Shown here: positions 1 to 64,000 of the stretch, one piece after another
Position numbering within the stretch: the stretch's first letter is position 1
Layout: every line of letters starts with the position of its first letter
NCBI RefSeq assembly: GCF_000685235.1
Contig: NZ_ARYH01000001.1
Span: 1,736,001 to 1,800,000, forward strand
DNA length: 64,000 bases
Direction: 5' to 3'
From: Hyphomonas adhaerens MHS-3
Lineage (GTDB): Bacteria; Pseudomonadota; Alphaproteobacteria; Caulobacterales; Hyphomonadaceae
Position numbers and translations under genes: made by a program
The notes under the pieces: model-generated
What the model was told of the DNA's origin: nothing
Database searches by the model: none
The model's input: only the letters and a program-made list of their open reading frames with translations

Positions 1-3000
1 AACGATTGGCGGCCACTCGCCGAGCGGCTGGCAGAGATGCTTGGCAATCGCCGCAAGCTGAGTGCCGCTGCGAAGGTGGATATCGAAACCTTCCTGTCGC
101 AGGAATTGCGGCACCACGAGTTTCTTCCTTCGGACATCATGTCCGATGACGCGCTACCGAGCTGGGTGCAGACGGCTTACCAGAACTTCGAACTGACGTT
201 CGATGGGCAGGGGGCGGCGGAACCTGATCCGGTCCAGCTGGACAGGGCCTGGGACGATTTCGATCGTGCTCGCAGCCTGTTCAACGAGACGATCAGCGAT
301 CATGTGAAAGAAGCCGCAGGCCTGCGCGCTGAACTTGAACAGACCGCACGTACGCTGCAGGAACGTGAAGCCGATCTATCGCGTTTGCGGGAAGAGAAGG
401 AAAAAGCCGCCGCTGAACTCCATGCGTCCTATGCTGCGATCGAGGCTGAGTTCAGTAAGGCCCGGGAACACCTGCAGGCCTCCCGGAAGGAAACCGATTT
501 GCTGAAAGCCCAGCTTTCGGAAGCGAACGACAGGGCGGACCGCGTGGAGGCTGCCCGCGCAGAGCTGGAAGCCCTGCTGGTTGAGGCAGAAAACGTCAAG
601 GCGCGCCTCCGCCAGGCGGAGAATGATCTGTCGACTGAACGGGAAACTGGACTGCGCCTGCGTCGCCAATATGACGAGAATGCCTCCTACAGCCGTTACC
701 TGGAATCCCATGCGAAGGCGCTGGAAAAAACTGTCCGGGAGATCCGCGAATCCACCAGCTGGAAGATCACCGCACCGCTGCGGCGGGTCCGGGGCATTCG
801 TACCCCGCGGACACCTGAGGCGCGGCATGCTGAAAAGCCATCTTCCCCCGAACCCGGAGAACCGGGACGAACGGGCGCTGCAGCCGCGGCGGCCCGGCCA
901 TCTAAAACCGCCCCGGCGCCTGTTCGCCGGAATGCACCTGTCGACATTATCGTGCCGGTCTATCGCGGACTGGAGACCACACGCGCCTGCATCGAAAGTG
1001 TTTATGCTTCCGATCCGGGGGTGCCGTATGAATTGATCATCATTGATGATTGCAGCCCGGAGCCTGACGTCAGCGCCTATGTGGCGAGCCTTGCCGGCCG
1101 TCCGCATACGACCGTTCTGAAGAACGAGCAGAACAAGGGATTTGTCGGCACGGTCAATCGCGGCATGTCGCTCAATCCAGGCCATGATGTGGTGCTCCTG
1201 AACAGCGATACGGAAGTGGCCAATGACTGGCTGCGCCGGATGGTCGAGGCGGCCTATTCCGCGCCGAAGATCAGTTCTGTCACGCCATTCTCCAACAATG
1301 CCACGATCTGTTCCTATCCGCGGTATTGCGACGAAAACACGCTTCCCGAGGGCCTGTCGCTTGCTGAACTGGACAAACTGTTCGCCGAGGCCAACCCGGC
1401 CGGGACGGTGGATATTCCGACGGCGGTCGGGTTCTGCATGTTCATCACGCGCGACAGTCTGGATGCCCTCGGCCTGTTCGACGAAGACGCGTTCGGCAAG
1501 GGATATGGCGAGGAGAACGATTTCTGCCTGCGCGGCGCGCATCATGGCTGGCGCCATCTTCTCGCGGCCGACACATTCGTCTTCCACAAGGGCGGCGTGA
1601 GTTTTGCCGAAACCGCGCTAAAGCAGCAGGAAAAGGCGTCCGTCGTTATTCGCGACCGCTGGCCGTCCTATTTCAACGATGTCGCGCAGCATGTTTCGAA
1701 AGATCCCGAGCGGCCATTCCGCATCGCGGCGACGGCGATGCGTTACAAGCGCGACACGCGGCCGGTGGTGCTGGCGGTGACGCACCCATATGGCGGCGGG
1801 GTTGAGCGCCAGATCGATGATGTGAAGGAGCTTTGTGCTCCGTACGCCCTGTTCCTGACCCTCCGGCCCGCCGCCGATGGCATGGTGCGCCTGGAAAGCG
1901 ATACGCTGGACGGGGTCGAGGCTGAATACCATTTGGAGCTGGAGCGCGGCGATCTTATCCGCCAGCTCAAGGATTTCGGTGTCGAGCGCGTACACATCCA
2001 TCATTCCATGGGGTACTCAGACGCCCTGCATGACCTGGTCAGGGAACTGGGCGTGCCGTTCGATTTCACTGTACACGATTATTATTCGATCTGCCCGCGG
2101 GCGCATCTTGGCGGCACGGAAAGCACCTATTGCGGCGAGCCGGACGAAGCCGCCTGCAATGCCTGTATCAAACGCGATTTCCCTGTCTATCACAGCACTA
2201 TTTCTGACTACCGAGACCAGCAGGCGTGGACGGTTCGGGACGCCGACCGTGTGATCGCGCCCAGCGCCGATACCGCCCGCCGCATGACCCGCTATTTTCC
2301 GGATGCGGAAATCCGCACGATACCGCACACGCCGAAGCGGGCCTTGTCGCTGGACATTGGAGCGCCGCCTCTCGCACGTGACGAACGGCTGCGTATTCTC
2401 GTGCTGGGCGTCCTCGCGCCGCACAAGGGCCTGTCCCGCGTGGCCGAGTTTGTCCGGCTGGCCGATGAGGCCGGGGCACCTGTGGAGGTCCATCTTCTGG
2501 GCTCCGTTGGCGGCGCCATGCCGGAGTCAGACCGGTTCACCGATCACGGAACCTATATTGATGCCGAACTGGGCAAGCTTATCGACCAGGTCGATCCGCA
2601 CCTGATCTGGTTCCCGGCGCAGGTGCCGGAAACCTTCAGCTTCACGCTGGGCGCGGCGATTGCCTCCGGGCGGCCTGTTGCGGCGGCGGATCTCGGCGCG
2701 TTGCCGGAACGCCTGTCCGGACGGCCCTGGTCCTGGGTGCTGCCATGGAAGCAGACAGCTGAAGAGTTCCTGGGCTTTGTCACCGATGCCCGCGAGAAAT
2801 CCTTCCTGACAGGCGCGCCGCCCGTTGCGCCGCAGTCGGAACTTGCCGCGCCGCTGCCGACGGCGTTCTACCAGATTGACTACCTGGCTCCGATGCAGGC
2901 GAAGGCCCCGATGATCGGACGCGGCGCGCGGCGGCGCATCGTCGCCGTGGACCATAATGTCATGCCGACGGCGTGCGGCCAGATCAGGCTGGCCCTGCCG

Positions 3001-3963
3001 CTGACCCATCCTGCGCTCTCAAGCGATGTGGCGTTCAGTGTGCTGCCTCTTGAAGAGGCCATGAAGGCTGATGCGGATGCGATTGTCGTCCAGCGCACGG
3101 CCGTGCCGGATCCGGACATGGCCAATCGCCTGGCGGACCGATGCGACCGGAAGGGAATCCGGAAACTGTTCGAAATCGACGATGATCTCTTCGAACTGCC
3201 GGAATCGCACCCGGAAAAGGCCATCTACGCAGACTTGCTGCGCGGTGCCGAGGCGTTCATGACGCGGGCAGACCGTGTGGTCGTCACGACCGAGGTCATT
3301 GCCGAGCGGATGCAGCGCTACAATCCTGCCGTGACGGTGTTCCCGAACTATCTCGATGACCGGATCTGGTTCGCAGGCGCCTTCGGCGCCCCATTGGCGC
3401 GGGAAGCAGGGGAACCGTTGCGGGTCGCTTTTGCAGGCGGCAGCACGCACCGCGAGGATATCGATTCGATCATGGAAGGCCTGCGGGCGGCCGTGTCGAA
3501 GCGGCCCGGCAAGTTCGAGTTCCACATGGTCGGGGCAGGGCCGACGGACGATGCGGGCCTGCCGCTGATCCGGCGCCAGCCTCCGCCGGAGCGTGCAGGG
3601 CACTATGTCCGCTTCGTCGACTGGCTGCGCCGTTCGGCGGACTGGCATGCGGCGATTGCGCCGCTGGTGCCGGACCGGTTCAACAGGGCCAAGAGCCCGC
3701 TGAAATTCCTGGACTATGGCGCCCTCGGCCTTGCGGGTATCTATGCGTCTGGCGCGCCGTTCGAGGGCGTCGTGGCGGATGGCGAAACCGGTATTCTGGC
3801 GACCGACCCGGAAGAATGGGCAGAGGCGCTGATCCGCCTCGCCGATGACGAGGCCGCGCGCTTCGCCATGGCCGCCGCCGCCCGCGCCGAAATCCGCAAC
3901 CACCACACGCTGGCCGCGAATGCGGAAACGATCCGCACCCTCTGGCAGGAGCTGGCCGGCTAG
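1..3963 (+). CDS. Multidomain glycosyltransferase, 5' end outside window
   Basis: The reading frame is open from base 1 through the ATG at 37, so the gene very likely begins upstream; at least 1308 residues are visible. Counting from that ATG, residues about 75-240 are a charged heptad-rich coiled coil. A GT2-type domain starts near 302 (IIVPVYRG, IIIDDCSP, NSDTEV). A GT-B-like domain spans about 570-930, and another GT4-like domain lies at about 960-1300 (FEIDDDLFELP, then SPLKFLDYGALGLAG). No signal peptide or membrane segment is visible. Such proteins assemble surface polysaccharide or glycosylate flagella at the cytoplasmic face of the membrane. The fusion of two or three transferases suggests consecutive sugars are added by one polypeptide. 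Substrates cannot be read from sequence. Confidence 0.88.
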   Translation, partial: NDWRPLAERLAEMLGNRRKLSAAAKVDIETFLSQELRHHEFLPSDIMSDDALPSWVQTAYQNFELTFDGQGAAEPDPVQLDRAWDDFDRARSLFNETISDHVKEAAGLRAELEQTARTLQEREADLSRLREEKEKAAAELHASYAAIEAEFSKAREHLQASRKETDLLKAQLSEANDRADRVEAARAELEALLVEAENVKARLRQAENDLSTERETGLRLRRQYDENASYSRYLESHAKALEKTVREIRESTSWKITAPLRRVRGIRTPRTPEARHAEKPSSPEPGEPGRTGAAAAAARPSKTAPAPVRRNAPVDIIVPVYRGLETTRACIESVYASDPGVPYELIIIDDCSPEPDVSAYVASLAGRPHTTVLKNEQNKGFVGTVNRGMSLNPGHDVVLLNSDTEVANDWLRRMVEAAYSAPKISSVTPFSNNATICSYPRYCDENTLPEGLSLAELDKLFAEANPAGTVDIPTAVGFCMFITRDSLDALGLFDEDAFGKGYGEENDFCLRGAHHGWRHLLAADTFVFHKGGVSFAETALKQQEKASVVIRDRWPSYFNDVAQHVSKDPERPFRIAATAMRYKRDTRPVVLAVTHPYGGGVERQIDDVKELCAPYALFLTLRPAADGMVRLESDTLDGVEAEYHLELERGDLIRQLKDFGVERVHIHHSMGYSDALHDLVRELGVPFDFTVHDYYSICPRAHLGGTESTYCGEPDEAACNACIKRDFPVYHSTISDYRDQQAWTVRDADRVIAPSADTARRMTRYFPDAEIRTIPHTPKRALSLDIGAPPLARDERLRILVLGVLAPHKGLSRVAEFVRLADEAGAPVEVHLLGSVGGAMPESDRFTDHGTYIDAELGKLIDQVDPHLIWFPAQVPETFSFTLGAAIASGRPVAAADLGALPERLSGRPWSWVLPWKQTAEEFLGFVTDAREKSFLTGAPPVAPQSELAAPLPTAFYQIDYLAPMQAKAPMIGRGARRRIVAVDHNVMPTACGQIRLALPLTHPALSSDVAFSVLPLEEAMKADADAIVVQRTAVPDPDMANRLADRCDRKGIRKLFEIDDDLFELPESHPEKAIYADLLRGAEAFMTRADRVVVTTEVIAERMQRYNPAVTVFPNYLDDRIWFAGAFGAPLAREAGEPLRVAFAGGSTHREDIDSIMEGLRAAVSKRPGKFEFHMVGAGPTDDAGLPLIRRQPPPERAGHYVRFVDWLRRSADWHAAIAPLVPDRFNRAKSPLKFLDYGALGLAGIYASGAPFEGVVADGETGILATDPEEWAEALIRLADDEAARFAMAAAARAEIRNHHTLAANAETIRTLWQELAG

Positions 3964-4027
3964 GCCTTGCGGCCCTATGCCGGGCCGTGTCCTATGCGGT
4001 GAGTCTGAGTCGGAAGTGTGAGGTTCC

Positions 4028-5392
4028 ATGTCTGATCTTGTGACCGGCCGCAAAGCTGCGGGCCGATGGAGCAGGCTGCAACAGCCGGAATACCTGGCGG
4101 CATTGCTGGTTGCGGCTGTGTTCGCACTCATCCTGTCCCACCTCTGGGTGGGGGACCTCCTGAATTCCTACGCCTACATGTCAGACGACAGTTTCGACTG
4201 GGTGACCCAGGGCATGGCGCTGGTGGAATTCACGACGGGAGAAGACAGGTCTGCATGGCCCATCCTGCGGCCGCCGCTGTTCGTCCTGGTCTGGGCAATG
4301 GATTACCTTCTTGAACCGCCGGGGCTTGTCTTCCTGCTTTGCCAGGTGGCGGCGCTTGCAGCCGTGACCTTCGGGATTGCCCGGTTCGCCCGGATCAAAG
4401 GGGCAGGGGCCATCGCTGCTGCGCTCGCTGGTCTGGCTGCTCCCTTTTCGGTTCTGGGTTTCTATTCCCTCTGGGTCTTGTCCGACGCGATGGCGTCCAG
4501 CCTGATGACGTTGAGTGCCATCGTTGCGGTCCTGACGCTCGCACGCCCGGCGCCCGGCTCGCTTGGGGCGGAGCTGAGGCAGCTCGCGCCTGCCATCGCG
4601 CTCGGCGTTGCGGCAGGCCTCACGCAGACCTACGGGATGATCCCGATCATGGTCATCGGATTTGTGCATGGCGCAGATCGCTTTCTGCGCGGCGCAAAAC
4701 CTGCGCGATGGTTCGCGCCCTTCCTCCTTTCCGTCATCACTGCAGTGATCGGGTTCGGGCTCCAGAAACTTTGGGCGCTCGTCATTCCCCACGGCATGCA
4801 GCCTGCGAATTTTACCCTGCTGGAACCGTCACTTGGCATGCTGGATTTCTATATGAATGTCTGGCCGCTCTGTTTTGGTGTGTTCCTGCCGGCGCTCGGC
4901 TGGGCGGCATGGCGCTACATTTCGGCGCGGACGCTGCCGGATGCCGGCTCGCTGTCGCTCATTGGGGCAGTCGGTGCGTTTGCGACGCTGAGCTTCGTCT
5001 ATCAGTGGCCGGAATCGCGGATGACCTACATCTATATCCCGCTCTTCATCGTGATGGTCCTGTCACTGGTGCTGAATGCGCCGGCACCCCAGACGCAGAG
5101 TGCTGCGCGCAGTCCCGCGGCGGTTCTGCTGCCGACATTTGCCGCAGCGCTGCTGGTCACCCTGTTTGTCTTCCCGGGGGATTACTGGCGGCCATCCCTC
5201 GCGCGCACGCAGATTGCGCCGAAGGCGACCTGGATCGCCGCGGCCCTGCAGGCAGACCCGGTCGACCGCTACCGCTTGCGTATCGTCTGCGATGGCATGT
5301 CGGATGTCTGCGACCGCGCCGACGCCGGCCCGCAATCCAGCCCCTACCGCGACATGATGCTCAAGGAGTATCGCCGCCGGCAGTTGGAGTAG
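4028..5392 (+). CDS. Polytopic membrane protein, GT-C/GT39-like
   Basis: This 454-residue protein has about 10-11 hydrophobic segments, the first at about residues 21-42, a short periplasmic loop with acidic residues (MSDDSFDWVTQG) and a soluble C-terminal tail. Acidic residues in the first loop after the first membrane segment are typical of GT-C fold transferases that use polyprenyl-phosphate sugars, but I see no exact family signature. It follows the large glycosyltransferase by 64 bases and probably shares its transcript. Its 3' end overlaps the convergent membrane-protein gene by 32 bases. Function is inferred from topology and neighbours only. Confidence 0.72.
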   Translation: MSDLVTGRKAAGRWSRLQQPEYLAALLVAAVFALILSHLWVGDLLNSYAYMSDDSFDWVTQGMALVEFTTGEDRSAWPILRPPLFVLVWAMDYLLEPPGLVFLLCQVAALAAVTFGIARFARIKGAGAIAAALAGLAAPFSVLGFYSLWVLSDAMASSLMTLSAIVAVLTLARPAPGSLGAELRQLAPAIALGVAAGLTQTYGMIPIMVIGFVHGADRFLRGAKPARWFAPFLLSVITAVIGFGLQKLWALVIPHGMQPANFTLLEPSLGMLDFYMNVWPLCFGVFLPALGWAAWRYISARTLPDAGSLSLIGAVGAFATLSFVYQWPESRMTYIYIPLFIVMVLSLVLNAPAPQTQSAARSPAAVLLPTFAAALLVTLFVFPGDYWRPSLARTQIAPKATWIAAALQADPVDRYRLRIVCDGMSDVCDRADAGPQSSPYRDMMLKEYRRRQLE

Positions 5393-6971
5393 CGGCGCTG
5401 CGCGTTTCGGATCTCTTCAGAAGAACGTGCAACTGGCGCTGATAAGGTCCCGGGAAAGACTGGATTTCCGAGTAACCTGCGTTCTCCGCCGCGCTTGAGA
5501 TGGCAGGGTCCGCCGTGACAAGGAAGTTCGCTGTATTGTTATCATCCGAGACGACGGGATTGGCCCATTCCGTCATGGGTACGTGTCTGAGCGCATCGCG
5601 ATAACGGTAGCCGGTGTAAACATTTGCCGCCCAGGTCCAGGGTATCAGACCCGGAATGTCGGGATCCGCTATGACGAGGTCGACCTGTTCAGCCGGGATA
5701 CCGCCGGACTTCGCTGTACTCACAACCGACGCAAATGCCGGGCGCAACCAAGCAGTCCATTCGTCATCTGTCATTGCTTTCAGATTGTTCGAGTAGACAA
5801 AGATTACCCCAACACAGACAAGCCAGGACGCAGGGATGGCGACCAGGCGCCCTTTTGCACTGGAAAGAGCGTCCAGGAATCCTGCGCAACCTCCGACCGT
5901 CAGGAATGCAATCGGGATGGCGGCAAAGCGAAGATAGAACTTGTCGACCACCAGTGGGGAAAAAACCTCGAGCATTGCCATCCCGATGAAACCGGAGACG
6001 ATCAGCATGGTGTACCGTGTCGGGCCGCGGGCGATGGCGACGCAGTTCATCGCGATCAGAAGGATGGAGAAAGCGGGGAACTGGGCGAAAAGGCGTGTCG
6101 TGTAGCCGAAAATGAAGTTTGGATTCTGCTGGTCGAACATGCTACTCCAGTACGATTCATCGTGATCCAGGCTCTGCATGTGCCACATGGATATCGTCTT
6201 TATCTCGATGAGGGGGTCGCCAAAGGCGATCCACTCACTGACGATCACGATCGCGTACATTCCGACCGCGCCGATGGCAGGCCAGAGGCCAGCGAGGAAT
6301 GCGTCTCTCAACCAATTGGAGGTCCGGGGGCCGGACATATAAGCGAGATACCAGATGATCGGCGCGGAAAAAATGACGACCTGAGCGGCATTGATTGCGA
6401 TCGCAGCGCAGGCGCCGCCAAGCACAAGCGCAAGCCAGTGACGCTTTTCCCCTGCGAGTACAATGATCGCCGCACCAGCCATGAACCAGGCACAAGCGAC
6501 GGGCTCACTCAGGATGCGCGGTGACAGAAGTTCGAAGGGGACGAGCGGAATGGCTGCGCAGGCGGCCAGGGGAAGGAGTTTCGATGGCGCGATCTTTTGC
6601 AGGATCAGAAGGAATGCAGCGCCAGCTGCAACGATATGCAACGGACCGAACAATTTGAGAATTACAGGTCCTGAACCGAACAGGGATTGCATTGCGCCAA
6701 GAGGCAGGATGACCGCCCATCTGAGATAATGGTGGAAGGGCGAAAACGGGGATGGAGGCTGATACAGGCCGTGCGAAAGCTTCCAAGCGGCGTCGATGTA
6801 GAACATGTCGTCCGTCGGACGAGGGCTGTTCAGTTGTTTGGAAAGCACGATGCAGAGAATGAAAACGATCGCGAACACCAGGAAAGCAACGCGCGGAGCC
6901 CACTTTGTGACTGTTTCCATTTCCAAACGGACCGGGAAGCGCGTGTCCGTTTTTGTGCCCGTCTCCAGCAT
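5361..6971 (-). CDS. Polytopic membrane protein, GT-C/GT39-like
   Basis: I chose the ATG at 6971 because AAGGAAAA lies just upstream; an in-frame TTG at 7004 is the alternative. The product is about 536 residues, with a first membrane segment at about residues 26-48 and roughly ten more. The first periplasmic loop carries PTDDMFYIDAAWKL, an acidic pair as in GT39/GT-C enzymes. The C-terminal 120 residues look soluble and periplasmic. It is the last gene of the minus-strand block that starts at 13725 and probably transfers a sugar or other group from a lipid carrier. Its acceptor is unknown. Confidence 0.72.
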   Translation of the reverse strand: MLETGTKTDTRFPVRLEMETVTKWAPRVAFLVFAIVFILCIVLSKQLNSPRPTDDMFYIDAAWKLSHGLYQPPSPFSPFHHYLRWAVILPLGAMQSLFGSGPVILKLFGPLHIVAAGAAFLLILQKIAPSKLLPLAACAAIPLVPFELLSPRILSEPVACAWFMAGAAIIVLAGEKRHWLALVLGGACAAIAINAAQVVIFSAPIIWYLAYMSGPRTSNWLRDAFLAGLWPAIGAVGMYAIVIVSEWIAFGDPLIEIKTISMWHMQSLDHDESYWSSMFDQQNPNFIFGYTTRLFAQFPAFSILLIAMNCVAIARGPTRYTMLIVSGFIGMAMLEVFSPLVVDKFYLRFAAIPIAFLTVGGCAGFLDALSSAKGRLVAIPASWLVCVGVIFVYSNNLKAMTDDEWTAWLRPAFASVVSTAKSGGIPAEQVDLVIADPDIPGLIPWTWAANVYTGYRYRDALRHVPMTEWANPVVSDDNNTANFLVTADPAISSAAENAGYSEIQSFPGPYQRQLHVLLKRSETRSAATPTAGGDTP

Positions 6972-7066
6972 TCCGTTTTCCTTCGCAAAAGGCTTGCAAT
7001 ACAAGGTTGAACCTTCAGGTGCGGATAGAATAAATTGGCGTGCAGCGCCATAGGGAATTGCAACAG

Positions 7067-7810
7067 TTACAGCAGATCAGTCAGCGTCGACCTGAGATCA
7101 CCAAACCGCGAGAATACTGCATCCGGAGTCGCAGCGGCGTCGGGGGTGAACTTTTCCAGTTTGTGCACTTTCTGGAGGGTCGTGCAGCCGAGGGCGTCGC
7201 GCGCACCGGCAATGTCTTTGCCCGGATCATCTCCGATCATCCAGACTTTTCCTTCAACGCCGCCGATCTTTGCCAGCGCGAGGTGGAATATCCCGATGGC
7301 GGGTTTGTCCGCCCCGCTTTCTTCGGACGTTACCATCCAGTCCACATATTTATTGAGATTGAAGTAGAGTAGCTTTCTCAGCTGAATTTGTGCCGTCAGG
7401 TCCGTAACGATAATGGCTGGAATGCCAGCAATCCTCAGGTCGTCCAGGAATTCCAGAACCTCGTCGAACAGCGTGGCTTTGCTGAGGAACGCGCTCCAGT
7501 ACACTTGCTCCATCTGCAACGCGTTCATGGGTTGGGTGGCGAGCCCCGCCTTTTCGAGCGTGCGCTGGAAATAGAGCAGCCGATGGTGGGACGACCCGGT
7601 GGGACCAAGGCGCTGCTTGATTTCGGCGCGGGCGGCGTGGAAACAGTCATCGAAATCTGCCGCGGAGATACGAAGCTGTTGTTCCGCATATTCCCGCACT
7701 GCATCCATGCCGGCGGTATGTGCCGGATCATATTCGTAGAGCGTATTGTCGAGGTCGAGCAAGACGCAGCTTGGCGCTTCGGACAACGCAATAGGGTTCA
7801 ATATTTTCAC
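7067..7810 (-). CDS. HAD-superfamily hydrolase (pyrimidine 5'-nucleotidase-like)
   Basis: The 247-residue protein carries HAD motif I (LLDLDNTLYEYD, nucleophile Asp near residue 20), motif II Thr in VTDLTAQ (about 137), a motif III Lys region and motif IV WMIGDDPGKDIAGA near 195. All catalytic positions look intact, so it should be an active magnesium-dependent phosphatase. DLDNTLY with an alpha-helical cap resembles the YjjG/HAD-IA group. The start is GTG at 7810, overlapping the stop of the upstream kinase-fusion gene (GTGA), which implies translational coupling. A phosphatase coupled to a kinase in a glycan cluster suggests both act on the same sugar-phosphate or nucleotide intermediate; that is inference. 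Confidence 0.8.
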   Translation of the reverse strand: MKILNPIALSEAPSCVLLDLDNTLYEYDPAHTAGMDAVREYAEQQLRISAADFDDCFHAARAEIKQRLGPTGSSHHRLLYFQRTLEKAGLATQPMNALQMEQVYWSAFLSKATLFDEVLEFLDDLRIAGIPAIIVTDLTAQIQLRKLLYFNLNKYVDWMVTSEESGADKPAIGIFHLALAKIGGVEGKVWMIGDDPGKDIAGARDALGCTTLQKVHKLEKFTPDAAATPDAVFSRFGDLRSTLTDLL

Positions 7811-9888
7811 TCTCTGCCTCCAGCAGCGGCTCGCACGCGATCGATCTGACTTAGAATAACAAGCTGAAGCAGGCCGGCCTGATCAGCGTGCCAGTTGGGA
7901 TTGAGGGCCAGGTGTTCAGCCATGCCCGGCGTAAGCTCTGGCACCACACTGCCGATTTGTCCCTTTGTTGCTGTTCCCTCAATCAACAATTCGAACGACC
8001 CATCATCATGGACAAGGTCGATCACATTCAAACCGCAGGCGGATATGAGCAGGCGGGCCAGCGAACGCATGGAATCGAAATGCCGTCCGGATATGCGGAT
8101 GCGCAGGGCAATGTCTTCAGGTGGGAGGTCGAAATCGAGCACATCCTGCTCCCGCACCGGCTCGAGCGATATAACGATGTCGGCCAATTGTTTCTGGGGC
8201 TGGATGTAAGCCCGGCTATCCGGATACCGATCTTCAATCGAGCGGAGGACCTTTTCCGGTGCATGTCCGCGGACCTTTACGTCACGGCGGATCTTGAAAT
8301 AGCGACGAAGCCCTTCGTGCATATCGAGGAAGATTTTCAGGTCGAACCTCTGCGCCAATGTATGCGGATAGAGTGCATGCAGCCCAGAGACGATGACGAA
8401 CTCCCGGGGTTCAATCCGGTGAGGCTTGGTCATTCGTCCCACAGAATGATCATAGTGCGGTGCGCGTACTGTTTGCCGTTCGCTCAGTGCCAGGACATCA
8501 GACTCAAAACGCACCAGATCATTGGCATTCGGGTGCAAGTGGGTCAGTGCGCGCCACATGGGCTTGTGCCGGTCCCACGAGTGATAATCGTCGCCGGAAA
8601 TGGCCGATGAGGCATTCCTGCCGAACATGTCACGTATGAGATCGCTGAGTGTGTCTTTTCCTGCGCCGCTATCGCCTGCGATGCCGACCACGAACGGGCG
8701 CCGCGTCCACAAGTGATAATTTTCCTGGAGGATTTGTTCCCGGAACATCTGGATCGCAATCGCGACAGCGGTCACTGCCAGCAGGGAGAAGATCCATCCG
8801 GTCGGTTCGCCGATGGGAACGAGGCCGGCCGGGAGACTTAGTTCATCCAGATTCCAGTAGGGCGGAATGAGCAACCGGCTGCCGGTGGAGACCAGAAGGT
8901 GCAGGGCCACGAAGCTGATGTTGAGCGCGAGATACAACATGCCTGCCCGCAGTCCCGACTTGGCCGTGTGCAGGGCAAGGAAAACGGTGAACCAGAGTGC
9001 CCAGCCAGGTGCTGCGGGTGTCAGTATGTAAAGCGCCAGGAACACCAGGCCGACCAGACAGAGAAGGCCGTTGACCGACAACCGGCGGATACGCCAGATG
9101 GTGAGCAGAAGCCCGGCATAGACCATGGGCAGCAGATAGAGCGTCAGCCCGCCACCGTAATTGATCGCCAGCGCGATACTCTTCTGCAATTCCGGTGTGC
9201 CGAGTGCCATGGATTGAAAGCCGGGCAGCAGGGCACTGGGGCCGAAGGCCAGCAGGAACACGAGGACCGTTTGCGCGATATAGGCGATGGTATCCTTGTG
9301 GTGCCGGGGCGATCCCCACAAATACGCAAATACCAAGGGAGCTGCGATCACCATACTTATCTTGGCGGCGATCGCGAGGGCGAGGAATGCCGCAGAGAAC
9401 GGAAGCCTGTTTTGCTTCAGCAGCAGCAGGCTGACCGAAAGGAGCAAGGTCGGCAGGATGTCGAGATGGCCATGCCAGTAGCCGATATATATCGTGATCG
9501 GTGACAGCCAATAGAGCAGCAGGAGCTTGCCTGACAGCGCGCGGGAGCCGAATGCCTGCAAGGTACGGAGCATGGCATAATCGAGCGCTATGATTGTCAG
9601 GCCCAGGCCGAGCTTGGCCCCCGCCGCTCCAGCGATGACGTTTCCCAGCACCGTAAGCGGCGCGTATGCGATCACATAGATGAAACCGTAAGGAAAGGCG
9701 TTGCTGGCGCCTCCGGAGGCGACGAAATCAGACCATAAGTCCAGGCTGTTCGAGGCGGGAGCGTGGGTCAGGAAAGGCAGGAACCAGTGCTCCTGGGTCC
9801 ATGGCAGGACTGCCACAACCAGAACGAGCCGGATCAAAAGACCAAGCAGGAATAAAGGAGACTCTTGTTTCAATTGCTCGTTTCCCAC
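7807..9888 (-). CDS. Membrane GT-C-like domain fused to uridine-kinase-like P-loop kinase
   Basis: The 693-residue protein has two halves. Residues 1 to about 390 contain ten or more membrane segments resembling the GT87/mannosyltransferase type. Residues about 395-690 form a soluble P-loop kinase: Walker A GIAGDSGAGKDTLSD near 402, a DDYHSWDR substrate motif as in uridine kinase/phosphoribulokinase, YDHSVGRM and a later IFLDMHEGLRRYFKIRRD stretch. The last membrane segment places the kinase in the cytoplasm. The GTG start at 9888 lies inside the end of the upstream gene (19-base overlap). The kinase substrate could be a polyol, nucleoside or lipid carrier. I know of no well-characterised enzyme with this architecture. 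Confidence 0.82.
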   Translation of the reverse strand: MGNEQLKQESPLFLLGLLIRLVLVVAVLPWTQEHWFLPFLTHAPASNSLDLWSDFVASGGASNAFPYGFIYVIAYAPLTVLGNVIAGAAGAKLGLGLTIIALDYAMLRTLQAFGSRALSGKLLLLYWLSPITIYIGYWHGHLDILPTLLLSVSLLLLKQNRLPFSAAFLALAIAAKISMVIAAPLVFAYLWGSPRHHKDTIAYIAQTVLVFLLAFGPSALLPGFQSMALGTPELQKSIALAINYGGGLTLYLLPMVYAGLLLTIWRIRRLSVNGLLCLVGLVFLALYILTPAAPGWALWFTVFLALHTAKSGLRAGMLYLALNISFVALHLLVSTGSRLLIPPYWNLDELSLPAGLVPIGEPTGWIFSLLAVTAVAIAIQMFREQILQENYHLWTRRPFVVGIAGDSGAGKDTLSDLIRDMFGRNASSAISGDDYHSWDRHKPMWRALTHLHPNANDLVRFESDVLALSERQTVRAPHYDHSVGRMTKPHRIEPREFVIVSGLHALYPHTLAQRFDLKIFLDMHEGLRRYFKIRRDVKVRGHAPEKVLRSIEDRYPDSRAYIQPQKQLADIVISLEPVREQDVLDFDLPPEDIALRIRISGRHFDSMRSLARLLISACGLNVIDLVHDDGSFELLIEGTATKGQIGSVVPELTPGMAEHLALNPNWHADQAGLLQLVILSQIDRVRAAAGGRE

Positions 9889-10466
9889 AGATCCGGGCGT
9901 TTGGTGCAGACGGCATGGAAGGGAATTGTTTCACGAGACAGCATAGCCCGCATCTCGGGGATACTCGCGTCAGCCGGACGGCCCTGCAGTTCGGGGGAAA
10001 CGAGGCACAGTTTGAACCCGGCATCAATCAAATGGTTTGCGCCCGCAGCATCCAGCGGAAACCTGGTGAAACAGTCGACCCAAACCCAGTCGACTTTACC
10101 CGCGAGAGACATGGCTGTCTCGGCGTGCTCGAACTCCGACACACGCACAGCACAACGGCGTTCGCCGGTCCGGGAAGTGCGGATCAGGAATGGAAAGGAT
10201 TGGTCCAGGAAAAAGAAATCCTCAATTCCGTGCTTCTTCATCAGTTCCAGCAGGACGGATTCGAGGCCCTCTTCCTTGACGTTCAGGATCAGGGTTCCGT
10301 GCTTGTAGTGCGTGATCCATTCGCGGAAGTCTTCGCCATCCTCAAAGGGATCATGATGAATGATCAGCTCGCGGCCGCGGCTACGGATATCTACTTCGAT
10401 CCCATACTGAGCCGGTGTTTCCGTCAGTTCCTCGATCGTGTTCTTTCGGTGTGCAATCAAGTGCAT
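9870..10466 (-). CDS. Glycerophosphodiester phosphodiesterase-like (PLC-like TIM barrel) protein
   Basis: The 198-residue protein begins MHLIAHRKNT and continues GIEVDIRSRGRELIIHHDP. This arrangement (first His-Arg, then Glu-x-Asp, then His-His-Asp-Pro) matches the active-site layout of GDPD enzymes. It is shorter than typical GDPDs (about 240-350 residues) and lacks a signal peptide, so it should be cytoplasmic. A GAGGGA ribosome site precedes the ATG. It sits 12 bases downstream of a GT2 gene and overlaps the kinase-fusion gene. A compact PLC-like barrel next to a kinase and phosphatase suggests metabolism of a phosphodiester or polyol phosphate used to decorate a glycan. Activity is inferred. 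Confidence 0.72.
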   Translation of the reverse strand: MHLIAHRKNTIEELTETPAQYGIEVDIRSRGRELIIHHDPFEDGEDFREWITHYKHGTLILNVKEEGLESVLLELMKKHGIEDFFFLDQSFPFLIRTSRTGERRCAVRVSEFEHAETAMSLAGKVDWVWVDCFTRFPLDAAGANHLIDAGFKLCLVSPELQGRPADASIPEMRAMLSRETIPFHAVCTKRPDLWETSN

Positions 10467-10478
10467 ACGGCAAGTCCC

Positions 10479-11198
10479 TCAGGTTTGTTCCCGGTTCACG
10501 GAAAAACGCTTGCGTAGCTGAAAGCTGAATTCCACGGTTCTTTTGATGAACTTGTATTTCGATTGCCAGTTCACATTCCATGAAGACTGGCCCTGTTCGC
10601 GATTTGCGAAATTAACCGGGAAGCGCCTGACCTTTTTCTTCTGCCGTTTGGCGAGCGCGTACGCATAGAGGTCGAGCGAAAAATCGTGCGGCGGAGATGT
10701 CCAGGACTCAAAGAACTTGCGTGAGAACATGGTGGGTTGCGCATTCACGTCGGCAAGCACGTGACCTAGCAGGACTGTTTCGAACACAGTCATGCCCATG
10801 GTGAACACCGTGTCCGCGACCGGGCGTCCATAACGTCTGCCTTTTACGAACAGGTTTTCGGGATCGTCGCTGTTGGTGAAGAGTTTCATAGCGGCAACGG
10901 CATCCATGGGGTCTGTCTGCATGTCCGCGTGAGTCCAGCCGATTATGTCTCCAGACGCGGCTCTCAGACCCGACAGGATGCCAAACCCGTAACCCTGGTT
11001 CACCTCTACCGTCTCGATCCTTATTCCCGGTTTTCCTGCCGTGCACTCTGCGAGGACTTCCGCAGAGTTGTCGTTCGAGCCGTTGTTCACCAGTATGAAC
11101 TCGCAATCGATCAGCGCGACAACTTCTTCGCAACGCTTCACCAGCCGCGGTATTCCGGCAGATTCATTGTAGCAGGGAAGAACGAGCGAAAGTTTCAT
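10479..11198 (-). CDS. Glycosyltransferase family 2
   Basis: The 239-residue protein has the GT2 GT-A fold: LSLVLPCYNESAGI at the N-terminus, FILVNNGSNDNS, and GWTHADMQTDP holding the metal-binding acidic residues near residue 92. It lacks the C-terminal membrane helices of DPM1/GtrB-type enzymes, and its C-terminal half is basic. The family transfers sugars from nucleotide donors to lipid-linked or protein acceptors at the inner membrane. It is second in the minus-strand block, 136 bases after the 800-residue membrane protein gene. Donor and acceptor are not predictable. Confidence 0.86.
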   Translation of the reverse strand: MKLSLVLPCYNESAGIPRLVKRCEEVVALIDCEFILVNNGSNDNSAEVLAECTAGKPGIRIETVEVNQGYGFGILSGLRAASGDIIGWTHADMQTDPMDAVAAMKLFTNSDDPENLFVKGRRYGRPVADTVFTMGMTVFETVLLGHVLADVNAQPTMFSRKFFESWTSPPHDFSLDLYAYALAKRQKKKVRRFPVNFANREQGQSSWNVNWQSKYKFIKRTVEFSFQLRKRFSVNREQT

Positions 11199-11334
11199 CT
11201 GGCTGTTTATACTTTTCGAGGCTGTTGGTCGAGGCGGAAGTGAGGGGCGCTAAACGTAGTCCACTACTTGATTCCGTGGACGATGGTGGTCTTGTAAGCA
11301 GTGATCTGCTGATCTCCAAGCGGCGGTTCTCAAC

Positions 11335-13725
11335 TCATTCGGACGGGATTGTGTACGGGGTGGCAATCGGGCAGCGGGAACCAGACTCCTGATCGACACC
11401 GTACAGGTTCACACTGCCTGACATGACCGGAACGAAGACGGAAAACCCGACATCATCACTGCCGAGTTCCGGGTATGCCGCGGCGACATCGGCCCGTCCG
11501 ATTGGCGCACCGGAAGCACCGATGACCTTGCCGTCACTGTTCGCTGCGATGACGGCATCGAATTGGCTCGAAGGATTGCCATGCCATCCCCAGCCGCCGA
11601 GGACGACCCCTTCGCCAGCATTGCCGGCAATCCATTCTATGACGCCTTCCATGTGAACAGTGCAGCCTGGCATTTGTTTCGGAAACGCCTCGTCCATTGG
11701 CTGTCCGATGAATTCCTTCATGGAAGGCAGCATTTCCGGAAGTGTGTCTCTGAGGTGAGCTCTTCCACGTGCGCCTGCCGGGCGGTTGAAGACGGACATA
11801 ACCAGGCCGGAGGAGGGGTCAGGGAAATCCTCTCTCTCCCAATGAAGATCGGTAAAATACTGGAGTGCACCATAGTCGGCTTCATTATCGACGATCAGGG
11901 CACCGATGTCCCGGTCAGAAACAACCCCGTCGAAATTGACAGACCAGCCGCTTCTGTGACGTTCGTTGACATTGGAGAACAAAGCGAATTGCGAGGCGCT
12001 GTCTCCCTGCAGAACAGCTGGAAATCCACCATACCAGTAGCCGATGTAATAAGGTGTGCTGCCCGGGCTTAGTTCGCGCGCCCGGCTGTAAGCGTGCCTG
12101 AAGTCGAACAGCGCGTCGGCAGAGGACGTGTGAGGCGGGGTTGGGTGAGGAAGGAAACGCGCGCCGTTATGGTCGACTGCAGCAAGTGCGAACAGATTTG
12201 CCGCAATCACGAGGCCCATGGGGGAGAGGCCGAGCAAGGCGCGCGCCCAATTCGGAAGGACTTCTGTTTGGCGCCACTGCAAGTTGGGCAGTTTGCCTCT
12301 TGAGCTGAATAGAAATGCAGACAAGCCAGCCGCCAGAATGGGCGTCGCCAGTTCCGCCTGGTATCTCGGAGTCCCCCACAGACTACTTTTCGTCGGACCA
12401 TAGAAAACCAGGATGCCGAGCGTCAGGAAGCCGACCACTGCGGCGGCAAGGAACGCGCCATGGGTGCTTCGTATACGGATTGCATGACCAAGAAAGAAGA
12501 AAGGCACGAGCCCCATAACCGTGACGAGCGCAACAGCCGGAATGCCGCCGACAAGCGCTGTGAGCACCTGACGGGACGGGGGCGCTTCGGAAATAGCCGG
12601 GGTGCCAAACAGGATGAAGACGAGGGCGCCCGTGACCGCGAGTGCCATCAGTCCGACGAGGACGACGAGGTCAGATGTTTTTTGAGGACGGCGCGAGACA
12701 GCCAGGGCACAGAATAGAAACAGGGGGGCAAGCGCTATAAATCCCGGGGCTCGCATCAGCGCCGCAAGAGCGGTAACGACAGCGAGCGGCACAAGACAGG
12801 CGACGGGGCTGTTGTCATCCTCTGAGGCGGCAAAGAATGCAAATGTCATCCATCCCGCGAGCGGCGGCCAGATCGAGGCCTCAACCAGAGCCGAGGTCTG
12901 GAGAAGGCCGGGTAGACTGGCAATTGCAATGAGGCCAACGGCAGAATTCAAGCGGTCGAGCCGGGTTCTAAGAAGAAAATAGAAGGCCCACATCGCGGCC
13001 AGCAAGCCCGTAAAGCCGGCCATTCGAAACCCGAATGCGTCTGTCCCGAAAACGGCGCTCGAAACGATCAGTGGAAGCAGGCGGAGCGGAGGGTGCGGGT
13101 CACGCATAGACTCGTTTGCGAAGAGTACCGGGAACCCTTCCGATCCCTTCAGGAGCCCCAGATCGGTGGAAAACAGAACCCTTCCGGCAATGAGGGCCGC
13201 AATCCAAACCAGCGCTATCGCAAGCGGCCGGTTGCCCAGCAGGCGCGGTACAACGAAAAAGAGCACGAGCAGTGCGATTACGATGCCGCTGTGGACCAGT
13301 CGGATGAATGTTCCGGCATTCATTTCCAGGCCCGGGGTACCTGTTTCCGGATCACCACCCACCAAGCTGTACAGGAGCAATTGAGCCGGCCTGGATGCAA
13401 TCGAGGCATGGTAGATCGCGTCGGACCAGAGATCAGCGGTAAGCCTCGAAAAAACAACAAGTCCGAGAGCGATCCACGTCAGAAACACTATCAGGGCATC
13501 CACAAGCTTGGTGCCTGGCGGGACCAGCTGCACGCTGAAACTGTTCATTCGAGAGGCATAGGCAAGAGTCAGCAACGCGAGGGCGGTTGCAACGACATGT
13601 ACTGCTGCGAGTGGTGTCCGGATCCACGGGCCAGATGGGAACAGGGCGATAAAGAACAGGGCCATCGCGAGCAGGAAGGCAAAGTTCAGCACCGGCCCGC
13701 GAGATGCTGCTTTCTTGTTCGACAT
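11335..13725 (-). CDS. Large polytopic membrane protein, GT-C-like
   Basis: I chose the ATG at 13725, preceded by a GGTGGGGCG stretch; an in-frame GTG at 13737 is possible. The roughly 796-residue protein has about 12-13 membrane segments over residues 15-510, then a soluble, probably periplasmic C-terminal part of about 290 residues. The first large loop contains TADLWSDAIYHASIA, with acidic residues placed as in GT-C enzymes, and a later loop has MRDPHPPLRLLPL. It is the promoter-proximal gene of the minus-strand block and faces the aldolase gene across a 157-base gap. It is probably a lipid-carrier-dependent transferase or polymerase, and no closer family is recognised. Confidence 0.72.
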   Translation of the reverse strand: MSNKKAASRGPVLNFAFLLAMALFFIALFPSGPWIRTPLAAVHVVATALALLTLAYASRMNSFSVQLVPPGTKLVDALIVFLTWIALGLVVFSRLTADLWSDAIYHASIASRPAQLLLYSLVGGDPETGTPGLEMNAGTFIRLVHSGIVIALLVLFFVVPRLLGNRPLAIALVWIAALIAGRVLFSTDLGLLKGSEGFPVLFANESMRDPHPPLRLLPLIVSSAVFGTDAFGFRMAGFTGLLAAMWAFYFLLRTRLDRLNSAVGLIAIASLPGLLQTSALVEASIWPPLAGWMTFAFFAASEDDNSPVACLVPLAVVTALAALMRAPGFIALAPLFLFCALAVSRRPQKTSDLVVLVGLMALAVTGALVFILFGTPAISEAPPSRQVLTALVGGIPAVALVTVMGLVPFFFLGHAIRIRSTHGAFLAAAVVGFLTLGILVFYGPTKSSLWGTPRYQAELATPILAAGLSAFLFSSRGKLPNLQWRQTEVLPNWARALLGLSPMGLVIAANLFALAAVDHNGARFLPHPTPPHTSSADALFDFRHAYSRARELSPGSTPYYIGYWYGGFPAVLQGDSASQFALFSNVNERHRSGWSVNFDGVVSDRDIGALIVDNEADYGALQYFTDLHWEREDFPDPSSGLVMSVFNRPAGARGRAHLRDTLPEMLPSMKEFIGQPMDEAFPKQMPGCTVHMEGVIEWIAGNAGEGVVLGGWGWHGNPSSQFDAVIAANSDGKVIGASGAPIGRADVAAAYPELGSDDVGFSVFVPVMSGSVNLYGVDQESGSRCPIATPYTIPSE

Positions 13726-13882
13726 CCCGCGCCCCACCGTTGATGTGTTGGTTCTTTACAGGTTCTGGAGTCCGTCAATTTTGTATGCCGGTCAAGCATT
13801 GGTGCCAAGGTAACTCATGGTTGACTGACAATTGGGCGGCGTTAGGTGTAAAGTCTCCCAAAGAGATGATCCGGACGACACC

Positions 13883-14920
13883 ATGACACCTGAATTGCAA
13901 GGGCTACGGGAGGTCTCGGCCCGTCTCGGAAGCGATCCATTGCTGGTGCAGGGAGGCGGTGGGAATGCCTCCCTCAAGGAAGGGGGCATTCTGCATGTCA
14001 AATCCTCCGGAACCTGGATGTCGGATGCGCTGAAAAGGGACATTTTCGTCTCACTTGACCTTGCAGGTGTCCGAAAAGGCGTAAAAGCGGGCGAGGAGGA
14101 TTTTTCGAGCCTGGTGCTGCCTTCTGCCCAAGGGGACGGGCGCCCATCCATCGAGACTGCCCTTCACGCGATCATGCCACACGCGGTCGTGATTCACGCG
14201 CATGCGGTCAATTCGATCTGCACAACCCTCCTGCCTTCGGCGGTGGAGCGGCTGACGCAAAAGCTTGGCGGCATACGGTGGGCCATCGTGCCATATGCAA
14301 AACCGGGAGCCGACCTGGCGCGGGCTATTCAGGATGTCCTGGAAGCAGACGCGCCGGATGTCGTTTTTATGTCCAATCATGGCGTCGTCGCGGGTGGTGC
14401 ATCAGCCCGGGAAGTCGAAGAACGGTTGCGGGACGTCGAGTCGCGACTGTCATTTGATCAGACAGTATCCTCCCAGCCTGCCGTTCAGGCTGATCGTCCG
14501 GATGTGGCTGGGTATCGTTGGCATGATGACGCAGGTTTAGGCGCGCTGGCCTTCGATCCCTCCCGGGCGCAAAAACTGTGTCGCCGGGCGCTCGTGCCGG
14601 ATCAGGTCGTGTATCTGGGCGGCCCGGCAGTTTGGAGCGAAACGGTCGAGGATTTGTCAGACATCCGGGCGGAGTGGTTGCGCTCCAGAGGCGTAGAACC
14701 GCGTCTTGTCTTCGTCAGCGGCTTGGGTGCGCTGGTTCACGAAGATGTGGGATCGGGTGGAATGTCGATGATCTTCCTTTTGGGAGAAATTGCCCACCGG
14801 CTGCCGATCACGGTTGTGCCGTCGATGCTGAGTGTGGAAGACGAGTTGAAATTGCTCAACTGGGACGCAGAGAAATACCGTCAGGCGCTTGATGCTCAGC
14901 GCGGCTCTGCAGGCAACTGA
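13883..14920 (+). CDS. Class II aldolase/adducin family protein
   Basis: The ATG at 13883 fits family starts better than the upstream in-frame ATG at 13832. The 345-residue product keeps the class II aldolase site: QGGGGNASLK and SSGTWM for phosphate binding, catalytic Glu91, zinc ligands His105 and His107 (IHAHA) and His166 (SNHG). These enzymes split or join hydroxyaldehyde and ketone phosphates such as L-fuculose-1-P and L-rhamnulose-1-P. The C-terminal 120 residues exceed the classical fold and may form a second small domain. The next gene, a double nucleotidyltransferase, starts 27 bases later, so the aldolase may make the sugar-like unit that the next enzyme activates. That substrate link is inference. 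Confidence 0.83.
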   Translation: MTPELQGLREVSARLGSDPLLVQGGGGNASLKEGGILHVKSSGTWMSDALKRDIFVSLDLAGVRKGVKAGEEDFSSLVLPSAQGDGRPSIETALHAIMPHAVVIHAHAVNSICTTLLPSAVERLTQKLGGIRWAIVPYAKPGADLARAIQDVLEADAPDVVFMSNHGVVAGGASAREVEERLRDVESRLSFDQTVSSQPAVQADRPDVAGYRWHDDAGLGALAFDPSRAQKLCRRALVPDQVVYLGGPAVWSETVEDLSDIRAEWLRSRGVEPRLVFVSGLGALVHEDVGSGGMSMIFLLGEIAHRLPITVVPSMLSVEDELKLLNWDAEKYRQALDAQRGSAGN

Positions 14921-14947
14921 CCGGTGCCAGAAGAAAGGTGCAGCGAT

Positions 14948-16693
14948 ATGCAGATCGTCATTCCCATGTCTGGCTTTGGCGAGCGCTTCAGGCGTGCCGG
15001 ATACGACACGCCCAAACCCCTGATCCCGGTCGATGGCAAACCCATTATCGCCCACGTGCTGGACATGTTTCCTGGCGAGACGGACGTCGTGTTCATCTGC
15101 AACAAGGACCATCTGTCCAATCCCGACTACCGGATGGCCGAGATCCTGCGCCGTTATTGTCCGACCGGAAAGATCGTGGCGATCCCGCCGCACAAGCTGG
15201 GACCGGTGAATGCCGTCCTGCTTGCACGGGAAGCCATCGACCCGGACAAGCCCGTCGTGGTCAACTACTGTGATTTCACCTGCTACTGGGACTATAAGGA
15301 TTTCAGGCGTTTCGTGACGGAGACCGACTGCGATGGCTGCGTGCCCGCATATCGGGGCTTCCATCCCCACAGCCTCGGGTCGACCTTTTATGCCTATATG
15401 AAGCATACGGGGCTCTGGATGGACGATATCCAGGAGAAAAAGCCGTGGACGGATGACCCGCCGAGTGAATACGCGTCAAGCGGAACCTATTATTTCCGCA
15501 GCGGGGCACTCTGTCTTGAGACACTGGAAAAGCAGGTCCGCCAGGAACTGGACGTCAATGGCGAGTATTATGTGAGCCTTGCTTACCGGGTGCTCAAACA
15601 GGGCGGATACCGCACCGCCATCTATGACCTTCAGCATTTCATGCAGTGGGGGACCCCGGAAGACCTCGCAGAGTATGTCGCGTGGTCCAAAGCCTTTCGC
15701 CGCCTTGCGGTGGATGATGCCGTCCGGCCCCGGCATGGTGGCACGCTGCTTGTGCCCATGGCAGGCCTTGGCAAACGTTTTGCGGACGAAGGCTACGCGC
15801 AGGTGAAGCCGCTTATCCCTGTATCCGGCCGCCCCATGGCCATTCAGGCCACGCGCGACCTGCCCGAAGCGCACAAAACCGTTTTCGTTCTGCGGCGCGA
15901 TATTCCCGGCGTTGAGGAGATCGAGCTGAAGCTGCTGACGTCCTTCGTCGGTGCCGAAACGGTGATGCTGGATGAGGTCACAGAGGGGCAGGCCATCACT
16001 TGCAAACATGGGCTTTCCCGCGTGGCTCCGGACCAGCCCGTGACGGTGGGGGCCTGCGATAACGGCATGCTGTACGACCCGAAAAAGTTCGAAGCCGCGA
16101 TGGCCGGCGACGCGGATGTGCTTGTCTGGACCGTGAGAGGTCATGTGGATGGCAAGATGCGGCCGAAGCAGTTCGGCTGGGTTCAGGCCGACAAGGATGG
16201 TGCCGTCCGCGACGTGCTGGTGAAAGAGGCTCCCGAGGATCCGGCGACGGCACCAATGATCGTCGGCGCATTCACATTCCGAAGGGCGTCGGACTTTGCG
16301 GCATGCATCGATGCGCTCGTGGATCGTGATGGCCGGGTCAATGGCGAATTCTATGTCGACAGCCTGATTGCCGATGCGGTGGCGAAAGGGCTGAACTGCC
16401 AGATATTCGAAATCGATCATTATATTGGCTGGGGAACGCCGAATGACCTGAAGACCTTCGAATATTGGCAATCCTGTTTCCACAAATGGCCATCGCATCC
16501 CTACAAGCTGCAAAATGACCGCCGTATTCCAGGGGCAAGTATTGGTGGATTGGCAGACCGCTACGCCGCGACTGTTCCGGATCGTCCGGAAGGAGTGTCG
16601 GTCAAGACGGCTGAAGCGAAGGGCACTGCGAATCCCCTTCGTCAGATCCGTTCGATTTGGGATTTGGTCTCCGGTTCTTCGCCCAGATCATAA
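14948..16693 (+). CDS. Tandem sugar-phosphate nucleotidyltransferase (two NTP-transferase domains)
   Basis: The ATG at 14948 is preferred because an AGAAAGG site precedes it; an in-frame start at 14924 is less likely. The 581-residue protein contains two full copies of the NTP-transferase fold. The first starts QIVIPMSGFGERFRRAGYD and the second, near residue 265, starts LLVPMAGLGKRFADEGYAQ. Each has a TPKPLIPV or VKPLIPV lysine motif. Late landmarks are also duplicated: NGEYYVS with QWGTPEDL, and NGEFYVD with GWGTPNDL. Such enzymes make NDP- or CDP-activated sugars. The copies have diverged, so they may act on different substrates or one may be regulatory. Confidence 0.85.
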   Translation: MQIVIPMSGFGERFRRAGYDTPKPLIPVDGKPIIAHVLDMFPGETDVVFICNKDHLSNPDYRMAEILRRYCPTGKIVAIPPHKLGPVNAVLLAREAIDPDKPVVVNYCDFTCYWDYKDFRRFVTETDCDGCVPAYRGFHPHSLGSTFYAYMKHTGLWMDDIQEKKPWTDDPPSEYASSGTYYFRSGALCLETLEKQVRQELDVNGEYYVSLAYRVLKQGGYRTAIYDLQHFMQWGTPEDLAEYVAWSKAFRRLAVDDAVRPRHGGTLLVPMAGLGKRFADEGYAQVKPLIPVSGRPMAIQATRDLPEAHKTVFVLRRDIPGVEEIELKLLTSFVGAETVMLDEVTEGQAITCKHGLSRVAPDQPVTVGACDNGMLYDPKKFEAAMAGDADVLVWTVRGHVDGKMRPKQFGWVQADKDGAVRDVLVKEAPEDPATAPMIVGAFTFRRASDFAACIDALVDRDGRVNGEFYVDSLIADAVAKGLNCQIFEIDHYIGWGTPNDLKTFEYWQSCFHKWPSHPYKLQNDRRIPGASIGGLADRYAATVPDRPEGVSVKTAEAKGTANPLRQIRSIWDLVSGSSPRS

Positions 16694-16791
16694 ACAATCG
16701 GGAGCCGTTTCCGCCGGTGCTGATCTGGTGGTTGCACCGATGCGCCGTATTAGACTACAGCAGGTTGGCTGCTGATTTCCTGAGGCTGAAT

Positions 16792-17511
16792 ATGTTTTCA
16801 ATTGCTAAGAACAGTCACTGGCTCCAAACGCTGGCGGCCAAGATGATCACGAGTGTCCACCCGTCGATTCGGCACAATGTCGAAAAGATCGAGGGCCTTC
16901 AGAAGGCTTTCTATCTGACCAACCTGGAAAGTATCCCCGGGGACTACATGGAATTCGGCATGTTCGAGGGGACTTCGTTCATCGGCGCGTTCGAAGCCAA
17001 CCGGAAAACAGGCACGTCTGAATCGCCCAAACGAAAGTTCTGGGGGTATGATTCTTTTGAAGGGTTCAAATATTCGGACGAGAAAGACCGCCACCCGTTT
17101 TTCCGGGAAGGCGACTTCAAAAGCAGTTACGACAAAGTGTCAAAGCGCATCCGGAAACATTTCAAAGATGCGGCTCCTTGGGCCATTACAAAGGGGTATG
17201 TTGAGGACACGATCGGGGGAAAAACAGCCGCTGAAATAGGTATTCCAAAGGTCGCTGTCGCGCTTGTCGATCTCGATCTGGGTGCACCTGCGCGGGTTTG
17301 CCTCGAAGTCATGAGCGGGTCGCTCCAGAGAGGCAGTATCATCATATTCGACGACTATTTCGCCTATCAAGGACGACTCGACAGGGGGGTGGCGAAGGCC
17401 TTCGAAGACTTTAAGGTCGACCATCCGCGTTTCGTTTTCCGCAGACTGTTTGACTACGGAATGGGCGGACAAGCTTACATCGTTGCGGACGATGGTACGC
17501 CGGAAGACTGA
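16792..17511 (+). CDS. TylF/MycF-like O-methyltransferase
   Basis: I start at the ATG at 16792, preceded by GAGG; the frame is open further upstream and overlaps the previous gene only if the 16657 start is used. The 239-residue protein has the TylF signature: GDYMEFGMFEGTSF for S-adenosylmethionine binding, FWGYDSFEGF, a VALVDLDL metal-binding stretch and GSIIIFDDYF. Family members methylate sugar hydroxyls of macrolides or surface glycans and use magnesium. Local GC is low: 29 of 60 bases in the line starting 17101. It likely methylates a sugar of the local polysaccharide. The acceptor is unknown. Confidence 0.82.
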   Translation: MFSIAKNSHWLQTLAAKMITSVHPSIRHNVEKIEGLQKAFYLTNLESIPGDYMEFGMFEGTSFIGAFEANRKTGTSESPKRKFWGYDSFEGFKYSDEKDRHPFFREGDFKSSYDKVSKRIRKHFKDAAPWAITKGYVEDTIGGKTAAEIGIPKVAVALVDLDLGAPARVCLEVMSGSLQRGSIIIFDDYFAYQGRLDRGVAKAFEDFKVDHPRFVFRRLFDYGMGGQAYIVADDGTPED

Positions 17512-17525
17512 GGGCGCGTTTGGTC

Positions 17526-17957
17526 ATGCCGTCTGTCTCCAGTCTGGCGCGCGAGGTCTATAATCGCATACCGGTTTCGGTGAAGCGGTTTGCGGTCGCT
17601 GGCGGCGCGACGGTCGTCGTTGATGCGATTGCGTATTCCCTTTTCCTCAAGATTGGCGTGCCAATTGATATTGCCAAGGCAAGCGGTCTCGTCGTTGCAA
17701 CGATCTTTGCTTATACGGTAAATCGGAACTGGACTTTCTCAGGCTCAGAAGGAAGCTGGAAAAGCATCATCCTTTTCCTGGTGCTGTATGTTTTTGCATC
17801 CGCGTCAAATGTGATCGTGAACCGGCTCGTGATCGACGCAATCACGAGTTTCCGTTTTGTCATTCCGGTTGCATGGTTCATCGCCACCGGGACATCCGCA
17901 ACCATCAACTATCTCGGTATGCGGTTCATCGTGTTCCCGGTTCGCAAAGACACCTGA
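17526..17957 (+). CDS. GtrA family membrane protein
   Basis: The 143-residue protein has four hydrophobic helices and the GtrA hallmarks RFAVAGGATVVVDAIAY near the N-terminus and TVNRNWTFSG in the middle. GtrA proteins are thought to flip polyprenyl-phosphate-linked sugars across the inner membrane for periplasmic transferases. It starts 14 bases after the methyltransferase stop; an in-frame TTG at 17520 is an alternative start. A convergent methyltransferase gene ends 13 bases downstream. It may supply lipid-linked substrate to one of the GT-C-like proteins nearby. Confidence 0.85.
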   Translation: MPSVSSLAREVYNRIPVSVKRFAVAGGATVVVDAIAYSLFLKIGVPIDIAKASGLVVATIFAYTVNRNWTFSGSEGSWKSIILFLVLYVFASASNVIVNRLVIDAITSFRFVIPVAWFIATGTSATINYLGMRFIVFPVRKDT

Positions 17958-17970
17958 AGGCAACGATCAA

Positions 17971-18879
17971 TCAGGTTTTTTTCAGGATCGTGTTGAATTC
18001 ATTGTAGCCGTGAGGGGTGTTATAGACCCGTTCGACGGTGAAGTTGCAGGCTTTCCGGACAGACTTGTTGTTCATCAGTTTGCGGAAGCTTTCCGGTGTG
18101 TAGAACCAGGTGTGCACGTCGACATAGCCTCCGTCGGCCTCTTCCAGTTGACGTTCTGCTTCTTTCAGGCGGTCGTCGAAATCCGTCCGTGGGACGGGGC
18201 CGTGATCGCCGGCCCAGTGTGCGGCCGGGTTGTTGTGGGTCGAAAGCGTGTAGTGGGCAATCACCGCATCGCGCCCATGTACCTTGCGCTGCTCCTCGTG
18301 CGCCTTCAGCACTTCGCCCGGCTGGGTCGGCTCGCGATAATAGTCGAAGGTGAAGCGCATATCCGGAATGGTCAGCATGTACACGCCGCCCGGGTTCAGG
18401 ATGCGGTGAACCTGTTGGAGGTGCGCAATCATGTCAGGCGTGTGCTCGATACAGTGCGCGCTGTAGACCACATCGAAGCCCGGCGGCACGACGGACAGGT
18501 CGCCCGTGGGCGAAACATATTCGATCCGCACGGGCTCGATGACCGGGTAATTGTGTTCCTTGGCCCGCTGGCGCAGCCCGTCCGGGTCAAGGACATCGAA
18601 ATACTGGATGTTGTCGCCGCGTAGGGTCGGGGCGGTGAACGGGCCGATTTCCAGGACTTTCGCGTCTGGGGCGATGCCGGAGACGAACGCGAATCTGAGG
18701 TCGGCAGGGCTGCCCGTGCGGCCTTCGTCGCGGCCATGCCGGTCATAGTGGGATCGCAAGGCGCTGTCTGAAAGGTGCTGAAGGTCAGGGAACAGGCATC
18801 GGTAGTATTTGGGGATGCACTCATCCGGCAGCTCGCCCGTTTCGACGAACGCCTTCGCAAGGTTTTCAAAATGGATCAT
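17971..18879 (-). CDS. Class I SAM-dependent methyltransferase
   Basis: The 302-residue protein has a Rossmann methyltransferase core: KVLEIGPFTAPTL for motif I, FDVVYSAHCIEHTPD as the post-I region, and HRILNPGGVYMLTIPD for motif III. An N-terminal stretch of about 70 residues (ECIPKYYRCLFPDL, RSHYDRHGRDEGR) resembles the short module often fused to methyltransferases and glycosyltransferases in polysaccharide clusters. It is transcribed alone, with 225 bases separating it from the divergent phenylalanine hydroxylase gene. The probable substrate is a glycan or lipid-linked sugar, from context only. Confidence 0.8.
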   Translation of the reverse strand: MIHFENLAKAFVETGELPDECIPKYYRCLFPDLQHLSDSALRSHYDRHGRDEGRTGSPADLRFAFVSGIAPDAKVLEIGPFTAPTLRGDNIQYFDVLDPDGLRQRAKEHNYPVIEPVRIEYVSPTGDLSVVPPGFDVVYSAHCIEHTPDMIAHLQQVHRILNPGGVYMLTIPDMRFTFDYYREPTQPGEVLKAHEEQRKVHGRDAVIAHYTLSTHNNPAAHWAGDHGPVPRTDFDDRLKEAERQLEEADGGYVDVHTWFYTPESFRKLMNNKSVRKACNFTVERVYNTPHGYNEFNTILKKT

Positions 18880-19104
18880 GGCGCCGCCGGAATACCCTCG
18901 AACTGATTTGCGACCTTATAGCAACGGTGTGAATCTTTGCCACTACAGGATGCCTGTTCGGCCGCTTCGCGTCGCGTGTCGGGTGTACGCCGGGCAACGC
19001 TGTCCGGCAATCCGCCAGGCGGAGCCGATTTGCATATGGTTACAAAAGAAACTAAATTGCACCTTTCGCGCCCTGCCTGCAGATGGCGCTCCTGGAGATT
19101 TGCT

Positions 19105-19971
19105 ATGACGGCCAGCGATCCACGTCCGAAGAACAGATATGCCACCGCGCCTCGCGCGGCCGACTACACGATCGATCAGGCGTGGCAGACCTATTCCCGC
19201 GAGGAGCACGACCGTTGGGACCGGCTTTTCCACCGGCAGAAGGCGGTCACCAGGGGCAGGGCCTGCACGGCGGCCCTGGAGGCAATGGACAAGCTTGAGC
19301 TGTCTGCATCGGGCATCCCGCACATGGGCGAGCTTTCCGACAAATTGCAGAAGCTGACAGGCTGGCAGGTCGTGCCTGTCGCCGAGCTGGTTCCGGACGA
19401 TGTGTTTTTCAATCATCTGGCGAATCGCCGGTTCCCCGCAGGGGCCTTTATCCGCCCCGAGGCGGAGTTCGACTATCTGCAGGAACCCGACGTCTTCCAC
19501 GATATTTTCGGCCATGTACCGATGCTGGCCAATCCGGTGTTTGCGGACTTCATGGAGGCCTACGGCAAGGGCGGACAACGTGCGATGCGCCTCGGCCAGT
19601 TGCACAATCTTGCACGGCTCTACTGGTATACTGTGGAATTCGGCCTGATCCGCGAAGCTGAGGGCCTGCGCATCTACGGCGCCGGAATTCTCTCCAGCCC
19701 GCAGGAGACGGTGTTCGCGCTGGAAGACGACAGCCCCAACCGCATCGGCTTCGATGTGCAGCGTCTGATGCGCACAAATTACATCATCGACGATTTCCAG
19801 CAGACCTATTTCGTCATCGACAGTTTCGAAGCCCTGCTCGATGCGTGTTACCAGGATTTCGGCTCGGTCTACCATGATGTGAAGGGGAAGACGGATTTCG
19901 AACCGTTCCAGGTCGTGTCCGGCGACGAGGTCCTTCATCGCGGAACGCATGCCTATTTCGAGGACGCCTGA
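19105..19971 (+). CDS. phhA: Phenylalanine 4-hydroxylase
   Basis: The ATG at 19105 follows GGAG and gives 288 residues, the usual size of bacterial enzymes; upstream in-frame starts only add unrelated sequence. The non-haem iron ligands are visible as His132 and His137 in FHDIFGHVP and Glu178 in LYWYTVEFGL. The enzyme converts phenylalanine to tyrosine with tetrahydropterin and oxygen, in the cytosol. It lacks the ACT regulatory domain of the animal enzymes, as expected. It is a metabolic gene inserted among glycan genes, with no pterin dehydratase beside it in this window. Confidence 0.95.
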   Translation: MTASDPRPKNRYATAPRAADYTIDQAWQTYSREEHDRWDRLFHRQKAVTRGRACTAALEAMDKLELSASGIPHMGELSDKLQKLTGWQVVPVAELVPDDVFFNHLANRRFPAGAFIRPEAEFDYLQEPDVFHDIFGHVPMLANPVFADFMEAYGKGGQRAMRLGQLHNLARLYWYTVEFGLIREAEGLRIYGAGILSSPQETVFALEDDSPNRIGFDVQRLMRTNYIIDDFQQTYFVIDSFEALLDACYQDFGSVYHDVKGKTDFEPFQVVSGDEVLHRGTHAYFEDA

Positions 19972-20085
19972 TCTTCCGGAATAAAGGGGAGCTGCCGCAG
20001 GCTGATAGGACGGCTTGTTCCAACCAGACCTAGAGGATAGGTTCCGCCCGCTGGTTCGGCACTTGTGATTCAGGCTAGGTTTTTC

Positions 20086-21042
20086 ATGCATTATGTCCCC
20101 CGTATTCTTGTCACCGGCGGTGCCGGCTTCATTGGCTCGTTTCTCTGCGAGCGCCTGCTGGAGACGGGGGCGGAAGTGCTCTGCGTGGACAATTTCTTTA
20201 CCGGCCGCCGCTCGAACGTCGCCCACCTGATGGAAAACCCGCGCTTCGAGATCATGCGGCATGACGTGACCTTCCCGCTCTTCGTGGAGGTCGACCAGAT
20301 CTACAACATGGCCTGTCCGGCCAGCCCGATCCACTACCAGTTCGACCCTGTGCAAACCACGAAAACCAGCGTGCACGGCGCCATCAACATGCTGGGCCTG
20401 GCCAAGCGGACCAAGGCGAAGATTCTCCAGGCGTCCACGTCGGAAGTATACGGCGATCCGGACGTTCACCCGCAGCAGGAAGAATACTGGGGCAATGTGA
20501 ACCCGATCGGCATCCGCTCCTGCTATGACGAGGGCAAGCGCTGTGCCGAGACCCTGTTCTTCGACTATCACCGCCAGCACGATGTGAAGATCAAGGTGGC
20601 CCGGATCTTCAACACCTACGGTCCGCGTATGCATCCAAACGATGGTCGCGTCGTGTCGAACTTCATCGTACAGGCCCTGCGCGGCGACGACATCACGCTC
20701 TATGGCGACGGCCAGCAGACGCGCAGCTTCTGCTATGTGTCTGATCTGGTGGACGGGCTGATCCGGCTGATGAATTCCGACGATGACGTCACCGGGCCCA
20801 TCAATCTCGGCAATCCCGGCGAGTTCAGCATGCTGCAGCTGGCCGAGAAAGTGCTGGAGCTTACCGGTTCGTCTTCCAAGATCGTCCATAAACCGCTGCC
20901 GCAGGACGATCCGCGCAAGCGCCGCCCGGACATCACGCGTGCCAAGGAAGTGCTGGAGTGGGCACCCACGGTGAAGCTGGAAGACGGCCTGCGTCCGACG
21001 ATTGAATATTTTACCGCCGAGATCAGCCAGCTGGCATCCTGA
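20086..21042 (+). CDS. uxs: UDP-glucuronate decarboxylase (UDP-xylose synthase)
   Basis: I start at the ATG at 20086; an in-frame GTG at 20065 is less likely. The 318-residue extended SDR has the NAD-binding motif TGGAGFIG at residues 10-17 and the catalytic YxxxK within SCYDEGKR (Tyr147, Lys151), a hallmark of UXS enzymes. [12 protein letters not shown] and [12 protein letters not shown] are also characteristic. It oxidises and decarboxylates UDP-glucuronic acid to UDP-xylose. That suggests xylose, or a xylose-derived sugar, in the local polysaccharide. It is followed 49 bases later by a GT2 gene that may be co-transcribed. Confidence 0.92.
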
Positions 21043-21091
21043 ACTGACTGGCACAGTCCGGTTCGCGAACTCAAAGAAGGCGAATGTGTCC

Positions 21092-22096
21092 ATGAGCACT
21101 AACAAGACCATGGCGATCGTGACCCCGGTTCTCAATGACTGGGCGTCCTTTGCCATGCTGGTGAAAGACATCGCCCAGCAGGACAGCCTGGCTGCCTACG
21201 ACATCACGGTCGTCGCGGTTGATGACGGCTCGACCGTGATCGAGCCGCCGCCGCCGTCCAGCCTGACAGGACCGGTAAAGCGGGTCGTCGTCATTGAGTT
21301 GAACGCCAATCAGGGGCACCAGCGGGCGATTGCGCTTGGCCTCGCTCATGTGCACCAGACGCTGAAGCCGGATGTCGTCATCGCCATGGACAGTGATGGG
21401 GAGGATGTTCCATCCGACATCGGATCCATGATGGATCTCAGCGCCGAAAAGCCGGGCACGCTCATCGTTGCACAGCGGGCCAAGCGGTCCGAGAACATCA
21501 TCTTCAAAACGTTCTATGGCGTTTACAAGCTGGCCTTCCGCCTGCTGACGGGCAAGCTGATCTCGTTCGGGAATTTTTCCCTGATCCCGGCAGACCGCGT
21601 GCCGAACCTGATCTTCAATTCAGGCATCTGGAACAATTTTGCCGCGACCATGCTGAAAAGCCGGGTTCCGATCGATTTCGTGCCAACCCATCGGGGGACA
21701 CGTTACCAGGGCGAGTCGAAGATGAATTTCACCTCGCTCATGATCCACGGGTTTTCGGCCATCTCCGTTTTCACGGATGTCGTCATTGGGCGGATCATCC
21801 TGGGCCTCGTCGGAACCAGCGTGCTCGCCGCGCTTCTGGTTTGTCTCGTCGTGTTCATGAAGTTCTTCACCACGGCATTCGTCCCCGGCTATGCGACGAA
21901 CGTCATCCTGTTCGTGCTGACCGTGCTGGCGCTGACCCTGTTCACCGGTTTTCTTCTCGTCCTGTCGCTGCTGGCAGGCCGGGACAAGCAGAGCGCCCTG
22001 CCCACGGACCTGTTCGGCAAACTGGTTCGCCAGATCCGGCAGATCGACGCGGAGACGCTTGTTGAGGTTTCCGCGAAAAGCAGTGCAGGGGCCTGA
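21092..22096 (+). CDS. GtrB/DPM-like glycosyltransferase family 2 with C-terminal membrane helices
   Basis: The ATG at 21092 follows AAAGAAGG. The 334-residue enzyme has a GT2 domain (IVTPVLNDWAS, VVAVDDGST, VVIAMDSDGEDVP) and two C-terminal membrane segments, at about 230-265 and 272-300. RYQGESKMNFTSLMIHG before the membrane part is typical of GtrB/ArnC/DPM1-like enzymes that make polyprenyl-phosphate sugars. The GtrA gene two bases downstream supports a GtrB-GtrA pair: this protein charges the carrier and GtrA flips it. A separate periplasmic transferase would attach the sugar. Confidence 0.88.
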   Translation: MSTNKTMAIVTPVLNDWASFAMLVKDIAQQDSLAAYDITVVAVDDGSTVIEPPPPSSLTGPVKRVVVIELNANQGHQRAIALGLAHVHQTLKPDVVIAMDSDGEDVPSDIGSMMDLSAEKPGTLIVAQRAKRSENIIFKTFYGVYKLAFRLLTGKLISFGNFSLIPADRVPNLIFNSGIWNNFAATMLKSRVPIDFVPTHRGTRYQGESKMNFTSLMIHGFSAISVFTDVVIGRIILGLVGTSVLAALLVCLVVFMKFFTTAFVPGYATNVILFVLTVLALTLFTGFLLVLSLLAGRDKQSALPTDLFGKLVRQIRQIDAETLVEVSAKSSAGA

Positions 22097-22098
22097 AC

Positions 22099-22518
22099 TT
22101 GCTGGCGAAATTCCTGTCCCCGGCATTTATCGCGCGCACATTCCGTTTCGCGATCGTCGGGATTGCCAGCACGATCATCTATGCGGCGCTCGCCTTCGGG
22201 CTGCTGGCTGCAGGCTTTGCGACGCTGTGGGCGCACTCCATCGCTTATGTGATCAGCATTCTGGCCTCCTATGCGGGCCAGAAAGTCTTCACGTTCGGCA
22301 TTCGCGGCCAGCACCGGCGCAACATGCCCCGCTTCATCATCGCGACGATCGGCCTGGCTGTGACGCAATTCCTGCTGGTCGCGTTGCTGGAATTCCTGAA
22401 GGTCGACCCGAGGATCACGCTGGCGATCAGCACGCTCTATTATCCACCGGCCAGTTTTGTCGTTCACAATCTCTGGACGTTCCGCGGCTCATCCAGTCAG
22501 CCGGCTACGGAGGCCTGA
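22099..22518 (+). CDS. GtrA family membrane protein
   Basis: The start appears to be TTG at 22099, two bases after the GT2 stop and with AGGGGC upstream, so translation is probably coupled. The 139-residue protein has four hydrophobic helices and GtrA motifs: RFAIVGIASTIIYAAL early, AGQKVFTFG in the middle and HNLWTFRG at the end. It is the second GtrA in this window. It probably flips the polyprenyl-phosphate sugar made by the adjoining GtrB-like enzyme. Confidence 0.85.
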   Translation: MLAKFLSPAFIARTFRFAIVGIASTIIYAALAFGLLAAGFATLWAHSIAYVISILASYAGQKVFTFGIRGQHRRNMPRFIIATIGLAVTQFLLVALLEFLKVDPRITLAISTLYYPPASFVVHNLWTFRGSSSQPATEA

Positions 22519-22535
22519 CGCAGGCCCAGCTGGAA

Positions 22536-23183
22536 TCAGGGCGCCACAGGCGGGCAGGTCGTATCCACGACGGCCGCCTTGCCCGCGAACGGATCTGTCA
22601 GCTGGTCTGAGACCTCTCCCATCAGAACGCGCTTACGCGGCAACAATGTCTTGCGGTACCAGTTGGCGAACCGCGACAGGCGCTTGCCTTTCGGAGTCAG
22701 GATCACGCAGCCGTTTTCGATGTTCACGGTGCCGGACGTCACCTGTTCCGTCATGCGGACATCCACGAGCCGGAATTCCGGCATGTATTCCTTCACGAAG
22801 ATTTCCGGCATCTTTGCCTCTGCGACCCGCCCGCCCCGCTGGTCGATCTTCTGGACGATATAGATGGACAGGGACCGGTCGATCACCGTTGGTCCCATCA
22901 CGGCGTAGAGCATGATGAGGATAAAGCTGGCGATTCCGACAAGGCCGAACTCGGTCGAAAGCAACGGACCTTTCCTGAGGCGGAACCAGCCATACGGCCC
23001 CAGCACGAGAAGCCCGGCGATCAGCGCATCCCAGATGCAGGCATAAAGTATCACGCTGACCTGGATATTCTGGAAATGGATGTAGTTCACGATCAGGAAC
23101 ACAAGACCGAAGGCGCCCGAGAGCAGCGTCATTTCGATCAGTTTCGCTTTCACGCCGCTGCCCTGTGCAGTCAGTTCGTTCAT
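22536..23183 (-). CDS. Unrecognised membrane protein
   Basis: The 215-residue protein has four hydrophobic segments in its first 125 residues, then a soluble C-terminal domain of about 90 residues. That domain contains KIDQRGGRVAEAKMPEIF and TVNIENGCVILTPKGKRLSRF. I do not recognise a family. The ATG at 23183 is preceded by AAGGACT. It is convergent with the GtrA gene and lies just downstream of the tRNA on the same strand. The ILTPKGK ending resembles small lipoprotein-like domains of unknown role. No function is proposed. Confidence 0.7.
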   Translation of the reverse strand: MNELTAQGSGVKAKLIEMTLLSGAFGLVFLIVNYIHFQNIQVSVILYACIWDALIAGLLVLGPYGWFRLRKGPLLSTEFGLVGIASFILIMLYAVMGPTVIDRSLSIYIVQKIDQRGGRVAEAKMPEIFVKEYMPEFRLVDVRMTEQVTSGTVNIENGCVILTPKGKRLSRFANWYRKTLLPRKRVLMGEVSDQLTDPFAGKAAVVDTTCPPVAP

Positions 23184-23226
23184 CTGTGACAGTCCTTCGT
23201 GATGCGTCCGCGTGCGGAGATGCTGA

Positions 23227-23303
23227 TGGTGGGCCCGGCAGGATTTGAACCCGCGACCAAACCGTTATGAGCGGTCCGCTCTAACCAACTGAGCTACAGG
23301 CCC
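23227..23303 (-). tRNA. tRNA with CAT anticodon, probably tRNA-Ile2 (lysidine-modified)
   Basis: The minus strand folds as a complete 77-base cloverleaf: acceptor GGGCCTG pairs with CGGGCCC, the D arm reads GCTCAGTTGGTTAGAGC, and the anticodon stem is GACCG/CGGTT around loop CTCATAA (anticodon CAT). A TTCAAAT T loop follows, then discriminator A, and the 3' CCA is encoded. The GGGCC acceptor start is unlike elongator tRNA-Met of alphaproteobacteria and suits the tRNA-Ile whose CAT is changed to lysidine-AU by TilS. The methionine alternative cannot be fully excluded without a covariance model. Confidence 0.95.
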
Positions 23304-23439
23304 ACCGAAACATTCGTTTAGGCGGCTGCCGCGCGCCTTGCAATGGGCCTGATGAATCCGATCGAATCCCGTAACGGAGTCTTACCGCTCTTGTGGTTAA
23401 CACCCTGAAACCCGGCGTAATTCTTGCTAGGCAGGGGCC

Positions 23440-24459
23440 ATGACACGCGTACTTGTAACCGGCGGTGCCGGATATATCGGATCGCACACCTGCGTGGAGC
23501 TTGTCTCACGCGGCTACGAACCCGTGATCGTGGACAATTTCGTCAATTCCTCGCCCAAGGCGATCGACCGGATCTGCCAGCTGACCAATCGTCCGGTGGA
23601 CTGGTACGAGGCCGATGTGCGCGACACGGCCCGCATCGCCGAGATCATTGCGAAGCATGAATGCGAGGCGGCCATCCATTTTGCCGGGCTGAAGGCGGTG
23701 GGCGAGTCGACCGAGAAACCGCTCGAATATTACAGCGCCAATGTCATGGGCACGCACAGCCTGATTGAGGCGATGCTGCAGTCCGGCGCCAGCCAGATCG
23801 TGTTTTCGTCCAGCGCGACCGTCTATGGCGAGCCGGAATTCCTGCCCTATACCGAATCCCATCGGCTGCGCCCGACCAATCCCTATGGCAATACCAAGCT
23901 CACTGCGGAAATGCTGCTGAACGACGTGGCCGGATCGGGCGCCCTGACGGATGTCGCGATCCTGCGCTATTTCAATCCGATTGGTGCGCATCCAAGCGGC
24001 ATGATCGGGGAAGACCCGAACGATATTCCGAACAACCTGATGCCTTATGTGGCGCAGGTGGCCGTCGGCCGCCGGCCGCATCTCAACGTGTTCGGCAATG
24101 ACTATGACACGGCCGACGGGACCGGCGTGCGTGACTATCTTCACGTCGTGGACCTTGCCCGCGCCCATGTGCTGGCACTCGACCGGTTCAAGCATACGCA
24201 TGGCCCCTTTACCGTGAATCTTGGCACCGGCAACGGCTCCTCCGTCCTGGATGTCGTGCGGGCGTTCGAAGCGGCTTGCGGCAAGTCCATCGCCATGGAA
24301 TTTGCGCCGCGCCGGGCAGGCGACATCGCTGCCTTCTGGGCCGACCCATCCCTGGCGCACGAGCTGCTCGGCTGGCACGCGGAGCTGACGCTGGAAGACA
24401 TGTGCCGCGATCAGTGGGCCTGGCAGAGTCAGAATCCGCAAGGGTATGAAGCTGCCTGA
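23440..24459 (+). CDS. galE: UDP-glucose 4-epimerase
   Basis: The 339-residue SDR has the NAD motif TGGAGYIGSH at the N-terminus, the GalE-specific HFAGLKAVGES loop and catalytic Tyr149 and Lys153 in NPYGNTK. AGGGGCC precedes the ATG. Length and motifs match bacterial GalE. It interconverts UDP-glucose and UDP-galactose, supplying galactose units for LPS or exopolysaccharide. It stands alone after the tRNA, with the SIMPL gene 89 bases downstream. Related epimerases may use N-acetylated substrates, which I cannot distinguish by eye. Confidence 0.94.
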   Translation: MTRVLVTGGAGYIGSHTCVELVSRGYEPVIVDNFVNSSPKAIDRICQLTNRPVDWYEADVRDTARIAEIIAKHECEAAIHFAGLKAVGESTEKPLEYYSANVMGTHSLIEAMLQSGASQIVFSSSATVYGEPEFLPYTESHRLRPTNPYGNTKLTAEMLLNDVAGSGALTDVAILRYFNPIGAHPSGMIGEDPNDIPNNLMPYVAQVAVGRRPHLNVFGNDYDTADGTGVRDYLHVVDLARAHVLALDRFKHTHGPFTVNLGTGNGSSVLDVVRAFEAACGKSIAMEFAPRRAGDIAAFWADPSLAHELLGWHAELTLEDMCRDQWAWQSQNPQGYEAA

Positions 24460-24503
24460 TTTGGTGTCGGTCTGAGACACAATCGGAACAAGATTGCCTC
24501 CCA

Positions 24504-24523
24504 GAGTGTTCCGTAGAACACTC
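24504..24523. repeat. 8-bp inverted repeat with 4-base loop upstream of SIMPL gene
   Basis: GAGTGTTC and GAACACTC flank CGTA and form a perfect 8-bp hairpin or dyad, 25 bases before the ATG of the SIMPL gene. No run of T follows, so it does not look like a rho-independent terminator for galE. It may be an operator or a 5'-UTR stem. Confidence 0.55.
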
Positions 24524-24548
24524 GGATTTATACCATAGGGAGATTCTC

Positions 24549-25349
24549 ATGCGCCGATTTTTGCCCCTCTTTACATCCACTGCCGCCCTGGCCCTGATCC
24601 TGCCGCAGGCGGCCTGCGCGCAGATGCAGGGCCCGGCTCTCGGCCTCACCCAGCAATCGGTGGCGGGTGCCTATCAGGCGCCGAACTCGATCCAGCCTGA
24701 AACCACGCTTTCGATCACGGCGCAGGCGACCGTGAAGCGGGAACCCGACATTGCCTACATCAATGCCGGCGTTCAGGCCGAAGGTGACACCGCGACGGAG
24801 GCCATGGAATCGCAGGCCGAGGCCATGACCAGCGTGTTCGACGCCCTGGAAACGGCGGGCGTCGCCGAGAAAGACATGCAGACATCCAATTTCTCACTCT
24901 GGCCGCGCTACACTTATATCGAGACCAAGCTGAAGGACGGCTCGTCCCGCGGGGAGCAGAAGCTGATCGGCTATACGGCCTCCAACCAGCTGACCATCAA
25001 GGTGCGGGATCTCGACAATCTGGGCGCAATGCTCGACAGCCTGGTGAAGGCGGGTGGCAACACGTTCAATGGCCTGAACTTCGCGCTCGACGACAATACC
25101 GAGGTACGTAACGAGGCCCGCCGCGAAGCCATGGCCCAGGCCCGTGCCCGGGCAGACCTTTATGCCGAAGCGGCCGGTCTGCGCGTGATGCGCATCGTGA
25201 CAATCAGTGAAAGCGGCAACTACTCGCCCTCACCCATGCCGATGGCGCGTATGGAAGTCATGGCGTCCGACAAGGCGAACACACCGATGGCTGGCGGCGA
25301 GGTTGGCTACAATGCGACGGTGAACGTGGTCTTCGAACTCGGCCAGTAA
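24549..25349 (+). CDS. SIMPL (DUF541) domain periplasmic protein
   Basis: The 266-residue protein begins with an export signal (MRRFLPLFTSTAALALILPQ, cleavage likely after ACA). The SIMPL/DUF541 domain follows: TTLSITAQATVKREPDIAYINAGVQ, then TSNFSLWPRY and GYTASNQLTIKVRDLDNLGAMLD. The AGGGAGA ribosome site is strong. Family members are periplasmic or outer-membrane-associated oligomers of poorly defined role, some linked to stress protection. It is convergent with the kdsD-like gene, whose end is 18 bases away. Confidence 0.86.
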   Translation: MRRFLPLFTSTAALALILPQAACAQMQGPALGLTQQSVAGAYQAPNSIQPETTLSITAQATVKREPDIAYINAGVQAEGDTATEAMESQAEAMTSVFDALETAGVAEKDMQTSNFSLWPRYTYIETKLKDGSSRGEQKLIGYTASNQLTIKVRDLDNLGAMLDSLVKAGGNTFNGLNFALDDNTEVRNEARREAMAQARARADLYAEAAGLRVMRIVTISESGNYSPSPMPMARMEVMASDKANTPMAGGEVGYNATVNVVFELGQ

Positions 25350-25367
25350 GGTTCGGCATCAGCCGGA

Positions 25368-26387
25368 TCAGACATACCCTTCGGCAAGCAGGTCCTTCAT
25401 ATCGATGATGCCGACCGGCTTGCCGTCGACTGTCACAAAGGCGTTTGAGATCCGCTGGGCCGTGAAGGTCTTGATGACCGTGGACATGCGGTCGTCCGGG
25501 CTCAGCGCCTTCGGGTCCGGCGTCATGACATCGGCCGCCGTTCCGGCGAGCTTGCCGGCGAGCATGGCGCGGCGCAGGTCGCCATCAGTGACCATGCCGA
25601 CCAGCTTGCCATCCGCGTCGGTCACGCCGACGCAGCCCTTGCGGCCTTCGGAGACAGCCAGGATCACGTCCCGGACATCGGCAGACGCGCTGATGATCGG
25701 CATATGATCCGTTTTAGTCTCGATATAGTCGCCTGCAGTCTGCAGGGAGCGGCCGAGTTTGCCGCCCGGATGACGGAAGCCGAACTCCTCCCGCGAGAAG
25801 CCCCGGCGGGCCATGAGCACAATGGTCAGCGCATCGCCCAGCGCCAGCGCCATGGTCGTGGATGAGGTTGGCGCCAGGCCATTCGGGCAGGCTTCGGCCA
25901 CGTCCGGCATTTCCAGCAGCACGTCAGACGCCCTGCCCAATGTCGATTCGGCCGAGCGCGTCATGCCAATGAGCGGGATGTTGTTGCCTTTGCAGAACCG
26001 CAGCAGGTCCACCAGTTCCCGGCTTTCGCCGGAATAGGAAATCGCGATCACGACAGAGCCGGGGACGACCATACCAAGGTCGCCATGGCTGGCTTCGGTC
26101 GGGTGCAGGAAGAAGCTCGGCGTGCCGGTCGAGGCGAGGCTGGCGGCGATCTTCTGGCCGATATGTCCGGACTTGCCGACGCCCGCGACGATCACATGCC
26201 GGTCGGTCGCCATGATCCGGTCTGCGGCTTCAGCGATGGAGGGGCCGATACTGGCTTCCAGCTGTTCAAGCGCATCCCGCTCAATGCGGATTGTGTTGCG
26301 GGCGAGGTCTTGATCGGATTCCTGGGCCACGGGCGCTGCTCCTGCTGGATCGGCGCGTGTTTTCCGGCAAGCCGGACGCCGTGACAA
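25368..26387 (-). CDS. kdsD: Arabinose-5-phosphate isomerase (KpsF/GutQ family)
   Basis: The protein has an N-terminal SIS domain (VAGVGKSGHIGQKIAASLAS; SYSGES; ASHGDLGM) and two CBS domains over the last 130 residues. This is the classical layout for converting ribulose-5-P to arabinose-5-P, the first step to KDO of LPS. The frame is open to a TTG at 26387, two bases after the dacA stop; a GTG at 26327 is a plausible true start. It is translated behind dacA. KdsA, the next-step synthase, is encoded at about 36 kb, so the KDO genes are split in this window. Confidence 0.9.
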   Translation of the reverse strand: MSRRPACRKTRADPAGAAPVAQESDQDLARNTIRIERDALEQLEASIGPSIAEAADRIMATDRHVIVAGVGKSGHIGQKIAASLASTGTPSFFLHPTEASHGDLGMVVPGSVVIAISYSGESRELVDLLRFCKGNNIPLIGMTRSAESTLGRASDVLLEMPDVAEACPNGLAPTSSTTMALALGDALTIVLMARRGFSREEFGFRHPGGKLGRSLQTAGDYIETKTDHMPIISASADVRDVILAVSEGRKGCVGVTDADGKLVGMVTDGDLRRAMLAGKLAGTAADVMTPDPKALSPDDRMSTVIKTFTAQRISNAFVTVDGKPVGIIDMKDLLAEGYV

Positions 26388-26389
26388 CC

Positions 26390-27589
26390 CTACTTGGCCA
26401 GTTGGCGGCGGCGATACTCGTCCGGCGAGAAGGCCGGGGCGTCCGCAGCGGGCGCTTCGGCATAGTAGCGGCCGAGCGAGGTTGTCTCCGGATCGATCGG
26501 CAGGGATTGCTCGGGCTCAGGCGCCGACTCGGCGACCAGAACCGGTGCATCCATGGCGGGAATGACTGGGGTATCGTCGGCATCGCCCTGGGCCGATCCG
26601 GTCAGCTGATTGTCGTTGGCGGCCAGTTTTTGTGCAGCCGCTTCGGTCGCGAGGATCACCGACAATGGCTTGCCGTTCAACATGGGTTCGGCCGCCGCTT
26701 CCGGGCTCAGCGGTTCTTCCAGCATGGCGAAGGCGAGGCGGGTGCGCAGTTCCGGGTCGTCCGCCGGCAGCGTGTAGGAGCTGAAGGCGGCTTCAAGCAG
26801 GGCTTCGACGTGACGGTCGCGGGCGCGGGCTGTGGTGCCGCCGAGCATGATGGCAATGATCCGGTGTCCGTCGCGCTTGGCCGAGGCCATCAGGTTGAAG
26901 CCCGACGCGCGGGTGTAGCCGGTCTTGATGCCGTCCACGCCGTTCACATCACCCAGAAGGTTGTTGTGGTTCTTGTAGGTCTTGCGGCCCCAGGAGAATT
27001 TCTCGGTCGCGAAATAGTGATAATAGTCGGCATGGTCGGTCAGCATGGCATCGGCCAGCACGGCCATGTCGCGGGCCGTGGTCAGCTGGCGCGTATCCGG
27101 CAGGCCGGATGCGTTGACGAAACGCGTATTCTCCAGGCCAAGCGCCTTGGCTTTCACGGTCATCAGCTGAGCGAAACGGCGTTCGGTGCCTCCGAGACGT
27201 TCGGCGACCACGACAGCGACGTCGTTTGCGGACTTGGTGACAAGGGCGCCGATCGCATCGCGTACCTTGATGGTGGAGCCGGTTCTCAGTTTGAGATTCG
27301 ATGGAGCCTGCGATGCTGCAAAACGGGACACCGTCATACGCTCATCAAGGGTGACCTCGCCGCTCTTGAGGGCGTCGAACAGCATGTAGAGTGTCATGAC
27401 CTTGGTCAGCGAGGCCGGATAGCGCGGTTCATCGGCATGCCGGTCGTGAAGCACCTGCTGGGTGTCGGCGTCGATGACGATTGCGGCGTATTTTTCAGCC
27501 AGGGCAGTCCCGCCGCCGAACGCCATGACCGTCAGGATCGCTGCGGTGCAAACGGCTCGGTTCAGGGCTGCGAGTGCGCGCAGGAACAT
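26390..27589 (-). CDS. dacA: D-alanyl-D-alanine carboxypeptidase, peptidase S11 family
   Basis: The 399-residue protein starts with a signal peptide (hydrophobic to about residue 32) and has all three active-site motifs of penicillin-binding proteins: SLTK (Ser60, Lys63), SAND near 121 and KTGYT near 221. It trims the terminal D-alanine from peptidoglycan pentapeptides in the periplasm. The last 130 residues are alanine- and proline-rich and lack an obvious amphipathic membrane anchor, unlike DacA of E. coli. GGGAGA precedes the ATG. It is co-transcribed with the kdsD-like gene. Confidence 0.92.
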   Translation of the reverse strand: MFLRALAALNRAVCTAAILTVMAFGGGTALAEKYAAIVIDADTQQVLHDRHADEPRYPASLTKVMTLYMLFDALKSGEVTLDERMTVSRFAASQAPSNLKLRTGSTIKVRDAIGALVTKSANDVAVVVAERLGGTERRFAQLMTVKAKALGLENTRFVNASGLPDTRQLTTARDMAVLADAMLTDHADYYHYFATEKFSWGRKTYKNHNNLLGDVNGVDGIKTGYTRASGFNLMASAKRDGHRIIAIMLGGTTARARDRHVEALLEAAFSSYTLPADDPELRTRLAFAMLEEPLSPEAAAEPMLNGKPLSVILATEAAAQKLAANDNQLTGSAQGDADDTPVIPAMDAPVLVAESAPEPEQSLPIDPETTSLGRYYAEAPAADAPAFSPDEYRRRQLAK

Positions 27590-27735
27590 TCAGGTCTCCC
27601 GATTGTTAATCCCGGCCCTCCGGGATTTAACTTAGAATCGTGCAAATCCCTTGACCACACCTTAACGGCAGATGGAGGCACGGATTGCGAAATCGTAATG
27701 GAACCGATGCAAATAACGTGCAGACTGCCTTATGT

Positions 27736-27747
27736 TGCAGCGCACAA
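27736..27747 (+). promoter_or_regulatory. PhaR-like operator (TGC-N3-GCA) upstream of phasin gene
   Basis: TGCAGCGCACAA lies about 80 bases before the phasin ATG. It fits the TGC-N3-GCA pattern described for PhaR, the repressor that controls phasin genes in alphaproteobacteria. Flanking it, TATGTTGC occurs twice in direct orientation (27731 and 27751), 20 bases apart. Binding is inferred. Confidence 0.5.
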
Positions 27748-27826
27748 AAATATGTTGCGGAAGCGAAGGAAAAAGCGTATAAGCTCCCCTAGGGTAAGCG
27801 CAGGGTAGTTTATAAAGGAACGATCG

Positions 27827-28252
27827 ATGACCAAGGCAAAGACAGCTAGCACCGCAAAGCGCGCAAAGGCCGAAGCCAGCGCAGCTACGGACACAACCAC
27901 CAAGATGCTGGGCGAAGGCATGGAACAGTTTTCCGGATTTGCCGGCATGTTTGGCGATTATGCCGAAACCGGTCTGAAAGCTTTCAGCGAGCGCACCGCG
28001 GCTTCGACCGACATGGCGCGCGAGATCGGCAGCCGGAACATGGACTTCTTCACCAAGTCGCTTGAGCAGAGCGTTGAAGTCACACAGGCGATCACTTCCG
28101 CAAAAGATGTGCGCGAAGTGATGGAAATTCAGGCCGGATTTGCGAAAAACATGTTTTCCGCATATACAAAAGAAATGAACGCCCAGGCAGAACTTTGCAT
28201 GTCTGCATGGCGCAGCGCCGCCAAGCCTTTCATGGGCTTCGCTGCGAAATAA
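27827..28252 (+). CDS. Phasin family protein
   Basis: The 141-residue protein has an alanine- and lysine-rich N-terminus, then a phasin_2-like helix-rich region: MEQFSGFAGMFGDYAETGLKAF and a helix ending NMFSAYTKEMNAQAELCMSAW. Phasins coat polyhydroxyalkanoate granules and control their number and size. AAAGGAA precedes the ATG. A strong terminator follows at 28302. No PHA synthase gene lies in the window. Confidence 0.88.
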   Translation: MTKAKTASTAKRAKAEASAATDTTTKMLGEGMEQFSGFAGMFGDYAETGLKAFSERTAASTDMAREIGSRNMDFFTKSLEQSVEVTQAITSAKDVREVMEIQAGFAKNMFSAYTKEMNAQAELCMSAWRSAAKPFMGFAAK

Positions 28253-28301
28253 GCTTCTGGGATCGGGCCACACCGCCTGATTGTAGAGTGCAGTAGACTG
28301 G

Positions 28302-28335
28302 AAAGAGCCGGACCTGATTGGTCCGGTTCTTTTGT
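28302..28335 (+). terminator. Rho-independent terminator after phasin gene
   Basis: AAAGAGCCGGACC, loop TGATT and GGTCCGGTTCTTT form a 13-bp stem with one G-U pair, followed by TGTT. It begins 50 bases after the phasin stop and should end that transcript. Confidence 0.85.
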
Positions 28336-28427
28336 TCCGGGGGCACGATTCGGCCGGTCCGGCCCCAAGCTGCAGGCCCGAAAAAAACCGGATTGGCCAG
28401 TCTGACACAACGGGATTAGATGCCACC

Positions 28428-28838
28428 ATGTCACGTCTACCTGATCTGATTGAGTTTCCCGCGCTGAAGCGCCCCGCACGGCCGAACAATTGCCTGATCG
28501 CTCCGGAAGGCTTTGCCGGCATGGTGCGGGTTGATGAAACGGCACCTGTTTTCGACAAGACGCCAAAGCAGGTTTTTGACGTCGTGATGGACCTGGTGCT
28601 GGAGCGGGTGGAGTGGCGTTTACGTGCGTCAGACCCGGATACGCTGCGAATTTCGTTCATCGCGGTGACGCCACTGCTTAAATTCAAGGACGATGTTTAT
28701 GTCCAGGCCGTGCCGGTGGACGGTGAGGCCGGCCGGTCCAGCGTGGCCATATATTCCGGTTCGCGCATTGGGTATTCCGATCTCGGAACCAACGAAAAAC
28801 GGGTGAAGGAACTGCTCGAATTGATAGGTACACGTTGA
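28428..28838 (+). CDS. DUF1499 family protein
   Basis: I start at the ATG at 28428; the open frame upstream runs through the phasin terminator and is not coding. The 136-residue protein contains the DUF1499 pattern PNNCLIAPEGF early, then FDKTPKQVFDVVMDLVLE, and SGSRIGYSDLGTNEKRVKELL at the end. The family function is unknown; some members are lipoproteins, but this one has no signal peptide. It lies 87 bases before clpS. Confidence 0.8.
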   Translation: MSRLPDLIEFPALKRPARPNNCLIAPEGFAGMVRVDETAPVFDKTPKQVFDVVMDLVLERVEWRLRASDPDTLRISFIAVTPLLKFKDDVYVQAVPVDGEAGRSSVAIYSGSRIGYSDLGTNEKRVKELLELIGTR

Positions 28839-28924
28839 GCACGCATGCCTTAAAAGCAGGCAGGAAATGAATTTGCCGCGTGTTACATCTTCAATCTCGC
28901 CCTGAACCGTATATCTTAAGAGTC

Positions 28925-29305
28925 ATGAGCAAGGGCATTCCGCATTACCGAATGAACGATCCCGAGCCGCCGGCACCGCCCGGCGACGGAGGAACAGGCG
29001 ACGACGGGATCGAGTATGGCCTGTCCACGCAGACCCGCGTGCGCACCAAGAAGCCCTCGCTCTATCGCGTGCTGTTGCTCAATGATGACTACACGCCGAT
29101 GGAATTCGTCGTGTTCATTCTCGAGCGGTTTTTCAATCGCTCGCGAGAGCAGGCGACCCGCATCATGCTTCACGTGCATCAGAAGGGCGTCGGCCTGTGC
29201 GGGGTCTACACATATGAGGTGGCCGAAACAAAGGTTGCCCAGGTGCTTGACCTTGCGAAACGGCACGAACACCCTCTCCAATGTGTCATGGAGAAAGACG
29301 ACTAG
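28925..29305 (+). CDS. clpS: ATP-dependent Clp protease adaptor ClpS
   Basis: The 126-residue protein carries the ClpS core: [20 protein letters not shown] with the Asp-Asp pair that binds N-degron amino groups, [21 protein letters not shown], and a C-terminal [14 protein letters not shown] 35-residue disordered N-terminal extension precedes it, as expected for a tail that enters ClpA. I start at the ATG at 28925. ClpS delivers N-end-rule substrates to ClpAP. The clpA gene follows after 26 bases. Confidence 0.95.
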
Positions 29306-29331
29306 ACCTCTAACCCCGGAAGGCTTCCACA

Positions 29332-31650
29332 TTGCCACGCTTGTCCCCCTCCTTGGAAACGGCTCTCGAAAAGGCCCTCACTCTGGCCTCCGAACGCGAG
29401 CATGAGTATGCAACGCTCGAGCATCTCTTGCTGGCCCTGACAGATGATGAGCACGCCAAGGAAGTGATGGGGGCCTGCAAGGTCGATATAGAAGTCCTGA
29501 CCGCAGAGCTCGTCCGCTACATTGATGACGAACTGACCAGCCTGATCGTCGAAGACGGCGAAGGCCGCGTCCAGCCGACCGCCGCCTTCCAGCGGGTGGT
29601 CCAGCGCGCTATTCTGCACGTCGAAAGTTCCGGCCGGGATGAAGTGACCGGCGCGAATGTCCTGGTCTCCATCTTCTCCGAGCGTGAAAGCCACGCTGCC
29701 TACTTCCTGCAGGAGCAGGACATGACCCGCTATGACGCGGTCAACTTCATCTCGCATGGCGTGGCCAAGCAGCCGGGCATGTCCCGCCCGTCCAGCCCGC
29801 GCGGTGCAGAGCCTGCCGAAGAAGAGGCCGTGAAGCAGGGGCACGAGGCGCTCGATGCCTATTGCGTGAACCTCAATGCCAAGGCCCGTGCCGGCAAGAT
29901 CGATCCGCTGATCGGCCGCGACATGGAAATCAACCGCTGCATCGAGGTGCTTTGCCGGCGGAACAAGAACAACCCAATTCTCGTGGGCGATCCCGGTGTC
30001 GGCAAAACGGCCATCGCGGAAGGCCTGGCCAAGAAGATTGTCGATGGCGAAGCGCCCGAAATCCTCAACGAAGCCATCATCTGGTCGCTCGACATGGGCG
30101 CCCTTCTGGCGGGGACCCGCTATCGCGGTGACTTCGAGGAACGCCTGAAGTCGGTCATGAAGGAGCTGGAGCAGCAGGAGAAAGCGATCCTGTTCATCGA
30201 CGAGATCCACACGATCATCGGTGCGGGCGCGACCTCCGGTGGAGCCATGGATGCATCGAACCTGCTGAAGCCTGCCCTTCAAAGCGGCGGTCTGCGCTGC
30301 ATGGGTTCGACCACGTTCAAGGAATACAAGCAGCACTTTGAGAAGGACCGGGCCCTGTCCCGCCGGTTCCGCAAGATCGACGTGGTGGAGCCGACTGTGG
30401 CGGATGCCATCAAGATCCTGACCGGGCTGAAGTCCCGCTTCGAGGATTTCCACGGCCTTCGCTACACGAATGACGCGATCAAATCGGCTGTGGAACTGTC
30501 CGACCGCTACATCACCGACCGCAAATTGCCGGACAAGGCGATTGATGTGGTCGATGAAGCCGGCGCAGCGCAATGGCTGCTCCCGGCGAGCAAGCGGAAG
30601 AAGACCGTCGGCGTGCGGGATGTCGAGGCCGTCGTGGCCAAGATTGCCCGCATTCCTCCGAAACAGGTATCGACCGACGATGCCGAAGCGCTCCGGTCGC
30701 TCGAGTCCGATCTCAAGCGCGTGGTGTATGGTCAGGATGAAGCCATTGAGGCGTTGTCTGCTTCGATCAAGCTGGCCCGTGCCGGCCTGCGCGAACCGAA
30801 CAAGCCGATCGGCTCCTACCTGTTCGCGGGCCCGACCGGTGTCGGCAAGACCGAAGTCGCCAAGCAACTCGCCTCGATCATGGGCGTCGAGATGCTGCGC
30901 TTCGACATGTCGGAATACATGGAACGGCACACCGTTTCCCGCCTGATCGGCGCGCCTCCGGGCTATGTCGGCTATGACGAAGGCGGCCTGCTGACCGATG
31001 GCGTCGACCAGCACCCGCATTGCGTGCTGTTGCTCGACGAAATCGAGAAGGCTCACCCGGACCTGTTCAATATCCTGCTGCAGGTGATGGACAATGGCTC
31101 GCTCACCGATGCGAACGGCCGCAAGGTCGACTTCCGCAACGTGGTCGTCATCATGACGACCAATGCGGGCGCGTCGGATGCCGCGAAGAATGCCATCGGC
31201 TTCGGCGCCGGCAAGAAGGATGACGAGCAGGACGAGGCCATCAAGCGCCTGTTCACGCCGGAATTCCGCAACCGTCTCGATTCGGTGATCACCTTCGGTG
31301 GCCTGACCCCGGAAATCATCGACCGCGTGGTCGAGAAGTTCATCCTGCAGCTGGAAGTCCAGCTGGAAGACCGCAACGTCTCGATCGAGATCTCCAAGGC
31401 GGCCCGCGACTGGCTGGCCAAGCGGGGCTTCGACGCCGACATGGGCGCCCGGCCTCTGGCCAGGACGATCCAGGAACACGTCAAAAAGCCGATGGCGGAG
31501 GAACTCCTCTTCGGCGAGCTTCAGAAGGGCGGCGTTGTCCATATCGACATCGACAAGGACGACGACAGCAAGCTGGCCTTCAAATACGTGGCCGAAAAGC
31601 CGAAGAAGAAGAAACCGGCTGCCAAGAAAGGTTCTCAGGAACCTGCCTGA
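29332..31650 (+). CDS. clpA: ATP-dependent Clp protease ATP-binding subunit ClpA
   Basis: The 772-residue AAA+ unfoldase begins at TTG 29332; its [15 protein letters not shown] start aligns well with family N-termini. It has a Clp N-domain (residues 1-145), a first AAA+ module with Walker A GDPGVGKT near 220, a second with GPTGVGKT near 501, and a lysine-rich tail ([12 protein letters not shown]). The [14 protein letters not shown] stretch takes the place of the ClpP-docking IGL loop (residues 618-620 in E. coli); its IGF form is common in ClpA relatives. It pairs with ClpP, which is not encoded here, and with ClpS. Confidence 0.95.
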
Positions 31651-31690
31651 CGCAACAGCAAATTAGTTGGCGGATTGCCGCGACGTTATG

Positions 31691-31718
31691 GGGCCGTGCC
31701 GGAAGGTACGGCCCTTTT
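31691..31718 (+). terminator. Rho-independent terminator after clpA
   Basis: GGGCCGTGCC, loop GGAA and GGTACGGCCC form a 10-bp stem with one G-U pair, followed by TTTT. It lies 40 bases after the clpA stop. Confidence 0.85.
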
Positions 31719-31778
31719 CGTGCTCGCATCCTCCGGCACGGGTGCTTATGCTCGCGGGAAAATACCGGGAGGAAATAA

Positions 31779-32984
31779 ATGTCCGATAGCCAGGTGCACG
31801 GCACATGCGATCCGCGCTTCGAGGAAGTGAAGCGCGAACTCGAAAAGAATCTTGCAGAGCGCGGCGAGGTCGGCGCGTCAGTCTGCCTGTCCGTGAATGG
31901 CGAAACGCTGGTGGACCTTTGGGGCGGCATGGCCAACCCCGAATCCAATGACCCCTGGCAGGAAGACACGATCTCCATCGTCTTCTCCTGCTCCAAGGCG
32001 GCGACGGCGATCTGCGCGCATATCCTGATCGACCGGGGCGAACTCGATCCCGATGCGCTGGTCTCGGAGTATTGGCCGGAATTTGCGAAGAACGGCAAAG
32101 AGAAGACCACGGTTCAGATGATGCTGAACCATGAAAGCGCCCTGCCAACCTTGCGCGATCCGGTGAAGCCGGGCGGGTTTGCCGATTGGGATTACATGGT
32201 CCAGCGCATGGCAGACGAGGAACCGTTCTGGGAACCCGGCACCCGCAATGGCTATCACATGATCAATTTCGGCTGGACGGTTGGCGAACTGGTGCGCCGC
32301 GTGTCCGGCAAGTCGCTCGGCACATTCTTCCGGGAAGAAGTGGCGGAGAAGACCGGCGCCCGCTTCTGGCTGGGCCTTCCGGAAACGGAAGATGTCCACA
32401 TTGCCCCGATCCGCCAGTATGAGCCGAAGCCAGGCGACGAGGCGACGGAGTTCGGCATCAAGCTGATGACCGATCCGGAATCGATCCAGCACAAGAGCTT
32501 CATGAATACAGGCGGATGGGATTTCAATGACCGCAAGGGCCAGGCCGCTGAAATCGGCGGCGGTGGCGGCTTGTCAAACGCGCGCGGGCAGGTGGCGATG
32601 TACACACCGCTGGCCACCGATGACGGATCATTGGTGTCGGAAGACCGTCTCAACAACATGACCATGGTGTCGACGGCGACGCATCGTGATGCGACGCTGC
32701 TTATTCCGACGCGGTTTGCGTCCGGCTTCATGAAGTCGATGGACAACCGGAAGCGCAAGATGGGGCCGGGCACCAGCGCGATCATCGGCGAGCGGGCCTT
32801 CGGGCATGTCGGGGCCGGCGGGTCCATCGGGTTTGCCGATCCTGATTGCGGTCTCGCCTTCAGCTATACGATGAATCAGATGGGCAATGGCATTCTACTG
32901 AATGACCGTGGGCAGAGCCTGATCGATGCGGCCTACCGGTCGCTCGGTTATCGGACGAATGCCCCCGGTGCCTGGGTGAAATAG
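31779..32984 (+). CDS. Serine hydrolase, beta-lactamase (class C)/EstB-like family
   Basis: The 401-residue protein has the SxxK motif SCSK (Ser70, Lys73), a tyrosine motif at Tyr159 in NGYHMIN and a late GHVGAGGS replacing KTG. There is no signal peptide, so it should be cytoplasmic. These features fit the EstB/beta-lactamase-related esterases rather than true AmpC enzymes. GGGAGGA precedes the ATG. Substrate unknown; probably a carboxylesterase. It is followed by a small lipoprotein gene on the same strand. Confidence 0.87.
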   Translation: MSDSQVHGTCDPRFEEVKRELEKNLAERGEVGASVCLSVNGETLVDLWGGMANPESNDPWQEDTISIVFSCSKAATAICAHILIDRGELDPDALVSEYWPEFAKNGKEKTTVQMMLNHESALPTLRDPVKPGGFADWDYMVQRMADEEPFWEPGTRNGYHMINFGWTVGELVRRVSGKSLGTFFREEVAEKTGARFWLGLPETEDVHIAPIRQYEPKPGDEATEFGIKLMTDPESIQHKSFMNTGGWDFNDRKGQAAEIGGGGGLSNARGQVAMYTPLATDDGSLVSEDRLNNMTMVSTATHRDATLLIPTRFASGFMKSMDNRKRKMGPGTSAIIGERAFGHVGAGGSIGFADPDCGLAFSYTMNQMGNGILLNDRGQSLIDAAYRSLGYRTNAPGAWVK

Positions 32985-33050
32985 TCCGGATTTCCGGAAT
33001 GGCCCGCCGCATGGTACGCTCGCCGCGAGGGTGGTGGAGGAACATGCGTG

Positions 33051-33578
33051 ATGCGGTATGCCGGTCTGTGCTCAATACTCCTGCTGATACCCGCCGCGTG
33101 TGACGATGCGGCAGGGTCGGCTTATCCGGGTGGTTCGTCCCCGATTGCGGTCGAGGGGGCCGATCCGGAAACGCCGTCCCCAGAGGATTCGCGTAGCGAA
33201 ACTGTAACAGATGCTGCAGGAACGGCAGATGTTTCCGCCTCCGCCGCAGCGGAGGATCTGGAGGCGCGGGCGGCATCGCTCGGCCTGACACAAGAGATGG
33301 ATTTCACTTGCGTTAGCGAGGGCGGCAATGACGGCGACAGTGCGCATGTCGTGCTCTACGGCAATGAAGAGCTGGCCGCCGTGCTGATTCCCCGAAAGGT
33401 GAATGTGCCGCTTTACCTGGACTGTTCGCCCACACGGATCGGTCCGGAATGCAGCGATGGCGTGTTCACAGCACTGATCAACACGCTTGAGGACAAAGCC
33501 CGGTTTGACGGCCTCGATGACGCTGCGCCGCTGACCTGCACTCTGGTGCAGCCGGGGCGGCCGCCTGACGTGGAATAG
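33051..33578 (+). CDS. Hypothetical lipoprotein
   Basis: The protein of about 175 residues opens with a lipoprotein signal (SILLLIPAAC, lipobox cysteine near residue 17). A low-complexity acidic, proline- and serine-rich linker to about residue 75 comes next, then a small domain with four cysteines (DFTCVSEGG, YLDCS, GPECSDG, LTCTL) that could form two disulfides. GGTGGAGG lies 10 bases before the ATG. I recognise no family. Membrane anchoring and an extracytoplasmic place are well supported; function is not. Confidence 0.75.
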   Translation: MRYAGLCSILLLIPAACDDAAGSAYPGGSSPIAVEGADPETPSPEDSRSETVTDAAGTADVSASAAAEDLEARAASLGLTQEMDFTCVSEGGNDGDSAHVVLYGNEELAAVLIPRKVNVPLYLDCSPTRIGPECSDGVFTALINTLEDKARFDGLDDAAPLTCTLVQPGRPPDVE

Positions 33579-33603
33579 GCGGCGCCGGCCTCACTGACCG
33601 CGA

Positions 33604-34863
33604 TCAGCCATCGTCGTCGGCTTCGCCAATGCCGCGGCGTTTCCCGGTATTTTCGATCATTTGTTGTGCACGGGCCACGCCTTCGCTGCGGGCCGGCGGG
33701 GCCATGATTTCCGGCGGATCGGTTTGCTGCATGTAGATTGTCCGGCTCGGGAAGGCGAAGCCCGTGCCGGCCTTCTCGATGATGTCCATGACCACGACGG
33801 CAAACTCTTCCTTGATCGCGAGCCACTCGCCCCAGTTCTTCGTGTGGGTGAAGGTGTAGATGAGAAAGTCGATGGAGCTGGCGTTGAAATTGTCGACGCG
33901 CACGAACAGCGCCGCTTCAGGCGGTTTGACGAAGCGGTCATCATTCCACAGCCAGGCTTCGATCTCGTCCCGGATGTATTTCAGCTGCTCGACCGTTGTG
34001 CGGTATTCGACGCCGATGGCCCATTTGATCCGCCGGTAGGTCATGCGGGAAAAGTTCGTCACCGCGGCGTCTGACAGGGCGCTGTTGGGCACATAGACCG
34101 GGCTCTTGTCGAATCTGCGGATCAGGGTTGAGCGGAAATTGATTTTCTCCACCGTGCCTTCGACGACCCCGTCCACCTTGATCCATTCGCCCGGCACGAA
34201 ACGTTTCTCGGTAATGATCAGGATGCCGGAGATCAGGTTCTTGAACAGGTCCTGCGCGCCAAGGCCGACGGCAATGCCCAGAACGCCAAGGCCGGCCAGG
34301 AGCGGCGCGATCTGGATGCCCCACTGTTCGGCCACAGCGCCGAGGCCCAGAACGACGAGAAGCACCTGAAGCGCTTTCACCATCCAGTCGACCGCCGCCG
34401 AAGACAGCGCGTTGCGCAGCGTGCCGAACAAGAACTCGAAGGCGTTCACGGCGCGGGCCAGGGTCCAGAACACGGCCAGCGTAATGACCGAGCGCAGGAT
34501 GCGGTCGGCATAGACTTCCGCCTCGCCCGATATGTCGGTGACCTGAAGCGCGATATAAATGCCGATGATGACCGGTACGACCTTCAACGGCGTCGCGATC
34601 GAATTGACCAACGCATCGTCGAACCGTGTTTTGGTGCCGGCCGTGAGCCGCATGATGGAAGACACGATGATTCGCGCGAACAGGCCGCGCACCAGCAGCG
34701 CGATGACCACAATCAGGACAGCCGTAATGATCTCGCCATAGGTCAGGCCATAATTGCCCTGGTTCCAGATGGTGGCGATATAGCTCGCGGCGTCCCTCGC
34801 CCATTGCGGCGCATTCTGATCGAACCAGCCACCGATGGACTGGAACTGGGCGATATTTTCCAT
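33604..34863 (-). CDS. MscS family mechanosensitive ion channel
   Basis: The ATG at 34863 with AGGGGAA upstream is preferred over longer frames that run into the neighbouring gene. The 419-residue protein has about four to five membrane segments. The pore-lining helix follows the MscS pattern (PLLAGLGVLGIAVGLGAQDLFKNLISGILII), then the beta domain GEWIKVDGVVEGTVEKINFRST with VYVPNSALSDAAV. It should open under membrane tension and release solutes during osmotic downshock. The C-terminal tail has an extra 50-residue polar end. Confidence 0.92.
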   Translation of the reverse strand: MENIAQFQSIGGWFDQNAPQWARDAASYIATIWNQGNYGLTYGEIITAVLIVVIALLVRGLFARIIVSSIMRLTAGTKTRFDDALVNSIATPLKVVPVIIGIYIALQVTDISGEAEVYADRILRSVITLAVFWTLARAVNAFEFLFGTLRNALSSAAVDWMVKALQVLLVVLGLGAVAEQWGIQIAPLLAGLGVLGIAVGLGAQDLFKNLISGILIITEKRFVPGEWIKVDGVVEGTVEKINFRSTLIRRFDKSPVYVPNSALSDAAVTNFSRMTYRRIKWAIGVEYRTTVEQLKYIRDEIEAWLWNDDRFVKPPEAALFVRVDNFNASSIDFLIYTFTHTKNWGEWLAIKEEFAVVVMDIIEKAGTGFAFPSRTIYMQQTDPPEIMAPPARSEGVARAQQMIENTGKRRGIGEADDDG

Positions 34864-34898
34864 TCTGGTTCCCCTTGGGCTTGGTGTTCCCTGTGGTG

Positions 34899-35516
34899 TC
34901 AGTGGCGCAATCTGCCCCGACTCCTGTGTTTCGGCGGCTGCGGCACATGGCCCTCGCGCCACTCGCCGGGCTGGAGGTTGCCGAGTTCCCACTCGCCAAT
35001 GCGAACCCGGACCAGCCGCAGCGTCGGATGGCCGACGGTGGCCGTCATCCGGCGGACCTGGCGGTTACGGCCTTCCGTGATGGTGAGTTCGATCCAGCTG
35101 TCGGGCACGGACTTCCTGTACCGGATCGGCGGCACGCGCGGCCAGAGGGTTTCCGGTGCGGGCAGGGCGCTGGCTTTCGCCGGTGCGGTCAGGCCATCGG
35201 AGAGGTCCACGCCGTCGCGCAGGCGCTGCAGGGCGGCCTCATCCGGCACGCCTTCCACCTGTGCCCAATAAGTCTTGGGCATCTTGTTCGCTGGATTGGC
35301 GATGCGGTGCTGCAGGCGGCCATCATTGGTGAGAATCATCAGGCCTTCGGAGTCCTGGTCCAGCCGGCCGGCCGGATAGACGCCCGGAATGTCGATCAGT
35401 TCCGACAGGGTGCGCCGCTTCGATCCGGCGTTTCCCCGGTCGGTGAACTGCGAAAGCACCCCGAAGGGTTTGTTCAGCAGGAGGAGCCGCGTTTCCTGAT
35501 CGGTAGTCCGCGTCAC
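34899..35516 (-). CDS. rluE: Ribosomal large-subunit pseudouridine synthase, RsuA/RluE family
   Basis: The 205-residue protein lacks an S4 domain. It has the catalytic motif PAGRLDQDSEGLMILTNDG (Asp near residue 52), KTYWAQVEG and EGRNRQVRRM. These match the RluE/RsuA/RluB group; the short length without S4 best fits RluE, which modifies U2457 of 23S rRNA. It overlaps the kdsA stop by 4 bases, so the two are translationally coupled. The RluE rather than RluB/F assignment is by length and may be wrong. Confidence 0.86.
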   Translation of the reverse strand: MTRTTDQETRLLLLNKPFGVLSQFTDRGNAGSKRRTLSELIDIPGVYPAGRLDQDSEGLMILTNDGRLQHRIANPANKMPKTYWAQVEGVPDEAALQRLRDGVDLSDGLTAPAKASALPAPETLWPRVPPIRYRKSVPDSWIELTITEGRNRQVRRMTATVGHPTLRLVRVRIGEWELGNLQPGEWREGHVPQPPKHRSRGRLRH

Positions 35517-36361
35517 GCAGCAACCACCTCGTGCACCGCCTTGAGGGTTGTCAGCAGGCCTTCGGCGTCAGAAATCGGCAGGCAGCTCGGCCCGTCGCAC
35601 AGCGCCTTGTCCGGATCGGTGTGGAATTCGAGGAAGACGCCGTCCGCGCCAGCGGCAATGGCTGACTTGGCGATGATCGACACCCCGTCCCGGCGTCCGC
35701 CTGTGGAAGCGCCTGCCGTGCGCGGGTCGGCCCCTGGCAGCTGGACGGCATGAGTTGCGTCGATGGTCACCGGGCAGCCGAGTTTCTGCATCTCCGCAAT
35801 GCCCAGCATGTCGACGACCAGATTGTTGTAACCGAAGCTGGAGCCGCGCTCGCAAAGGATCACGCCGACCTCGGCCGCCTCGCCGATCTTGGAGACAATA
35901 TTCTTCGTGTCCCATGGCGCGATGAACTGGGCTTTCTTCACCTGCACGATGCCGCCAGCCGCTGCGGTGGCTTTTGCGGTGGCGACGACCAGGTCCGTCT
36001 GCCGGCAAAGGAAGGCCGGGATCTGGACGATGTCCACCACTTCGGCGACCGGTTCGGCCTGGCCGGGTTCATGCAGGTCCGCGCAGATCGGCACGCCCAG
36101 CTTGGCTTTGACACTCGCCAAGGTCTTCAGGCCCGATTCCATGCCCGGTCCGCGATAGGATTTGATCGAGGAACGATTCGCCTTGTCGAAGCTGGCCTTG
36201 AACACATAAGGCAGGCCGAGCGCAGCGCAGATCCGCTTCAGTTCCGTGCCGATTTCAAGGGCGAGTCCCTCATCTTCCAGCACGTTCAGGCCCGCGATCA
36301 CGGACAATGGCTTTCCCGTCCCGATGGTCCATCCGGAGGCGGTGTGGGTGAGGACGGTCAT
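35513..36361 (-). CDS. kdsA: 3-deoxy-8-phosphooctulonate synthase (KDO-8-P synthase)
   Basis: The ATG at 36361 with AGGGAGA upstream gives 282 residues, the normal KdsA length; further upstream frame is unrelated. Visible family motifs include IAGLNVLED at the start, FKASFDKANRSSIKSYRGPG, ADLHEPGQAE, VKKAQFIAPWDTKN, CERGSSFGYNNLVVDM and DATHAVQLPG. The enzyme condenses arabinose-5-P with phosphoenolpyruvate to KDO-8-P for LPS. Its partner isomerase lies at 25.4-26.4 kb. Confidence 0.95.
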   Translation of the reverse strand: MTVLTHTASGWTIGTGKPLSVIAGLNVLEDEGLALEIGTELKRICAALGLPYVFKASFDKANRSSIKSYRGPGMESGLKTLASVKAKLGVPICADLHEPGQAEPVAEVVDIVQIPAFLCRQTDLVVATAKATAAAGGIVQVKKAQFIAPWDTKNIVSKIGEAAEVGVILCERGSSFGYNNLVVDMLGIAEMQKLGCPVTIDATHAVQLPGADPRTAGASTGGRRDGVSIIAKSAIAAGADGVFLEFHTDPDKALCDGPSCLPISDAEGLLTTLKAVHEVVAA

Positions 36362-36475
36362 TGGCGGTTCTCCCTTAAGAATCCTGCAAGCCAGATAGCC
36401 GAATAGCGCCCCGGCGCGAACCCGTTTCGGCCAGCGATGGGGCCGATAGAGCCTGAAAAGGCTGCCGGAATCAAA

Positions 36476-36501
36476 GAAGCCGCCCAGATGGGGGCGGCTT
36501 C
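36476..36501 (-). terminator. Rho-independent terminator of the 26-codon small gene
   Basis: On the minus strand GAAGCCGCCCCC, loop ATCT, and GGGCGGCTTC form a stem of at least 10 bp followed by TTTGATT. It lies 58 bases past the small gene's stop and before the kdsA start, isolating the small gene as its own unit. Confidence 0.75.
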
Positions 36502-36558
36502 CGTGAGTCCGTTGAGGACAATGGTCCCGGCAGCGTTTCAGCGTGCCGGTACAAATCT

Positions 36559-36639
36559 CTAGGCACTGACCGGAGGCTGCTCCAGCCAGACACCATAGGA
36601 CTTGGACCACTTGGCCTCACCTGGTTTCTCACTCGACAT
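36559..36639 (-). CDS. 26-residue small protein with perfect Shine-Dalgarno
   Basis: ATG at 36639 to TAG at 36559 encodes 26 residues: MSSEKPGEAKWSKS followed by YGVWLEQPPVSA. The start is preceded by AAAGGAGGTGATCC, fully complementary to the 16S rRNA tail. The peptide is soluble, with two tryptophans, a proline pair and no cysteine, and it does not resemble PqqA or another precursor I know. A 5'-UTR hairpin (36681-36699) and a downstream terminator make a compact transcription unit of roughly 250 bases. The role is unknown; a leader for kdsA is unlikely because a terminator lies between them. Confidence 0.65.
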   Translation of the reverse strand: MSSEKPGEAKWSKSYGVWLEQPPVSA

Positions 36640-36653
36640 GGATCACCTCCTTT
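36640..36653 (-). promoter_or_regulatory. Extended Shine-Dalgarno of the small gene
   Basis: Minus strand AAAGGAGGTGATCC lies directly against the ATG. It pairs with the full GGATCACCTCCTTT tail of 16S rRNA, far longer than any other ribosome site in the window. The absence of spacing is unusual: GGAGG is 6 bases from the start codon, which is still normal. Confidence 0.8.
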
Positions 36654-36680
36654 CAGGCGCGCAACAGGCGCGTACTTTTT

Positions 36681-36699
36681 GTCCGGGACCATCCCGGAC
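36681..36699 (-). promoter_or_regulatory. 5'-UTR hairpin of the small gene
   Basis: GTCCGGGA-TGG-TCCCGGAC is a perfect 8-bp stem 41 bases before the small gene's ATG. On the minus strand it is followed by AAAAAG rather than T residues, so it does not act as a terminator for that transcript. It may stabilise the mRNA or regulate it. On the plus strand no T run follows either. Confidence 0.55.
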
Positions 36700-36779
36700 G
36701 ACTCAGAGTTAAGCATGATTTGCGCCATGCAAAAGTTAAGAACGCGACTTTTTGGCCTAAATTTGCGTGATGAACAGAA

Positions 36780-36812
36780 AACGCCCGGATGCCGGGAAGA
36801 CATCCGAGCGTT
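36780..36812 (-). terminator. Rho-independent terminator of the RcnB-like gene
   Basis: On the minus strand AACGCTCGGATG, a nine-base loop and CATCCGGGCGTT form a 12-bp stem with one G-U pair, followed by TTCTGTT. It starts 30 bases after the RcnB-like gene stop. Confidence 0.8.
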
Positions 36813-36841
36813 CACCAAGCGGGCAGGACGCCCGATCAGCC

Positions 36842-37426
36842 TTAATCGTAGGCGAGCGCGCCGACGACGAGGCCAATGATTGCGCCTGTGGCCACCGAGG
36901 CGAGAATCGCGTCGCCGCGATCATAGTCGTGCACCCAGTAATATCCGGGCGGTGGGGCATACAGGCCGTAAGAGGCATAATCGCGAATGTAGACCGTGCG
37001 CGGGTGCGGACGGTAATAGCCGCCGATCCGGTAGGGCGAGATATAGCCCGAGCGGAAATACGGCCCTGTCCTGTAGCCATAGGTCACGTAGGAGCTATAG
37101 CGAGGCGGGGGCGCATAGTACCGGGCAGGCGGTCGCCGGTAAGCATAGCGCGGGTGGTGATAGCTGCGGCGGTAATCATGGCGGTCACGCCGCTCATGTC
37201 GGTACTGCCGGTCAGTGCGGCGGTGGTCTCCACGGTAGTCGCGACGGTCTCCGCGGCGATAGTCTTGCCGACGGTCGTGATCCCTGCGGCCACGATCACC
37301 GCGGTCCCCGCGATCCCATCCACCCCGGTCACGGTCGCCCCGGTCGGCACTTGCGATGGGGGCGATGGTCAGGCCGGCAATGGCCAGCGCGGCCATGGCT
37401 TTTCCGAATGTGTTCATCAATTTCAT
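36842..37426 (-). CDS. RcnB-like secreted protein
   Basis: I start at the ATG at 37426, with GGAGG 11 bases upstream. The 194-residue protein has a signal peptide (MAALAIAGLTIAPIASA). The middle is very rich in Arg, Asp, Gly, His and Tyr (DRGDRDRGG, RRGDRRDYRGDHRRTD). It ends with LYAPPPGYYWVHDYDRGDAILASVATGAIIGLVVGAL, the typical RcnB-family C-terminus with a hydrophobic tail. RcnB in E. coli is a periplasmic protein in nickel/cobalt homeostasis; a metal role here is uncertain. The repetitive arginine-rich part could also bind polyanions. Confidence 0.82.
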   Translation of the reverse strand: MKLMNTFGKAMAALAIAGLTIAPIASADRGDRDRGGWDRGDRGDRGRRDHDRRQDYRRGDRRDYRGDHRRTDRQYRHERRDRHDYRRSYHHPRYAYRRPPARYYAPPPRYSSYVTYGYRTGPYFRSGYISPYRIGGYYRPHPRTVYIRDYASYGLYAPPPGYYWVHDYDRGDAILASVATGAIIGLVVGALAYD

Positions 37427-37561
37427 GGCAGGCCGAGCCTCCGTTGAAATGGCCTGCCGCTGTGTGATTGGCTGGCCGTCAGGTTGTCGCGCATTGCGCA
37501 TTGGAGCAAACCTACATTTTCCGGCCTGAACGGTCTCTGAACGAGGGGTTAAGCTTTATCC

Positions 37562-37999
37562 ATGTCCGATTTCGGCGATCTTCGCGTGTCAGACAGCCTT
37601 ACCGTGCCAGCCTGGGAGCTGTCCGAAGCCTTCGTGCGCGCGTCCGGGCCGGGGGGGCAGCATGTGAACAAGGTTTCCACCGCTGTGCAGCTGACCTGGC
37701 AGGTCGAGGCGTCGTCCCTGCCGGCGGAGGTCAAGGCGCGATTCGTGAAGCTGTTTGGCAGCCGGATGACCAATGACGGGCGCCTGATCCTCGAAGCCAG
37801 CAGCCATCGCAGCCAGGTGCTGAACCGGGAAGCCGCCCGGAAACGGCTGGCGGAGATGATTCTCAAGGCCAGCCACAAGCCCAAGCGGCGCATCCGCACC
37901 AAACCGACCAAAGGCAGCATCCGCCGCCGCATCGCGGCCAAGAAGCACCGGGGCGAAATCAAATCCCTGCGCGGGAATGTGGACCGGACAGACGATTAG
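37562..37999 (+). CDS. arfB: Alternative ribosome-rescue factor / peptidyl-tRNA hydrolase ArfB
   Basis: The 145-residue protein has the GGQ motif in FVRASGPGGQHVNKVSTAVQL, typical of ICT1/ArfB, and a basic C-terminal tail (KPKRRIRTKPTKGSIRRRIAAKKHRG) that enters the empty mRNA channel of stalled ribosomes. It hydrolyses peptidyl-tRNA on nonstop ribosomes. It stands alone and converges with the MarR gene four bases downstream. No strong Shine-Dalgarno precedes the ATG. Confidence 0.93.
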   Translation: MSDFGDLRVSDSLTVPAWELSEAFVRASGPGGQHVNKVSTAVQLTWQVEASSLPAEVKARFVKLFGSRMTNDGRLILEASSHRSQVLNREAARKRLAEMILKASHKPKRRIRTKPTKGSIRRRIAAKKHRGEIKSLRGNVDRTDD

Positions 38000-38002
38000 G
38001 GA

Positions 38003-38455
38003 TCAACGCGCGGAATCGAGGGCGACCCGCAATTTGTTCAGGAGCGGCAGGAGCTGCTTCCATTCCTGGCGGGTCAGGGATGCCAACTCGCTTCTCGAGG
38101 CATCCAGCGCCTGCACAGCCGCTTTCCTCGCGGCCGTGCCGGCTGGAGTCACTCTGATCCGACGGATGCGCCGGTCATCCGGATCGGGAACCGGTGTCAC
38201 CAGCCCTTTCTCCTCCAGCCGGCGGACCGTGGACGACATGGTCGGCTGGGAGACCTGAAGCGCGCGGGCCAGTTCGCCGATCGTCTGTTGTGTGTCCAGA
38301 CGCAGCAAATGGTTCAGGACAGCGAATTGCGCCGTGGTCAAACCATCTGGCAGACGCCGGGCAAAGGCCGTATCCGCCAGATGGGCAATGATGGAAATCT
38401 CCGTCATTGCCGCAAACTCGACCGGATCGCCTGCGAGGCCTGCGGGCCGGCTCAT
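38003..38455 (-). CDS. MarR family transcriptional regulator
   Basis: The 150-residue protein has the winged-helix region TTAQFAVLNHLLR, the recognition helix QVSQPTMSSTVRRLEEKGLV and the wing PDPDDRRIRRIRVTPAG. MarR proteins bind palindromes and respond to small aromatic or oxidising ligands. The ATG overlaps the stop of the upstream nitroreductase-like gene by four bases, so both are one operon. It probably represses that operon through the palindrome at 39637-39654. Confidence 0.9.
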   Translation of the reverse strand: MSRPAGLAGDPVEFAAMTEISIIAHLADTAFARRLPDGLTTAQFAVLNHLLRLDTQQTIGELARALQVSQPTMSSTVRRLEEKGLVTPVPDPDDRRIRRIRVTPAGTAARKAAVQALDASRSELASLTRQEWKQLLPLLNKLRVALDSAR

Positions 38456-39615
38456 GTGATGAGCCGCGATTCCAGCGGCCAGCGCGGGGACGCTCCCTGG
38501 CCGCCTGCATAGCCGAGCCGGAACAGGCCCTGGATTCGGCTCGGCAAAGTGACGCCGAAGCGGTCATGGATCTCCGCAAAAGGGCCTGCCATTTCGCTGT
38601 ATTCCTCGAGAACCTGCGACAGAGGATGAAACCCGATGCCGACGGCTGCTGCGGCCAGCTGCAACCGGATCCAGACAGCGCCGCTGTCCAGCTGTTCGGA
38701 CCGCGAATTGCCGGGGGTGGTGAACCAGACGAAGGTTGGCGCGCTTTCGATCAGGCCATTGTAGGTGGAGAGGGTCGCCTGCCATGCGGTGGAGCCGATT
38801 TCATCCATACTGTCCTGCGTCAGGATGCCGGTCATGCGATAGGCTTCCATCATCGGGCCTGCGAGGAAGATGCCATCTGGGTTGGCGTTGATCTGCTTTG
38901 CGCCAATCCGGGTGAGATACGCACTTTCATGGCAGGTCTCGGGTTTGCGCATCTCGATCTCCCAGGCGCGCTTGCAGATATCTCTCAGCCAGCTGACGGT
39001 TTCCGGCTTGCTGCTACCGGCCACATCGATCGCGCCAAGGCCGGGCAGGGCGTTGGATATCTCCATCAGCGCCGCCAGCTTGTCGGACGGCACCGGACGT
39101 CCGGGATCGAATTTCGCGCGTGCCGTGCGCCGCCTCAGCGCGTAGCCGAACAGCGGGTCACGCTCGACATCCGGATCCTGGACAAAGCGCACATGTGCGA
39201 TGGGGCGTTCGTCCAGCCGGTCTCCCGGTTCGCCTTCCGGGAACCGGGTGATCTCCAGCCGGTGATCCTGTTCGGCCGCGGCCTGACGCAACAGCTCGAG
39301 GAAAGCGCCGAGGCCGATCGTCGTCTGGCGGTCTGGCGGGTCTGTTTCGGGCAGGCGGCGGTCCAGGTCGCAGAACAGGGTGAGGCTGTCGTCGCCGGCC
39401 AGCCGGATCATCCATGGCTGCAGATTGTGCGGACTGGGCGCAAGGATGGCATAGGCCGCGGCGTTGAGACGGGCATCGCCAAAGCCCTCGGTTGCCTGCC
39501 GCCAGGGCTCGCGTGCCGGGGCGATGTTGCTCATCGCAGAGAGGCCCGCATATCCGCCGCCAAGAACAAGAATGCTGGCGCCGCCAGTGATCAGGAGTGT
39601 TCGCCGGGAAAGCAT
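38452..39615 (-). CDS. Tat-exported nitroreductase-family protein (Acg-like)
   Basis: The ATG at 39615 has AAGGTGG six bases upstream; an in-frame GTG at 39624 overlaps that site. The 387-residue product starts with SRRTLLITGGASILVLGGG, a twin-arginine-type export signal. The rest resembles nitroreductase-like proteins of the Acg type: AAYAILAPSPHNLQPW, RRTARAKFDPGRP, and TPGNSRSEQLDSGAVWIRLQLAA near the end. FMN binding is plausible because the PSPHN motif is present. It is co-transcribed with a MarR regulator, which suggests response to a toxic aromatic or oxidant. Substrate unknown. Confidence 0.78.
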   Translation of the reverse strand: MLSRRTLLITGGASILVLGGGYAGLSAMSNIAPAREPWRQATEGFGDARLNAAAYAILAPSPHNLQPWMIRLAGDDSLTLFCDLDRRLPETDPPDRQTTIGLGAFLELLRQAAAEQDHRLEITRFPEGEPGDRLDERPIAHVRFVQDPDVERDPLFGYALRRRTARAKFDPGRPVPSDKLAALMEISNALPGLGAIDVAGSSKPETVSWLRDICKRAWEIEMRKPETCHESAYLTRIGAKQINANPDGIFLAGPMMEAYRMTGILTQDSMDEIGSTAWQATLSTYNGLIESAPTFVWFTTPGNSRSEQLDSGAVWIRLQLAAAAVGIGFHPLSQVLEEYSEMAGPFAEIHDRFGVTLPSRIQGLFRLGYAGGQGASPRWPLESRLIT

Positions 39616-39636
39616 CGCTGCCACCTTTCGTGATTA

Positions 39637-39654
39637 TATATAGATATCTATATA
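39637..39654. promoter_or_regulatory. 18-bp perfect palindrome, putative MarR operator
   Basis: TATATAGATATCTATATA is a perfect dyad starting 22 bases before the ATG of the nitroreductase-marR operon, in an otherwise GC-rich region. Its size and AT-richness match MarR-family operators overlapping a promoter. Regulation by the adjoining MarR is inferred. Confidence 0.65.
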
Positions 39655-39700
39655 ATTTCACGAAGAAAGGCAATCCGGAGGAGTACTTATTCTTTCGGGA

Positions 39701-40768
39701 TCAGCCGCAACAGCCGCCGGGCGAGGCGGGCGCTTCGTCCGCATCCGTGCTGGCGAACACATCCGGCGCGGCGCAGCCTGGGAACAGGCCGTAATGCGTA
39801 GCCCCGTCGCCGACCACGTCAAAGTAGGACGCAAAGCGTGTATCCATCAGCATGGCCAGCGTGTTGCCGCAGACAGGGAAAACCCGGCCGGCTTCGATAC
39901 TGTGCTCTGCATCCAGCACGAACACCTGTTCCATGCCCGGAATACCGCCCTTGTAGATCACGGCCTGGCCGTAATCCTCGCAGGCCGCGTCCAGCCCGTC
40001 CAGTTTGATCAGGCGTGCGGTGACCGACGCGAAGCGGATCGGGCCGAGCTTGTCCTTCAGGGCTGGGTCGATAATGCCGAGGCGGCGATGGTTCACCGTG
40101 CGCGGGTCGGTAAAGCCGGCAGCCTTGGCGATGGACTGGAAGTCCCCCCAGTAAAGCGCGCCGGAGAGGCATTCGCCATACAGCACCGGGTCGGCGGCAA
40201 GGTCTGCCGGAATGCGCCGGTCGGCATAGACATCGGAGAAGTAGAGCTCACCGCCGGGCTTCAGCAGGCGGTGTGCCTGGCGGAAGACTTCCGGCTTGTC
40301 GGTGCACAGATTGATGACGCAGTTTGAAATGATCAGGTCGAACGTGTTCGGCTCAAGGTCCAGCTCACCCAGCTTTTCGAGATACCCTTTCACGAAACGG
40401 GTGTTCGGCGCGTCATAGCCGAACTGTTCGGCGTGCCAGGCTTCGTGTTCGCGGGCGACGTCCAGCTGCGCGTCGGTCATGTCGACGCCGGTGACGTGGC
40501 CGTCCGGGCCGACCAGTTTGGCGAGCGCAAACACATCACGCCCGGCGCCGCAGCCAAGGTCCAGTACCTTCAGGCCTTCGAGCAGGGAAGGAATGGCGAG
40601 GCCGCAGCCATAATACTTCGAGGCGACTTCATCATGCACGGCCGCAAGGGCAGCGGAGACATGCGGCGGCGGGCGGTCCGCCGTGGTGCAGGCATCGGTC
40701 TTCAGGTCGTTCGAAGTGGACAGGGTTTCCCCGTAATAGGTCTTCACGATGTCCTGAATCTGGTTCAT
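39701..40768 (-). CDS. arsM: Arsenite methyltransferase
   Basis: The 355-residue protein has SAM motif VLDLGCGAGRDVF near residue 70, then ISNCVINLCTDKPEVF with Cys near 150 and YGECLSGALYW with Cys near 200, the conserved arsenic-binding pair of ArsM enzymes. It ends in a cysteine-containing GGCCG tail, also common in this family. AAGGAGC precedes the ATG. The enzyme methylates trivalent arsenic to products that include volatile trimethylarsine. No arsR, arsB or arsC gene is adjacent, so it is an orphan detoxification gene. Confidence 0.92.
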   Translation of the reverse strand: MNQIQDIVKTYYGETLSTSNDLKTDACTTADRPPPHVSAALAAVHDEVASKYYGCGLAIPSLLEGLKVLDLGCGAGRDVFALAKLVGPDGHVTGVDMTDAQLDVAREHEAWHAEQFGYDAPNTRFVKGYLEKLGELDLEPNTFDLIISNCVINLCTDKPEVFRQAHRLLKPGGELYFSDVYADRRIPADLAADPVLYGECLSGALYWGDFQSIAKAAGFTDPRTVNHRRLGIIDPALKDKLGPIRFASVTARLIKLDGLDAACEDYGQAVIYKGGIPGMEQVFVLDAEHSIEAGRVFPVCGNTLAMLMDTRFASYFDVVGDGATHYGLFPGCAAPDVFASTDADEAPASPGGCCG

Positions 40769-40846
40769 GCCGCGGCTCCTTCTGATAGGCCCTTCTTCAT
40801 ATAAAGGCGGACGCTATCAGACGAATAACATTCTGGTGTGCAGGCC

Positions 40847-42376
40847 TTAGTGCTTGCTGCCCTTTTTCGAGGGCGGCTTCTGGAACCCGCCCGGCTTGTC
40901 GGCATAGGGGTTCTTGCCCTGCCGGACGAACAGGCGGATCGGCACGCCGTGCAGGTCGAAATCGCTGCGAAGCTCGTTGATCAGATAGCGCTTGTAGGTC
41001 TCCGGCATCTGGTCGCCACGTGACGCGATCAGCACGAATGTCGGCGGCCGCGACTTCATCTGCGCCATGTAGCGCGGCTTGATCCGCTTGCCCTGCACGG
41101 CCGGGGGCGGGTGGCGCTCGATCGTATGGCGCAGCCAGCGGTTCAGGTCGCCGGTTTTCACCCGTGCGGTCCAGTCCTTGTGGACCTGCAGGACAGCCGG
41201 CATCAGCCGGTCGACATGTTTGCCCGTCAGGCCGGACAGGTAGACGACTGGCGCACCGCCGGCATTCGGCATGAGACGGTTCGCGATGTCGCGGATATGG
41301 CGCGCGGCGCCGTCCTGATCCTTCACCGTATCCCATTTGGATACGACAAGAACGAGGCCGCGTCCTTCGCGCAGGCAGAGGTCTGCGATCTGCAGGTCCT
41401 GTTTCTCCAGCGCGTCGTGCGGATCCATCACCAGCGCGACGATCTCGGCATATTTCAGTGACCGGATGGTCTCGGCGGTGGACATGCGTTCCAGCCGTTC
41501 CTGCACCTTGCTCTTCCGGCGGAGGCCCGCCGTGTCGACGAGGCGCACGCGGCGGCCTTCCCATTCCCAGTCGAGCGTGACGGAATCCCGCGTGATGCCG
41601 GCTTCCGGGCCGGTCAGCAGGCGGTCAGACTTCAGCAATTGGTTGATCAGCGTGGACTTGCCGGCATTCGGGCGGCCGACAATGGCGAGCTTCACCGGCT
41701 TGTCGACTCGCGGAGGCTCCGGCTCGACATCGACGTCAGCCTCCTCAATCGCGGCGACAAGGTCGTCGTCGGACAGGGTGTCGTCGTCAATGTCGATATG
41801 CGCGAGCTTTTCGAGGATGTCGTCGCCGCCGCCGCGGGCGTAATCCGGCTCGGGCTCTTCCATCGCCTTTTCGAAGGCTTCCTCGCCGAGGGCCTGCCGG
41901 ATGGCGCTGAACAGTTCGGCAAAGCCTTCGCCATGCTCGGCCGACAGCCCAACCGGCTCGCCGAAGCCCAGCGACCAGGCGTCCATCACCCCGGCCTCGC
42001 CCTGACGCCCTTCCGCCTTGTTGGCGGCCAGGACGATTGGCAGGCCGGATTTGCGCAGCAGCTGGGCGAAGGTCTCGTCATCCGGTGTGATGCCGGTGCG
42101 GGCATCGACCAGGAAGAGGCACAGTTCGGCTTCCGCGATTGCAGCTTCTGTCTGCGCACGCATGCGCGACTCCAGGCTGTCATCATGGACGCTCTCATAG
42201 CCCGCCGTATCAATCAGGATCAGCGGCATGGAGGCAAGGTTGCCTTCGGCTTCCTTGCGGTCGCGGGTGACGCCGGGCTGGTCGTCGACGAGCGCGATCT
42301 TCTTCCCGGCGAGCCGGTTGAAGAGTGTGGACTTTCCAACATTTGGACGTCCGACAATGGCGAGTTTAAGCGGCAT
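40847..42376 (-). CDS. der: Ribosome-associated GTPase Der (EngA)
   Basis: The 509-residue protein has two GTPase domains (GRPNVGKSTL at residue 9, GRPNAGKSTL near 235) joined by an acidic linker (DIDDDTLSDDDLVAAIEEADVD) and a C-terminal KH-like domain (IKPRYMAQMKSRPPTFVLIASRG). The G4 motif of the first domain reads NKAE and that of the second SKWD, instead of NKxD. Der acts in 50S subunit assembly and is essential. The lysine-rich tail is usual. It follows bamB and the YfgM-like gene on the same strand, a conserved order. Confidence 0.96.
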   Translation of the reverse strand: MPLKLAIVGRPNVGKSTLFNRLAGKKIALVDDQPGVTRDRKEAEGNLASMPLILIDTAGYESVHDDSLESRMRAQTEAAIAEAELCLFLVDARTGITPDDETFAQLLRKSGLPIVLAANKAEGRQGEAGVMDAWSLGFGEPVGLSAEHGEGFAELFSAIRQALGEEAFEKAMEEPEPDYARGGGDDILEKLAHIDIDDDTLSDDDLVAAIEEADVDVEPEPPRVDKPVKLAIVGRPNAGKSTLINQLLKSDRLLTGPEAGITRDSVTLDWEWEGRRVRLVDTAGLRRKSKVQERLERMSTAETIRSLKYAEIVALVMDPHDALEKQDLQIADLCLREGRGLVLVVSKWDTVKDQDGAARHIRDIANRLMPNAGGAPVVYLSGLTGKHVDRLMPAVLQVHKDWTARVKTGDLNRWLRHTIERHPPPAVQGKRIKPRYMAQMKSRPPTFVLIASRGDQMPETYKRYLINELRSDFDLHGVPIRLFVRQGKNPYADKPGGFQKPPSKKGSKH

Positions 42377-42424
42377 GGCAGGCCCGTAGCGTAAACGGGG
42401 GTTCGCGCCTGCCGGCGCCGCCCC

Positions 42425-43780
42425 TTATTTGATTGCGATCAGTTTTGCATCATCCGTCAGGACAAGGACCTTGTCCTGCACAGCGATGGGTTCGAGGTAA
42501 ACGCGGTCACCCAGTTTGGCAGACCCCACCTCTTCGCCTGTTTGCGGCGAGTAGGCGAGCAGGTGTCCGGTCGAGGAGACGACCAGCACGCGGCCGGACG
42601 CGACAATCGGGCCGGAATAGGAGATGCGTTTTTTCTTTTTCTTTTCCTTCTCGAACTGGCGCAGCTGGACAACCCAGTAGGCTTCGCCCGAGTTGGTGTT
42701 GAGGCAGGCGAGCTTTCCGTCCGTTCCGAGCACGAACATCTGTTCGCCGGTTACTGCCGGGGCCTGAACGGAGCCGATTTGCGACGACCAGATGCGCTGG
42801 CCGCTGCGTCCGTCGATGGCGATGGTGATGCCCGACTGGCTGGAGGCAAAGACAAGGCCGCCGGCAAGGACCGGGTGCGAGCCAATGTCATTGATTTCCG
42901 AGATGGGGGTAAACCGCCCGGCGCTGGAAATGGCATCGGTCCACAGACGGCGGCCGTTGGACGCGAGATAAGCGATCACTTCGCCGGAAGAGAAGGGCGC
43001 AATGACGAAATCTTCCACGGCGGCGGGGCTGGGGCTGCCCAGCACGCGGGCCGTTTCGGAGATGGCCTGGTCAGACCATTCGATCTCGCCGGTATCCTTC
43101 GCCAAGGCAAAGATCTCGTTATTGTTGGACTCGACGAAGATGCGGTCGTCCTTGATGGTCGGCGCGCCGGTCATCGGCGCGCTCATCGTGTTCTTCCACT
43201 TTTCGTCGCCGGTACTGGCATCGAGTGCGGTGACGTAACCGAAGCCGCTGGCCACGATCAGCGTGTCGCCATCGACGGCGAGTCCGCCGCCGAGCGCGGC
43301 CTTGTCACGCTTCGACAGGCCCTTCAGCTTCTTGCGCCATTTCGTGTTTCCGCTCGCCAGGTCCGTTGCGACGATCTGTTGTTCGGAGTCGAGCGTGAAG
43401 ACGGTTGTCTTGCTAGCAACCGGCGGTGTGGAGATCGCAGACTTCTTGCTCGAGCCTTTGCCGACGCCATTGCGCCAGGCGATCGACAGTGTCTCGGCCG
43501 CCTTGATGTGCCCCACGACTTTCGCGGCGCTGGCACCGGCCTGGGGCCAGGAGTCGATTTCCCGCGGCGGGGGGAGGGTGATGGTTTCGGTGGCGAGTTC
43601 CGGATTGGCTTCGAGGTCGGTGTCCGACAGGACCATGGTGATCCGCCCGGCCTTTTCAGCCTCGGCCAGTTCCTTCGCCTTGCTGTTCCCGAAATTGAAG
43701 CTGGGAAGGCTTGAGCAGGCAGTCAGGCCCAGGAAGCCGAGCGCGGCTCCGGCCAGAAGGAACTTGCGGGTTGGGGTCAT
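42425..43780 (-). CDS. bamB: BamB-like outer-membrane assembly lipoprotein (PQQ-type beta-propeller)
   Basis: The 451-residue protein has a lipoprotein signal (GFLGLTACSS, lipobox Cys near 22). Repeated beta-propeller blades follow, with PQQ-like signatures (ALDASTGDEKWKNTMS, AIDGRSGQRIWSSQIG, YSPQTGEEVGSAKLG). This fits BamB, the accessory subunit of the outer-membrane protein insertion complex. Its start overlaps the upstream YfgM-like stop by four bases (ATGA), and der follows 48 bases later. That synteny supports the assignment. Confidence 0.88.
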   Translation of the reverse strand: MTPTRKFLLAGAALGFLGLTACSSLPSFNFGNSKAKELAEAEKAGRITMVLSDTDLEANPELATETITLPPPREIDSWPQAGASAAKVVGHIKAAETLSIAWRNGVGKGSSKKSAISTPPVASKTTVFTLDSEQQIVATDLASGNTKWRKKLKGLSKRDKAALGGGLAVDGDTLIVASGFGYVTALDASTGDEKWKNTMSAPMTGAPTIKDDRIFVESNNNEIFALAKDTGEIEWSDQAISETARVLGSPSPAAVEDFVIAPFSSGEVIAYLASNGRRLWTDAISSAGRFTPISEINDIGSHPVLAGGLVFASSQSGITIAIDGRSGQRIWSSQIGSVQAPAVTGEQMFVLGTDGKLACLNTNSGEAYWVVQLRQFEKEKKKKKRISYSGPIVASGRVLVVSSTGHLLAYSPQTGEEVGSAKLGDRVYLEPIAVQDKVLVLTDDAKLIAIK

Positions 43781-44523
43781 TGACCGGTCTCCTCGGTGGT
43801 TTCGGGCGCCTCTGCGGATGCAGCCTCATCAGCGGGTTCTTCTGCGGCGGCTTCCTCAGGGATCGGGATCGCAGCGAGGGCAATTTCCGCACGCCGGACC
43901 AGACCTTGCGGCGCGGCGGCATCGAATTTCAGCCGGTTGTAGGCCATCCGCGCCCGCGCCGTGTCCCCTTCGGTAAAGGCCTTTGCGGCGATCAGTTCCC
44001 GCGCCAGCGCGCCGAGACCGGATTCCTCTTCCTTCAGATCGCCCAGCAGGGCTTCCAGTTCGGCCAGCGACGCGGTGTCCGCCTTGGCATAGGCAGCTTT
44101 CAGCAGCGCCAGACGCTCGAACGGAGTTCCGTCGGCCTTGCCTGAGGCTTCCAGTACCCGGGTTGCGCCCGCGGCATCGCCGTTGCCCTCATACAGGGTC
44201 TGGGCCAGATAGTTCGCGGCGAGCGGTGACAGGCTCGATTCCTCGCTGACGAGCGTCTCGAAGCCGGCTTCGGCGTCGGTATAGTCGCCGTCTGCCAGTT
44301 GTGTCGCGGCTTGTTCGAAGGCCTTCGCCCGTTCGGCGCGGACCTGTGCGAAATGCGGGTGAAGCACGAATTCATTGAGGGCCACCGCACCGATCAGAAG
44401 CGCTGCGCCGCCATAGACAAACAGACGATAGCGCTTCCAGGCGGTCTCGATCTTGTCCTGGCGTAGGCTGTCGTCGACTTCTTCAAAAATGTCGCTCAAG
44501 GGGCCGCTCCGGTCGGGGTTCAC
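43777..44523 (-). CDS. YfgM-like tetratricopeptide inner-membrane protein
   Basis: The 248-residue protein has an N-terminal cytoplasmic segment (SDIFEEVDDSLRQDKIETAWKR), one membrane helix near 33-52 and a periplasmic helical TPR region. It ends in an acidic, alanine- and glutamate-rich tail (PEEAAAEEPADEAASAEAPE). The start appears to be GTG at 44523. YfgM works with SecYEG and periplasmic chaperones in protein export in E. coli. It leads the YfgM-BamB-Der operon, which supports this call. Confidence 0.82.
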   Translation of the reverse strand: MNPDRSGPLSDIFEEVDDSLRQDKIETAWKRYRLFVYGGAALLIGAVALNEFVLHPHFAQVRAERAKAFEQAATQLADGDYTDAEAGFETLVSEESSLSPLAANYLAQTLYEGNGDAAGATRVLEASGKADGTPFERLALLKAAYAKADTASLAELEALLGDLKEEESGLGALARELIAAKAFTEGDTARARMAYNRLKFDAAAPQGLVRRAEIALAAIPIPEEAAAEEPADEAASAEAPETTEETGQ

Positions 44524-44583
44524 AATTCTGGCGGGAACCTAGACGTCGCCGCCGCTGGCTGCAATGTGCCAGCGCTGTTCTCA

Positions 44584-45405
44584 TCAAGGTTTTCGCAGGC
44601 TGTAGGTTTCAGCTTTTCCGGGGAATTTGCGGCTTCGGACGTCGTCGGCATAGGCCTTCACCGCGGATTCCGTCTCGGCGCGCAGGTCTGCATAGCGGCG
44701 GACGAATTTCGGGGCCCAGTCGAACAGGCCCAGCATGTCCTGCGCAACGAGAACCTGCCCGTCGCAGGAGGCCGAGGCGCCGATACCGATTGTCGGGCAG
44801 CTGACCTCGGCCGTTATCTCGGCGGCGAGGTCTTCGGCGACCCCCTCGATGACGATGGCGAAGGCCCCGGCGCGGTCGGCGGCGCGGGCTTCGTTGATGA
44901 CGATTTCGCGTTCGGTTTCGGTCCGGCCCTTGGCGCGGAAACCGCCGTCGACATTGATCGCCTGCGGGCGCAGGCCGACATGGCCCATGACCGGGATGCC
45001 GCGTTCGACCAGATGCGAGATCTGTTTGGCGGCATAGGCGCCGCTTTCGATCTTCACCGCCTGGCAGCCGGTTTCCTTCATGATCCGAACAGCGTTCAGG
45101 AAGGCCTGGTCCTCGCTGGTCTCGTAGCTGCCGAAGGGCATGTCGACGACCACGAAGGCCTGCTCAGACCCGCGCATGACTGCCTGGCCGTGCAGGATCA
45201 TCATCTCCATCGTCACGCCGACGGTGGACGGGAGGCCGTGGACAACCATGCCGAGGCTGTCGCCGACGAGCAGCATGTCCACATGCGGGTCCATCAGTTC
45301 GGCCATCGGCGCGTCATAGGCCGTCAGCATGACCAGTGGCGTGCCGCCCTTGGCCTTTGCGATGTCCTTGACGGTCTTGCGGGTGATCTGTGTTTGCTTT
45401 GACAT
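44584..45405 (-). CDS. panB: 3-methyl-2-oxobutanoate hydroxymethyltransferase (ketopantoate synthase)
   Basis: The ATG at 45405 (MSKQTQITRKTV) gives 273 residues, the usual PanB size; an ATG at 45441 is less likely. Motifs include TAYDAPMAELMD, LLVGDSLGMVVHG with metal-binding residues, GVTMEMMILHG, MGHVGLRPQ and CPTIGIGASASCDGQVLVAQDMLG. The enzyme transfers a hydroxymethyl group from methylene-tetrahydrofolate to alpha-ketoisovalerate in pantothenate and CoA synthesis. panC is not in this window. It lies 60 bases upstream of the YfgM-like gene on the same strand. Confidence 0.95.
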   Translation of the reverse strand: MSKQTQITRKTVKDIAKAKGGTPLVMLTAYDAPMAELMDPHVDMLLVGDSLGMVVHGLPSTVGVTMEMMILHGQAVMRGSEQAFVVVDMPFGSYETSEDQAFLNAVRIMKETGCQAVKIESGAYAAKQISHLVERGIPVMGHVGLRPQAINVDGGFRAKGRTETEREIVINEARAADRAGAFAIVIEGVAEDLAAEITAEVSCPTIGIGASASCDGQVLVAQDMLGLFDWAPKFVRRYADLRAETESAVKAYADDVRSRKFPGKAETYSLRKP

Positions 45406-45493
45406 GCGCTGCGGCTTATCCGGTCCGGCAGTTGCGGGCAAGAATTCCTTCCGGGATTACAAGGAAGTTATCCGGCCATTCAGCCCGGCCCGT

Positions 45494-46078
45494 TCAACCT
45501 GGCATGATCACCGGCACGCCGATCAGGACCCTGTGCAGGTACATGACAAATGCCACATACAGGACGATCCCGCCGACCACCGAGACGATATCAGCCCAGA
45601 GTTTGACGGGCGTCTCCGGCGCCGGGCCCGTGTCACCGCGCCGTTTCACCATGATCCGGTCGAAGACTGCGAAGGTGAGGAAGGCGGTAAACAGCAGGAA
45701 GGCGTTCAGCTGGCCGGTGGCGAAAAAGTGCCCCAGCGCCCAGAGTTTCACGGCCACCAGCATGGGATGTTTCGCCCATTTCTTGATCCGCCCGGCCGGC
45801 AGTTGCGAGGCCACCAGCAGAATGAGGGCAGGCGGCATCAGGGCGAAATTGACATGCTTGCCCCAGCTGGGCGGCGAATAGACAAGGCCCATGCCGCGGG
45901 TTTCGTTGAAGCCGACGCAGATCAGGAAGAAACCGATGATGGAGACGAAAGTGTAGGTCCCCATAAAGGGCCCGTATCCCATCTTCTTCTTGAGGTCCTT
46001 GCCAGGTTCACGTGAGCGCACGGCAGAAAACACGTGCGCGCCGAAAAAGATCACCAGACCGAGAATGAATAACGCCAT
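45494..46078 (-). CDS. NnrU family membrane protein
   Basis: The 194-residue protein has six hydrophobic segments and NnrU features: GAHVFSAVRSREPG at the start, KWAKHPMLVAVKLWALGHFFATG and FAVFDRIMVKRRGDTGP. NnrU proteins are linked to nitrogen-oxide metabolism in denitrifiers, but most copies, like this one, have no denitrification genes beside them. The HPMLVAVKLWALGHFF pattern is also shared with ICMT-like methyltransferases. The gene is divergent from the MddA-like gene across 200 bases. Confidence 0.86.
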   Translation of the reverse strand: MALFILGLVIFFGAHVFSAVRSREPGKDLKKKMGYGPFMGTYTFVSIIGFFLICVGFNETRGMGLVYSPPSWGKHVNFALMPPALILLVASQLPAGRIKKWAKHPMLVAVKLWALGHFFATGQLNAFLLFTAFLTFAVFDRIMVKRRGDTGPAPETPVKLWADIVSVVGGIVLYVAFVMYLHRVLIGVPVIMPG

Positions 46079-46278
46079 GACGGAGGCCCTCCCTTGCGGG
46101 GCACACTAAGGCGGCTTGATGGGCGCGGAAAGGGAATCTTTGCCGAAGTCCGTGGTTTGCGATACTATTCTGTTTCCCAGAGACCGGCGTCTGCCGGGGA
46201 AACTTCCTCGAGACCGTTCGTAGCGAATTTCGCCATTGTCTGCCCTTCCGGGGCGGATCAGCTGGACTGGAGCTCGTC

Positions 46279-47034
46279 ATGTCTGGAATTCTTACGGCAC
46301 TGTACAGTGCCATTTGCTACGTCATCTTCTTTTTGACGTTCCTTTACGCCATCGGTTTTGTCGAAAACGCCGTCGTGCCAAAAACAATCGACAGCGGAAC
46401 GCCGGGGCCATTCCTCCCATCCTTGCTGATCAACGCCGTGCTGCTGAGTGTTTTCGCCGTCCAGCACAGCCTCATGGCCCGGCCGAAATTCAAGGCGGCC
46501 TGGACGCGAATTGTTCCGCAGCCGGCAGAGCGGAGCACCTATGTCCTGTTCACCAGCCTGGCCCTGATCCTGTTGTTCTGGCTCTGGCAGCCCATGCCAC
46601 AGACCATGTGGGAAACGCAGGGAGGCCTGGCGCAGTTCCTGTTCGTTTTATCGCTGCTCGGCTGGGCCATGGTCCTGGTCAGCACGTTCCTGATCAGCCA
46701 TTTCCATCTCTTCGGCCTGCATCAGGGGTTTGCCCGGATGATGGGCTATGAACCAGCAGGCGGTCCGTTCGTCACGCCGCTGTTCTATAAATATATCCGT
46801 CACCCGATCTATGCGGGCTTCATCATCGCCTTCTGGTCAGCCCCTGTCATGAGCCTGGGCCACCTTGTCTTCGCGGTTGCGACAACCGGCTATATCCTGA
46901 TCGGCATCTGGTTCGAGGAACGCGACCTGACCACGCATTTCGGTGAGCGCTACACGCTTTATCAGAAGGATGTGGGGATGCTTGTGCCGAAAGTCGGGCG
47001 GGGCGGCCGGGGGCATTCGCCGACGGTGGAATAG
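46279..47034 (+). CDS. mddA: MddA-like methanethiol S-methyltransferase
   Basis: The 251-residue protein has six hydrophobic helices and C-terminal motifs YIRHPIYAGFIIAFWSAP and LIGIWFEERDLTTHFGERY of the ICMT/phospholipid-methyltransferase fold. VFAVQHSLMARPKFK and HLFGLHQGFARMM match the MddA subgroup, which makes dimethyl sulfide from methanethiol and SAM. GGAGCT precedes the ATG. The NnrU gene next door belongs to the same membrane methyltransferase superfamily. Assignment to MddA rather than a general isoprenylcysteine-like methyltransferase is by motif memory. Confidence 0.8.
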   Translation: MSGILTALYSAICYVIFFLTFLYAIGFVENAVVPKTIDSGTPGPFLPSLLINAVLLSVFAVQHSLMARPKFKAAWTRIVPQPAERSTYVLFTSLALILLFWLWQPMPQTMWETQGGLAQFLFVLSLLGWAMVLVSTFLISHFHLFGLHQGFARMMGYEPAGGPFVTPLFYKYIRHPIYAGFIIAFWSAPVMSLGHLVFAVATTGYILIGIWFEERDLTTHFGERYTLYQKDVGMLVPKVGRGGRGHSPTVE

Positions 47035-47043
47035 GGCCGGGGC

Positions 47044-47292
47044 TTATTCGCCTTCGCCGTCCTTGATCCAGACTTCGACCTTGCCCTTCAGCTTCAAGGT
47101 CAGCGGCTTGCCCTTGCGGTCAAGCGCCTTGCCGGCGGCCACTTTGATCCAGCCTTCGGAGATGCAGTATTCCTCGACATTGGTTTTTTCCGTGCCGTTG
47201 AACAGGACACCGATCTCCTTCTGGAGCAGGTCCGGATCGTGGAACGGGCTATCGGGGTCGACGCAGAGGCGGTCGGGAAGCTGGTCAGTCAT
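47044..47292 (-). CDS. DUF3297 family protein
   Basis: The 82-residue protein starts MTDQLPDRLCVDPDSPFHD and contains VLFNGTEKTNVEEYCISEGWIKV and KALDRKGKPLTLKLKGKVE, the DUF3297 pattern. It is cytosolic and of unknown function; the family is common in proteobacteria. It converges with the MddA-like gene, nine bases away. Confidence 0.9.
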   Translation of the reverse strand: MTDQLPDRLCVDPDSPFHDPDLLQKEIGVLFNGTEKTNVEEYCISEGWIKVAAGKALDRKGKPLTLKLKGKVEVWIKDGEGE

Positions 47293-47419
47293 GGCAGGGG
47301 TTTTAGCGCGGGCCGCGCCAACGGCAAGAGGGAGCAGGCAGGCAAGTTTGCGGCCAGCACGTGCGGCGCCCGTGAAGGCGCTTATGGAAGTCGTCTGAAT
47401 TTCAGGGAGACAGGCCCGG

Positions 47420-47821
47420 TCAGGTTTCCGGCAGGGGCAGGAGTCCGGCGGCCGCCCGGCGGCAGGGGGCAGGCGTCAGGATGGACGGCGCCCGTGCGTC
47501 GGCGCCGCCGCGGCCTTCACCTTGGCGCACAAGGCATTGCAGCCAGGCCGGGGTCAGGAGACGTCCATCGCAGGCCGCCGCGACGCGGTCGCTGGCGTGG
47601 AGGCGAGGCTTCAGCCATGCGCGGTCCGCCTTCTGGAACGGGATCCAATCGATCGAAGTCAGGAAGACACGGCCGTATGGGCTGACGCTCCAGTGATACT
47701 GCACGCCTTTGCCATAGGCCGCCCGGACCGCTGCGCGCAGCAACAGCAGCTGGCCCCATATCAGGGGCCAGATCACGGCAAGGTGTGGCGGGAAGCCGGA
47801 AGGCGGATGCAGGAATGACAT
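47420..47821 (-). CDS. Hypothetical protein
   Basis: I start at the ATG at 47821 (MSFLHPPSGFPPHLAVIWPL). The 133-residue protein has one moderately hydrophobic segment near 14-32, then YHWSVSPYGRVFLTSIDWIP and a less constrained alanine- and arginine-rich C-terminus. The first 65 residues look protein-like and the second half is doubtful. I recognise no family. It is flanked by DUF3297 and the GGDEF-EAL gene on the other strand. Confidence 0.55.
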   Translation of the reverse strand: MSFLHPPSGFPPHLAVIWPLIWGQLLLLRAAVRAAYGKGVQYHWSVSPYGRVFLTSIDWIPFQKADRAWLKPRLHASDRVAAACDGRLLTPAWLQCLVRQGEGRGGADARAPSILTPAPCRRAAAGLLPLPET

Positions 47822-47992
47822 GGCGCCATCCTGAACCGGCCCGTTACCTGTTGGATTGCCGCGCGGGACACGCAATGATTGCAGCAGATCGCGCGAGTTG
47901 GCCGGGGGACATCCCGGCAGCCATCCAACATGTTAAACAGATGCTTAACCAAGCCCGCAAATTCGCGCCCGGAATCCACTGAAGATTAGGGA

Positions 47993-50041
47993 ATGCGGTT
48001 TAGTCAGGAGAGACTAAACCTGGCGGAGAGCATGCTCAAAAGGACGAATATCAATACGTATCGGAGGATGCTGCAAAACGCGCGCACGCCGGAAGAGGCC
48101 GTGACGATGGAGCAGCTGCGGGCGATCTCGCAGAATATTCCAGCGCTCTACCTGATGCTGACGGTTGCGGCCATCGCCCTGGGGGCGACGTTTATTGGCA
48201 ACGCTCCAACCCTCCTGACGGTCGGTGTTCCGGGTATCTTCGTGGCCCTCAGCACCATTCGTCTGGCCTTCTGGAAATTCGGCGACAGTCGGCTGATGCA
48301 TCCGGAAGAGGCACGCACCAAGCTGAAGCAGGTTGAAGTGCTCACGTCGGTCCTGTTCCTTTTCCTGGGTGTCTGGGTCTGGACATTGCTGCCTTATGCC
48401 TCCGGCGAGGAGCGGCTCTACCTGTCCTTCTTTACGGCCTTTACCGGCGCGTCCTCGACCATTTGTGCCATTTCACGGCCGCGGCTTGTCGGCGTGTGCC
48501 TGTTCATGACTCTGGGCGTATTCTGCCTGCTGTTCTTCGACTGGAACGAGCGGTTTTATTTCTACGCAACCATGCAGCTCGGGGTCACTTATCTCGTTTT
48601 CTTCCTTGCGTCGCGGACATACAAAATGCGTCTTGCGCAGTCCGTTGTGCTGCTCAACCGGCTGAACGCAGAAAACCGGCGCTCATCGGAACTGGCGGAC
48701 ACGAACGAGTCGATGGCGTTGACCGACATGCTGACCGGCCTTCCGAACCGGCGGCAATTCTTCCAGGATGTGGAGGCGTCCTATGATCCGAAGACGGATG
48801 AAAAACTGCCGGTGATCGGCCTGATCGATCTGGACGGGTTCAAACCAATCAATGACGTGTTCGGACATACGGCAGGCGATACGGTGCTTGTTGAAACGGC
48901 CCGCCGCCTGAAACGTGTCTTGGGCGACAAGGCAAGTGTTTCCCGTCTCGGCGGCGATGAATTTGCCTATATCCTGCCCAGGACGGTGAGCCAGAAAGAA
49001 GCCAAACGCATCGCCCAGCAGATCGTCAATGCGATGAACGAACCGGTGCAGTTGCCGAACAGGGATACGAGCCGCGTGTCAGCATCCGTTGGCTATTCCT
49101 CGCGGGCGTTCGCTGTAAAGTCTGCTCACGACCTCTTGGAACAGGCCGACTTCGCCCTGTTCCGGGCCAAGGAACACAAGGTGGGGCAGGCAATCGAATT
49201 CTCCGCGAGTCATGCGGAAAGCCAGTTGCGCGAAGCGGTGGTGCACCAGGCACTCAAGAAAGCCGATCTCGAAAAAGAGTTGCGGCTTGTCTTCCAGCCG
49301 ATCGTGAACTCCACCGATGGCGCCGTGAACCGGTGCGAGGCGCTCGCCCGTTGGGACAGCCCGCAACTTGGCTCTGTGCCGCCGCTCGAATTCGTGGCCA
49401 TTGCCGAGAAGATGGGCATGACCCAGCAGCTGACCCGTGTCGTGGTTCGCAAGGCGCTGGAGCAGCTGCGCAGATGGCCTGAACTGCCATCCATGTCGGT
49501 GAACCTGTCGGCCCAGGACATTATCAGCCGCGAGACCAGCGACTCTCTGGTGGCGATGATCCTGGCCGAACCGGAAAGCGTGCGCGAGCGGCTGGTTCTG
49601 GAAGTGACGGAATCGTCGCTGCTGAACGACATGGAAGAAGCGCGCTACAATCTGATGAAGTTCCGCTTCATGGGCCTGAAGATCGCGCTCGACGATTTCG
49701 GCACGGGCTATTCCTCGCTGCGTTACCTTCAGGAACTGGAATTCGACATTGTGAAGATTGACCGCAGCTTCGGCGCCGCGATCAACACCACGGCGCGCGG
49801 CCTCGGACTTGTCGCGACGATCCAGCACCTGTGCCGGTCTCTCGCCATCGAGTGCATCATCGAAGGCATCGAAACACGCGAGCAGCTGGAAACGGCGCGC
49901 AGCGCCGGGTGCCGGCTGGTTCAGGGCTATCTCTATGCCGCGCCGCTGGACGCGCTGGAACTGCACGCCTACCTGACCGGTGAGAAGAAATTCCCGTCAT
50001 ACCGGGAGTTGCTGGAAGGGCCGGCGCGCGACGTCGCCTGA
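47993..50041 (+). CDS. Bifunctional GGDEF-EAL cyclic-di-GMP enzyme with membrane domain
   Basis: The 682-residue protein has about five to six membrane helices over residues 48-205, then a GGDEF domain (TDMLTGLPNRRQFF; LGGDEFAY near 319) and an EAL domain (EALARW near 449, NLSAQ, DDFGTGYSSLRYL, KIDRSF, EGIETREQ). Both active-site signatures are intact, so it may both make and break cyclic-di-GMP. No PAS or HAMP domain is visible; the membrane part may sense a signal. ATG 47993 has only a weak ribosome site; the internal ATG at 48032 has GGAG upstream and could be the true start. Confidence 0.92.
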   Translation: MRFSQERLNLAESMLKRTNINTYRRMLQNARTPEEAVTMEQLRAISQNIPALYLMLTVAAIALGATFIGNAPTLLTVGVPGIFVALSTIRLAFWKFGDSRLMHPEEARTKLKQVEVLTSVLFLFLGVWVWTLLPYASGEERLYLSFFTAFTGASSTICAISRPRLVGVCLFMTLGVFCLLFFDWNERFYFYATMQLGVTYLVFFLASRTYKMRLAQSVVLLNRLNAENRRSSELADTNESMALTDMLTGLPNRRQFFQDVEASYDPKTDEKLPVIGLIDLDGFKPINDVFGHTAGDTVLVETARRLKRVLGDKASVSRLGGDEFAYILPRTVSQKEAKRIAQQIVNAMNEPVQLPNRDTSRVSASVGYSSRAFAVKSAHDLLEQADFALFRAKEHKVGQAIEFSASHAESQLREAVVHQALKKADLEKELRLVFQPIVNSTDGAVNRCEALARWDSPQLGSVPPLEFVAIAEKMGMTQQLTRVVVRKALEQLRRWPELPSMSVNLSAQDIISRETSDSLVAMILAEPESVRERLVLEVTESSLLNDMEEARYNLMKFRFMGLKIALDDFGTGYSSLRYLQELEFDIVKIDRSFGAAINTTARGLGLVATIQHLCRSLAIECIIEGIETREQLETARSAGCRLVQGYLYAAPLDALELHAYLTGEKKFPSYRELLEGPARDVA

Positions 50042-50149
50042 GCCAGCCCGCCGGCCCGCCCGCGGACTCCGGCTTCCCTTGCGTCTCCTCTTGCCGCTTC
50101 GGCAGGGTCGGCGCATGATTTCCGGTATAAAATATACCGGGAGGACATC

Positions 50150-51004
50150 ATGAAAGATCTGGCAGGCAAGGTTGCCTTTGTAACCGGGGCCGCTTCGGGC
50201 ATCGGACTCGGCATCTCCACCGCGTTGGCGCAGGCCGGCGTGAAGGTGATGATGTGCGACATCGAAAAAGATGCGCTGGACGATGCGATCAGTGGACTGA
50301 AGCAGACCAATGCCGATGTCGACGGTGTCATCGCCGACGTCTCGCTGAAGGAACAGCTGCAGGCGGCGGCCGATGCCACGATGGAGCGGTTCGGCCGGGT
50401 GGACATCCTGGTCAACAATGCGGGTGTCGGCGGCGGCGGCCGCTATGGCGAGTGGACCGATGCAGGCTGGAACTGGACCATCGGGGTGAACCTGATGTCG
50501 GTGGTGTGGGGGATCGAGATCTTCGGCCCGCTGATCGAAGCACATGGCGAGGGCGGACAGATCGTGTCGACGGCCTCGATCGCCGGCATGCTGCCGGCCA
50601 CCAACCCGCCCTACAATGTCACCAAGTTCGGCGTTGTGGCGCTCAGCGAAGGCCTGCGGGCAGAGCTGGAGCCGCGCGGTATCGGCGTGTCGGTCCTGTG
50701 CCCGGGATTCATCCGGACAAAGATCATGGAGTCTGCCCGCAATGTACCGGATCGCTTCGCCGGTGCACGCGACACGACGGGGGAGGACGCCGACATGTCC
50801 GATTCCGAATTCGCCGAAATGGCGCGCCAGGCCATCGCGCACGGCATCGACCCGCTCTATGTGGGCGAACTTGTGCGCGAAGGGATTGAAGGCAACTGGC
50901 CCTACATCTTCACGGACACCGAGTTCGAACCTGCCATCATGGAACGCTTCGCCAATGTGAAGGCAGGCTTCGATCTGATCCGTGACCGGATCCCGCGCCA
51001 CTAA
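50150..51004 (+). CDS. SDR family oxidoreductase
   Basis: The 284-residue classical SDR has the TGAASGIGLG cofactor motif, NNAGVGGGG, the catalytic Ser in VSTASIAG near 142 and Tyr155 and Lys159 in PPYNVTKFG. The D37-type acidic residue in MMCDIEKDA suggests NAD rather than NADP. GGGAGGA precedes the ATG. Substrate unknown; possibly an alcohol or steroid-type compound. The sulfotransferase gene follows 79 bases later and may be co-transcribed. Confidence 0.88.
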   Translation: MKDLAGKVAFVTGAASGIGLGISTALAQAGVKVMMCDIEKDALDDAISGLKQTNADVDGVIADVSLKEQLQAAADATMERFGRVDILVNNAGVGGGGRYGEWTDAGWNWTIGVNLMSVVWGIEIFGPLIEAHGEGGQIVSTASIAGMLPATNPPYNVTKFGVVALSEGLRAELEPRGIGVSVLCPGFIRTKIMESARNVPDRFAGARDTTGEDADMSDSEFAEMARQAIAHGIDPLYVGELVREGIEGNWPYIFTDTEFEPAIMERFANVKAGFDLIRDRIPRH

Positions 51005-51083
51005 GGATCTTGTGTCGTGCTGCAGCCATTTGTGCTAGCGCAATAGGCAACACCCGGAAAACCGGGGGCTCAGGGAGGACAGG

Positions 51084-51710
51084 ATGACACTCAAGGTTAT
51101 CAGTGCCGGCTTCGGCCGGACGGGGACGATGTCCCTCAAACTCGCGCTGGAACAACTGGGCCTCGGGCCCTGCCATCACATGATCGAAGTGATCGGGAAT
51201 GGCGAGAAACAGGTGCCGCTGTGGAACGACGCGCTGGCCGGCAAGCCGGACTTCGACGCCATCTATGACGGCTACAATTCGGCGGTGGACTGGCCGTCTG
51301 CTGCTTTCTGGAAGGACCTGGCGGACTATTACCCCGACGCGAAAATCATCCTGTCGTCCCGCTCTGCCGAGAGCTGGTACGGCAGCATTTCCGAGACGAT
51401 CCTCGCCGCGGTCTGGGCGCCGGAGAACTGGCCGCCGCAGGCCGTCGAATGGTTCACCATGGTCAGCAAGGTGCTGGAACGCAGCTTCGATGGCGCAAAG
51501 ACGAAGGAAGAACTGATCGAAGTCTTCAACGCGCACGAAGCCGCCGTGAAGGCCGCCATCCCGGCAGACCGCCTGCTGGTGCATTCGGCCAAGGATGGCT
51601 GGGACCCGCTCTGCGCCTTCCTCGGCATGCCCGTGCCGGACGGCGATTATCCCCGCACCAACAGCAAGGAAGAATTCTTCCAGCACATGACCAAAACCGA
51701 CGATCTGTAG
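51084..51710 (+). CDS. Sulfotransferase family protein
   Basis: The 208-residue protein has the PAPS-binding P-loop GFGRTGTMSLKLALEQLG, then PCHHMIEVI and KIILSSRSAESWYGS, the 3'-phosphate-binding arginine-serine motif. These match the Sulfotransfer_4 (NodH-like, small) family. It transfers sulfate from PAPS to a hydroxyl or amine. CAGGGAGGA precedes the ATG. Substrate unknown. A pentapeptide-repeat gene starts 67 bases downstream on the same strand. Confidence 0.88.
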   Translation: MTLKVISAGFGRTGTMSLKLALEQLGLGPCHHMIEVIGNGEKQVPLWNDALAGKPDFDAIYDGYNSAVDWPSAAFWKDLADYYPDAKIILSSRSAESWYGSISETILAAVWAPENWPPQAVEWFTMVSKVLERSFDGAKTKEELIEVFNAHEAAVKAAIPADRLLVHSAKDGWDPLCAFLGMPVPDGDYPRTNSKEEFFQHMTKTDDL

Positions 51711-51777
51711 ACCGGCAGGTTTACACGCCATCGCCGCGCGCTTACCTGACGCTGTCGGGGCAGCACGGGGCGCACAG

Positions 51778-54249
51778 ATGGCAATATCCCAGAAATGGTG
51801 GGACCGCTGGTGGGACGAGGATTATTCCTGGGACGGTCTGGCGAAGAAGGACTGGGATGGCTGGGTCGTGCCGGAGGATGGCGTTCCGGTGCCGGGCAAA
51901 GTTGGTGTGGACGGCGATCAGGCTACGCTGCAGGATTATTGGCGGCGCGCAGGCCTCGAGGAGGATATCAAGCGTGAGGGGCATACGTGTCCCAAAACGG
52001 GCAAACAGTTCACCCGCATCCACCTGCCCCTGACATTCGAAGATGGCAGCGAGACGCTGAAGGGGAACGACGACAAAGCCTTCCTGGAGGAGGTGTATGA
52101 TGTGCTTCGTTCCGAACTGGCCCGGCCGATCATGGAAACCAAATATCTGGATTGGGGCGAGCTTGAAGGGCCGGACCACCGGATGCAGTGGCGCGGAGTC
52201 GTCCTGCCGCATTTCGACCTTGAAGACCTGTCCGCCCAATCCCGGGACGAGGATGACAGGATTCCCCTCTCCCTGCATGCAATAGATGCCGCCTTCTTGG
52301 GAGACGCTTGGTTCAACAGCGCCGCCTTCTCGGGAGACGTCAGCTTCTACAGCGCCGCCTTCTCGGGAGACGTCAGCTTCTACAGCGCCGTCTTCTCGGG
52401 AGACACTCGCTTCGACAGCGCCGTCTTCTCGGGAGACGCTCGCTTCGACAGCGCCGCCTTCTCGGTAGACGCCAGCTTCTACAGCGCCACCTTCTCGGGA
52501 GTTGCTGAATTCGAGAGCGCCGTCTTCTCGGGAGACGCCATTTTCTACGGCGCCGCCTTCTCGGGAGACGCCGGGTTCAGCAGCGCCGCCTTCTCGGGAA
52601 ACGCTCGCTTCGACAGCGCCTCCTTCTCGGGAGACGCCGGCTTCTACGGCGCCGCCTTCTCGGGAGACGCCGTGTTCAGCAGCGCCGCCTTCTCGGGAAA
52701 GGCCCGCTTCTTCAGCGCTGCCTTCTCGGGAGACGCCAGCTTCAACAGCGCCGCCTTCTCGGGAGTTGCTGAATTCGACAGTGCCGCCTTCTCGGGAAAC
52801 GCCAACTTCGATAGCGCCACCTTCTCGGGACACGCCCGCTTCAACAGCGCGGCCTTCTCTGGATACGCCAGCTTCGAGAGCGTCACGTTCTCGGGAGACG
52901 CCGTCTTCGCCAGCGCCGCCTTCTCGGGAGATGCGATCTTCGAGAGCGCCGCGTTCTCGGGAAACACCAACTTCGATAGCGCCGTCTTCTCGGGATACGC
53001 CATCTTCGAGAGCGCCGCCTTTTCGAGAGGTGCCATCTTCGAGATCGCCACCTTCTCGGGAGATGCTTGGTTCGACAACGCTGCCTTCTCAGAAGACGCT
53101 TGTTTCGCCAGCGCTGCCTTCTCGGGAGAAGCTCATTTCAACTGTGCTGTCTTTTTAGGTGATGCCGATTTCGGCGGGGAGGGGCGCAGCCTGATGAGCG
53201 AGCGGCGTTCCATTCAGCGTTTCGTCGCCAATGGAGCCATGTTTCTGGGGCCCGCCAACTTTTCCAATCGGAACTTTCTGAGTGGGCCTGAGGGTGTTGA
53301 ATCCGATTTCGATGATGCTCACTTTTTCCATCTGTTCAAACTCCATGACAGTTCGCTGCACCGTGGCATCAACTTTGGGAAAGCCCGTGTTGAGTTAGCT
53401 CTGGAGCAGGGGAAGGCTCAGGAGTCTTGTCTGCCAGTCCCCGGTGCGCTGATGGAAGGACTGGAGACTTTGAAGCGGGCTGTTCCGGAAAAGCCGCAGC
53501 CGCCCAAGGAAGATGCGCTTGAATCGAATAAAGAGCAGTATGTGCGAGACGCCTCAAAATGGTCAGCGCTTTATGAAGGTGGCCTTGAGGAATTTCAGGC
53601 GTGGCGGCGGAGTGAGGCGCAGGCTTTTGCGGAAGGTTCGGTCGAAGATCGGAACGAGTACTTTCGCGCTCTGGAAGACTGCTATCGTACCCTGAAGCTG
53701 TTCAATGAAGACAGGCGGGACAGGGTGGAAGAGGGCCGTTTCCACCGGCTGGAACTGATCGCCCGGCGCAGGCGTGGCCGCCCGAAATATACGCCGCTTC
53801 AAATGCTGGCCTTCTGGCAGGAGAAAGAGGGCATCCCGATCTGGGAACGGGTTCTGTCTCACATCTATGGTGGGGCATCCAGGTATGGAAACTCAGTCGT
53901 GTTGCCGATTGTCTGGCTAATTTGCGGTGTTCTGCTGTTCGCCGCGATTTATGCCGCGATGGCATCCTTTCCGCATCACACGCCTACGGTGAGCGAGCTC
54001 GAAAACGCGCTCTCATTTTCGGCAGGCCGGGTGTTGCCATTTGGTCCGTGGGCGGATCCGGAGGCGTGTTCCCGCATTGGACAAATGCTGGAAACAGCGG
54101 GTCGTGAAAATTGCACCGGAGGTGCAATTCACTATGGCACATGGGTGCCGTTTGGCCTGCGCCTGCTGGCGAGCTTTCAGTCGCTGACCGCGATTATCCT
54201 GGCCTTCCTGTCAGGTCTCGCGATCCGGCGGCGGTTCCAGATGAACTAG
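51778..54249 (+). CDS. Pentapeptide-repeat membrane protein
   Basis: The 823-residue protein has three parts. Residues 1-170 are tryptophan-rich at the start (KWWDRWWDEDYSWDGLAKKDW) and of unknown fold. Residues 172-468 are about 27 tandem 11-residue units of the type AFSGDAxFxSA, the Pentapeptide_3 form, expected to make a right-handed beta-helix. Residues 470-823 carry a charged region, then two membrane helices near 707-728 and 795-815. The repeat DNA has a 33-base period with very similar codons. No enzyme motif is visible. The gene's 3' end overlaps the convergent acyl-CoA dehydrogenase by four bases. Confidence 0.85.
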   Translation: MAISQKWWDRWWDEDYSWDGLAKKDWDGWVVPEDGVPVPGKVGVDGDQATLQDYWRRAGLEEDIKREGHTCPKTGKQFTRIHLPLTFEDGSETLKGNDDKAFLEEVYDVLRSELARPIMETKYLDWGELEGPDHRMQWRGVVLPHFDLEDLSAQSRDEDDRIPLSLHAIDAAFLGDAWFNSAAFSGDVSFYSAAFSGDVSFYSAVFSGDTRFDSAVFSGDARFDSAAFSVDASFYSATFSGVAEFESAVFSGDAIFYGAAFSGDAGFSSAAFSGNARFDSASFSGDAGFYGAAFSGDAVFSSAAFSGKARFFSAAFSGDASFNSAAFSGVAEFDSAAFSGNANFDSATFSGHARFNSAAFSGYASFESVTFSGDAVFASAAFSGDAIFESAAFSGNTNFDSAVFSGYAIFESAAFSRGAIFEIATFSGDAWFDNAAFSEDACFASAAFSGEAHFNCAVFLGDADFGGEGRSLMSERRSIQRFVANGAMFLGPANFSNRNFLSGPEGVESDFDDAHFFHLFKLHDSSLHRGINFGKARVELALEQGKAQESCLPVPGALMEGLETLKRAVPEKPQPPKEDALESNKEQYVRDASKWSALYEGGLEEFQAWRRSEAQAFAEGSVEDRNEYFRALEDCYRTLKLFNEDRRDRVEEGRFHRLELIARRRRGRPKYTPLQMLAFWQEKEGIPIWERVLSHIYGGASRYGNSVVLPIVWLICGVLLFAAIYAAMASFPHHTPTVSELENALSFSAGRVLPFGPWADPEACSRIGQMLETAGRENCTGGAIHYGTWVPFGLRLLASFQSLTAIILAFLSGLAIRRRFQMN
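52291..53181 (+). repeat. Tandem array of about 27 33-bp units within the pentapeptide gene
   Basis: Units start with GCCTTCTCGGGAGACGCC or a close variant and repeat every 33 bases, one per 11-residue coil. Variation is concentrated in the third to fifth codons after GGA and in the last three codons, while the core codons repeat almost exactly. Near-identity at silent sites suggests recent expansion or gene conversion. Confidence 0.9.
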
Positions 54250-55418
54250 TAGCTCTTCGGCAGGCCCAGGACGCGTTCGGCGATGAAGTTGAGGATCATT
54301 TCGCGGCTGACCGGGGCGATGCGGGCGAGCATGGCTTCGCGCATCATGCGCTCGACATGGTACTCTTTCGCATAGCCCATGCCGCCATGGGTCAGCACGG
54401 CAGTCTCGCAGGCGGTGAAGCCGGCTTCGGTGCCAAGGTATTTCGAGGCGTTGGCTTCGGCGCCGCACTCCTCGCCCTTGTCGTACAGCCCGGCCGCCTT
54501 GTAGGCGAGCAGCTCAGCGGCGGAGAGTTCCGCCCATGACCTGGCCAGCGGATGCTGGATGCCCTGGTTCTGGCCGATCGGCCGGCCGAACACGACGCGC
54601 TCATTGGCGTAGCGGGCAGCGCGTTCCAGCGCGGCAAAGCCGAGGCCAACGCTTTCCACCGCGAACAGCACACGTTCCGGGTTCAGGCCCTGCAGCAGGT
54701 ATTTGAAGCCCGCGCCTTCCTCGCCGATCAGGTGTTCCTTCGGCACTTCCAGATTGTCGATGAAGAGCGTGTTGCACTCCACCGCCTTGCGGCCCATTTT
54801 CGGGATCGGATTGGCTTCGATCCGGTCACGGTTGAGATCGGTATAGAACAGCGACAGGCCGAGGTGCGGCTTGGAACACTGATCCTTCGGCGTGGTGCGC
54901 GCGATGATCAGGATCTTGTCGGCGCGCTGGGCGCCGGTCGTCCAGATCTTGCGGCCATTGATGACATAGCCATTGTTCGTGCGCTCGGCCTTGGTTTCCA
55001 GGCTGGACGTGTCGAGGCCGGAATTCGGCTCGGTCACCGCAAAGCACATCTTCTCCTCGCCGGAGATGATTTTGGGCAGGTTCTCCTGCTTCAGTTCCGG
55101 ATTGCCGAACTTCTCCAGCGGCTTCGGCCCGAAGATGTTGAGGTGAATGGCGGAGGCGCCGGAAAAGCCTGCGCCGGTGCGCGTCACCGTCTGCATCATC
55201 AGCGCCGCTTCGGTCAGGCCGAGGCCCGCGCCGCCATATTCCTCCGGAAAGGCAATGCCCAGCCAGCCGCCGGCCGCCATGGCATCGCAGAACTCTTCCG
55301 GCCAGTTGCCGGTCTCGTCCACTTTACCCCAGTATTCGTCGTCGAACGGCTCCAGCGTCTTCTCGACGGCGGCCTTGATGGCTTCCTGGTCCTCGGTCAT
55401 CGGCGCAATCTGGTACAT
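54246..55418 (-). CDS. Acyl-CoA dehydrogenase
   Basis: The 390-residue protein has FAD- and substrate-binding motifs: MCFAVTEPNSGLDTSS, KIWTTGAQRADKILIIART, GLGFAALERAARYANERVVFGRPIGQNQGIQHPLA, and TCETAVLTHGGMGYAKEYHVER near the end. AGGAGACC precedes the ATG. These flavoenzymes desaturate acyl-CoA thioesters and pass electrons to ETF. Chain-length specificity and the exact catabolic pathway cannot be inferred. It starts 30 bases after the stop of the saccharopine-dehydrogenase-like gene on the same strand. Confidence 0.93.
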   Translation of the reverse strand: MYQIAPMTEDQEAIKAAVEKTLEPFDDEYWGKVDETGNWPEEFCDAMAAGGWLGIAFPEEYGGAGLGLTEAALMMQTVTRTGAGFSGASAIHLNIFGPKPLEKFGNPELKQENLPKIISGEEKMCFAVTEPNSGLDTSSLETKAERTNNGYVINGRKIWTTGAQRADKILIIARTTPKDQCSKPHLGLSLFYTDLNRDRIEANPIPKMGRKAVECNTLFIDNLEVPKEHLIGEEGAGFKYLLQGLNPERVLFAVESVGLGFAALERAARYANERVVFGRPIGQNQGIQHPLARSWAELSAAELLAYKAAGLYDKGEECGAEANASKYLGTEAGFTACETAVLTHGGMGYAKEYHVERMMREAMLARIAPVSREMILNFIAERVLGLPKSY

Positions 55419-55447
55419 CCGGTGGTCTCCTCTTGTGGCAGGGAGAC

Positions 55448-57166
55448 TTAAGCCTCGCGGCCGGAAGCGTCCAGATGTGGCCCTGCGTCACTCAGCCGGG
55501 GGTGGGCATCGTCCGGGAGGAGCCATCCGGAATAGCTGACCACATGGCCGCCAAATGGCAGGTCTATCCTGACGCTGAAACAGGCGCGGCCTTCGGGATC
55601 GACGAATTCTGCCGTTGTACTGCGCGGCAGCAGGAATGCGGGCCAGGGGATGCCGAGGAAACTGCCCGAAAGGACGGGGTATTCGAGGCGGCCTTCTCGC
55701 ACCTGCAGGCCGATGCGGAAGCGCATCAGGCCGAAGCGTTCCTGTATCCGGCCACTGCCGGGCGGCCCGGCGGGGGAAAGGAAAGAGCGGAAGCGGCGGG
55801 CGCCGAAAGTGCGCACCCAGGTTTCCTTGGTGCCGCGGCGGGTCATCTCGACGGAGACGGGCACGTTTTCCCCCGCGGGCGGGAAGCCGGCAAATGCCCC
55901 GGCGAGGCGCGAGATGAGGCCGGTGCCGCGTTCGATGCGGGCACGGCCCGTCCAGCGGCGGGCATGGGTGATGGCGTGCAGTTCCCGTATCTCTGACGGC
56001 AGGGCAGACCAGGCCTCGCCGAGGATATTTTCGAAGATGAAAGGCGTCTCCTGCCGGGTGCGGGCGGTGGCGGTGCGCAGGCGGGCGAGGGCGGCTTCGG
56101 CCTCCGCCAGCGTGAATTCACCAAGGCAGGGCCGGGCGCCGGGCGGCACGGTTCCGGCGGCAAGGCGGCGGCAGAGGATTTCGGCGGGGATTGCCGGAAT
56201 GGACGGGCCGTCGCCGCCGCGCACGATCAGCGTCCAGTCGCGTTGTTCAGGTCGTCCGTCCATCGTGACGCCGGAGACCGACACGCGCATGCCGCCGGTG
56301 GACGAGCCGAAGGGCTCCAGCCGGTCGGCCATCCATTTGAGCGCGGGGGCGAGGGGCGACAGGCTTCGGATGAGCCCCCACCGAACCGGCAGCGACAGGA
56401 AAGCGAGGCCGCCATGCATCAGCTTCAGGTCCAGCCCGGCGCGGAAGGTGACCGAGCGGGCATGGAAATGGTCCGGAAAAAGGGTGAGGTCCGGTGCGCC
56501 GATCAGGCTGGCCCAGCGGTTGCGGACGGGGCGCGCGCCGGGGGCATCCAGCGTGATCGTGCGGCGTTCGCCCCAGCCGGTGGCGGAGACGAGGCGCCCG
56601 GCCCGCCAGAGCGGCAGCGGCTGGCCGGCCTGGCCGACAATGGCCCGTACGACAGAGAGGCCGCGTGGCGCCCGGTTGCCCGGCAGGATGACGCTTTCGA
56701 TGTGGTCGATCTCTGTGAGGTCTTCGGCGAGCGAAGCGACGGCCGCCGAGGACAGCGCCGGCACGCTGGAGACGCCGGAGAGGACGGTGAGGCCTTTTGC
56801 GGTGGCGGTCGCATTGAGGACGCTGATGCCGCTGGTGAATGCTCCGTCATCGGAGAGGTCCAGATAGTGCGCGCCGCAGGCGAGGGCGGCTTCGGCAACG
56901 CGGTAGGGGGCGTCGCTGCGTGCCTGGAAGGGGCCGGAGGCGTCGACAACAATAAACGGACGCGCGCCGGCGAGGGTGGCGGCAAGGTCCGGTGCGGCGG
57001 TGTCGAGCAACAGGGGACGGCAGGGCTTGCCTTCGCAGAAGCGTTCGGCGCTGGACAGGCTGCGCCCGGCGACGATGACATCGAAAGCCGGATCGTCGGA
57101 GAGGGCGTCTGCGAGCTTGCCGCCAAAGACGCCGTATCCGCCGATGATGAGGATGGTTTTACTCAA
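55448..57166 (-). CDS. Saccharopine dehydrogenase-like NADP-binding protein with DUF4166
   Basis: The 572-residue protein has an N-terminal Rossmann domain (ILIIGGYGVFGGKLADAL; VVDASGPFQ; HYLDLSDDG) followed by DUF4166 (GLISRLAGAFAGFPPAGENVPV, GRIQERFGLMRFRIGLQVREGRLEY). The start is TTG at 57166, overlapping the stop of the DCC gene by eight bases. The Rossmann half resembles saccharopine reductases, though a lysine-pathway role is unlikely. DUF4166 has no known function. The overlap suggests operon expression with the DCC gene. Confidence 0.85.
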   Translation of the reverse strand: MSKTILIIGGYGVFGGKLADALSDDPAFDVIVAGRSLSSAERFCEGKPCRPLLLDTAAPDLAATLAGARPFIVVDASGPFQARSDAPYRVAEAALACGAHYLDLSDDGAFTSGISVLNATATAKGLTVLSGVSSVPALSSAAVASLAEDLTEIDHIESVILPGNRAPRGLSVVRAIVGQAGQPLPLWRAGRLVSATGWGERRTITLDAPGARPVRNRWASLIGAPDLTLFPDHFHARSVTFRAGLDLKLMHGGLAFLSLPVRWGLIRSLSPLAPALKWMADRLEPFGSSTGGMRVSVSGVTMDGRPEQRDWTLIVRGGDGPSIPAIPAEILCRRLAAGTVPPGARPCLGEFTLAEAEAALARLRTATARTRQETPFIFENILGEAWSALPSEIRELHAITHARRWTGRARIERGTGLISRLAGAFAGFPPAGENVPVSVEMTRRGTKETWVRTFGARRFRSFLSPAGPPGSGRIQERFGLMRFRIGLQVREGRLEYPVLSGSFLGIPWPAFLLPRSTTAEFVDPEGRACFSVRIDLPFGGHVVSYSGWLLPDDAHPRLSDAGPHLDASGREA

Positions 57167-57590
57167 TCAGGCGCGCCTTCAGTTCGGGCGAAGGCATCGG
57201 ACAAGCCCGGCGGCCGAAACGGTAGCGGTTGCGAGCGATGAACAGGTAGACCGGCTTCGAGATGGCGTCCGGCAAGAGACCCAGCACGGCGGCGGCCTTC
57301 CATGGCCAGGCGAGCGTGCGCACCGCGGCGGCGAAGGCGTGCATGTGCGTGTGGGCCTTGCCATCGACGATGACGATATTGGTCTCCATTTCGACCGGAT
57401 CGAGATTGTATTGCCGGTAGAGATTTTGCCCGGTGGGCGAATGCGCCGTCACGAAGCGGAAGCGGCGGGCCGTGTCATGCCGCGTCATGAATTGTGCGAA
57501 GCCGGAACAGAAGACGCAGGTGCCGTCAAAGACGATGAGGTCTTCCGGCGTGTCTTGCTGGACGGCGGCGGGCATCGGGATCGGCTCCAT
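57159..57590 (-). CDS. DCC family thiol-disulfide oxidoreductase
   Basis: The 143-residue protein has the DCC signature VFDGTCVFCSGFAQF with the CxxC pair near residues 26-29, and IVIVDGKAHTHMHAFAAAVR. DUF393/DCC proteins are thioredoxin-like and probably act in redox chemistry. No signal peptide is evident. It lies just upstream of, and overlaps, the saccharopine-dehydrogenase-like gene, so the two are likely functionally linked. Confidence 0.86.
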   Translation of the reverse strand: MEPIPMPAAVQQDTPEDLIVFDGTCVFCSGFAQFMTRHDTARRFRFVTAHSPTGQNLYRQYNLDPVEMETNIVIVDGKAHTHMHAFAAAVRTLAWPWKAAAVLGLLPDAISKPVYLFIARNRYRFGRRACPMPSPELKARLIE

Positions 57591-57653
57591 CGGTCTTTCT
57601 GCAATCTAGTGTTGCAGAGGTTTCCATTCCATCAAATTCCGTGCGGCACATTG

Positions 57654-59228
57654 TCAAAGCGCCAGCGTCCGCGTGACGCCGATGGCGTTCAGGAAGGCCG
57701 GGTCGTGGCTGACGAGCAGGATGGCGCCGTCCCAGGCGTTGAGGCCGGTTTCGAGGGCTTCGATGGCGCGGAGGTCAAGGTGATTGGTCGGCTCGTCGAG
57801 GATCAGCAGGTCTGGCGGCTCGGGCCGGGCGAAGACGCAGGCGAGGCCCGCGCGCAGTTTCTCCCCACCGCTCAGCGTGCCGGCCACCTGAAGCGCATCG
57901 TCATTGCGGAAGCCGAACCGGGCGAGGGCGGCATGCGCGGCATTGGCGCCGAGGCCGGGGTTCAGCCGGTGCATGTTCTCGAGAATGGTCTCGTCCGCCG
58001 CCAGCAGGCTGACATGCTGATCCAGCAGGGCGAAGTTTTCAGTCAGGCGGGCGGCCGTCCCAGAAGTGGGTTGCAGGTCGCCCGTGACGAGACGGAGCAG
58101 GGTGGATTTGCCGGAGCCATTCGGCCCGGCAATGGCGACCCGTTCCGGCCCTGTCAGCATGAAGTCCAGCGGGCCGAACAGGTGCCGGTCCCCGAACTTC
58201 ATTTCGACGCCGCGGAACTCGATCAGGCGCCGTCCGGACGGCAAGCCGCACAGCGGCAGGTCCATCGTGAGGGGGGCGAGGATTTCGATCCGCTCGCGGG
58301 CCTCGGCGACGTGCGCCTCGCTTTCTGACATCTGCCGCGCGGCGAGGGTGCTGCCTTTGCCGCGGGTCGCCTCGGCGCGTTCCTGGCGCTTGTCGAGCAG
58401 CATTTTCGGGGCGTCGCCTTTCGCTCTTGCGGCGCGGCCCGCCTTGTCTCGCCGGTCCTGCTTTTCCTTTGCCTGCTGGGCGCTCTTCCGTGTGCGTTTC
58501 AGCGCATCGCTCGCGCGGGCCAGATCCGCTTCGGCGGCTTCGCGGGCGGCCTCCCGTGCTGCCGCATATTCGTGCCAGCCGCCGGAGAAGATGGTGATGC
58601 CGACAGGGGAAAGCTCCACGATCCGGTCGACCTGTTCCAGCAGGTCCCGGTCATGGCTGGCAATCAGCAGCCCGCCCGGCCAGGTGCGCAGGAGGGTCGA
58701 GATCGCCTCTCGGCCTTCTGTGTCCAGATTATTTGTCGGTTCGTCCAGCAACAGCAGATCCGGCGCTTCAATGATCTGCCGGGCAAGGGCGGCGCGCATG
58801 CGTTCGCCACCACTCAGTATGGCGACGGGGGTGTCGAGCGGGATCTGGCGCAACCCCGTCTCGGTGAGTGCCTGTTCGATGCGTGATGGCAGCGTCCAGT
58901 CTGCTGCGGCCGCGTCCTCGACGTTGCCTTCACCCGCTTCCAGCCGGGCGAGGCAGGCAAGGGCGCCGGTGACGCCGAGCGCGCCGGCAAGGTCCTGCGT
59001 TTCGTCCAGGACCTGCTGAAGCATGCCGACTGTGCCGCCGGAATGAATGTGTCCGCCCGAAGGGGGCACGTCTCCCATGATGGCGCGCAGCAGCGTGGAC
59101 TTGCCGGAGCCGTTGCGGCCGACAAGGCCCACGCGCTCCCGGCCGAGCGAGAGCGTCAGGTCACGGAAAAGCGGCGTGCCGTCAGGCGTGGAAAGGGAGA
59201 GGGCGTCGAGCGTGAGAAAGCAGGTCAT
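57654..59228 (-). CDS. ABC-F family ATPase
   Basis: The 524-residue protein has two ABC modules (Walker A GRNGSGKST near 37 and GPNGSGKST near 370; signatures LSGGERMR and LSGGEKLR) joined by a charged linker (KRTRKSAQQAKEKQDRRDKAG). It has no membrane segment. ABC-F proteins act on the ribosome, in translation control or antibiotic resistance. Only a weak ribosome site precedes the ATG at 59228; a short leader ORF overlaps it in another frame. A regulatory role of the leader is inferred. Confidence 0.9.
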   Translation of the reverse strand: MTCFLTLDALSLSTPDGTPLFRDLTLSLGRERVGLVGRNGSGKSTLLRAIMGDVPPSGGHIHSGGTVGMLQQVLDETQDLAGALGVTGALACLARLEAGEGNVEDAAAADWTLPSRIEQALTETGLRQIPLDTPVAILSGGERMRAALARQIIEAPDLLLLDEPTNNLDTEGREAISTLLRTWPGGLLIASHDRDLLEQVDRIVELSPVGITIFSGGWHEYAAAREAAREAAEADLARASDALKRTRKSAQQAKEKQDRRDKAGRAARAKGDAPKMLLDKRQERAEATRGKGSTLAARQMSESEAHVAEARERIEILAPLTMDLPLCGLPSGRRLIEFRGVEMKFGDRHLFGPLDFMLTGPERVAIAGPNGSGKSTLLRLVTGDLQPTSGTAARLTENFALLDQHVSLLAADETILENMHRLNPGLGANAAHAALARFGFRNDDALQVAGTLSGGEKLRAGLACVFARPEPPDLLILDEPTNHLDLRAIEALETGLNAWDGAILLVSHDPAFLNAIGVTRTLAL

Positions 59229-59283
59229 GGAAAGGCCGTGAAATGAAGGAAGAACGCAGGGCGAAGTGCGGTGCGTTGTTCAT
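59182..59283 (-). CDS. 33-residue leader peptide overlapping the ABC-F start
   Basis: ATG at 59283 with AGGAGG six bases upstream encodes MNNAPHFALRSSFISRPFHD and 13 further residues to a stop at 59182, 47 bases inside the ABC-F gene but in a different frame. The peptide is rich in Arg, Ser, Phe and His. It has a better ribosome site than the ABC-F gene it overlaps. Such an arrangement is typical of translational attenuation of ribosome-protection ABC-F genes. Whether it is translated is unknown. Confidence 0.55.
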   Translation of the reverse strand: MNNAPHFALRSSFISRPFHDLLSHARRPLPFHA

Positions 59284-59287
59284 TTCA
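59239..59287 (-). promoter_or_regulatory. Inverted repeat across the ABC-F leader
   Basis: On the minus strand UGAAAUGAA (59287-59279), which includes the leader ATG, is a perfect 9-base complement of UUCAUUUCA (59247-59239), 10 bases before the ABC-F ATG. The pair could fold over a 31-base loop and couple leader translation to ABC-F initiation. It may be coincidental. Confidence 0.45.
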
Positions 59288-59371
59288 GACCTCCTGAAGC
59301 TTTCTGGCGAGGTTCGCCGAAAGGCCGATTTAGAGGCCGGGCGAGCCGATTGCAAGGGGTTGAGGAAAGTT

Positions 59372-60538
59372 TCAGGCGGCCGTGCAGAGACGGCCGGGCG
59401 CGAAACTCTCATGCAGTTCCTTCAGCGGCTTGCACAGCATCAGGTCTGCGATGATCCGTGCCGTGATCGGCGCCAGCAGGATGCCGTTCCGGTAATGGCC
59501 AGCTGCAACGAACAGGCCCTGCGCGGCAGTTGCGCCGATCATCGGGGCGCGATCCGGCGTGCCGGGGCGGATCCCGGCCCAGGTCTCGATCACCGGCAGA
59601 TCATTCAGCACAGGGCAGAGACGGGCGGCGCGGGCGTGCAGGGCCGCGATGGCGTCCGGCTCGGGCGTTTCGGTGGCAACGCCTGGTTCCACCGTTGCGC
59701 CAATGATCACGCGGTCGGCCTTGGGGGCGATGTAGATCGCGCCGCATCGCAGCGTCGTTTCCGGCGACCCGTAGCCATGGGCGACCGACAGCATCTGCCC
59801 GCCATAGCAATCAATCTGGTCGAGGGCCGGATCCCAGTTCACGAGGCTAAGCGGCTGGCCGTTTTCTTCCACCTTGATCGCGGCAGTGTTCCAGCCGCCA
59901 GCGGCGAGGATCAGGTCATGACCCTCCAGCGTGAGGCGGCCCCCTTCGCTGCGCAGGGGCGCGGCTTCACTGCGAAGCGTCGCCAGCGGGCTGCGTTGCA
60001 GGGCCATGATCAGAGCACGGACGACGGCGCGGTTGTCCACCTGACCGTCGGTCGGCATCTGCAGGGCCGCGATCAGGTCTTTCGCAATGGAGGGTTCCAG
60101 CAGGTGCGCCGTGGCGGGTGGCAGCTCCTCATGCGCAATGCCGCGCGTATCGAGGGCACGGGCCAGCTTGTGCATGGCGGCGGTCTCTGCCTTGTCGAAG
60201 GCGAGTGCCAGCGACGGCCGGCCGCTATAGCCGGAATCGGTGTCGGCGGCGTGGGCCAGGTCGATGGAGAAGTCCGGCCAGAGTTCGGCGGCCTCCAGGC
60301 ACAGGTCGAACAGGTGCGGGTGCACGCCCTCTTCAGCGGCGGCCTCGTAGGCCGGGGCCAGCATGCCGGCAGCGGCCCAGCTGGCGCCGCGGCCCATTGG
60401 AGCGGGATCGTAAATCGTCACCGGCACGCCGCGTTTGACGGCCAGTTCGAAGGCGGTCGCAAGGCCGATAATGCCCGCGCCAAGGATGGCGACTTTCGGT
60501 GTGAAACTCGAAATCGGTGGAGGCAGGGGCGGGCTCAT
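59372..60538 (-). CDS. thiO: Glycine oxidase ThiO-like FAD-dependent oxidoreductase
   Basis: The 388-residue protein has the N-terminal dinucleotide-binding fold VAILGAGIIGLATAFELA, then GRGASWAAAGMLAPAYEA, and the late signature WAGIRPGTPDRAPMIG with LFVAAGHYRNGILLAPITA. These match ThiO, which oxidises glycine to iminoacetate for the thiazole ring of thiamine. No other thiamine gene is next to it, so a related amino-acid oxidase cannot be excluded. The stop is 89 bases before the leader ORF of the ABC-F gene, on the same strand. Confidence 0.83.
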   Translation of the reverse strand: MSPPLPPPISSFTPKVAILGAGIIGLATAFELAVKRGVPVTIYDPAPMGRGASWAAAGMLAPAYEAAAEEGVHPHLFDLCLEAAELWPDFSIDLAHAADTDSGYSGRPSLALAFDKAETAAMHKLARALDTRGIAHEELPPATAHLLEPSIAKDLIAALQMPTDGQVDNRAVVRALIMALQRSPLATLRSEAAPLRSEGGRLTLEGHDLILAAGGWNTAAIKVEENGQPLSLVNWDPALDQIDCYGGQMLSVAHGYGSPETTLRCGAIYIAPKADRVIIGATVEPGVATETPEPDAIAALHARAARLCPVLNDLPVIETWAGIRPGTPDRAPMIGATAAQGLFVAAGHYRNGILLAPITARIIADLMLCKPLKELHESFAPGRLCTAA

Positions 60539-60620
60539 GGCCCTTCATTTAGGAGGTTTGCGCGCGAAGGTGAACTATCCGCTTTGACGCGGCGGCAAAT
60601 GGTCTAGTTTCAGGCCCGGA

Positions 60621-60878
60621 TCAGGCGGCGTCGACCTGGTTTTTCTGGACTTCCCAGAAATTGAGGAAGGCGTCGGCCCATTTCCGGTCCTGGAAGATCA
60701 CCGCTTTGGAGACTTCGCCGTCCGGCGTGAAGGCCGTACGGACCATCATGTCCGGTGCGTCGCTGCCAAAGCGGTTCCGTCCCAGGAACTGCTGCACGAA
60801 TGCGTCTGCCACAGTTGCAAGAAGGGCGATTTCTTCCGCCGACTTCAAGCCAAGATCCACCACAATGTCGGTTGTCAT
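60621..60878 (-). CDS. Small hypothetical protein
   Basis: I start at the ATG at 60878, with GGTGG upstream. The 85-residue protein reads MTTDIVVDLGLKSAEEIALL at the start and SKAVIFQDRKWADAFLNFWE near the end. It is soluble, with no signal peptide or cysteine. I recognise no family. It is divergent from the iron-transport operon and shares its 195-base intergenic region, so the Fur-like site may control both. Confidence 0.7.
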   Translation of the reverse strand: MTTDIVVDLGLKSAEEIALLATVADAFVQQFLGRNRFGSDAPDMMVRTAFTPDGEVSKAVIFQDRKWADAFLNFWEVQKNQVDAA

Positions 60879-61017
60879 AACCACCAACCCCCATGTTCCC
60901 TGGGTTTCGATTTAGTAAATCGGAAACCGTCGGAATTTTGAAGTTCATTCCCCCAATCCGGGAGAATTTCCATTCGCATGTGCAAAAAACGGGCAAAAGG
61001 TCGCGACAACGCTTTGT

Positions 61018-61032
61018 TGCGAATTATTCTCA
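61018..61032 (+). promoter_or_regulatory. Fur-box-like site upstream of iron ABC transporter
   Basis: TGCGAATTATTCTCA matches 12 of 15 positions of the 7-1-7 Fur consensus TGATAATNATTATCA, counting the free middle position. It lies 42 bases before the ATG of the binding-protein gene, where a repressor would block transcription under iron-replete conditions. It fits the role of the downstream genes. Confidence 0.65.
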
Positions 61033-61073
61033 ACTATGTTTGATGGCCTGAAAAGCAGAAAACAGGCTCTGAT

Positions 61074-62147
61074 ATGACCGGAATTCGCCTATGGCTCACC
61101 GCCGCCACCGTCCTCCTCGCCTCATGCGGGAACCCAGGCACGCCTGCCTCGGATTCAGGCAAATCTGTAACTGAATCAGGGGACAAGCCGCAAAACGCGG
61201 GTGTGCTCAATGTTTACTCTGCCCGCCACTATGATTCCGACAAGGCGATGTACAAGGCGTTCGAGGCCGAGACCGGCATCAAGGTCCGCTTCCGCGAGTC
61301 GGGCGCGCCGGAACTGCTGGAAACAATGAAAGCCGAGGGCGATGCGAGCCCGGCGGATGTGGTGATTTCGTCCGATGCTGGCACGCTGTACCGTTTCGAA
61401 GCAGCCGGTCTTCTGCAGCCCGTTCAGGACACATTGCTGGACGACAAGATCCCGGAACACTTCCGCCAGAAAGATGGTTACTGGTTTGGCCTGGCCCGCC
61501 GGGTGCGCGTAATCGCGTACGATCCGGCGCGTGTGACACCGGATGAGGTGGCCCATTACAGCGACCTCGCAGATCCCCGGTTCAAGGGGGAAGTCTGCAT
61601 GCGGTCCTCAACCAATATCTACAATCTGTCTCTCATGGGCGAGCTGATCGGCCGTATGGGGCATGATGCGGCGCAGGCCTGGGCCGATGGTGTTGTCGCG
61701 AACTTCGCCCGGCCGCCGCAGGGCGGGGACATCACCCAGATCGAATCCATTGCCGCAGGCGAATGCTCGGTCGCGCTGACCAATCATTACTACTACGTCC
61801 GCATGACCACCGGCGCCCCGAGCCAGCAGGCCGCGGCCGCCAAGGTGAAGCTGAGCTTCCCGGAGCAGGATACGACCGGCACGCATGTGAACGTCACGGG
61901 CGCTGGTGTCGCCGCCAACGCGCCGCACCGCGAGAACGCGATCCAGTTCATCGAATGGCTCGCCAGTGTCGACGGCCAGACCTGGCTGACCGGCGAAACC
62001 AAGGAATATCCCATGATCGAAGGCGCGCCCCTGCCGGACGGGCTGGAGGCCCTGCCGGACTTTAAGAAGAGCGACTTCCCGCTGGACGAACTGGGCACGC
62101 ACCAGTCCGAAGCGCAGGAGATCTATGACAAGGCCGGCTGGAACTGA
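61074..62147 (+). CDS. fbpA: Iron(III) ABC transporter substrate-binding lipoprotein
   Basis: The 357-residue protein has a lipoprotein signal (ATVLLASCGN, lipobox Cys near 18), then the FbpA/FutA fold: VLNVYSARHYDSDKAMYKAFEAETGIKV, DVVISSDAGTLYRFEAAGLLQPV and GECSVALTNHYYYVRM, where two tyrosines typically bind iron. ABC transporters with this fold carry ferric iron across the inner membrane. The permease and ATPase genes follow. Specificity for Fe(III) rather than thiamine or spermidine is supported by YYYVR and the Fur-like site. Confidence 0.9.
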   Translation: MTGIRLWLTAATVLLASCGNPGTPASDSGKSVTESGDKPQNAGVLNVYSARHYDSDKAMYKAFEAETGIKVRFRESGAPELLETMKAEGDASPADVVISSDAGTLYRFEAAGLLQPVQDTLLDDKIPEHFRQKDGYWFGLARRVRVIAYDPARVTPDEVAHYSDLADPRFKGEVCMRSSTNIYNLSLMGELIGRMGHDAAQAWADGVVANFARPPQGGDITQIESIAAGECSVALTNHYYYVRMTTGAPSQQAAAAKVKLSFPEQDTTGTHVNVTGAGVAANAPHRENAIQFIEWLASVDGQTWLTGETKEYPMIEGAPLPDGLEALPDFKKSDFPLDELGTHQSEAQEIYDKAGWN

Positions 62148-62158
62148 GGCGCACGCGC

Positions 62159-63796
62159 TTGGCCGGTCTTCCCCTTCCTGCGCGGATGTTCATCCCGAAG
62201 CGCCTGAGCTTCCGGCCCGCTGACGCGCCGGCTTTGCTTGCGGGCGTCATCATTGCTGTGCCCGTTATCTCCGTGCTGGTGGCCGCTCTGTTCATGGGCG
62301 GTGGGGAAGCCTGGCAACATATCCGCGACACGCTGATGGTGTCGTATCTGGGCGGCACGCTGGGCACACTGTCCATGGCGGCCTTCTTCATGCTGGTGTT
62401 TGCCGTACCCGCTGCCTGGCTGGTGACGATGCATGACTTTCCGGGGCGGCCTGTCTTCGAATGGCTGCTGATCCTGCCACTGGCGGCGCCTGGCTATGTG
62501 CTGGCCTATGCCTGGGGAGACCTGATGGGCGTCGGCGGACCGATCCAGTCGGCCCTGCGTGACATGACAGGCTGGTCGGCGCGGGATTATTGGTTCCCGT
62601 CGATGCGCTCCATGCCGGGCCTCGCCTTCGTGCTGGCCAGCGGTCTTTACCCTTATGTCTACCTCACCGCGCGGACGGCCTTTGTCTCCCAATCCATTTG
62701 TGCGCTCGAAGCCGCCCGCAGTCTTGGGGCTTCACCGTTGCGCAGCTTCTGGAGTGTGGTGTTGCCATCGGCCCGCCCAGCGATTGCCGCGGGGCTCGCG
62801 CTGGCCTTGATGGAAACGGCGGCGGACTACGGCGCGGCGGAATACCTCGGCGTGCCGACGCTGACCTTCGGCATTGTGCGCGCCTGGAAGAGTTTCGGAG
62901 AGCCAGCCGCGGCGGCGCGCCTCGCCGTGATCCTCCTGGTTCTGGTCGTCGGCCTGTTGCTGGCCGAGCGATGGAGCCGGGGACGGGCGGGCAGCCAGCA
63001 AAGCTCCACCCGCTGGCGCGCCGTTTCACGGACGAAACTGGCCGGCTTGCCGGCCTTTGGCGCCGCCATGTTTTGCCTCGTCGGCTTTTCCATCGGTTTT
63101 CTTGTGCCTGTTTCCCGCCTCCTGTGGCGGGCCCTTGAGGCGCGGGAATATGTTGCCCCGGTTGGGGAAGCCCTGAAGAATACGCTGATCCTGGCGGGCG
63201 CCGGCGCCGCCTTCGGGTTCGTGCTGGCGCTGGTGATCGCGCTGGCAGGACGCGGGAAAGGCCCGGCGGCTGCCTTTGCGCGGCTGACGGCATCGTCTGC
63301 CTATGCCATTCCGGGGGCCGTGCTGGCGCTGGGCGCGCTGGTCGTTCTGGGAGGGCTGGGTTTGACGCTGACAGGGATTGTGCCGGTACTGGCATTGGCC
63401 TGGGTCTATGCCAGCCGGTTCACGACAACCGGGGCCGAGCCGATGGTGGCGGCGCTGGCCCGCGCCCCTGCATCTCTTGGACATGCCGCCGAAAGCCTTG
63501 GGGCCTCGCCGCTGCGCCGGGCGCGGGAGGTGGACCTGCCGATCGCGCTGTCCGGGGCGAGCGCCGGGGCACTGATCCTGTTTGTCGAATGCCTCAAGGA
63601 ATTGCCGGCGACGCTGATGCTGCGTCCGTTCAGCTGGGATACTCTGGCAGTGCGCGCCAATGCCTATGCCTCTGACGAACGGCTTGCGGCCGCAGCCTTG
63701 CCGGCACTGCTGATCACGGTGGCGGGGCTTGTCCCCGTGATCCTGTTGTCATGGCGCCTGTCTCATTCGCGGCCCGGTGAGCACACGCATGAGTGA
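62159..63796 (+). CDS. fbpB: Iron(III) ABC transporter permease
   Basis: The 545-residue protein has about twelve membrane helices in two homologous halves. Each half carries a permease loop ([26 protein letters not shown] in the first; [25 protein letters not shown] in the second), the EAA-type sites that contact the ATPase. This fits SfuB/FbpB. The start is uncertain: TTG at 62159 has GAGG upstream, and ATG at 62186 is the main alternative. It begins 11 bases after the binding-protein stop and overlaps the ATPase gene by eight bases. Confidence 0.9.
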
Positions 63797-64000
63797 CAGC
63801 CTGTCCGCCATTGGAGTGAGCCGCGCTTATCACGGCGTGCGTGTGGTCGATGCCGTATCGCTAGACCTGAAGCCCGGCAGGGTTACCGCGCTGCTGGGCG
63901 GGTCTGGGGCTGGCAAATCGACCCTGTTGCGCCTTTTCGCGGGGCTGGAACCGGTGGACGAAGGTGAAATCCGCCTGGGCGGCCGCGTCTTGTCCTCGAC
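63789..64000 (+). CDS. fbpC: Iron(III) ABC transporter ATP-binding protein, cut by window edge
   Basis: Only the first 70 codons are visible. [20 protein letters not shown] leads into Walker [22 protein letters not shown], with the usual spacing of an ABC ATPase. The ATG at 63789 overlaps the permease stop by eight bases, so translation is probably coupled. It completes an fbpABC-like operon. Signature and Walker B motifs lie beyond the edge. Confidence 0.9.

Follow-up and report, generated by a model that had tools for sequence, protein, structure and literature searches.

The DNA analysed here, referred to as the window, is a stretch of 64,000 nucleotides from Hyphomonas adhaerens MHS-3. 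Ten open reading frames lie at 5361-17957, and all of them were found at the coordinates and on the strands given in a first-pass annotation, which had described them as an island of glycan genes (Table 1). The GC content of this segment is 0.571 compared with 0.624 in the remaining window, and 2 of 258 stepped windows of equal length were equally low, so the dip in GC that had been reported is real, though modest. Six of the genes are denoted by letters: N for the tandem nucleotidyltransferase (NT2), K for the membrane/kinase fusion, H for the HAD phosphatase, D for the GDPD-like protein, B for the GT2, and A for the class II aldolase.

Table 1. Genes of the island and associated features, with positions in the window.
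Feature	Position	Strand	Description
Associated polytopic protein	4028..5392	+	8 predicted TM segments; 43% to a Hirschia plasmid protein
Variable polytopic protein 3' of HAD	5361..7004	-	10 predicted TM segments
H, HAD phosphatase	7067..7810	-	Nearest curated family RuBP 5-phosphatase
K, fusion	7807..9888	-	aa 1-393 membrane half, GT-C-like (weak); aa 394-693 phosphoribulokinase-like kinase
D, short GDPD-like TIM barrel (predicted)	9870..10466	-	Foldseek match to GDPD structures
B, soluble GT2	10479..11198	-	Polyprenyl-phosphate sugar synthase (DPM/GtrB) type; Pfam GT2 2.6e-18
Second large polytopic protein	11335..13737	-	12 predicted TM segments; 34-36% to Hirschia baltica pHbal01
A, class II (Zn) aldolase	13832..14920	+	Pfam Aldolase_II 6e-18; stand-alone relative of the aldolase half of RhaD-SDR
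N, tandem nucleotidyltransferase	14924..16693	+	N1 aa 8-262, N2 aa 272-535; motifs complete in both
TylF-type O-methyltransferase	16657..17511	+	Pfam TylF 1e-10
GtrA/DPMS-TM membrane protein	17520..17957	+	Pfam GtrA_DPMS_TM (PF04138) 6e-16; 4 predicted TM segments
Second GT2-GtrA pair and membrane protein	21002..23183		Common with Hirschia

The genes recur elsewhere as a unit (NT2 - (GtrA/TylF) - GT2 - GDPD-like - [membrane GT + kinase] - HAD - class II aldolase), which was found across Proteobacteria and in records that bear the names of several other phyla; these names come from record titles, mostly of MAGs in which binning errors are possible. Of 147 relatives, 80 were taken in, and the locus counts refer to these. 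Where at least 6 kb was available on both sides of D, N, K, H, and A were found together in 56 of 59 relatives, with B also present in 50. A chance neighbourhood was rejected on this count, and the scattering of the genes among unrelated partners, proposed in the first-pass annotation as the way to refute its island, was not observed. In one genome (G048) the K locus is without N and A, and an A-N pair lies about 100 kb off on the same contig. Twelve of the 80 loci lack B, two of these being cut by a contig end, and in the six such genomes that were searched there was no close B at another place. One genome (G806) gave no N match and another (G807) weak N matches only. L040 retains N, B, and A together with a distant D, and neither its genome nor that of L038 has a K match. 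The loci L038 and L039 correspond to each other in two congeners, which share seven genes besides D there at 72-88% identity. The fusion adjoins D in L039 and is absent in L038; in L039 no H match was found within its 20 kb and the aldolase is a 237-residue piece only. L038 carries an FGGY kinase, an ASRT protein, and a RhaI-type isomerase (556 bits) between B and N. This single case weakly suggests that the kinase and the rhamnose-type isomerase stand in for the missing K, or the pair could be ordinary rhamnose catabolism. Sets of the form NT-D-HAD-NT with neither PRK nor aldolase exist in other loci, and these parts are therefore not specific to pentulose. A distant DNA search of E. coli genomes gave no match to the D, HAD, and NT genes of one such sister cassette from Enterobacteriaceae (L133).

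The distribution of the island is that of an accessory, horizontally moving element, in agreement with the transfer proposed earlier. Full-length K is present in its own genome and in 2 of 19 family members, and in none of 41 genus-mates; the right flank of the island is syntenic in genus-mates that lack it. Plasmid-borne copies are present, including one on an E. coli IncR plasmid, and in E. coli genomes matches were located on two plasmids only, in a search that would miss a diverged version. Phage cargo was rejected, as the E. coli plasmid copy (4,440 bases searched) had no match in a phage collection in a distant search at the DNA level only. Integration at a tRNA was also dropped: no copy of the end of the tRNA-Met at 23227-23303 turned up among repeats of 22 or more bases in 1-30000, and comparison within the genus places an island edge left of 18937. 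The second GT2-GtrA pair, whose GT2 has two predicted TM segments, sits between UXS and GalE, genes that are adjacent in three genus-mates.

In the fusion K, a PRK domain is located at aa 400-577 (Pfam PRK, 2e-35). The kinase had been read as uridine-kinase-like, an assignment that we correct: with NCBIfam models the window protein scored 213 bits for phosphoribulokinase (6e-63) versus 98 bits for uridine kinase (6e-28), more than twice the bits, and the domain is therefore of the PRK type. Both models match all 57 rows of the K alignment (the window and 56 of 73 K ORFs), with best E-values of 6e-63 and 2e-29, respectively. The score (212.9 bits) is under the curated cut-off of NF005655 (236 bits). 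The kinase matched PRKs of the PDB at 1e-39, and the AF2 model (pLDDT 93.3) gave a Foldseek match to PRK at 3e-16, the best 50 matches listed for the fusion being kinases. Residues were counted over all 73 ORFs and the window (n = 74, one of the ORFs being a 552-residue K piece of L121). Walker-A Lys411, Asp433, and His436 are present in 74 of 74 rows and Arg440 in 73, which we take to be the PRK active-site residues; their retention argues for retained catalysis. The Glu of the PRK Walker-B motif (EGLH), a metal ligand, is replaced by Ser in 59 rows, Thr in 12, and other residues in 3, so the kinase may use another sugar phosphate or another metal site. The membrane half was judged from HMM hits alone. 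With E up to 1, ALG3 matched 39 of 57 rows and GT87 17 of 57 among the relatives, and neither was listed for K of the window itself, which points weakly to a GT-C-like half. Membrane transferase and kinase are joined in one ORF of more than 600 aa in 72 relatives.

The start of H overlaps the stop of K at 7807-7810, as the first reading of the sequence had noted. H scored 184 bits (3e-54) with NF053830, the RuBP 5-phosphatase model, compared with 77 bits for the next HAD family, and aligned to it near full length (aa 15-239 on model positions 4-230 of 234), although its 184.1 bits are below the curated cut-off of 330. The next-best place in its own genome scored 73 bits. In the H alignment (the window and 35 of 75 H ORFs) this model matches 36 of 36 rows, as do two general HAD families. 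According to the sections of PMC9700705 that matched our search, the haloarchaeal RuBP 5-phosphatase yields Ru1P, as shown by NMR, and had notable activity with RuBP only of 12 sugar phosphates. The aldolase A falls mainly, by sequence, among families acting on ketose-1-phosphates. Of its 34 aligned rows (the window and 33 of 68 A ORFs), all match such families: RhaD-SDR 34, MtnB 22, and Ru1P aldolase 13. Some also match families acting on 4- or 5-phosphates (ribulose-5-P 4-epimerase 6/34, oxo-tetronate-4-P decarboxylase 14/34). The Zn-binding His triad and catalytic Glu (E108, H122, H124, H183) are kept in 69 of 69 when all 68 ORFs and the window are counted. The listed start of A is a putative TTG.

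For D, the GDPD-like barrel proposed earlier held at the level of predicted structure (AlphaFold pLDDT 94.7; Foldseek match to GDPD 3ks5 at 1.6e-6) but not at that of Pfam, where D has no family and GDPD was absent in 43 family rows at E 0.1. D is strongly conserved: these rows, the window and 42 of 79 D ORFs, are 56-70% identical to the window sequence in alignment A5. The model has the TIM-barrel fold of a GDPD with the His/His pair and E-x-D, and residues H6, N9, E24, D26, H38, N62, and K64 are found in 80 of 80 sequences (all 79 ORFs and the window). The third metal ligand of GDPDs is the Glu of an E-x-K strand; D carries Asn62 in its place. In N, Pfam NTP_transf_3 matches two stretches, and the motif sets of N1 and N2, which form separate clades, are kept in 68-69 of 69 when all 68 N ORFs and the window are counted; the N alignment comprised the window and 32 of these ORFs. 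Two positions excepted, the catalytic residues of the gene set are conserved.

The best NCBIfam match of B (alignment of the window and 23 of 67 B ORFs) is the ArnC-type Und-P transferase, at 54 bits versus a cut-off of 529. GtrB is a prenyl-P GT2 with a C-terminal TM pair; no TM segments were predicted in B of the window. The GtrA/DPMS-TM protein, of a type found by BLAST in 44 of 80 loci, is a candidate flippase or prenyl-P anchor. A TylF relative was seen in no more than 9 of the 80 related loci, which makes methylation an optional trim; its true start is probably downstream of the listed TTG. The two membrane proteins described as GT-C-like are indeed polytopic, but neither has a Pfam family even at E 1, so that "GT-C-like" is for them a call on topology only. 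A further polytopic protein lies within 4.5 kb after the HAD gene in 35 of 62 loci, and nine polytopic proteins that were scanned gave one weak PMT_2 match, below cut-off. The protein at 5361-7004 is a candidate acceptor-specific transferase.

The island is compact, widely shared, and patchily distributed, and it pairs an enzyme usually met in photosynthetic carbon fixation with enzymes of surface-sugar assembly; it probably makes a rare five-carbon sugar and attaches it to the bacterial surface. What the sequences show is the set of genes, their recurrence as one block, and catalytic residues that are mostly intact; the pathway is inferred. With a probability of roughly one half, the island is a self-contained, horizontally moving module for surface-glycan decoration that makes and attaches a pentulose via RuBP. 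It would act like a GtrABC decoration system that brings its own donor pathway, with the kinase and phosphatase order of heptose synthesis applied to a ketopentose. The PRK domain would convert ribulose-5-P to ribulose-1,5-bisphosphate, and the HAD enzyme would strip the 5-phosphate, giving ribulose-1-P with O5 freed for furanose closure. The route is drawn through ribulose-1-P because the kinase, HAD, and aldolase families point to this same intermediate. The aldolase would then act on this ketose-1-P. Its likeliest roles are C4 epimerization by a retro-aldol/aldol mechanism, turning D-ribulose-1-P into L-xylulose-1-P, or an additional way of forming the ketose-1-P from DHAP and glycolaldehyde. 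The two nucleotidyltransferase domains and the GDPD-like enzyme would yield a nucleotide-activated pentulose, which the GT2, with GtrA, would place onto prenyl phosphate and bring to the periplasmic face. The GT-C half of K and/or a variable GT-C (e.g. 5361-7004) would finally transfer it to a surface polysaccharide. The prenyl-P side is proposed because B is of the DPM/GtrB type, GtrA_DPMS_TM is present in the island, and ALG3/GT87 match the membrane half weakly. The first two steps are the best supported, and the epimerization, the activation, and the stereochemistry of the sugar the weakest. For the kinase/phosphatase pair, a shift of the phosphate from C5 to C1, as in heptose activation, is likelier than its retention in the product; this, together with the rarity of TylF, leaves the phosphorylated or methylated substituent suggested in the first-pass annotation unsupported. 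Its broader proposal fared better: this is a glycan island whose sugar route appears to be undescribed, and no account of the gene set was found among the literature matches listed (open-licence papers only).

PRK phosphorylates C1 and not the anomeric C2, and activation would therefore require an extra phosphate move. C1-acting ketose kinases likewise phosphorylate the primary hydroxyl rather than the anomeric carbon, and enzymes of the GDPD/PLC fold can form cyclic phosphates. A speculative and rather doubtful solution is a new type of ketose activation by the NT - GDPD-like - HAD - NT core: one NT would make a C1-linked NDP, which the GDPD-like enzyme would cyclise onto the neighbouring anomeric O2 (1,2-cyclic phosphate), and ring opening would leave an anomeric phosphate from which the second NT makes the NDP-2-ketose donor. 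Sister cassettes without PRK would draw on ketose bisphosphates of central metabolism.

No such move is required if the kinase instead acts on an aldopentose-5-P, either ribose-5-P or arabinose-5-P, and places the phosphate on its anomeric C1. H would then give pentofuranose-1-P, N an NDP-pentofuranose, and B/K would attach ribofuranose or arabinofuranose. This scheme fits the logic of heptose synthesis exactly, its anomeric phosphate could be used by a DPM-type GT2 and a GT-C, and the altered Walker-B site could mark a changed substrate. We nevertheless regard it as unlikely, since it leaves the conserved aldolase unexplained, along with the GDPD-like enzyme and the second of the NT domains, and the RuBP preference reported for the nearest characterised HAD in the matched sections of PMC9700705 speaks against it.

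Less probable again is that N makes a C1-linked NDP-ribulose from which ribulose-1-phosphate is transferred as a phosphodiester, with the GDPD-like enzyme editing or recycling it; CDP-glycerol and CDP-ribitol are comparable NDP-linked units. PRK chemistry does yield a C1 phosphate and the predicted fold is that of a phosphodiesterase, but B is a glycosyltransferase of the DPM/GtrB type, the membrane half of K is similar to GT-C enzymes that use prenyl-P sugars, and no TagF-type phosphotransferase was seen among the Pfam matches of the proteins scanned (37-24459). Of all the readings, this one is closest to the phosphorylated substituent of the first-pass annotation. We consider it quite improbable that the PRK domain is inactive or regulatory and that the module makes a different, unrelated sugar via the HAD, NT, and GDPD steps: the loss of the Walker-B Glu in every row, the kinase-free NT-D-HAD-NT sets, and the genomes of L040 and L038 are in its favour, whereas the conserved Walker-A Lys, Asp, His, and Arg oppose it. 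A catabolic non-carboxylating pentose bisphosphate route (RuBP to Ru1P to DHAP and glycolaldehyde) merely lying beside glycan genes is very improbable indeed. Its HAD and aldolase chemistry would follow the order of the haloarchaeal route (matched sections of PMC9700705), but the kinase fused to a membrane transferase fits catabolism poorly and is kept with NT2, HAD, and aldolase in nearly all well-flanked loci, mostly with the GT2 too.

If the pentulose reading is correct, ribulose-5-P is diverted through RuBP in cells that lack RuBisCO, none having been found in the Hyphomonas genome or in any of the four other carriers searched; a Calvin-cycle remnant was rejected on these five genomes. To our knowledge this would be the first case in which RuBP is used to build a surface sugar. 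Phosphoribulokinase and uridine kinase annotations can occur in glycan islands, so that they should not be read as signs of the Calvin cycle. With seven genes together across distant bacteria, the module is a concrete candidate for a route of pentulose activation, and its plasmid copies make it a mobile unit of surface variation. Among the carriers, none with an established glycan structure was found.

Several known systems resemble parts of the island. K shares with the phosphoribulokinase of the Calvin cycle the fold, the P-loop, and the DDYHxxDR and RD...RGH motifs, and differs in its fusion to a membrane GT, in the Walker-B change, and in the RuBisCO-free carriers. In the synthesis of ADP- and GDP-heptose, a kinase makes a bisphosphate, a HAD enzyme removes the distal phosphate, and an NT activates the 1-phosphate; the island shares this order, but with a ketopentose instead of an aldoheptose, so that extra steps are needed to reach the anomeric centre. 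GtrABC systems of O-antigen modification combine GtrA, a prenyl-phosphate GT2, and a variable polytopic transferase in accessory islands. The present island is likewise accessory and has a GtrA-type protein, a GT2 of the prenyl-phosphate type, and a candidate for the polytopic transferase, but its B is without TM segments, it carries its own donor pathway, and one transferase is fused to the kinase. With the haloarchaeal non-carboxylating pentose bisphosphate pathway, as described in the matched sections of PMC9700705, it shares a RuBP 5-phosphatase-like HAD and a class II aldolase around ribulose-1-P. Here, however, RuBP would come from PRK and not from ribose-1,5-bisphosphate isomerase, the end product would be a glycan and not DHAP and ethylene glycol, and the aldolase is only distantly related.

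The fructose branch of C. jejuni HS1 offers no direct parallel, as the matched text of PMC7901785 and PMC11924219 assigns fructose transfer to one protein, HS1.08. Among the literature matches listed, which cover parts of each paper, no bacterial route that activates pentuloses such as xylulose for surface polysaccharides was found, and PMC11380512, in its matched sections, names xylulose transferases and no genes for xylulose synthesis. A further likeness, in the glycan, is to the xylulose-bearing polysaccharides described in the matched sections of PMC8707391 and PMC11380512 for Y. enterocolitica O:10, E. coli O95, C. jejuni RM1221, E. saburreum T15, and Devosia submarina: in Y. enterocolitica O:10 an L-xylulose side chain is carried on a D-rhamnan, and a pentulofuranose in a surface polysaccharide is what we propose for the island.

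All ten island ORFs (5361-17957) were recovered at the coordinates given in the first-pass annotation, and its report of a dip in GC content was borne out (0.571 across the island versus 0.624 elsewhere in the window). Its family calls were upheld overall, with three amendments. The kinase half of the fusion (K), called uridine-kinase-like, is instead of the phosphoribulokinase (PRK) type (NF005655 at 6e-63 versus 6e-28 for uridine kinase), and its top PDB chains are PRKs (1e-39). For the HAD phosphatase (H), the best model is the haloarchaeal ribulose-1,5-bisphosphate (RuBP) 5-phosphatase, with 184 bits against a model cut-off of 330 (next family, 77). The GDPD-like ORF (D) was placed in no family by a Pfam search, although its predicted structure (pLDDT 94.7) does resemble GDPD structures.

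Coordinates of the main island ORFs and of further features
Feature	Sequence	Coordinates	Strand	Description
H	window	7067-7810	-	HAD phosphatase
K	window	7807-9888	-	fusion of a GT-C-like membrane half and a PRK-like kinase half
D	window	9870-10466	-	GDPD-like ORF
B	window	10479-11198	-	GT2
A	window	13832-14920	+	class II aldolase
N (NT2)	window	14924-16693	+	tandem nucleotidyltransferase (NT), domains N1 and N2
GtrA	window	17520-17957	+	
Second GT2-GtrA pair and membrane protein	window	21002-23183		between UXS and GalE
1308-residue protein	window	37-3963		single chain combining a GT2 domain with GT4/GT1-type domains
Complete module copy (L124) and extra membrane protein	NZ_CP145712.1	6022-14984		E. 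coli IncR plasmid, human stool

A scan for D-family proteins across 84,980 species genomes returned 147 relatives, of which 80 were retained for locus comparison, and the island's gene set was found repeated around them. By HMM, D was present in all 80 loci, the membrane half of the fusion in 77, its kinase half and H in 75 each, both NT domains in 72, A in 71, and B in 68; the two halves of the fusion formed a single ORF of more than 600 residues in 72 relatives. The most frequent gene orders were N-GtrA-B-D-K-H-A (24 loci) and N-B-D-K-H-A (10), followed by A-N-D-K-H (8) and A-N-B-D-K-H (7). D is flanked by 6 kb or more on both sides in 59 loci; N, K, H, and A occurred together in 56 of these, and B as well in 50. 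Three of the 59 were exceptions: L073 has its absent aldolase-NT2 pair about 100 kb away on the same contig (genome G048), L104 gave no match to N anywhere in its genome (G806), and L114 has only weak NT matches in its genome (G807). Fragmented genes were seen in the module copies of Polynucleobacter necessarius (L047; fusion) and Candidatus Regiella insecticola (L121; NT2, GT2, and fusion). The module is real, conserved, and mobile; it almost certainly acts as one functional unit and, within the literature searched, appears to be undescribed.

Carriers include Hirschia, Roseomonas, Azospirillum (on a plasmid), Polynucleobacter, Massilia, Rugamonas, Herbaspirillum, Pseudomonas, Lysobacter, and Yersinia proxima, together with MAGs labelled Nitrospira, Acidobacteria, Planctomycetia, Bacteroidetes, cyanobacterium, and Geobacter, the phylum labels resting on record titles, mostly of MAGs, in which binning errors are possible. 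Besides the window's genome, 2 of 19 family members have the full-length fusion; none of the 41 genus-mates searched does, their matches being short and confined to the kinase domain. D was detected at module strength in 1 of 25 Yersinia genomes (one more has a distant relative only) and 2 of 298 Pseudomonas genomes (nine more with distant relatives only), and the module was found in 2 of 5426 E. coli genomes, both times on a plasmid. Plasmids bearing the set are Hirschia baltica pHbal01, Azospirillum brasilense p5, and the E. coli IncR plasmid, whose copy is 100.0% identical to an E. coli plasmid copy of bullfrog source. In Pseudomonas piscis MC042, two loci of one assembly (L108 and L109) encode identical fusion proteins, perhaps through recent duplication. 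As for the right flank of the island (18937 rightward), PAH was found in all five genus-mates compared, with UXS in four, and GalE in four; the stretch left of PAH that was compared, about 10 kb in four genomes and 2 kb in the remaining one, showed no island gene (both results at BLAST E 1e-20). UXS and GalE are adjacent in three genus-mates, and in the window the second GT2-GtrA pair and its membrane protein stand between them; on pHbal01, these same three genes, together with UXS, adjoin the module.

In the fusion, Walker-A Lys411, Asp433, and His436 are present in 74/74 aligned rows and Arg440 in 73/74. Equally constant are Asp19, Asp21, Thr136, Lys169, and Asp199 of H (76/76), Glu108, His122, His124, and His183 of A (69/69), and His6, Glu24, Asp26, and His38 of D (80/80); G-x-G-x-R and Lys-Pro are found in both NT domains in 68 or 69 of 69 rows. 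The fusion departs from PRKs at the Walker-B Glu position: no row has Glu there, and 71 of 74 have Ser or Thr. In D, Asn occupies the position of the metal-binding Glu of GDPDs in all 80 rows; nine distant relatives have Asn there in eight cases and Asp in one. N1 and N2 fall into two distinct clades joined by long branches, so each seems to be under its own constraint. Weak matches to ALG3 (39 of 57 rows, best 3.9e-7) and GT87 (17 of 57, best 1.5e-8) were obtained with the membrane half of the fusion, neither being listed for the window's own row; both are GT-C families dependent on prenyl-phosphate sugars. An acidic residue is retained in the first outer loop of this half (Asp50 in 63/74 rows).

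Judged by sequence family, the PRK, HAD, and aldolase appear to converge on ribulose-1-P (Ru1P). The PRK domain would convert ribulose-5-P to RuBP, and H would convert RuBP to Ru1P, as does its nearest characterised relative (PMC9700705). That paper reports that the haloarchaeal enzyme, among 12 sugar phosphates, had notable activity with RuBP only, and that cyclised Ru1P was observed by NMR. Aldolase rows matched the families for rhamnulose-1-P (34/34), methylthioribulose-1-P (22/34), ribulose-1-P (13/34), and also fuculose-1-P, with fewer matches to 4- or 5-phosphate families. RuBisCO was sought in the window's genome and four other carriers, with no match. We consider it probable that the module starts from a pentose phosphate and proceeds via a bisphosphate. 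To the full pentulose reading, in which Ru1P would be turned into an activated pentulose, loaded on a prenyl phosphate, and transferred to a surface glycan, we assign a probability of about 0.5.

A natural variant bears on this route. L038 (G123) and L039 (G254) are the same locus in two congeners, sharing their flanking genes (78-88% identical). The fusion adjoins D in L039 and is missing from L038, whose genome (71% complete) gave no match to it. Between B and N, on the opposite strand, L038 holds an FGGY kinase, with matches to FGGY_C_2 at 3.8e-41 and to L-fuculokinase at 1.4e-4, as well as an ASRT protein and a RhaI-type isomerase scoring 556 bits against a cut-off of 647. The variant fits the route: an isomerase and a ketose-1-kinase would provide an alternative way to a ketose-1-P, but the pair could also represent plain rhamnose catabolism. 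L039 gave no HAD match within its 20 kb, and its aldolase is only a 237-residue piece.

Several findings count against the pentulose reading. The kinase half, like H, scores below its curated family cut-off. B is missing from 12 of the 80 loci (two of them truncated by a contig end), and a close replacement was found in none of the six such genomes searched. L040 retains N, B, and A along with a distant D, and its genome gave no fusion match. The weak link is chemical: the anomeric carbon of a ketose is C2 rather than C1, and an NDP attached at C1 would therefore not make a glycosyl donor, yet both B and the GT-C half resemble enzymes requiring one. The parts left over in the module, its second NT domain and the phosphodiesterase fold of D, are what a move of the phosphate from C1 to C2 would require; such new chemistry by NT and GDPD-like enzymes is speculative, and we think it unlikely.

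Smaller sets also occur. NT-D-HAD-NT sets without PRK or aldolase were found at L034, L041, and L134, and D-HAD sets with one or more NTs, again without either, among L033, L035, L131, L132, and L133; several of these cassettes lie inside polysaccharide loci and some are plasmid-borne. Neighbouring genes of C. jejuni IA3902 (CJSA_1360-1362) appear comparable in size and type, to judge from Table 4 of PMC7901785. An orphan GDPD-like gene (L119, 7015-7602; 60% identity) has no partners within 13 kb, and NT2 and GT2 matches elsewhere in its genome are weak only.

Module carriers with a known glycan structure were sought and none was found. The aldolase could act as a C4 epimerase, turning D-ribulose-1-P into L-xylulose-1-P. 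Xylulose-containing polysaccharides are known from Yersinia enterocolitica O:10, E. coli O95, Devosia submarina KMM 9415, and Eubacterium saburreum T15; for xylulofuranose, PMC8707391 gives a C-2 signal near 107 ppm. According to PMC11380512, Y. enterocolitica O:10 bears an L-xylulose side chain on a D-rhamnan, and PMC8707391 records xylulose in a few other polysaccharides.
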